The notes below the pieces were generated by a model that saw only the letters and a list, made by a program, of their open reading frames with translations, was not told the DNA's origin and did no database searches. Source: a virus. From it: a DNA stretch of 22,323 nt. Shown here one piece after another: positions 1 through 22,323 of the stretch. The DNA is taken from the IMG/VR virus record IMGVR_UViG_3300000325_000027, positions 1 to 22,323 of that record; one strand, given 5' to 3'. The position numbers were made by a program, and so were the translations under genes. Positions within the stretch are counted from its first letter, which is position 1. Every line of letters begins with the position of its first letter.

Positions 1-12
1 CTCCTTCGGGAG
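1..12 (+). terminator. UUCG-capped stem-loop, possibly the end of a terminator
   Basis: The first 12 bases read as a 4-bp stem (CTCC/GGAG) closed by a C(UUCG)G tetraloop, an unusually stable cap common in phage intercistronic hairpins. The following bases CCAC could lengthen the stem if the unseen upstream sequence is GTGG. No T-run follows, so it may be an attenuator or mRNA-stabilising hairpin after the preceding (probably capsid) gene rather than a full terminator. The window edge prevents a decision. Confidence 0.35.
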
Positions 13-23
13 CCACAAACAGT

Positions 24-29
24 AGGAGA
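24..29 (+). promoter_or_regulatory. Strong ribosome binding site AGGAGA
   Basis: AGGAGA lies five bases before the ATG at 35 and supports that start. The same leader (AGGAGA, a short A/T spacer, then ATG) recurs before the genes at 5350, 6833, 13985 and 16611. These are the few genes not overlapped by the gene before them. Confidence 0.75.
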
Positions 30-34
30 AAATT

Positions 35-325
35 ATGTCAGGTGGAGGAAGTTTTACATCAGATCAAGGAAGTGCCCATGCTATAGCAACAGCACAAATG
101 GTTGTACAAAACAGAAGAGCTAGGCTTACATCTATTCAAGCTAAAGGTAATGCAAGTGGTTCAATCATTTTTAAAAGTGGTGGAGCAACTGGTACAACGA
201 TTGCAACGTACTTATTCGGAACTGAAGGTTTAGATATGTATTTACCTGGTTCAGGTATTTTATTTGTAGACGGAATACATGCAACTATTGCTGGAACTGC
301 AGGTGTAACAATTACATTTACTTAA
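35..325 (+). CDS. Small beta-rich phage protein, probable virion component
   Basis: This 96-residue protein is rich in Gly, Thr, Ser and Ile, has no membrane segment, and shows alternating hydrophobic residues expected of a small beta-sandwich (for example the stretch ending GILFVDGIHATIAG near the C-terminus). Proteins of this size and character sit next to capsid genes in marine phages, where they may be decoration or neck proteins; that role is inference. It broadly resembles the protein at 13507-13842 in size and strand pattern, though I see no clear sequence identity. The start follows an AGGAGA ribosome site, and the stop is one base before the next ATG, suggesting coupled translation. 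Confidence 0.6.
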   Translation: MSGGGSFTSDQGSAHAIATAQMVVQNRRARLTSIQAKGNASGSIIFKSGGATGTTIATYLFGTEGLDMYLPGSGILFVDGIHATIAGTAGVTITFT

Positions 326-326
326 G

Positions 327-1049
327 ATGAGCAAAATTAAATTAGCTTATACAGGCGGTAAATACGCAGGCAAAAAGTTGATTGATATTGTTAAAAGTTT
401 AAAGAAAAATCTTAAGGCTAAAAAAGCTAAACAAACACCTAGTAAAAGAACTCTTTCAGCAAGGAAATCTAAAGCAAATGTTGAAAGAGCTGGACGAGGA
501 ACTAAATCAATTAAAGCTTACAACATTAGAGCGGGAGCTAGAAATGACAAGATGGTTCCTATCAAAAAACAGTCACAAAAAGGTAGTTCTTTTCAAACAC
601 ATAGCGTAAGAACACCTGGAGCAAATTCTGCTAGAGGCATGGGTTTGTCAAGATACGGAAGTGAAGGTTCTGCATCATCTTGGAGATCTGATATGGACAG
701 GTTTCAAGAAATACCCTTAGCTTCTTTTTTTAAAAAAAACAAAAAAGCGCTTGGTGGTGTTGCTGGTTTTAAAAGAGGCGGAGATAATATGCCTGCTAGA
801 AATAAAAAGAATTTTAGATCCACTAAAAGTGGTGCAGGTATGACAGCAGCAGGAGTTGCTTCATACAGAAGAAAAAATCCAGGAAGTAAATTATCAACTG
901 CAGTAACGGAAGATAATCCAGGTAAAAAAAGATCAGCACGTAGAAAATCGTATTGTGCAAGATCAGCAGGGCAAATGAAAAAATTCCCTAAAGCCGCAGC
1001 AGACCCCAATTCTAGGTTAAGACAAGCTAGAAGAAGATGGAAGTGCTAG
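327..1049 (+). CDS. Highly basic protein with DUF6321-like C-terminal domain
   Basis: This 240-residue protein is extremely rich in Lys, Arg and Ser. Residues 1-125 are low-complexity and basic, and 128-160 form a linker with KKNKK and FKRGG motifs. About 165-240 match my recollection of the DUF6321 domain of phages and bacteria: TKSGAGMTAAG, then RRKNPGSKL, KRSARRKSYCAR around Cys210, and a terminal RRRWKC with Cys240. The function of that domain is unknown. The charge suggests nucleic-acid binding, perhaps in the packaged genome, but this is inference. The gene starts one base after the upstream stop without its own clear ribosome site, and its end overlaps the next gene by 13 bases. Confidence 0.65.
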   Translation: MSKIKLAYTGGKYAGKKLIDIVKSLKKNLKAKKAKQTPSKRTLSARKSKANVERAGRGTKSIKAYNIRAGARNDKMVPIKKQSQKGSSFQTHSVRTPGANSARGMGLSRYGSEGSASSWRSDMDRFQEIPLASFFKKNKKALGGVAGFKRGGDNMPARNKKNFRSTKSGAGMTAAGVASYRRKNPGSKLSTAVTEDNPGKKRSARRKSYCARSAGQMKKFPKAAADPNSRLRQARRRWKC

Positions 1050-1258
1050 TAAAAAGTTACTGGTTATTTTTAGATACCCTTCTTTATGTTACACTGTACT
1101 CATTATTTATTTTAGTAATAATAGGAATATTTTTAAAAACTATGATTGACAAATTTTTTTATTCGTTCTTTGGAGCATTAGATAATATATGGAATTTTTT
1201 TACTGCATCTAAGGATGATAGTAAAAAAAGGAGAAAAGGAGAAAAAGATGATAGATAA
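1037..1258 (+). CDS. Small membrane protein, holin candidate
   Basis: This 73-residue protein begins with a strongly hydrophobic stretch at about residues 8-33 (tyrosine-, leucine- and isoleucine-rich), perhaps followed by an amphipathic helix at 34-55. It ends in a very charged tail (DDSKKRRKGEKDDR). Hydrophobic N-terminus plus charged C-terminus is typical of holins and other phage membrane effectors, and it opens the set of membrane genes leading to the M15 peptidase. The ATG lies inside the end of the upstream basic gene in a different frame, and its own last codons overlap the next small gene by 11 bases. The holin role is inferred from context only. Confidence 0.5.
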   Translation: MEVLVKSYWLFLDTLLYVTLYSLFILVIIGIFLKTMIDKFFYSFFGALDNIWNFFTASKDDSKKRRKGEKDDR

Positions 1259-1349
1259 ATTAAAAAGTAAAGCTATGCATTACTGGTCAGACCACAAGAT
1301 TGAATGTCTTGTAGTTGTTGTTCTTGTTGTAGCTTATATTGTTAAGTAA
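1248..1349 (+). CDS. 33-residue single-span membrane peptide
   Basis: This short reading frame starts at an ATG preceded by GGAGAAAAGGAGAAAAAG, which gives an excellent ribosome site. It encodes a charged N-terminal half (MIDKLKSKAMHYWSDHKIE) and one membrane span made mostly of Val, Leu and Ile, ending in VK. Its TAA shares its last base with the ATG of the next gene (TAATG), a junction type seen throughout the window. The position inside the membrane-protein cluster and the good ribosome site make it probably real despite its size. It could be a holin, an antiholin or a regulator of lysis; no family is recognised. Confidence 0.6.
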   Translation: MIDKLKSKAMHYWSDHKIECLVVVVLVVAYIVK

Positions 1350-1660
1350 TGAATTTAGTAGATTTACTTAAAAAAAATATAGTAATGGTTCCGGTTGTAG
1401 CTTCGGTTATAGTCGGAACTTTTACAGGTGTTAGATATATAGTAAATCTTACAGATACAATAAATCAAAACGAATTAAGACTTACCAACCTTGAAAGAGA
1501 TGTTGGTGTATTAGAAACAAGTATTACAGATATTAACACGAGATTATCTTCTGCTGAAGCTACTTGGCAGATGGCCGAAAATTTATACAGAACTTTAGCT
1601 GATCAAGTTAGAGAGCACACTTACGATATAAAAGATTTAAACAGAGAAATGAACTATTAA
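1349..1660 (+). CDS. N-anchored coiled-coil membrane protein
   Basis: This 103-residue protein has one membrane span at about residues 9-32 and then a long predicted helix or coiled coil to about residue 100 (heptad-like spacing in NELRLTNLERDVGVLETSI and after). The layout, a short cytoplasmic N-terminus, one span and a periplasmic coiled coil, is that of inner-membrane spanins (Rz-like), but spanins cannot be recognised by sequence alone and no partner lipoprotein is evident. It sits between small membrane proteins and upstream of the M15 peptidase, which suits a lysis or envelope role. Its start overlaps the previous stop by one base. Confidence 0.5.
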   Translation: MNLVDLLKKNIVMVPVVASVIVGTFTGVRYIVNLTDTINQNELRLTNLERDVGVLETSITDINTRLSSAEATWQMAENLYRTLADQVREHTYDIKDLNREMNY

Positions 1661-1673
1661 GGATTTATGCAAC

Positions 1674-2276
1674 ATGGAGATAGCCAGGATGGATTACAGA
1701 TTTACAGCGATACTGATTGTGATGATGACTTTGTTAGCATTGTTTGGTGGACCTGCGCATAGCAGAAATGACTATCTTAATAATGGTACTAGTACCTGTA
1801 GCACTGGTGATGTTAGCGTATCAATCGAACAGAGGGACTCAGAGAATAGGTATAGACACTTTAATTCTGATAATAATTATGACAGCCCTTCTGATGATAG
1901 GTCCTTACGTCTTACTTTTAGACACTATCTAGGATCAGCCTGCACTGATGATTTTAAAAAAGTACAACAAGAGAATATGGAGTTAAAACAACAACTAGAA
2001 TTAATGAAAATGTGTGGAAAAGTAAATAAAAACCCTACTTTAAAATACAATCCAAACTTCCATTTGCTGGTCGCAAAATGCTCTGGTATATTAGTGAAGG
2101 ATGAAAATCAGGAAAGACCTGAAGGTAGTGCTTGGGATGACCTAAGAGATGATTATCAAAAATTACCTGAACACAAAGATAAAAAATTTATGGGTACAAA
2201 GGATATAATGAAGAATAACACATTAAAAACACCACCCAAAGATTATATATTACCATTACCAAAGCCTAAAAAATGA
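1674..2276 (+). CDS. Exported protein of unknown function
   Basis: This 200-residue protein carries a clear signal peptide: a basic start, a hydrophobic core ILIVMMTLLALFGG and a plausible cleavage site after AHS. A second ATG at 1692 would give a more typical signal peptide, so the true start is uncertain. Two beta-strand-like stretches (DVSVSIEQRDS and SLRLTFRHYLG) flank an Asn/Asp/Ser-rich loop. A short coiled coil follows (VQQENMELKQQLELMKMCGKV), then a polar, Pro-rich tail. There is no lipobox cysteine, so it does not look like an outer-membrane spanin. It overlaps the next gene by ATGA. A second hydrophobic frame runs inside it (see findings). Confidence 0.5.
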   Translation: MEIARMDYRFTAILIVMMTLLALFGGPAHSRNDYLNNGTSTCSTGDVSVSIEQRDSENRYRHFNSDNNYDSPSDDRSLRLTFRHYLGSACTDDFKKVQQENMELKQQLELMKMCGKVNKNPTLKYNPNFHLLVAKCSGILVKDENQERPEGSAWDDLRDDYQKLPEHKDKKFMGTKDIMKNNTLKTPPKDYILPLPKPKK

Positions 2277-2659
2277 GCCAAGATAGACAAGTTAGATTTA
2301 GTGATACAACATCAGTAGCCATGCCAATTAAAAATATGATTGGTATAGTTGTTGCAGTTGCTATGGGTGTGTTTGCCTATACTGAGGTCACTGCTAGACT
2401 AACATCGTTAGAGACATCACGTGAATTGTTTCAAGCTGATCTTCTAAAAAAAAGTGAGCAATTGCCTACGGACCAAGAACAATACATGTTAATAGAAGAT
2501 TTATATAAAACAACAGAGAAGTTAGAGAAAACTCAAGAACAAAATATGACTAACAAAGTTAATATAGAATTTTTAAAAGCACAACTAGAAAAAGCATTAG
2601 ATGATGTTGAAAATTTAAAAGATAAAGTTAGGCGAAATGGAAATGGTACACACGAATGA
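2273..2659 (+). CDS. Second N-anchored coiled-coil membrane protein
   Basis: This 128-residue protein has a polar N-terminus (about 19 residues), a membrane span at about 20-38 (NMIGIVVAVAMGVFAY) and a long charged helix to about residue 120. It has the same topology as the protein at 1349-1660, and I recall similar proteins in marine phage contigs without a proven function. Two Rz-like architectures within 1.3 kb suggest an envelope-spanning complex or a duplicated role in lysis. The conserved-looking stretch QEQYMLIEDLYKTTEKL resembles ENLYRTLADQV of the 1349-1660 protein (LYxT in the same relative position), hinting at distant homology. It joins its neighbours by ATGA overlaps on both sides. 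Confidence 0.5.
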   Translation: MSQDRQVRFSDTTSVAMPIKNMIGIVVAVAMGVFAYTEVTARLTSLETSRELFQADLLKKSEQLPTDQEQYMLIEDLYKTTEKLEKTQEQNMTNKVNIEFLKAQLEKALDDVENLKDKVRRNGNGTHE

Positions 2660-2865
2660 TTGAATCTGTTGTAGCTTTATGTATGTTTATAGCAGGAGAA
2701 CTAACAGAGCATCGTATTCAACCTGCAATGAGTGATTGTTTAAAAGGTAAGCGAGTTGCAGAAAGATCTTCTAGCGATAACATAGAATATAAATGTGGTA
2801 AAGTAGAAGCAGAAATAGAAAAAAATATTGATGGTAGCAAAGCAATAAAAAAAATAATAGAATGA
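2656..2865 (+). CDS. Small Cys-containing protein of unknown function
   Basis: This 69-residue protein has a short hydrophobic N-terminus (MIESVVALCMFIAG), three cysteines (9, 28 and 47) and a charged C-terminal half ending in DGSKAIKKIIE. The N-terminus could be a weak export signal or a membrane-associated helix, but it is short. I recall similar small proteins next to phage endolysins in marine phage contigs, with no known function. It overlaps both neighbours through ATGA junctions, so it is probably translated with the M15 peptidase immediately downstream. Confidence 0.5.
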   Translation: MIESVVALCMFIAGELTEHRIQPAMSDCLKGKRVAERSSSDNIEYKCGKVEAEIEKNIDGSKAIKKIIE

Positions 2866-3338
2866 ACCTTTCACAAAATTTCACTCTTCAAGAGTTAATC
2901 AAATCAGACACGGCTATACGTTTAGGGATTGATAATAATCCTAACTCTGATCAAATAGAAAAATTAAAAACATTATGTGAAAATGTATTGCAACCGGTCA
3001 GAGACCACTTCGGTAGAGTTAAAATCACATCAGGGTTCCGTACTATTCAGCTTTGCCAAGCTATAGGGAGTTCAGAAAAATCTCAACATGCAAAAGCCGA
3101 GGCGGTTGATTTCGAATGTATAGGAGTTGACAACGCTGAAGTAGCTGATTGGGTCCATATGAACTGTGAAACAGATCAGCTGATCCTCGAGTTTTACACA
3201 CCTGGAGAACCAAATTCCGGATGGATACACGCAAGTTACATACCTTATCAACCAAGAAGACAGTTTATGCATGCTTATAGAGAGAATAAAAAAGTTAAAT
3301 ACAAACCAATTATAGGAAAGGCGAAGGACTTAATATAA
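2862..3338 (+). CDS. M15-family peptidase, probable endolysin
   Basis: This 158-residue protein has the hallmarks of zinc-dependent D-Ala/L-Ala-type peptidases of family M15. An SGFRT motif lies at 57-61, a zinc pair His76-x6-Asp83 lies in SQHAKAEAVDFE, and a third ligand His123 lies in GWIHASY. Glu110 in ILEF is a candidate catalytic acid, though that assignment is uncertain. Such enzymes cut peptide bonds in peptidoglycan cross-bridges or stems. There is no signal peptide, so export would need a holin, for which the upstream small membrane genes are candidates. The length is normal for a single-domain phage enzyme. It overlaps the upstream gene by ATGA and the downstream gene by one base. 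A tail-associated lysin is less likely given the lysis-like context. Confidence 0.85.
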   Translation: MNLSQNFTLQELIKSDTAIRLGIDNNPNSDQIEKLKTLCENVLQPVRDHFGRVKITSGFRTIQLCQAIGSSEKSQHAKAEAVDFECIGVDNAEVADWVHMNCETDQLILEFYTPGEPNSGWIHASYIPYQPRRQFMHAYRENKKVKYKPIIGKAKDLI

Positions 3339-3469
3339 TGGCAATAGGAAGAGGACAAATAACTGCACAAATAAACGGTAAGTTAAGAGGGGCTAGAGGT
3401 GAAAAAAAGAAAAAACTACAATTTAAAAACAAACTTAATCGCAAAAAAGCTAAGGTCTTCAAAGTTTAG
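3338..3469 (+). CDS. 43-residue basic protein
   Basis: This small frame starts with an ATG that shares a base with the stop of the M15 peptidase gene. It encodes a very basic peptide (MAIGRGQITAQINGKLRG, then KKKKLQFKNKLNRKKAKVFKV) with no acidic cluster. The bases GGAAAGGCGAAGGA upstream can serve as a ribosome site. Similar short basic proteins recur in marine phages and here at 13835-13972. They may bind nucleic acid or be minor virion components, but nothing in the sequence proves a role. The last bases of the gene contain the -35 region of the candidate promoter that follows. Confidence 0.55.
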   Translation: MAIGRGQITAQINGKLRGARGEKKKKLQFKNKLNRKKAKVFKV

Positions 3470-3486
3470 TCAAAAAGTGATACAAT
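3458..3486 (+). promoter_or_regulatory. Sigma70-like promoter before the tail/adaptor genes
   Basis: TTCAAA (3458-3463) and TACAAT (3481-3486) are separated by exactly 17 bases, and TGA directly before the -10 gives an extended -10 (TGnTACAAT). A start point near 3493 would leave about 27 untranslated bases with an AAAGGA site before the ATG at 3520. The -10 is also the left half of an inverted repeat, TACAAT-N7-ATTGTA (3481-3499), which could be an operator. The 50-base gap is one of the few real intergenic gaps in the window, which supports a regulatory function. Confidence 0.55.
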
Positions 3487-3519
3487 CCAAGAAATTGTAC
3501 AACCGTAAAAAGGATAATA

Positions 3520-4215
3520 ATGGCGACTTCAGGGACGACTACATTTGATCTATCTATAGAAGAAATTATACAGGAAGCCTACGAAAGATGTGGTATGACT
3601 ACAACTAGTGGTCATAGTTTAAAATCAGCTAGAACTAGTTTAAATTTATTGTTTGCAGAATGGGCCAATAGAGGTATCCACTTATGGAAAGTATCCTTAC
3701 ATGAAAATCAATTAGTTTCTGGACAAGCTGAATATTCAGTAAGTTCTGGAGTAAGTGATGTTCTTGAAGCATTTGTTTCAACTACTGGTGCAGGCTCAAA
3801 TACAACAGATACTCAAGATGTTGCTTTAACTAAAATTGACAGATCTGCTTATTCAGCACTTCCCAATAAATTAGCCGTAGGTCAGCCTTCTCAATACTAT
3901 GTAGCTAGGCAAGATACTCCAAAAATATATTTATACCAAGCCCCTAATTTAAATACATATACTTATTTAAAGTATTATGTAATTAAAAGAATTGAAGATG
4001 CTGGATCTTATACTAATGATGCTGATGTAGTATTTAGATTTTTACCTTGTATGGTTGCAGGACTTGCTTATTATTTATCTATGAAAAATTCACCAACGCT
4101 TGTACAACAAAATAAATTAATTTATGAAGACCAACTTAAGAGAGCTCTTGATGAAGATGGTCAAAGAGCATCTACGTTTATTACACCTCAATCTTTTTAC
4201 CCTAATGGAATATAA
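3520..4215 (+). CDS. P22 gp4-like head-tail adaptor / tail accessory factor
   Basis: This 231-residue protein opens with a helical domain (IEEIIQEAYERCGM, then SLKSARTSLNLLFAEWANRGIHLW). This matches the pattern I know from phage connector proteins such as P22 tail accessory factor gp4: helices carrying LN-L-L--WA followed by a beta-rich middle and a C-terminal helical region (about 165-210). Such proteins extend the portal ring and link head to tail. The N-terminal aromatic/Trp pair and the beta-rich QAEYSVSSGV stretch fit. It is first in the unit after the candidate promoter. Assignment is by pattern recall rather than alignment, so gp4-like versus another connector type is uncertain. Confidence 0.6.
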   Translation: MATSGTTTFDLSIEEIIQEAYERCGMTTTSGHSLKSARTSLNLLFAEWANRGIHLWKVSLHENQLVSGQAEYSVSSGVSDVLEAFVSTTGAGSNTTDTQDVALTKIDRSAYSALPNKLAVGQPSQYYVARQDTPKIYLYQAPNLNTYTYLKYYVIKRIEDAGSYTNDADVVFRFLPCMVAGLAYYLSMKNSPTLVQQNKLIYEDQLKRALDEDGQRASTFITPQSFYPNGI

Positions 4216-4217
4216 TA

Positions 4218-4676
4218 ATGGCAAAATGGGCAACAGGTAAAAGAAGTTTATCAATATCAGATAGATCTGGAATGGCTTTTCCTTATACGGAAATGGTTAA
4301 AGAATGGAATGGTTCTTTAGTTCATTATTCTGAATTTGAACCAAAACACCCTCAAATAAGAAGAAGACATTTTACTGCTGATGCAATCGCATTACAAAAT
4401 ACAAGACCACAACGATTTCAACAGCCCACAGATATTTCAAATATAAATCCACAGGCACCCCAAGATGATACAATAGTAAGTTCAGGTGGTTCTATGGTTG
4501 GAATAGCTAATTTATCATTACCCGGTCAATTTGCTTTTCAAACACAATACATAGAAGTAACTAGAGATGGAGTAACTTCAATTTTACATAGTATGATTCC
4601 ACAAAATCCTTCTTTACAAAATAGAAGAAGACAAGCAGATTTAACTTTAGGTAACATAACAGTGAGTATTACATAA
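4218..4676 (+). CDS. Conserved phage structural-module protein, unknown function
   Basis: This 152-residue protein starts with MAKWATGKRSLSISDRSGMAF, followed by a Trp/Glu motif (VKEWNGSLVHYSEFEPKHPQ). This pattern is familiar from the connector region of many marine phages, where it stays uncharacterised. The middle is Gln/Asn/Pro-rich, and the C-terminus has beta-strand character (ADLTLGNITVSIT). No membrane segment or catalytic motif is visible. Its place between two connector-type proteins suggests a role in head-tail joining or as a minor virion protein. The start lies two bases after the upstream stop, and its stop shares a base with the next ATG. Confidence 0.55.
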   Translation: MAKWATGKRSLSISDRSGMAFPYTEMVKEWNGSLVHYSEFEPKHPQIRRRHFTADAIALQNTRPQRFQQPTDISNINPQAPQDDTIVSSGGSMVGIANLSLPGQFAFQTQYIEVTRDGVTSILHSMIPQNPSLQNRRRQADLTLGNITVSIT

Positions 4677-5335
4677 TGGCAGTAACATATTCTAATTTTT
4701 TGACACAAGTAAGAAACTATACCGAAGTAGATAATAATGTTTTAACAGACGCAATACTTCAAGACTTCATAAGATCTGTTGAATTAGATATTGCTGGTAA
4801 AGTTGATTATGATGATTTGAGAAAATATTCTACATCCAACTTTACATTAAATAACAGATATCTAAGTTTACCCTCTGATTTAACTATAATAAGATCGGTA
4901 CAAGTTATCAATAGCGGCACTAGACAGTTTCTAGAAAAAAGAGATACAAGCTATATTTCTGAATATAATAGTTCTTCAGCTACAGGGGTCCCTGCCTATT
5001 GGGCTAGTTGGGATGATTTTAATTTATTAGTGGCACCTGTTCCTAATTCAGCATATGAAGTACAAATAAATTATATTACGGACCCACCTCAATTTACTTC
5101 AACTAACGAAACTTTTATATCTAAATATCAAGAATCTATGTTGTTACATGGTGTTCTAACAGAATCTTTCAGATACCTAAAAGGTCCTATGGATATGTAC
5201 AATCTTTACGAAAAGAAGTACAATGAAGAAGTACAGAATTTTGCCCTACAACAAATGGGTAGAAGAAGACGAGCGGAGTATGATGATGGTGTACCTAGAG
5301 TACAAATACCTTCACCTCCTCCAAACACAAATTAA
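4676..5335 (+). CDS. SU10-type phage adaptor protein
   Basis: This 219-residue protein follows the SU10 adaptor layout. An N-terminal helical segment (LTDAILQDFIRSVELDIAGKV) is followed by a beta region with NRYLSLPSDLTIIRSVQV, then WDDFNLLVAPVPNSAYEVQINYI, and then a helical segment (ESMLLHGVLTESFRYL and a second helix). Such proteins form the ring directly beneath the portal in short-tailed and related phages. The C-terminal tail is Arg-rich and then Pro-rich (RRRRAEYDDGVP, SPPPNTN), as in other marine phage versions. It overlaps the previous gene by one base. Identification is from the motif pattern and position. Confidence 0.65.
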   Translation: MAVTYSNFLTQVRNYTEVDNNVLTDAILQDFIRSVELDIAGKVDYDDLRKYSTSNFTLNNRYLSLPSDLTIIRSVQVINSGTRQFLEKRDTSYISEYNSSSATGVPAYWASWDDFNLLVAPVPNSAYEVQINYITDPPQFTSTNETFISKYQESMLLHGVLTESFRYLKGPMDMYNLYEKKYNEEVQNFALQQMGRRRRAEYDDGVPRVQIPSPPPNTN

Positions 5336-5349
5336 TAAGGAGAATAATT

Positions 5350-5793
5350 ATGGCAATAACAACAAATGCAATCTGTGATTCTTTTAAAAAAGAATTACTA
5401 CAAGGAAAACACGATTTTGATACATCATCTGATACTTACAAATTAGCGATGTATACAAGTTCTGCAACTTTAGGAAAGTCAACAACAAACTATGCAACTA
5501 CAAATGAAGTTACTTCATCAAACTACACAGCGGGTGGTGGAGCACTAGTCAATCAAGGTGTAAAAGTTTCATCTTCAGTAGCTATTACTGATTTTGCTGA
5601 TCTTAGTTTTCAAAACGTAACTCTTACTGCAAGAGGTGCTTTGATTTATAATACAACAACTGACGGTGGTACAGGTACTACTGATGCAGTCGCTGTATTA
5701 GATTTTGGAAGTGATAAAACTGCAACTGCAGGGACATTCACTATTCAATTCCCAGCATTTACTACTTCTGCTGCTATTTTAAGAATAGCCTAA
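5350..5793 (+). CDS. Probable virion protein, Thr/Ser-rich beta protein
   Basis: This 147-residue protein has an N-terminal pattern (CDSFKKELLQGKHDFDTSSD then YKLAMYTSSATLG) known from many phage structural modules, where it stays unnamed. The rest is beta-rich with repeated Thr, Ser, Ala and Gly, including RGALIYNTTT and AVAVLDFGSDK. There is no catalytic or membrane signature. It has its own strong ribosome site (AAGGAGA, 5337-5343, six bases before ATG), which suggests high expression as expected for a coat, decoration or tail component. The exact place in the virion cannot be told. Confidence 0.6.
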   Translation: MAITTNAICDSFKKELLQGKHDFDTSSDTYKLAMYTSSATLGKSTTNYATTNEVTSSNYTAGGGALVNQGVKVSSSVAITDFADLSFQNVTLTARGALIYNTTTDGGTGTTDAVAVLDFGSDKTATAGTFTIQFPAFTTSAAILRIA

Positions 5794-5810
5794 TAAAGGA
5801 ATAAGATGAT

Positions 5811-6794
5811 ATGGCTACTGGATGGGGTAAGAAAACATGGGGTGCAGAATCTTGGGGAGACCTAAGCGATACCTCCGTTAACCTTAGTAGCCTATCATTA
5901 ACAACATCAATTGGAACTGAAACAACATCTGCAAACGCTATTGTTTCAGTTTCAGGTATACAATTAACTTCTACTATTGTATCAGCAACAGCAGGGACTT
6001 CTGCTTTAGTTTTAGCTACTGGAAATTTAGAGTCTATGGCTGTTGGAAGTGTTTCAACACCTATTGGACAAGATGTTGCTGTATCTGGTTCACAATTAAC
6101 TTCTACTTCAGGAACTGCAACAGTAGATGACACAACTTTGACAGGAGAAGGTTGGGGTAGAGGTGAATGGGGAGAGTTTGCTTGGGGTGATAATTTTTCA
6201 GTTCAATTAACTGGTCTACAGGCTTCAGCAACTTTTGGTAGTGATGTTACTGCATTTACAGATGTTACCGCTTCAGTTACAGGACAACAATTAACTGCTT
6301 CTTTCTCTCATCCATCTTTTTCAATTCAAATTGACCAAGATATATTTGTATTAGCTTCGGAAGATCAATTAGATGCGTTAACTACATCCTCTACAGTAAC
6401 AGCAGATGCCAATGTAAGTGTAACAGGTATTCAAGCTACAATGTCTATAGGAACTGCTGTAGGTGGTCTTAAAACTCCAGTAGATGTTACAGGTATCCAA
6501 GCTACTATGACTTTGGGTTCTATAACCCTAATTCAATCAACTAATGAATCGGTTACCGGACAACAGTTAACAATGGCTCTTGGACAGCACGCAGATATAC
6601 CAGGTCAAATTATAGGTGTAGGAGGGTTACAATTAACAAGCTCTATAGGATCTGTAACAGCAGAGGGTGCTGCAAACATTGATGTTACAGGCATACAATT
6701 GACAGCTTCTGTTGGAAGCCTTAATATAACAGCATGGGCAGAAGTAGATCCAGACGTAAGTAATACTTGGCGAGAGGTTGATCGAGCTGCTTAA
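5811..6794 (+). CDS. Repetitive beta-rich virion protein with WG motifs
   Basis: This 327-residue protein is built from about nine copies of a short unit, roughly VTG-x-Q-L/A-T-x-S-x-G. The units centre near residues 48, 92, 134, 157, 205, 227, 249, 272 and 293, with irregular spacing of about 20-45. Two copies of a Trp motif with five-residue period (WGxxxWGxxxWGD) lie at 5-17 and 115-127. The C-terminus is AEVDPDVSNTWREVDRAA. Repetition and Thr/Ser/Val content suggest an extended beta structure exposed on the virion, perhaps a tail or neck fibre, since it lies directly before the tail fibre gene. No named family is recognised with confidence. Confidence 0.6.
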   Translation: MATGWGKKTWGAESWGDLSDTSVNLSSLSLTTSIGTETTSANAIVSVSGIQLTSTIVSATAGTSALVLATGNLESMAVGSVSTPIGQDVAVSGSQLTSTSGTATVDDTTLTGEGWGRGEWGEFAWGDNFSVQLTGLQASATFGSDVTAFTDVTASVTGQQLTASFSHPSFSIQIDQDIFVLASEDQLDALTTSSTVTADANVSVTGIQATMSIGTAVGGLKTPVDVTGIQATMTLGSITLIQSTNESVTGQQLTMALGQHADIPGQIIGVGGLQLTSSIGSVTAEGAANIDVTGIQLTASVGSLNITAWAEVDPDVSNTWREVDRAA

Positions 6795-6832
6795 ATAAGG
6801 TAAAATTATAATTATTTAGGAGATAAAAATTT

Positions 6833-8017
6833 ATGACATCTAGTTATTCTACAGATTTAAAACTCGAACTAATGGTGACTGGCGAAAACGCTGGTACATG
6901 GGGAGATTTAACAAATACAAACTTAAATGTAATTCAACAAGCAATCGCTGGTTTCGAACAAGTAACCTTATCAAGTGGTGGTACACTAGCACTTGTGATG
7001 TCAGACGGTGCGTTGTCAAACGCAAGAAACATGGTAATTAAATTTGCTACAGCTTCAATTGCTGCTAGCACAATTTGTACAATTCCAGATTCAATAGAAA
7101 AATTTTATATTTTTGATGCAACGGGTTTGACTAATCCAACTAACCTTACAATTAAAACTGCATCAGGTACTGGATTTACTTTAGACCAAGCAAAAATTTA
7201 CGCAGCATATTCTGATGGTACAAATTTAAATGAAATTTCATTAGACTCTTTAGGTGGCACTGTTGCTGCTGCAAATATTTCGGGCACGATTGCAACTTCG
7301 CAAATTGCAGATGATGCTGTGACTTCAGCAAAAATTGCTGACGATGCAATTACATCTGCCCTTATAGCAGATGATGCTGTTGGTGCGGATCAACTTGCTA
7401 ACACTGCAGTAACTGCAGCATCTTATACTACAGCTAACATAACTGTAGATGCACAGGGAAGACTTACTGCTGCATCTAGTGGAGCAGGCGGAGACGGAAG
7501 TTATGTTCCAAGATTAATTGCAAATGGACCTGCTTCAGGTAACTTAACTACACCAGGTAATGCATCAAAATTTTACGCTTACGTTTTTTCAGGTGGTGGA
7601 GGAGGTGGCTCACCATCCAATAGTAGATCAGCTGGCAGTGGAGGAGCGGGTGTTACTGGATTTTTTTCAGGAAATGCAGCAGCTTCCACAACTTATGCTT
7701 ACTCCGTAGGAGGAGCAGGAGCAGGGGGAAATAGAAATCCTGTACCCTCAGGACAGTATGGAAACCCTGGAAGTGCTGGTGGTGCCTCGTCAATTACTGG
7801 TTTAGTTCCTGCAGTAGCTGGTGGTAACGGAGGCCAAGGAGCACCGGATGCCCACGGACCGGCTATGTCCCCTGGAAACCCTGGTGCGGCAAATCCCGCA
7901 GCGGATTTTACATTACCGTTTGGTTATTTAGCTGGAAACTCTATTGCGAACGCTGGTGGTAACTCAGCCTCTGGTGGTGCGGGTCATATAACATTTTTTG
8001 ATGATGGGGGTCAATAA
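6833..8017 (+). CDS. Tail fibre / receptor-binding protein with Gly-rich tip
   Basis: This 394-residue protein begins with the segment SSYSTDLKLELMVTGENAGTWG, known from tail fibres of marine phages, where it likely anchors the fibre. A beta-rich region is followed by three near-identical ten-residue repeats (IADDAVTSAK, IADDAITSAL, IADDAVGADQ at about 158-187), a motif common in fibre shafts. Residues 220-394 are Gly/Ala/Ser/Pro-rich, including a run of six glycines at 254-259, and probably form the receptor-binding tip. The tip coding sequence is visibly richer in G+C than the genes on either side, suggesting exchange. The gene has its own AGGAGA ribosome site (6818-6823), and the next gene starts on its stop codon. 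Confidence 0.8.
   Translation: MTSSYSTDLKLELMVTGENAGTWGDLTNTNLNVIQQAIAGFEQVTLSSGGTLALVMSDGALSNARNMVIKFATASIAASTICTIPDSIEKFYIFDATGLTNPTNLTIKTASGTGFTLDQAKIYAAYSDGTNLNEISLDSLGGTVAAANISGTIATSQIADDAVTSAKIADDAITSALIADDAVGADQLANTAVTAASYTTANITVDAQGRLTAASSGAGGDGSYVPRLIANGPASGNLTTPGNASKFYAYVFSGGGGGGSPSNSRSAGSGGAGVTGFFSGNAAASTTYAYSVGGAGAGGNRNPVPSGQYGNPGSAGGASSITGLVPAVAGGNGGQGAPDAHGPAMSPGNPGAANPAADFTLPFGYLAGNSIANAGGNSASGGAGHITFFDDGGQ
7304..7393 (+). repeat. Three 30-base repeats in the fibre shaft
   Basis: Three in-frame 30-base units each begin with the codons for Ile-Ala-Asp-Asp-Ala (GCAGATGATGCTGT in the first and third). They encode the ten-residue shaft repeat of the tail fibre. Such repeats can expand, contract or serve as crossover points between fibres. 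Confidence 0.7.
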
Positions 8018-8460
8018 TGGCTTACGTAATTGAATTAAACAACGAAGTAGTTAATTTTGCAGAAAACGAAACACAGAAAAATGATTTAATTCATTTTTTT
8101 CCACCCGCTGTATCTCATGAAATAAGTGATGAAAATTTTACTAAAATTAAAAAAAATTTAGCAGTAGTATCTGTTTCTGGGGGAGTTATATCAATAACAG
8201 AAAACGCTCAATACGCTACTGATGAGTTTGCGCCTGACGAAACTTCATTAAAACAATATCATAACGTATTAAAGGGACTACTAAAAGTTTATTTAAATGC
8301 TCATAACACTAGCCATTCAATTTATTCTGACGCACAGAGTTATTATAATACTTTAAATACTTTAGATTATTCAACATTAACTTTTCCTTTTATCGGGACT
8401 TGGGAAAAATATTGTGAAGATAACTCAATAACTTATATACATACTTTACAAATACCTTAA
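8017..8460 (+). CDS. Unknown protein directly after the fibre; possible fibre chaperone
   Basis: This 147-residue acidic to neutral protein has no membrane segment or signal peptide. It starts with a beta-strand-like MAYVIELNNEVVNFAENE, and the second half is helical and Tyr-rich (YHNVLKGLLKVYLNA, SDAQSYYNTLNTLDY) with a terminal WEKYCEDNSI. Its ATG overlaps the tail fibre stop by one base, the place usually held by tail fibre assembly proteins (Tfa or gp38-like) that fold or cap the fibre tip. I see no sequence match to those families, so the chaperone idea rests on position only. It could equally be a tip-bound adhesin. Confidence 0.4.
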   Translation: MAYVIELNNEVVNFAENETQKNDLIHFFPPAVSHEISDENFTKIKKNLAVVSVSGGVISITENAQYATDEFAPDETSLKQYHNVLKGLLKVYLNAHNTSHSIYSDAQSYYNTLNTLDYSTLTFPFIGTWEKYCEDNSITYIHTLQIP

Positions 8461-8479
8461 TTAGTATACAAAATACTTA

Positions 8480-9229
8480 ATGTTTGAAAACGTTATTAAA
8501 TTTAAGGCGTGTAAAGAATATGTTGAAAACAACAAAGATATTTTTCCTGTACCGACAAAAACTAATATTCCGGAGTGGTTTAAAAAATTAGAGCACTCGG
8601 CTACAAATCAAACAATTAAGGGATGTATACCCTTTTTAGAAACTCTAACTTCAGGCTATCTACTAAAGATGCCAATAGATTATCTAATAGAACATAATGT
8701 GGATTTTAAGGATAAAAAACAAGCTGGTTTTATGACTGGAATTTATCCAGATAATAATTTATCTAATAAGATAAATATTAACTATACTGATAGACCATCT
8801 TCACATCCAATTAAGCAATTAGGGGGTAGTCCTTTAGTTGATAAAAATAAAAAACTTCCTTTTCATAAAATATTAAATCCTTGGCAAATAGAAACCCCTC
8901 CTGGGTATTCAACTCTTTTTGTACCTCCTTTAAATAATTCAGATGATAGATTTTCTATAATTCCAGGTATTGTAGATACTGATTCTTTTGTTAACACTCA
9001 TGAAATTAATTTTCCAATCGTAATAAATGGGGACAAATACGAAACACTATGTTCAACAATTAAAAGAGGTACTCCTTATGTTCAATTAATTCCTTTCAAA
9101 AGAGATGATTGGAAGATGAAAATAGAAAACACCGAGGATAATAAAATAAGTGTGAATAAATTTTTTCAAGTTAAACATGTTGTTCATAATTATAAAAAAG
9201 TTTTTTGGCGAAAAAAATCATGGAAATAA
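8480..9229 (+). CDS. DUF6065-like protein
   Basis: This 249-residue protein shows the motif set I associate with DUF6065 and related phage proteins. These are NPWQIETPPGYS (133-144), a following PGIVDTDSF segment (162-170) and a C-terminal IKRGTPYVQLIPFKRDDW (194-211) on a probable double-stranded beta-helix or cupin-like core. No biochemical function is established for that family. The gene is markedly AT-rich, lacks a good ribosome site, and is followed by a 2OG-oxygenase-like gene overlapping it by ten bases. This suggests the two moved together as cargo and may share a substrate. Similar gene pairs are seen in cyanophage and pelagiphage tail regions (from memory). Confidence 0.5.
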   Translation: MFENVIKFKACKEYVENNKDIFPVPTKTNIPEWFKKLEHSATNQTIKGCIPFLETLTSGYLLKMPIDYLIEHNVDFKDKKQAGFMTGIYPDNNLSNKININYTDRPSSHPIKQLGGSPLVDKNKKLPFHKILNPWQIETPPGYSTLFVPPLNNSDDRFSIIPGIVDTDSFVNTHEINFPIVINGDKYETLCSTIKRGTPYVQLIPFKRDDWKMKIENTEDNKISVNKFFQVKHVVHNYKKVFWRKKSWK

Positions 9230-9813
9230 GAGAAAGTGTATCAAACTACATAGTAACATTTGATAATGTAGTTCCAAATAAAGTATTAAATAGTTTTTAT
9301 AAGTATTGTAAATATAATACTGATTTTACCAAGGCACAAATTATTGGCGAAAAAAAAGATAGATCCTCTGAAATAATTAATGAAAACGTTAGAAATGTTA
9401 GTAGTTTAAGATTAGATAAATATACTAATAGTCTTACTCAAATACATTGGGCTAATTTACTTAATTTTACTTTCTCTTATTTTATAAAAGAATACCAAAT
9501 TATTTTAAATATGAACAATATTAGTTTTAAAATTACAAATATAGATCTTTTAAAATACCAAAAAGAGGGACATTACAGTTTTCATGTTGATGATTGTGAA
9601 GGTTATCATAGAACTTTTAGTTGTATTCTACTTATTAATGATGAGTATGAAGGTGGTGATTTATTTTTTAAAAATGTAGTAACAAAAGAAATAACTAAAA
9701 TTAATAAAGTTAAAAACAGAATTATTATATGGCCAAGTAATTTTTTATTTCCACATAAAATTTCACCAGTAACAAAAGGAGAAAGGTTTTCGGTGGTAGC
9801 ATGGGCAGTATAG
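9220..9813 (+). CDS. 2OG-Fe(II) oxygenase, prolyl-4-hydroxylase-like
   Basis: This 197-residue protein ends in a textbook-order oxygenase core: His122-x-Asp124 in YSFHVDD, then YEGGDLFF (143-150), a distal His179 in FPHKISPV, and Arg189 in GERFSVVAW placed to bind 2-oxoglutarate. This is the layout of prolyl-4-hydroxylase-type (PKHD/P4Hc) enzymes, which use O2 and 2-oxoglutarate to hydroxylate protein side chains or other substrates. The substrate is not visible. I chose ATG 9220; a TTG at 9205 is the only upstream option and would add five residues. The gene overlaps both neighbours by 10-13 bases, is very AT-rich, and lies two genes after the tail fibre, so a virion protein is a reasonable target to suspect. 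Confidence 0.8.
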   Translation: MEIRESVSNYIVTFDNVVPNKVLNSFYKYCKYNTDFTKAQIIGEKKDRSSEIINENVRNVSSLRLDKYTNSLTQIHWANLLNFTFSYFIKEYQIILNMNNISFKITNIDLLKYQKEGHYSFHVDDCEGYHRTFSCILLINDEYEGGDLFFKNVVTKEITKINKVKNRIIIWPSNFLFPHKISPVTKGERFSVVAWAV

Positions 9814-10346
9814 GAAAAGACTTTAAATATAAAATAATAAAAAACTTTTTATCGAAAGACGAAAGGGATATATTAACAATATATTGTGAAATTAAACACA
9901 GAAATAACTTTAGTAGTTTTGATTTTGACCAAAGTAACAACGCAGACACTAGATACTATGGAGATGCTGTAATAGATTCATTATTAGTAAAAAAGAAAAA
10001 ACTAATAGAAAGAGAATGTGGAAAAAACCTTTTAGGAACTTATTCTTTTTGGAGAGCTTATACTAGATTTGCTGATTTACCAAAGCACACAGATAGACCA
10101 GCTTGTGAAATAAGTGTAACAGTTAGTATTGGTGGGGATGATGTAAAGTGGCCTATTTTTATGGACGGTACTTCTATCAGCTTAGAAAAAGGAGATGCCG
10201 CACTTTATCTGGGTTGTGAAGTTTCTCATTGGAGAGAAGAATTTGAAGGTGATTGTCAGTTTCAATGTTTCCTACATTACGTAGATGCAGATGGTGAAAA
10301 TAAACAACAGTATTTAGATAAAAGAAACAATTGGGGGCAGTCGTGA
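9801..10346 (+). CDS. 2OG-Fe(II) oxygenase-like protein, second copy type
   Basis: This 181-residue protein carries the motif order seen in a marine-phage oxygenase family. WRAYTRFADLPKHTDRPACE holds His96-x-Asp98, then KWPIFMDG, then a Gly/Asp turn (LEKGDAALYLGCE), then His143 in VSHWREEFEG, and finally QFQCFLHYVDADG. The two histidines and the aspartate would bind Fe(II). The basic residue expected about ten positions after the distal His is not evident (Gln153 there), and Arg145 is the nearest candidate, so co-substrate binding may differ. It is not closely related to the neighbouring oxygenase (different motif context), so this is not a simple tandem duplication. It overlaps the previous gene by 13 bases and the next by GTGA. 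Confidence 0.7.
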   Translation: MGSIGKDFKYKIIKNFLSKDERDILTIYCEIKHRNNFSSFDFDQSNNADTRYYGDAVIDSLLVKKKKLIERECGKNLLGTYSFWRAYTRFADLPKHTDRPACEISVTVSIGGDDVKWPIFMDGTSISLEKGDAALYLGCEVSHWREEFEGDCQFQCFLHYVDADGENKQQYLDKRNNWGQS

Positions 10347-10579
10347 AAATAACCCAAAACAAGGACGGTAGTGGAGAAATTAGTTTTACAGATCAAGAAA
10401 TTGATATTTTACAAAAAAAGAAAAAACTTATTTTACCTCTTCCTTTTTTAAAGGATTTTATAAACCTATTTATGGGCTTATTTTTTGAAATGCATAAAAA
10501 AATGGATAAAGATTTAGTAAGGTCTACTACACAAAAAGACAAAAATATAGATATAAACGAACCTAATAGTAAGGTTTAA
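10343..10579 (+). CDS. Small Lys-rich protein with hydrophobic middle
   Basis: I chose the GTG at 10343, which overlaps the upstream TGA as GTGA and has a G-rich stretch (10332-10337) as a possible ribosome site. A TTG at 10331 would add four residues. The 78-residue product has an N-terminal beta hairpin-like KITQNKDGSGEISFTDQE, a KKKKLILPLP run and an amphipathic or membrane-touching helix (FLKDFINLFMGLFFEM), and ends in a polar tail. I recognise no family. It closes the AT-rich cargo block after the oxygenases, and a 29-base gap separates it from the gp10-like gene. Confidence 0.45.
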   Translation: MKITQNKDGSGEISFTDQEIDILQKKKKLILPLPFLKDFINLFMGLFFEMHKKMDKDLVRSTTQKDKNIDINEPNSKV

Positions 10580-10603
10580 TTGTTGATTGCATTGAGGTAT
10601 AAT
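10575..10603 (+). promoter_or_regulatory. Possible promoter at the gp10-like gene
   Basis: A perfect TATAAT (10598-10603) lies in the 29-base gap before the ATG at 10609, with a poor -35 (TTTAAT, 10575-10580) at 17 bases. A start point six bases downstream would fall on the ATG itself, giving a leaderless message. Alternatively GAGGT (10594-10598), which overlaps the -10, may simply be the ribosome site of a longer transcript. Confidence 0.25.
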
Positions 10604-10608
10604 AGCCT

Positions 10609-12762
10609 ATGCCTTTAACAAAAGTACAAATAGCACCCGGATTCAACAAACAAGTAACTGAAACAGGCGCAGAAGGTCAATGGACTGATGGCGACTTTGT
10701 GAGGTTTCGATATGGGCTACCTGAAAAAATAGGTGGTTGGGAACAGCTTGTTAACGCATCTTTAGTAGGTGCAGCAAGAGAACAATTTATTTGGGCTGAT
10801 TTAGACGGCAGAAGATATGCTGCAATAGGTACAAATAAAGTTTTAATAATTTATTACGAGAGTTCCTTTTATGATATTACACCACTAGGGACAGCTATAA
10901 CTGGATGCACATTTGATACTGTAAATACTTCAGCAACAGTTACCGTCAATAAGGCCGCACACACACTTCAACCAGGAGATTTATTTACATTTACTTCAGT
11001 AACTCCTCCAACAGGAGCAGGTTACAGTGCATCAGATTTTGAAACAAATACTTTTCAAGTGGTCACTGTTCCAAATAGTGATACATTCACTATTACAATG
11101 GCTAGCGCAGCAGGGACCACGGTCAACGGAAGTGGATCTGCAACAGTCAATCCGTACATTAGTGCAGGTGCTTTAGGGTTTACTTATGGATTTGGTTGGG
11201 GAACAGGATTGTGGGGCGGAGGCCAACAAGTATTTGGAACTCTTAACGGAGCTTTACTAGATGATACCGCAGGTACTGGAGGATCTGGGACTTCCATTAC
11301 ACTTGCATCAACAACTGGATTTCCAACTTCTGGAACAATAAAGGTTGGCGCTGAATTTATTTCTTATACTGGTATATCTACGAATGATCTTACAGGGATT
11401 ACTAGAGCAACTGGAGGCACTAGATCTGCTCATGCGTCTGGATCTGGTGTTGAATACTACACTGGTTGGGGACAAGCTTCTTTATCTTCTACATTAACAA
11501 TAGATGCTGCCTCATGGTCTTTAGATAATTTTGGAGAAAAATTAATTGCTACTATTAAAAACGGTAAAACTTTTGAATGGAATCCTATTAACTCTAACCC
11601 AAATGCATTGACCACAAGAGCAACGGTTGTAAGTGGTGCACCAACAGCATCTGTTATGTCTTTAGTTTCAGATAGAGATAGACATTTACTTATGCTTGGA
11701 ACTGAAACCACTATTGGAAGTAGTGGTACTCAAGATAAAATGTTTATAAGATTTTCTGATCAAGAAGATATAAGTGATTATACACCAACTTCAGTAAACA
11801 CTGCTGGTACTTTTAGAATAGATGCTGGTACTAAAATAGTAGGAGCAGTAAAAGGAAAAGATTATACTTTAGTGCTTACGGATAATTCAGCATATGTAAT
11901 TCAATTTGTTGGTCCCCCTTTTACTTTTTCAATTAGACAAGTAGGTTCTAACTGTGGAGCGATAGGTCAACACTCTATTAAATACGTTAATGGTGCTGTC
12001 TATTGGATGGGAGAGTCTGGCGGCCTCTTTGTTTATGATGGTACTGTTAAATCTTTACCATGCAAAGTTGAAGATTTTGTGTTTACAAATAAAGGGGACA
12101 ATCTTGGTATTAATTATGCTAATGGTGAATCAGTATACGTAGGCTTAAATCATTTATATGAAGAGCTTACTTGGTTTTATCCTAAAGCTGGATCCGATTT
12201 TAATGATAGATGCGTAACGTATAATTACCAAAGCGGAACTTGGACAACAGGTTCTTTAGCAAGGACTACATGGATAGATGCAAATTTATACGATGTTCCT
12301 TATGCAACTGAATTCACTTCAACAACCACACCAACTTTTCCTTTAATTCAGGGAGTAACAAGCATAAATGGTGGAACTATTTACTACGCTCATGAAACAG
12401 GAATTAATCAAGTTGATACCGCTGGGAATAAAACAGCGATACTTGCCTTTATTGAATCAGGTGACTTTAGTTTAAACGTTGAGGGTGATGCTCAAGTATT
12501 TATGAGTATGAAAAGATTTGTCCCTGATTTTAAATTAATTGAAGGTAATGCACAAATTACAATACAGTTAAGAGACTTTCCTAGCGACAGCCAAGCTTCT
12601 TCACCTCTAGGACCATTTACAGTAACCTCAACCACTGATAAGGTAGACACAAGAGCTAGAGCAAGATTTGCTAGTTTAAAAATTGCAAATACATCTACCG
12701 ATCAAAATTGGAGATTTGGAACTTTTAGAGCTGATGTACAACCCGATGGTATGAGAGGATAA
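10609..12762 (+). CDS. P22 gp10-like DNA-stabilisation / tail hub protein
   Basis: This 717-residue protein opens with the segment typical of the P22 gp10 family (Phage_stabilise): LTKVQIAPGFNKQVTE, then W-DGDFVRFRYGLPEKIGGW at 26-44. In P22 this protein closes the portal channel and stabilises packaged DNA. The rest is beta-rich, consistent with a propeller-like fold, for example SDRDRHLLMLGTE and AVYWMGESGGLFVYDG. Two segments look inserted relative to a compact core. One, about 101-183, has an HTLQPGDLFTF motif; the other, about 220-283, has GTIKVGAEFISYTG. Both resemble small beta modules found in many phage tail proteins. The next gene starts on its stop codon. Confidence 0.8.
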   Translation: MPLTKVQIAPGFNKQVTETGAEGQWTDGDFVRFRYGLPEKIGGWEQLVNASLVGAAREQFIWADLDGRRYAAIGTNKVLIIYYESSFYDITPLGTAITGCTFDTVNTSATVTVNKAAHTLQPGDLFTFTSVTPPTGAGYSASDFETNTFQVVTVPNSDTFTITMASAAGTTVNGSGSATVNPYISAGALGFTYGFGWGTGLWGGGQQVFGTLNGALLDDTAGTGGSGTSITLASTTGFPTSGTIKVGAEFISYTGISTNDLTGITRATGGTRSAHASGSGVEYYTGWGQASLSSTLTIDAASWSLDNFGEKLIATIKNGKTFEWNPINSNPNALTTRATVVSGAPTASVMSLVSDRDRHLLMLGTETTIGSSGTQDKMFIRFSDQEDISDYTPTSVNTAGTFRIDAGTKIVGAVKGKDYTLVLTDNSAYVIQFVGPPFTFSIRQVGSNCGAIGQHSIKYVNGAVYWMGESGGLFVYDGTVKSLPCKVEDFVFTNKGDNLGINYANGESVYVGLNHLYEELTWFYPKAGSDFNDRCVTYNYQSGTWTTGSLARTTWIDANLYDVPYATEFTSTTTPTFPLIQGVTSINGGTIYYAHETGINQVDTAGNKTAILAFIESGDFSLNVEGDAQVFMSMKRFVPDFKLIEGNAQITIQLRDFPSDSQASSPLGPFTVTSTTDKVDTRARARFASLKIANTSTDQNWRFGTFRADVQPDGMRG

Positions 12763-13346
12763 TGGACGAAATATTTTTACAAGATTATGCTAACAATGTA
12801 GCACAAGCTCAAGATCCTTTTGGTATTGCGGCAGTACAATCACAACCAGGATTTGAAAACTATCAACCTAGTTTTGCAAACCAAGAGTTAGCTCCTATGG
12901 GCTTAACTGAACCTCAAGGAACACAACTACCAGACTTTAAGGAAATGGCAAAAAACGTAGCTGAAAATCAAGCTAAAAATTTTTTAATTAAAAAAATTGG
13001 TTTAGAGGGTATTCAAGGAAATATATTAAGCTCAGTCTTAGGGGCTAACCCTTACGTTCAAGGTATAGCAACTATAGGATCTGCCCTTACTGGCAATTCT
13101 TTGAATATGTCAAATATTTTAGCGCAAAAAAGAGCTGAAAAGAATTACGAAATGAATCAGAGAAGAATGCAAAATGAATTAAATAAACAACAAACACAAG
13201 AAATACAAAAAAGATTAGACGCACAACCTGTATCAGATCAAGACAGAGGAAGAGGACAAACACGTTCGTCTCCAACACCTTCTGCTAGACAATCTAGACA
13301 ATCTAGACAAACATCAGGGTCAGGTGGCTTACATAGTGGGTATTAA
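12762..13346 (+). CDS. Probable minor virion protein, Gln-rich
   Basis: This 194-residue protein has an Asn/Gln-rich N-terminus, a central hydrophobic stretch (NILSSVLGANPYVQGIATIGSALTG) and a charged Arg/Gln-rich helix (AQKRAEKNYEMNQRRMQNELNKQQ). The C-terminus is low-complexity, with three SRQ repeats and GSGGLHSGY. Hydrophobic centre plus coiled Gln-rich helix is seen in small ejection or internal proteins, but no family is recognised. It sits between the gp10-like gene and other small structural genes, joined to both by one-base TAATG overlaps. Confidence 0.45.
   Translation: MDEIFLQDYANNVAQAQDPFGIAAVQSQPGFENYQPSFANQELAPMGLTEPQGTQLPDFKEMAKNVAENQAKNFLIKKIGLEGIQGNILSSVLGANPYVQGIATIGSALTGNSLNMSNILAQKRAEKNYEMNQRRMQNELNKQQTQEIQKRLDAQPVSDQDRGRGQTRSSPTPSARQSRQSRQTSGSGGLHSGY
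13285..13311 (+). repeat. Three 9-base tandem repeats
   Basis: The unit CTAGACAAT occurs three times in tandem (the last ends in A) and encodes Ser-Arg-Gln repeats near the C-terminus of the upstream-starting gene. It is a simple in-frame expansion of the kind that slippage produces. Confidence 0.8.
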
Positions 13347-13510
13347 TGGCTAGAGTAGATATAGTAATTCCAGAGCCAAGCTCTACTTATTCACAAGAAA
13401 ATCAAAGACAGGTAAGTCAGTCTTTACGAACGATGCAAGATAAGTTAAATACTTCTTATCAACAAGAATTAAAAAATGAACAAGATGCATTTAATTATTT
13501 TTTATTATGA
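13346..13510 (+). CDS. 54-residue helical protein of unknown function
   Basis: This short frame begins on the stop codon of the previous gene (TAATG) and ends in an ATGA overlap with the next, so it fills its slot exactly. The product begins MARVDIVIPEPSSTYSQENQ and continues as a polar helix (SLRTMQDKLNTSYQQELKNEQDAF) with a hydrophobic end NYFLL. I recall the pattern LNTSYQQ-LKNEQ--F from small proteins of marine phages between gp10-like and ejection genes, without known function. The perfect packing between two overlap junctions is the best sign that it is real. Confidence 0.6.
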   Translation: MARVDIVIPEPSSTYSQENQRQVSQSLRTMQDKLNTSYQQELKNEQDAFNYFLL

Positions 13511-13842
13511 CAATTAGATACAAAAGCGATACATTTAGTTTGACTACAACAAACGTTACTACAGTTTTAACGTGCCCAGCAGATGCAACGGTGCTTGTTA
13601 AAAACTTACAAGCAGTTCATGATACAGCTAGCAATGTGGATACTTATGCCTTGCTGACAAAGTCCGGTGGTTCCGCTGTTAAAATAGCTTACAAAGAACT
13701 TAATAAAACTCAAGCTAACATGATAGAAGAAACTTTATCTATGGAAGCAAGTGATGTTTTATCAATGCAAGCAGGAACAGCTAACGAAATAACAGGTGTT
13801 GTAAGTTATGCTCTTATAGACAGATCACAAGAAAATGGCTAG
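13507..13842 (+). CDS. Small beta-rich protein, probable virion component
   Basis: This 111-residue protein is a beta-type polypeptide: MTIRYKSDTFSLTTTNVTTVL, then VLVKNLQAVHDTAS, VDTYALLTKSGGSAVKIAY, a helical or loop segment, and a C-terminal EITGVVSYALIDRSQENG. The sequence pattern fits a small beta-sandwich with no catalytic motif. It resembles in general shape the protein at 35-325 (KSGG followed by a strand in both), and both may be decoration, adaptor or neck parts; this is inference. The start overlaps the previous stop (ATGA), and the next small gene begins eight bases before its end. Confidence 0.55.
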   Translation: MTIRYKSDTFSLTTTNVTTVLTCPADATVLVKNLQAVHDTASNVDTYALLTKSGGSAVKIAYKELNKTQANMIEETLSMEASDVLSMQAGTANEITGVVSYALIDRSQENG

Positions 13843-13972
13843 AAAATTTAAAGACTTTCGGGAAAGAGATAAGCCCAGTAAAAGACCTAGAAGACACTGT
13901 AAGTCACCAAATAAAAAAAAGAAATTGCAAAATAATAAGAAGTATAATAGACAAGGGCGTAGACAAAAATAA
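13835..13972 (+). CDS. 45-residue very basic protein
   Basis: This short frame begins inside the last codons of the upstream gene in another frame. It encodes a peptide with about half its residues basic (MARKFKDFRERDKPSKRPRR, one Cys, then PNKKKK and a KYNRQGRRQK end). The RPRRH-K and KKYNRQGR pattern is one I recall from small conserved proteins in other marine phages. The charge suggests binding to DNA or RNA, perhaps a packaged protamine-like peptide, but there is no direct evidence. It is the second such basic mini-protein here (compare 3338-3469). An AGGAGA site for the next gene follows its stop. Confidence 0.55.
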   Translation: MARKFKDFRERDKPSKRPRRHCKSPNKKKKLQNNKKYNRQGRRQK

Positions 13973-13973
13973 C

Positions 13974-13979
13974 AGGAGA
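13974..13979 (+). promoter_or_regulatory. Ribosome binding site AGGAGA
   Basis: AGGAGA lies five bases before the ATG at 13985 and fixes that start. It falls in a 12-base gap after the stop of the small basic gene. Confidence 0.7.
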
Positions 13980-13984
13980 ATTAA

Positions 13985-14182
13985 ATGAATGATTTACCTA
14001 AAATCCCTGCAGAAGCAAAAGAAATTATAAAACATAAAAGAACAGGCAAAGTATATGTTAGTAAAACTGATTTTGATAATGATGTTGCTGATCCCAATAC
14101 TGATACTACTGTGGATGACTTTAGACAAGACCTTGAAATCAAAGTTACTAAAGTTTCTATGGGTGCGCTAACAAAAAAATAA
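13985..14182 (+). CDS. 65-residue protein of unknown function
   Basis: This small acidic-to-neutral protein contains KHKRTGKVYVSKTDFDNDVADPNTDTTVDDFRQD-like segments: a beta hairpin (RTGKVYVSK), then an Asp-rich loop with the pattern DVADP-TDTT--DFRQD, then a strand (LEIKVTKV). I recall this Asp-rich pattern from small phage proteins near tail genes without an assigned role. It has a strong AGGAGA ribosome site and ends on the start codon of the oxygenase-like gene (TAATG), so the cargo genes that follow are translated with it. Confidence 0.5.
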   Translation: MNDLPKIPAEAKEIIKHKRTGKVYVSKTDFDNDVADPNTDTTVDDFRQDLEIKVTKVSMGALTKK

Positions 14183-14775
14183 TGATTAATATAATTGACG
14201 GTTTTTATGAACCTAACCATTTAGGATTAATAGTTTTAAATTTTGTAAATCTACATTTTGAAAGCAAACACCAACCTTTTGAAAGATACTTTGGTGGTGA
14301 TAGAAAATTAGGCTATCCAGTTTACGAGACAGCTAAACTAGTTAAAGGTGGGGATTTAGCTCCCTATAATATATTTGCAGAAACATGGGAAAAAAAGTCT
14401 AAAATAAAACCCTTATATATAAATACATTTTTTAGAAAAACTAAATTATCTGAACTCAAAGAGTCACCTTCATGGAAGCAATATAAACCACATTGTGATC
14501 AAGAATATTTTGATATAGCTGGTTTATTATATTTCAATTCATCCTTTCTTAAAGATGGAACTTATATTTTTAATGCTAAGCATGATTATGAACCAACTGT
14601 GATTGTGGGTTCAAAATATAATAGATGTGTTTGGTATAATCCTTCACTTCCTCACTCACCAACTATGGAACAAAAAGTAGAAGAAAGGTGGGTCCAACCT
14701 TTTTTTATAATACATAAGGAAGAAACATTAAAAAAATATCTAAACGAAGTAGGTATTAAAAAATATGAATCCTAG
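14182..14775 (+). CDS. 2OG-Fe(II) oxygenase-like protein, third type
   Basis: This 197-residue protein keeps the iron-site order in its C-terminal half: His104-x-Asp106 in YKPHCDQEY, strands AGLLYFNSSF and GTYIF, a distal His158 in YNPSLPHSP, and Arg169 in VEERWVQPFFI as possible 2-oxoglutarate ligand. The segment PHxD...GLLYFN...NPxLPHxP resembles the DUF6445 and related oxygenase-like families in phages. The N-terminal half (1-95) holds YPVYETAKLV and is unassigned. The substrate is unknown. It overlaps the downstream glycosyltransferase by 11 bases, so the three genes 14182-16562 look like one modification unit. It is distinct in sequence from the two oxygenases at 9220-10346. Confidence 0.65.
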   Translation: MINIIDGFYEPNHLGLIVLNFVNLHFESKHQPFERYFGGDRKLGYPVYETAKLVKGGDLAPYNIFAETWEKKSKIKPLYINTFFRKTKLSELKESPSWKQYKPHCDQEYFDIAGLLYFNSSFLKDGTYIFNAKHDYEPTVIVGSKYNRCVWYNPSLPHSPTMEQKVEERWVQPFFIIHKEETLKKYLNEVGIKKYES

Positions 14776-15700
14776 AGGCGCAACCGAAATACAAATGGAG
14801 ATGCTGAATAAGTATGTCTCAAAGGATTTATTAGATCAAGTACAGATTTGTACTTCTATTCCTGGTAAAGTTCCCTTAGCTCCGGATAAACTTAATATTC
14901 TCTGGCAAAAAAATTCTTGGGACCAACCTAACCTACAAAAGTTTTTTACCAATAAATCAAGAAATAAAGAATATGATTGGTACGTATTCAATAGTCATTG
15001 GAATTATGAGAAGTTTAGATATGCTTTCGATATACCCACAGAAAAATCTGTAGTAATAAAAAATGGTATAGACAGTTTTCCAATTAGGAAGATATATAAA
15101 AGAGGAACTCCTATAAAATTAATACATCACTGCACTCCTTGGAGAGGTTTAAATGTTTTATTGCGTGCAATGCAAGAAGTTGAAAACCCTAATATAATGT
15201 TAGATGTGTACAGTTCTTGTAAAGTATATGGATCTGAGTTTTCAGACACTACAGAAAAAGATTTTGAAGAGTTGTATGAACAAGCTAAACAATTACCTAA
15301 CGTTAATTATATTGGTTACAAACCACATGAATATATAAAAGAAATGATGCCTAATTATGATATGTTTGTATACCCATCTATATTTGAAGAAACATCTTGT
15401 GCATCAGCACTAGAAGCTTTAGCATCAGGAGTACATGTAATCACTAATAATTTTGGAGCTTTGTATGAAACTTGTGCAGAGTGGCCCGTATACATTAATT
15501 ACTCAAAAAATTACGAACAGATGGCGGAGGATACAGGAGCAGCTATTAATGTAGCAGCATCTTATTTACATGAAAATTTTATGCAAGAACATCTGCAAGA
15601 ACAACAAAACTTTTACAAAAGATTTTATAGCTGGGAAAAAAAGGGTATAGAGTGGACAAACTTTTTGAAAGGAGCTTTAAATGAAAGAAACAGTAAATGA
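14765..15700 (+). CDS. GT-B glycosyltransferase, GT4-like
   Basis: This 311-residue protein has a short N-terminal domain opening with NPRGATEIQMEML, a linker with FNSHWNYEKF and VVIKNGID (93-103), and a C-terminal Rossmann domain beginning KLIHHCTPWRGLNVLLRAM (118-136). The donor-site signature is EX7E: Glu209 and Glu217 in FEETSCASALEALASG. This is the retaining GT4-type arrangement that transfers a sugar from a nucleotide donor. It is shorter than most GT4 enzymes (about 350-400 residues), mainly in the N-terminal domain. The acceptor is unknown: a virion protein, phage DNA or host glycan are all possible. It overlaps genes on both sides, including the next glycosyltransferase by 20 bases. 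Confidence 0.8.
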   Translation: MNPRGATEIQMEMLNKYVSKDLLDQVQICTSIPGKVPLAPDKLNILWQKNSWDQPNLQKFFTNKSRNKEYDWYVFNSHWNYEKFRYAFDIPTEKSVVIKNGIDSFPIRKIYKRGTPIKLIHHCTPWRGLNVLLRAMQEVENPNIMLDVYSSCKVYGSEFSDTTEKDFEELYEQAKQLPNVNYIGYKPHEYIKEMMPNYDMFVYPSIFEETSCASALEALASGVHVITNNFGALYETCAEWPVYINYSKNYEQMAEDTGAAINVAASYLHENFMQEHLQEQQNFYKRFYSWEKKGIEWTNFLKGALNERNSK

Positions 15701-16562
15701 AGACACTTACCAAACTTTAAAAGAAGTTGCGGTAACATCATACGAAAAAGCAACTCTTCCTATGTGGAAACCGGACACCGGACAAAAAGAAGAAAAGAAA
15801 ATAACTAAGTCACCCTATAACATTATGATTTGTACACCTTGCCATAGTGATGTGACTATGCATTACACGCAAGCTCTTTTAGAATTACAACAACTTTGTA
15901 TTAAAAAAGGAATAAGAATAACATTTACTTTGTTAAAATCCTCTTTGGTGACTCAAGGAAGAAATTTATGTGTTTCAGCTTTTTTAGATTCTAATTGTAC
16001 ACATATGTTATTTGTAGATTCAGACATATATTTTAGAGCAGAATCTATTATTAAAATGTTAGATCTAGACAAAGAATTAATATCTATTCCTTACCCACTT
16101 AAAACTATGATGTGGGATAAACTTTATAAAAAGTGGAATGATGGTGAAGTTAAAAACGCTGGAGATATACATAGATGGTTAAATACATACCCAATGAAAG
16201 TAGCAGATGTTAATAACATAACTTTAGATAGTGGTGTTATGGAAGTTACACATAGTCCTACAGGATGTATGCTAATTAAAAGAGCAGTGTTTGACAAGAT
16301 GATAAAAAAATATCCAGATAAAAACATAGTTCAAAAGACAGTTATAAATGGTGAGTATGTAGATAGACCTCATTTATGGAACTTTTTTGATTGTATACAT
16401 GACCCTGAGACTAAGACATATTTAGGTGAAGATTTTTCTTTTTGTAAGCTTTGGAAAGATATCGGGGGTAAATGTTATGTCTTTGTTAATGACCCAATCA
16501 TCCATGTAGGCGAACATCAGTACGAAGGATGTTTTAGAGACGAGTTGAAACTAGCCGACTAA
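15681..16562 (+). CDS. GT-A-like glycosyltransferase
   Basis: This 293-residue protein has a GT-A-like core. IMICTPCHSDVTMHY (48-62) starts the fold, LKSSLVTQGRNLCVSAFLDS follows, and a DxD-type motif lies in MLFVDSDIYF (Asp113, Asp115), which would bind a metal and nucleotide sugar. The segment LISIPYPLKTMMWDK and the later SPTGCMLIKRAVF and LGEDFSFCKLW are recurrent in glycosyltransferases of marine phages. The first 45 residues are a charged, probably flexible extension. A good GAAAGGAG ribosome site precedes the ATG. It overlaps the upstream GT-B gene by 20 bases and carries the candidate promoter of the next unit at its end. Cys-rich spacing suggests no disulphides in the reducing cytoplasm; the substrate is unknown. 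Confidence 0.75.
   Translation: MKETVNEDTYQTLKEVAVTSYEKATLPMWKPDTGQKEEKKITKSPYNIMICTPCHSDVTMHYTQALLELQQLCIKKGIRITFTLLKSSLVTQGRNLCVSAFLDSNCTHMLFVDSDIYFRAESIIKMLDLDKELISIPYPLKTMMWDKLYKKWNDGEVKNAGDIHRWLNTYPMKVADVNNITLDSGVMEVTHSPTGCMLIKRAVFDKMIKKYPDKNIVQKTVINGEYVDRPHLWNFFDCIHDPETKTYLGEDFSFCKLWKDIGGKCYVFVNDPIIHVGEHQYEGCFRDELKLAD
15771..15785 (+). repeat. 15-base G+C-rich repeat, copy 1
   Basis: CCGGACACCGGACAA occurs here, in frame as Pro-Asp-Thr-Gly-Gln (residues 31-35 of the GT-A-like protein), and identically at 17160-17174. It contains an internal seven-base duplication (CCGGACA twice). Confidence 0.85.
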
Positions 16563-16573
16563 AATGGTATTAT
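16545..16573 (+). promoter_or_regulatory. Near-consensus sigma70 promoter before the ejection-protein genes
   Basis: TTGAAA (16545-16550, one base from consensus) and TATTAT (16568-16573, one base from consensus) are 17 bases apart, and TGG before the -10 supplies an extended -10 (TGn). A start near 16580 leaves about 30 untranslated bases, including AGGAGA at 16595-16600, before the ATG at 16611. The -35 lies in the last codons of the glycosyltransferase gene. This is the best promoter in the window and would let the host polymerase express the internal virion genes separately from the genes upstream. Confidence 0.7.
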
Positions 16574-16610
16574 TTCATACTTAAGATCTTAATTAGGAGA
16601 ATTTATATTA

Positions 16611-17630
16611 ATGTTACAATTTTTACCCTACGCATTAGCAGCCTACGGAGGTTATAAAGGATACAAGGGCGCCAAAGATTCAGGTGCTTCTGGATTACAA
16701 AGAATACTTGGAGGTGCCTTAGGTGCTTACAGTGGTTACAATTTAGGACAAGTAGGTGGTTTTGCAAAGGGTGCTGGGTTTGGAAACGCAGCTTCAGCTA
16801 ATTTTGTACCTACCTTTAGTAGCCTTCCTGGAGTAAGTGGCCTGCCTGGAATGGGTGGTGCTCAAGATCCTAGTACTATGTCTAAATTCTTAGGTGTAGA
16901 CAGAGACGGAAGTATGATTCCAAATCCAAATTATATTGAACAAGGAACTAGTGGTGGAAATCTTTTAGATATTTTGAAAAGACAAAAAGCTGATGGAACA
17001 GGAATGGAATACAGCCCAGGAAAAGTTTCAGCTGCAATTGCTGCAGGAACTTATTTAAGTGGTGCGTTTGATCCACAACCAACAGATGTTTATATGCCTG
17101 GATACAATATGAATTATTTAAACATGAAAGAAAAGAGACCTCAATATACATACATAGACCCGGACACCGGACAAGAAAAAGCATACGAAAAAATTTATTC
17201 TCCTGAAGAAGCAGGACGAGGTGATCCAAGAATGGGTCCTTACTCAGTAAATGTTCAAAGATTTAATACCGGAGGACTATCAAGTATTCAAAAATTTAAT
17301 GAAGGTGGTATTAACTATCTTCCATCAAAAGTTTCACATGACGAAAATGATGCTAACAACTATGTTAGAGCATCCGGTTATGTAGAGGACGGAGAAGGCG
17401 TAGGAGACAAAGACGAGGATACAATGTTAGCTCAATTAGCAGACGGAGAGTTTGTAACAAGAGCAGATGGAGTATTAGGTGCTGGAATCATAGCTGGAGG
17501 AAATCCAAATAGTATGAAAGATATGAGAGAAAAAGGTGCCCAATATTTCTATGAACAACAAAAAAGATACAAGCGTGTATTTGATTTATTACAGGATAGA
17601 AATGGCAACAGCAAACAAAAAACAAATTAA
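16611..17630 (+). CDS. Probable internal virion / ejection protein
   Basis: This 339-residue protein starts with a Gly/Ala/Tyr-rich hydrophobic segment (LPYALAAYGGYKGYKGA, LGGALGAYSGYNLG), suggestive of membrane insertion or helical packing. The middle is Gly/Pro-rich. The C-terminus holds two FNxGG motifs (about 222 and 232) and the segment TMLAQLADGEFVTRADGVLGAG, which I recall from many phage proteins next to ejection genes. Helical tail residues follow. It has its own promoter candidate and ribosome site and leads the run of internal virion genes. P22- and T7-like phages place ejection proteins after the tail genes, which fits. Function is inferred from position and composition. Confidence 0.55.
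   Translation: MLQFLPYALAAYGGYKGYKGAKDSGASGLQRILGGALGAYSGYNLGQVGGFAKGAGFGNAASANFVPTFSSLPGVSGLPGMGGAQDPSTMSKFLGVDRDGSMIPNPNYIEQGTSGGNLLDILKRQKADGTGMEYSPGKVSAAIAAGTYLSGAFDPQPTDVYMPGYNMNYLNMKEKRPQYTYIDPDTGQEKAYEKIYSPEEAGRGDPRMGPYSVNVQRFNTGGLSSIQKFNEGGINYLPSKVSHDENDANNYVRASGYVEDGEGVGDKDEDTMLAQLADGEFVTRADGVLGAGIIAGGNPNSMKDMREKGAQYFYEQQKRYKRVFDLLQDRNGNSKQKTN
17160..17174 (+). repeat. 15-base G+C-rich repeat, copy 2
   Basis: This is an exact copy of the sequence at 15771-15785. It is again read in frame as Pro-Asp-Thr-Gly-Gln, inside an unrelated virion protein gene, with rare (for this window) codons CCG GAC ACC. Confidence 0.85.
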
Positions 17631-18063
17631 ACCTTTAGTAAGTATTCTTCCCTTAGAACCTAAGGATATAGAAAGATTTTGGCCTTTAGCTGAATTTATG
17701 GTTTCTGAGTCTTTAGCTTTTTCTGGTAAATACGCAGACTCTACTTGGGTTATGGATGAACTAAAAAAAGATACTATGCAATGTTGGATTATGTTTGGTT
17801 CAGACGAATTTGAAGAAAATAAAGTATTTGGTATTTGTGTTGGTAGAATTGGTGTTATGCCAAATTATAATCAATATGAAATTGTAATATGCACAGGAAA
17901 AAGAAGAGAATTATGGGAAGATAATTTAATAAAATCAGTTACTGATTTTGCTACTTCTAACAAATGTAAAAGATTAAGTATAATGGCCAGACCCGGTTGG
18001 GAAAAAGTTTCCAAAAAATGGGGATGGAAAAAGAAACACGTACAACTAGAGAAATGGATATAA
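17602..18063 (+). CDS. GNAT-like protein, T7 gp13-like position
   Basis: I chose the ATG at 17602, which follows an AGGATAGA ribosome site and overlaps the upstream gene by 29 bases. A further ATG upstream at 17536 would add 22 residues that are entirely inside the previous gene. The 153-residue product has an acetyltransferase-like order. It opens with LEPKDIERFWPLAEFMV, and a central strand pair follows (QCWIMFG, VFGICVGRIG). A helix LWEDNLIKSVTDFA precedes a strand ending RLSIMARPGWEKVSKKWGWKKKHVQLEK. The usual acetyl-CoA loop (Q/R-x-x-G-x-G/A) is not evident, so it may be non-catalytic. T7 gp13 and marine homologues have a similar fold and position, supporting a virion-assembly role. Confidence 0.65.
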   Translation: MATANKKQIKPLVSILPLEPKDIERFWPLAEFMVSESLAFSGKYADSTWVMDELKKDTMQCWIMFGSDEFEENKVFGICVGRIGVMPNYNQYEIVICTGKRRELWEDNLIKSVTDFATSNKCKRLSIMARPGWEKVSKKWGWKKKHVQLEKWI

Positions 18064-18064
18064 T

Positions 18065-18919
18065 ATGAGTTTTTTTGGAGGAGGAAGATCACAAGCACCA
18101 GCAACACCAAGTTCGCAAACATCTTTTGTTAGAGAAGCACCGGGTATTGAAGAAAGAAAAATAGAATTAATGGACATTGCGCGTCAAGTAGCACAAAGCC
18201 CAATAAATCTTCCAGACTATAAAGTAGCAGGACTAGGTGCGTTAGAACAACAAGGAATGACTGCAGCGGGTACTACAGGTATTGGAGCCCCTACTGTTCA
18301 ACAAGGTATAAATCAAGTAACAGGAGCAGCGTCTCCAATTGGAGCATCACAGATATCCCAATATTTAAATCCATATCAATCTTACGTAACAGGTGAGATC
18401 GGAAGACAATCTCAAATAATGCAAAACCAATTAGCTAATCAAGCAGTTAAATCAGGAGCTTTTGGTGGAGGAAGAGAAGGTGTTCAACAAGCAGAACTAC
18501 AAGGCAGAGCTTTATCAGCAATGGGACAAGCTCAAGCACAAGGTTTTAACACAGCATTAGGTGCAGCGCAAAGACAACAACAAGTTGGCTTACAAGCAGG
18601 TCAGCAGTTAGGTCAATTAGGTTTAGGCCAACAACAAATGGCTCAAGGGGATATTAATCAATTAATGGCTTCGGGTGGGGTTCAAAGACAACTTGCACAA
18701 CAAGCACTTGATGCACAAAGACAATCTACATTACAACAACAATACGAACCATACCAAAGAGCTGAGTTCTTGTCTAACTTGTATGCTGCAGGACCTAAGT
18801 CTTCTTCTCAAGTTACAATGGGTACACAACCATCTACTAGTCCATTAGCACAAGCTGTTGGAACTGGTATAGGAGCATTTACAGCATTTCAGGGCGTGAA
18901 ACCAACCGGAACGGCTTAG
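18065..18919 (+). CDS. Gln-rich internal virion / ejection protein candidate
   Basis: This 284-residue protein begins MSFFGGGRSQAP and is then dominated by Gln/Ala/Gly helices. One motif is SQYLNPYQSYVTGEIGR; a Gly-rich turn FGGGREGVQQAELQGRA and a Gln-Leu-Gly repeat region (GQQLGQLGLGQQQM) follow. It ends in a small hydrophobic stretch (AVGTGIGAFTAF). This composition, with AFGGxRxGV and long Gln/Ala helices, is one I recall from conserved proteins of marine podovirus-like phages at the T7 gp14 or P22 ejection position. No enzymatic motif is present. It starts two bases after the GNAT-like gene and ends in a stop that overlaps a perfect AGGAGG ribosome site for the next gene. Confidence 0.55.
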   Translation: MSFFGGGRSQAPATPSSQTSFVREAPGIEERKIELMDIARQVAQSPINLPDYKVAGLGALEQQGMTAAGTTGIGAPTVQQGINQVTGAASPIGASQISQYLNPYQSYVTGEIGRQSQIMQNQLANQAVKSGAFGGGREGVQQAELQGRALSAMGQAQAQGFNTALGAAQRQQQVGLQAGQQLGQLGLGQQQMAQGDINQLMASGGVQRQLAQQALDAQRQSTLQQQYEPYQRAEFLSNLYAAGPKSSSQVTMGTQPSTSPLAQAVGTGIGAFTAFQGVKPTGTA

Positions 18920-18923
18920 GAGG
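18918..18923 (+). promoter_or_regulatory. Consensus ribosome binding site AGGAGG on a stop codon
   Basis: AGGAGG lies four bases before the ATG at 18928 and its first two bases are the end of the upstream TAG stop. It couples termination of one gene to initiation of the next and fixes this start. Confidence 0.75.
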
Positions 18924-18927
18924 TTCG

Positions 18928-21174
18928 ATGTCGCTTAACAAAGTTTTAAACAGACCTATGTTTCGTAAAGAAGCTCTTAGAAAAGGTGTGCTTAAAACTA
19001 TTAATGCAAATACAGGTATCATGGTAGGACAACCGTACACTGAGGCACCAGTCCCAGCCCTAAGAAAACCACCAACATTTATGGAAAGAATGAAAGTGAG
19101 TGGCCCAGTAAGAATGGGAGGAAATTTAATTAGAAGCGCAGCTAACATACCAGCATATTATGGTTTTACTGGAGGTATGAAAGTAGGAGAAGCTATGGGT
19201 ATAAATGATCCTGTAGGACAAACACTTTCAGGTTTAGGAGGAGCTTATGGTGCTTCAAGAGCATTGCCTGCTTTAGCAAGTATAGGTTTTCTTCCAAGTG
19301 CAGTTGGTTTAGCCACTATAGCTGGAGTAAAAAATAGAGTTGAAGCAGGTATTAAAGAGAGAGCAAGAATTAACGCAATGTCTCCTAAGGAACGAGCTGA
19401 ATTTGAAAGACAAAACAGATTAAAATCTACTGATTACATGAGCCAAGGTGTATCAGACCAAGATTTATTTGGAAAGTTTGTACCAAAAGCACCAGAAGAT
19501 ATTATAACAAGATCTTCAGCAGCACCTAAAGAAGGACCAGGTTCTGGAAGAGTTACAGGAAATAAATCAAAAGAATTAAAAGCTGAAGGCGATCCACTGC
19601 TACAGGACAACGTAGCTGATTCAAATGACATAGCTAATTTAGATAGTATACAAGAAAACACATTAACAGGTGGAACTCCACCGCCTCCAGGCGAAGATGG
19701 AATTACAAATTACACAAGCACTTTATCTGAGGATAGAGAGAGAAGAGAAGCGGAAGCTTTATTAACTGCTCCAGAAAAAAAGAAAATTAAAAAAAACAAC
19801 GAAGCTGCAGGAAACAATGAAATAGCATTAGGTGGACCTTCTGATGATAAAGAATTTAATAAAACAATAGCCCTTGCTAAAAAATATCAAGAAGAAGTAT
19901 TTAAAGGTGAAGGATCACAGGCTGGTTTAGTATTTTTAGCTAACCTTGCATCAGGATTATTGACAGGAACTACAGCAAGAGCGGGATTGGGAGGAGCCAT
20001 GGAAGTATTTGGTCAAGCAATAGGCCCTGCTGTAAATAATTATGCAACAATAAAACTAAAAGAAGGTGAACTTAGAGCTCAAAACAGAGAAGCATCACTA
20101 AATGCTGCAGTAGATCATATGAAATTTTTAAATGATGCAGCTATAGCAGAAGCTGAAGGTAGAAAACCCGCTGAAATTGATCAATATGGAATTGTTCAAG
20201 TAAGAGGTACTGACGGAAAATTAAGAAATTACAGAGGTGTTACTTTTAAAAATGGTACTGTAGGTATGCCTGCAGGGTTAGATGCTAATGGTAAAGAGCA
20301 ATATGTTCCTATTCCTCAGGGTGCTCCAGTTATGAATAGTGAGGGTGTTGCTGTAGGTCAATTTGAAGATTTTAAAGAACAAAAAGCAATAGGCACAAGA
20401 CTTACTGAATTACATGATATTTTAGGAAATAGGTACGATGCACTAGCTACTGCAAGAGAAGTATTACGTATAACCGGCCAACCAGAGGCAAAAGCAGGTG
20501 CTGGATTAACAGTAGACCAATTTACAAGAAGAATACTTGGTGTAGGAAAAGAATTATTTAAAGGTGATACTTCATTAGATTACAATGCTGATTTAACAAA
20601 ATTATATCAATTAGAAAAAGATGAAATTGCAGCACTTGATAGAGCTCTAGCTGCAGGGGAAATAACTCAATCTGAATATGATAGAGATAAAAAAGGAATT
20701 ACAATTGGAGAATTAGATAAGGGTGGTTTATTAGCAGAAACAAGAAAAAGAATTTTAGATAATTCTGGTTCAAAAGGTTTTTATTCAAATTTAAGTAGAG
20801 ATGATCAAGAGGCACTTGCAGTTTATGAAACTAAACTTGTTTATGCACTTGCAAACACATTTAAAGATCAAGATAGATTAACACAAAGAGATATTAATGC
20901 TGCGAAAGAAATTGTAAACATATTCTCATTAGGAAGAGCTTCTGCTGATGTAGAATCTTCTATAAGAGCTATTGCTAGAGGTCTTGAGTCTGACATCAGA
21001 AGACAAGAAAGTTTATTTACTGCTGCAGGAGGATTAGAAAAAACATTAGAAGATCTTAGAAAATTGAAAGATTTTGCTCCTTTCAGTAATCAAAGTGATT
21101 TAGCCTCTACATTAGCTGGTGATTTAGGAGAAGAAGAAATTAAAAAACGATTAGAAGAAATGGAATTAAAATAA
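18928..21174 (+). CDS. Large internal virion / ejection protein
   Basis: This 748-residue protein has no catalytic motif I recognise. Its N-terminal region (about 65-130) is Gly/Ala-rich and moderately hydrophobic (GGAYGASRALPALASIGFLP). A charged linker follows at 150-300, then a second hydrophobic-amphipathic helix region (about 327-365, GLVFLANLASGLLTGT). The rest is mainly helical and rich in Asp, Glu, Lys and Leu (for example DRALAAGEITQSEYDRDKKG). Alternating amphipathic and charged helices suit ejection proteins that line a trans-envelope channel after infection. It follows the Gln-rich protein with a perfect ribosome site and shares a base with the next, larger gene. The role is inferred from architecture and position. 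Confidence 0.55.
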   Translation: MSLNKVLNRPMFRKEALRKGVLKTINANTGIMVGQPYTEAPVPALRKPPTFMERMKVSGPVRMGGNLIRSAANIPAYYGFTGGMKVGEAMGINDPVGQTLSGLGGAYGASRALPALASIGFLPSAVGLATIAGVKNRVEAGIKERARINAMSPKERAEFERQNRLKSTDYMSQGVSDQDLFGKFVPKAPEDIITRSSAAPKEGPGSGRVTGNKSKELKAEGDPLLQDNVADSNDIANLDSIQENTLTGGTPPPPGEDGITNYTSTLSEDRERREAEALLTAPEKKKIKKNNEAAGNNEIALGGPSDDKEFNKTIALAKKYQEEVFKGEGSQAGLVFLANLASGLLTGTTARAGLGGAMEVFGQAIGPAVNNYATIKLKEGELRAQNREASLNAAVDHMKFLNDAAIAEAEGRKPAEIDQYGIVQVRGTDGKLRNYRGVTFKNGTVGMPAGLDANGKEQYVPIPQGAPVMNSEGVAVGQFEDFKEQKAIGTRLTELHDILGNRYDALATAREVLRITGQPEAKAGAGLTVDQFTRRILGVGKELFKGDTSLDYNADLTKLYQLEKDEIAALDRALAAGEITQSEYDRDKKGITIGELDKGGLLAETRKRILDNSGSKGFYSNLSRDDQEALAVYETKLVYALANTFKDQDRLTQRDINAAKEIVNIFSLGRASADVESSIRAIARGLESDIRRQESLFTAAGGLEKTLEDLRKLKDFAPFSNQSDLASTLAGDLGEEEIKKRLEEMELK

Positions 21175-22323
21175 TGGCTAGTTTAAAAGATATTCAAAAT
21201 CAACTAGATAATAATACTTTTGATCCAAGTAAGTATAGCAGACAGGAAAGAGATCTAATTGATGCTGCAATTAAAAAAGGATTAATTACAGGTCCTTCAA
21301 TGTCAGAATTACAATCACAAAGAGCAGGTGCTGCAAAAGATGTAGCTACTATTGACGAGGCAGTAAAGAATCCAATTGGTGTAAGATTACAGCAAACAGG
21401 AAGCTCGTTGGATGGTAGATCAGAAGCAGTTCTTGCTGGAGATCTTATAGGATCTATTACACCCTATGTTGCAATGAGAAAAAAAATATTTAGTGCAGCT
21501 AAATCAAAAGTACCAGGAGATAAATCAACAGGTTTATTTGCTAGAACTAAAATGTTTAGCAACTTTTCAGATAAATTAACTGCAAGACTACCAGGACGAT
21601 TTAAATTATTAGGTGGCCTTACAAAATTACTTGCAAAAGTAGCAGATCCAACTATTGGAAGAGTATTAGCTAGTCCACTTGGAAGAGCAGAAGTATACTC
21701 TGTATTAGGTGGTACTGCAGGAGCAGGAGCAGGTTCAGTTACTTATGACATGTTGAATGAAACTGTTGGAGTTGCTGCTATGGATGCAATAGCTTCTGAC
21801 ATGGAAAACATGAGTCCACAAGAAGTTAAGACAGATATGTTTGCTAATGCAGCAGACTCTATGTTTACAGCTTTAGCATGGAACGCTGGTGCTGCAACAT
21901 TAACACCATTTATTACAAAAGGTTTAGGTAAAGTTGGAAGATTGATGATTGGTGCCAAATCAAAAAACGCGAAAGAATTAGTAAACATAGCAAGAGAAAG
22001 AGGTGGTTTACCTATTCCTATGGTAATGACTGCACAAGAAGGTACAGGTCTTCTTGGTGGTTTTGCTTCTAAATTTTTTAAAGTTCTTGGTATAATGCCT
22101 TTTATTAATGGTATAGGTAAGGAAGCTTTACAAGGAGCAGAACAAGCAGCTGGTAAAAATTATTTAAACAATGATGTTCTTAAATACGGGCCACTGGTCA
22201 AAACAGGAATGTTATCAGCCACTGTTTGGAAACAAGCAGAACAAGCCTTTATACAAAATAGTAATTTGATTAATTCAAGTTACAAAGCTTTTGATACGTT
22301 AGCAGATACAATCGGAAACCCAA
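21174..22323 (+). CDS. Large internal virion protein, 3' end beyond the window
   Basis: The ATG shares its first base with the stop of the preceding gene, and the frame stays open to the last base of the window, giving 383 residues so far. It begins MASLKDIQNQLDNNTFDPSK. It carries two hydrophobic Gly/Ala regions: about 180-200 (VYSVLGGTAGAGAGSVTY) and about 232-255 (FTALAWNAGAATLTPFITKG). Amphipathic helices surround them. An open frame of this length with this composition at the end of an ejection gene run suggests the largest ejection protein (T7 gp16-like or similar, often over 1000 residues). No lysozyme or transglycosylase motif is seen in the visible part; one could lie beyond the edge. 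Confidence 0.6.
   Translation, partial: MASLKDIQNQLDNNTFDPSKYSRQERDLIDAAIKKGLITGPSMSELQSQRAGAAKDVATIDEAVKNPIGVRLQQTGSSLDGRSEAVLAGDLIGSITPYVAMRKKIFSAAKSKVPGDKSTGLFARTKMFSNFSDKLTARLPGRFKLLGGLTKLLAKVADPTIGRVLASPLGRAEVYSVLGGTAGAGAGSVTYDMLNETVGVAAMDAIASDMENMSPQEVKTDMFANAADSMFTALAWNAGAATLTPFITKGLGKVGRLMIGAKSKNAKELVNIARERGGLPIPMVMTAQEGTGLLGGFASKFFKVLGIMPFINGIGKEALQGAEQAAGKNYLNNDVLKYGPLVKTGMLSATVWKQAEQAFIQNSNLINSSYKAFDTLADTIGNP

Follow-up and report, generated by a model that had tools for sequence, protein, structure and literature searches.

We analysed a 22,323-nt stretch of viral DNA (IMG/VR record IMGVR_UViG_3300000325_000027; hereafter, the window), which is part of the genome of an HTVC023P-type pelagiphage. 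SAR11, the host of HTVC023P-type phages, is among the most abundant marine bacteria, and these phages have been described as widespread; the source phage is probably a marine phage infecting SAR11. The tail gene block of the window contains three 2OG-Fe(II) oxygenases (OG1, OG2 and OG3) and two glycosyltransferases (GT-B and GT-A), which supports the original prediction on both the five reading frames, all of which are present, and their location among tail genes (Table 1). A scan of positions 8000-17000 for promoters and terminators yielded no excess over shuffled sequences (36 vs 40.2 and 4 vs 4.4, respectively).

Table 1. Features of the tail-block locus, in window coordinates
Feature	Position	Strand	Basis
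fib5811, tail/fibre-like repeat protein, start of adhesin region	5811..6794	+	Sequence repeats; homologue upstream of fib6833 in relatives
fib6833, tail fibre/adhesin with Gly-rich C-terminal region	6833..8017	+	PHROG 31104, 892 tail fibre; composition in relatives
l8017, small adhesin-cassette protein	8017..8460	+	Fast-evolving; linked to OG1/OG2
m8480, PHROG 7084 protein of the adhesin cassette	8480..9229	+	PHROG 9.4e-42
OG1, P4H-superfamily 2OG-Fe(II) oxygenase	9205..9813	+	Pfam 2OG-FeII_Oxy_3 (PF13640), E=7e-15
OG2, 2OG-Fe(II) oxygenase	9801..10346	+	PHROG 2954, 1.5e-46; conserved H96/D98/H143
82-aa protein between OG2 and tail protein	10331..10579	+	Homologues in some relatives
stab10609, tail/virion structural protein, conserved anchor	10609..12762	+	PHROG 3287 virion structural protein, 1.4e-86
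p13507, 111-aa protein, left border of slot 1	13507..13842	+	Conserved C-terminal SYALIDRSQENG in relatives
Exchange slot 1 (p-q), empty in the window phage	13843..13984	+	Filled in 36/91 dereplicated relatives
q13985, 65-aa core protein between both slots	13985..14182	+	Present in all 97 dereplicated relatives
OG3, 2OG-Fe(II) oxygenase occupying exchange slot 2 (q to GT-B)	14182..14775	+	Invariant motif; fold
GT-B glycosyltransferase, core gene	14765..15700	+	Pfam Glycos_transf_1 (PF00534), 1.5e-14, above cut-off; in all testable relatives
GT-A glycosyltransferase (PHROG 1574), core gene	15681..16562	+	PHROG 8.2e-39; DxD; GT-A fold

Three distant 2OG-Fe(II) oxygenases

The three oxygenases had been proposed from their H-x-D...H iron sites. 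Such a motif is weak evidence by itself, because among the 998 ORFs of these loci with a length of 130-260 aa, 399 match a loose H-x-D/E...H...R/K expression; the raw expression, matching 40% of ORFs of similar size, was dropped as a classifier in favor of profiles and folds. The identity of the enzymes was confirmed by profiles, conservation and fold, and the predicted iron sites are real. In OG1, which starts at TTG 9205 or ATG 9220, the site is H127/D129/H184 counted from the TTG, equivalent to H122/D124/H179 from the ATG; both histidines are invariant in a broad set of homologues (n=135), and the window copy has Asp129 as well as a basic residue, R194, past the distal histidine (H+10). In this superfamily a basic residue some 10 positions beyond that histidine serves 2OG binding. 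For OG2, a Pfam search gave no match, and the assignment draws on the PHROG profile and on the iron-site residues, retained in 97-98% of 91 relatives; the distal histidine is followed by a conserved arginine at H+2 and a conserved glutamine, Q155 (H+12). This family, which has homologues in cyanophages and is named ferrochelatase in PHROG, looks like a 2OG protein judging from its conserved site.

OG3 was the doubtful member by profile, with weak matches to PHROG 1644 (9e-10) and PHROG 274 (2e-5) and no oxygenase match in a PDB sequence search with its profile. Since tblastn against named phages returned no match for OG3, IMG/VR was used, and H104, D106, H158 and R169 proved invariant in 11 homologues 47-70% identical to the window copy, R169 being a basic residue past the distal histidine (H+11). 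All top matches listed for the OG3 AlphaFold model (pLDDT 77, pTM 0.80) are 2OG oxygenases, including 3dkq (Z 13.0, rmsd 3.0, 155 residues). The double-stranded beta-helix fold is thus supported by model matches for OG3, and by the Pfam profile for OG1.

Iterated profiles of OG1 and OG2, and of OG2 and OG3, shared no members, and those of OG1 and OG3 shared 11, so the claim that the three are not recent duplicates holds. All three are genuine 2OG-Fe(II) oxygenases, distant from one another and with predicted activity. Members of the families that PHROG calls "ferrochelatase", "DNA endonuclease V" and "minor coat protein" show 2OG profiles, motifs or fold, and we therefore discarded these names as wrong.

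A core glycosyltransferase pair

Both glycosyltransferases are likewise genuine. GT-B, with its EX7E motif present as EETSCASALE, is by sequence a group-1 (GT4-like) enzyme, and the GT-A model retrieves GT-A fold matches, its DxD motif (D113/D115) being invariant in 30 sequences reaching as far as T4-like relatives. The genes overlap, OG3 with GT-B by 11 bp and GT-B with GT-A by 20 bp. Among relatives with enough sequence to test, the pair was present in 99/99 loci having the 65-aa gene and in 95/95 loci having a tail gene that was also searched for independently of the glycosyltransferases. In every such relative the pair directly follows the 65-aa gene, itself conserved at a median 86% identity, and GT-A lies immediately downstream of GT-B in 78 of 79 dereplicated loci; the non-core ORFs further downstream are all large and of structural type. 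The GT pair is core among these relatives.

Exchange slots flanking the 65-aa gene

The genes around this core vary. Slot 2, between the 65-aa gene and GT-B, is filled in 32 of 97 dereplicated relatives and empty in about two thirds; OG3 is its current filler in the window phage. Insertions are precise: the junction of the 65-aa gene and GT-B normally overlaps as TAATG, and in the window an identical TAATG joins the 65-aa gene to OG3, which in turn overlaps GT-B. Turnover is rapid, with slot content differing in 58% of 12 pairs whose GT-B proteins are at least 97% identical. The original prediction had envisaged a single system in which hydroxylation precedes glycosylation, and had proposed co-occurrence across related phages as a check. 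Presence instead varies independently: the GT pair is universal and the slot of OG3 mostly empty, and therefore the glycosyltransferases do not need OG3.

The relatives do share a pattern of another kind: tailoring enzymes make up almost the entire content of the two slots next to the GT pair. Together they hold 103 distinct ORFs from about 20 unrelated families, of which 85 (83%) fall in 2OG/JmjC/cupin clusters, some of them matching JmjC_2; the others comprise 11 carbamoyltransferases, 2 sugar-binding-region glycosyltransferases, 1 halogenase, 1 CmcI methyltransferase and 3 ORFs with no identified family. We considered UPF0489 peptide-arginase as an identity for one filler (L098/L118/L132), but Pfam, PHROG and PDB sequence searches gave it no support. 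The slots are not the exclusive site of such genes, 2OG matches occurring elsewhere as well, for example at 5931-6131 of the 58.1-kb contig that matches the window phage.

Slots of this kind could be neutral insertion hot spots for any small auxiliary gene, sharing no common function. The absence of phylogenetic signal in the fill pattern on the GT-B tree (24 changes vs 24.7 with shuffled labels) fits this explanation, as does the abundance of 2OG genes as auxiliary genes in marine phages. We nevertheless regard it as very improbable, given that all but one of the filler clusters are recognizable tailoring enzymes, that most filler ORFs (83%) are of the 2OG/JmjC/cupin type, that tight coupling to the adjacent genes is preserved, and that the two slots tend to be filled together (odds ratio 9, p=5e-6, relatedness ignored). 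Inspection by eye revealed no clear correlation between slot fill and the type of p13507.

A separate adhesin cassette

OG1 and OG2 are part of a fast-evolving adhesin cassette, distinct from the GT-pair module; the proposal of two cassettes was thus right in outline, with OG1 and OG2 accompanying adhesin-linked genes and OG3 accompanying the GT pair. Both oxygenases co-occur with l8017 and m8480 (p=3e-6). The median identity of l8017 among relatives is 38%, and the remaining homologues of m8480 in named phages are confined to haloarchaeal viruses. The neighboring adhesin fib6833 carries 43 glycines within its last 170 residues.

Possible targets of the two modules

The position of the sugar-enzyme pair and of the swappable modifying enzymes within the tail block suggests a phage that decorates its own particles. 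We propose that the block holds two separate virion-tailoring modules that act late on tail and adhesin proteins, the sugar step being constant and the oxidation steps exchangeable, and give this proposal an even chance of being correct. In the first module, OG1 and OG2, traveling with two variable small proteins, would most likely hydroxylate the Gly-rich adhesin or a partner of that adhesin. In the second, the 65-aa protein, GT-B and GT-A would form a constant unit that places a short sugar onto a constant phage target, and the flanking slots would take up varying tailoring enzymes, oxygenases and carbamoyltransferases among them; through these enzymes, strains would probably differ in the chemistry of a tail or virion protein, or in that of the sugar attached. 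The role of the modules may lie in receptor binding or in evading host defenses. More tentatively, the second module could be a dedicated virion-protein tailoring locus in which pelagiphages swap hydroxylases, carbamoyltransferases, a halogenase and a methyltransferase through combinatorial slots and so diversify one tail protein chemically among strains; we hold this reading to be less likely than not.

The acceptor of the sugar could instead be DNA. The alpha- and beta-glucosyltransferases of T4 glycosylate phage DNA and thereby block restriction, and the pair described here might do the same, with the oxygenases either unrelated or pre-oxidizing bases. Homologues of both enzymes co-occur in the T4-superfamily phages phiM12, phiN3, Cr30, DLP6 and Ochrobactrum phage OC, where that of GT-A adjoins the sliding clamp and gp46/47 recombination genes. 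Thymidylate synthase and aG/PT-PPlase have also been reported for three HTVC023P-type clades by Wittmers et al. (PMC9599517). However, in 13 GT-pair records, which include complete HTVC023P and HTVC027P and the 58.1-kb contig (others may be fragments), an enzyme supplying a hydroxylated base was found in none: PF00303 (thymidylate synthase / dCMP hydroxymethylase) had no match and TET/JBP none over the cut-off. DNA is therefore disfavored as the sugar acceptor. A C5-methyltransferase occurs in 5 of the 13 but is absent from HTVC023P, HTVC027P and the 58.1-kb contig, and the GT genes lie in the structural block; we consider DNA glycosylation unlikely.

We attach a similarly low probability to the glycosyltransferases altering host surface glycans late in infection, against superinfection or virion trapping, with slot enzymes tailoring the glycan. 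Fillers such as the Nol-like carbamoyltransferase and the RMNT_CmcI rhamnosyl O-methyltransferase come from families in which the known members have sugars as substrates, and modification of LPS has been proposed for pelagiphage glycosyltransferases (cited in PMC9599517). Yet the fillers are mostly 2OG/JmjC/cupin proteins, the nearest folds to OG3 include many protein hydroxylases, and the neighbors of the GT genes are tail genes, with no membrane-protein partner found in the window.

Alternatively, the oxygenases might contribute to host takeover by hydroxylating proteins of the host, for example EF-Tu or ribosomal proteins, their position in the tail block being incidental. The fold neighbors of OG3 include a Pseudomonas P4H (solved with EF-Tu), Tpa1 and OGFOD1, and the JmjC_2 matches among fillers point in the same direction. 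Against this, the position within the structural block is specific and repeatedly re-used, OG1 and OG2 vary jointly with adhesin-linked genes, and host-directed enzymes would presumably have no need to be swapped between strains at a single tail locus; this explanation appears improbable. The possible substrates of 2OG enzymes include small molecules, nucleic acids and host proteins, and this breadth is a counterpoint to virion tailoring.

If tailoring of the virion is correct, with a constant sugar-transfer step and exchanged oxidizing enzymes, phage surfaces would evolve chemically and not only in sequence, and the tail locus offers a concrete place to seek the targets of many phage 2OG oxygenases.

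Comparison with known systems

Wittmers et al. 2022 (PMC9599517) studied the same phage group and reported three glycosyltransferases and eight non-orthologous groups of 2OG-Fe(II) genes, often adjoining a "ferrochelatase" that was treated as a separate partner. The glycosyltransferases and the 2OG groups are thus already published; the core GT pair, the fixed exchange slots and the carbamoyltransferase, halogenase and methyltransferase fillers are not described in the sections of that account consulted. Our literature search found no tested tail modification by a phage 2OG enzyme or carbamoyltransferase.

In collagen lysyl hydroxylase/glycosyltransferase systems (human LH3 and COLGALT1; mimivirus relatives), a 2OG oxygenase and a glycosyltransferase act sequentially on a protein. 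Structural matches of the phage GT-A model include LH3 (Z 15.9) and COLGALT1 (Z 13.5); identity is about 15%, and the LH3 match covers chain residues 293-520, which we take to be an accessory domain and not the catalytic GT domain. Unlike in these systems, the phage enzymes are encoded by separate genes, and the oxygenase next to them is dispensable. GT-A is also like the small virus-encoded GT-A enzymes STIV A197 and PBCV-1 A64R. The former, whose own substrate is a proposed one, is the best full-chain match of the model (Z 15.3, rmsd 2.5, 161 residues) and shows weak sequence similarity (E=0.025), and the PBCV-1 capsid glycosyltransferase (2p6w) is among the fold matches; to our knowledge, neither enzyme is paired with a GT-B and oxygenase slots.

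The T4-superfamily phages named above resemble the window phage in carrying both GT families in one genome, but there the genes are far apart and sit among replication or nucleotide genes, outside the tail genes, a second counterpoint to virion tailoring. Lastly, the marine viral flavin halogenase VirX1 and PHROG 2928 are the counterparts of the slot filler L223, a tryptophan-halogenase homologue (Pfam 4e-93) with predicted activity that was found in 1 of 97 dereplicated loci.

A conserved glycosyltransferase pair beside two exchange slots

We collected relatives' loci using OG3 (the third of the three 2OG-Fe(II) oxygenases), the glycosyltransferase GT-B, the virion structural protein stab10609, and the 65-aa protein q13985 as queries, and mapped every window gene onto these loci. 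The constant core consists, in order, of q13985, GT-B and the second glycosyltransferase, GT-A. With queries pooled and some redundancy, both glycosyltransferases followed in all 99 loci that contained q13985 with 3.5 kb or more of sequence after it, and in all 95 that contained stab10609 with 5.5 kb or more after it. After dereplication at 97%, which left 97 distinct loci, GT-A immediately followed GT-B in 78 of the 79 that were testable. Within the block, q13985 and GT-B (median identity to the window 86% and 81%, respectively) rank among the most highly conserved proteins, and the oxygenase OG1 (39%) and the small protein l8017 (38%) among the least. Apart from core genes, the region downstream of GT-A holds nothing but large, structural-type ORFs.

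Slot 2, between q13985 and GT-B, is empty in most relatives, the q13985 stop and GT-B start overlapping as TAATG, and is variously filled, by one or more genes, in about a third (32/97); thus, OG3 is one among many slot-2 fillers. Just upstream, in the interval from the 111-aa protein p13507 to q13985, lies slot 1, with inserts in 36 of 91 loci. A locus with one slot filled tends to have the other filled too (odds ratio 9, p = 5e-6, relatedness ignored). Clustering of the 103 distinct slot ORFs gave about 20 unrelated groups, with families assigned via cluster representatives and bulk scans such that single members could differ: 85 belong to 2OG/JmjC/cupin-type clusters (18 of these by cupin/JmjC-type profiles only), 11 are Nol-like carbamoyltransferases, some split over two frames, two are sugar-binding-region glycosyltransferases, one is a tryptophan-halogenase homologue, one an RMNT_CmcI methyltransferase (L086), and three have no family assignment. 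The carbamoyltransferases recur in the slots, often beside a 2OG oxygenase, with split copies in L100 and L153. For the L098 representative of a slot-2 family of ~170 aa, Pfam and PHROG gave no match, and PDB sequence searches none that was convincing.

Slot fillers and other features of the block
Feature	Location	Position	Evidence or relatives
Tryptophan-halogenase homologue	L223:5241-6761	Slot 2, directly upstream of GT pair	Pfam PF04820, 4e-93
Nol/NodU-like carbamoyltransferases	L085:4145-5644; L065:2374-3744; L226:5695-7203	Exchange slots	
~170-aa filler family	L098:8372-8881; L118:12708-13223; L132:4443-4946	Slot 2	HHDAGY motif in representative L098
m8480	window 8480-9229	Adhesin cassette	PHROG 7084
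Peptidase M15-like gene	window 2862-3338	Within block	HTVC023P homologue annotated peptidase M15
Short genes	window 1349-2659		~82% DNA identity to HTVC027P early-region segment

On the GT-B tree, the filled/empty label requires 24 changes, versus 24.7 with shuffled labels, and slot content differs in 58% of the 12 pairs with GT-B at least 97% identical. Slot exchange outpaces divergence of the core, with the caveat that GT-B recombination could contribute.

A separate adhesin-linked oxygenase cassette

OG1 and OG2 lie with the small proteins l8017 and m8480 between the Gly-rich fibre protein and stab10609. Of the dereplicated loci, 33 extend far enough upstream to be scored, and 23 of these contain all four genes; among the 10 lacking l8017 and m8480, only two carry both oxygenases (p = 3e-6, relatedness ignored; the profiles may miss very divergent homologues). 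A case in point is the HTVC023P fibre region, which contains four 2OG-type genes by annotation. The cassette is independent of the glycosyltransferase unit. Named-phage homologues of m8480 have an unusual distribution, being confined to tailed viruses of haloarchaea (Hafunaviridae and relatives).

Organization and possible substrates

The original prediction, that the three oxygenases and two glycosyltransferases hydroxylate and then glycosylate one of the phage's own proteins, was not borne out as regards a single five-gene system: the glycosyltransferase pair is core, the OG3 slot is mostly empty, and the OG1/OG2 cassette is separate. What the loci show instead is a core pair of glycosyltransferases accompanied by slots in which oxygenases are exchanged. 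For HTVC023P-type phages, Wittmers et al. (PMC9599517) have already reported glycosyltransferases together with eight 2OG-Fe(II) groups that are non-orthologous; the sections consulted contain no description of the glycosyltransferase-pair core, the two slots or the non-2OG fillers.

Virion tail or adhesin proteins appear to be the likeliest substrate, given that the genes sit in a structural block, that OG1/OG2 are linked to adhesin genes, and that nearly every slot filler is a tailoring enzyme. The glycosyltransferase pair would add a short glycan onto a constant acceptor (candidates are the 65-aa protein and a tail protein), and the slot enzymes would add variable oxidations or group transfers. 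Judging by gene content, the pair cannot depend on hydroxylation by OG3, because it persists without OG3; in phages carrying OG1/OG2, it may depend on these.

Glycosylation of DNA by the pair deserves weight, because homologues of both enzymes co-occur in phiM12, phiN3, Cr30, DLP6 and OC phages, where the GT-A homologue sits among replication genes. Against this, neither a thymidylate synthase/hydroxymethylase family match nor a TET/JBP match over the cut-off was found in any of 13 records with the pair (two complete isolates and the 58.1-kb contig matching the window included; 11 may be fragments), and C5-methyltransferases are absent from the two isolates and this contig. Tailoring of a host-surface glycan and hydroxylation of host proteins are possible alternatives to a virion substrate.

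Identity of the five enzymes

All five enzymes are encoded where they had been predicted, as judged by reading frames, profiles and motifs, and by fold for OG3 and GT-A. A loose HxD/E...H regex matches 40% of ORFs of this length and is therefore insufficient alone. OG1 is a clear PF13640 protein; OG2 had no Pfam match and belongs to a large marine-phage family (156 phage records) in which H96, D98 and H143 are nearly invariant. For OG3, the doubtful case, homologues keep H104, D106, H158 and R169 without exception, and all top-listed matches of the predicted structure are 2OG oxygenases (e.g., 3dkq, PHD2, PiuC, bacterial P4H); motif conservation and predicted fold together identify it as a 2OG oxygenase. 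GT-B is backed by profile and motif, and GT-A additionally by fold, with the best matches of its model being LH3 (Z 15.9), STIV A197 (Z 15.3), mimivirus R699 and COLGALT1. The LH3 match covers chain residues 293-520, which we take to be the accessory domain; these model-based matches point to a GT-A fold, not to a substrate.

PHROGs 274, 1644, 2954, 3531 and 2297, which cover OG1-OG3 and slot ORFs, bear the names 'DNA endonuclease V', 'minor coat protein', 'ferrochelatase' and 'DNA endonuclease'. Motif, Pfam or fold shows proteins under these names to be 2OG-Fe(II) oxygenases, and the labels look like annotation errors that spread into genome records.

Phage and genomic context

The nearest named relatives of this 22,323-bp IMG/VR virus fragment are pelagiphages HTVC023P and HTVC027P. 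The 58.1-kb IMG/VR contig (L003) very probably represents the same phage, because the genes from fib5811, encoding a tail/fibre-like repeat protein, to u18928 are 100% identical in protein sequence. We read the window genes as a tail and virion block; the peptidase M15-like gene within it is a probable endolysin-type enzyme. The short genes at 1349-2659 also have about 82% DNA identity, on the opposite strand, to HTVC024P, HTVC203P and HTVC106P, which suggests gene exchange among pelagiphage groups.
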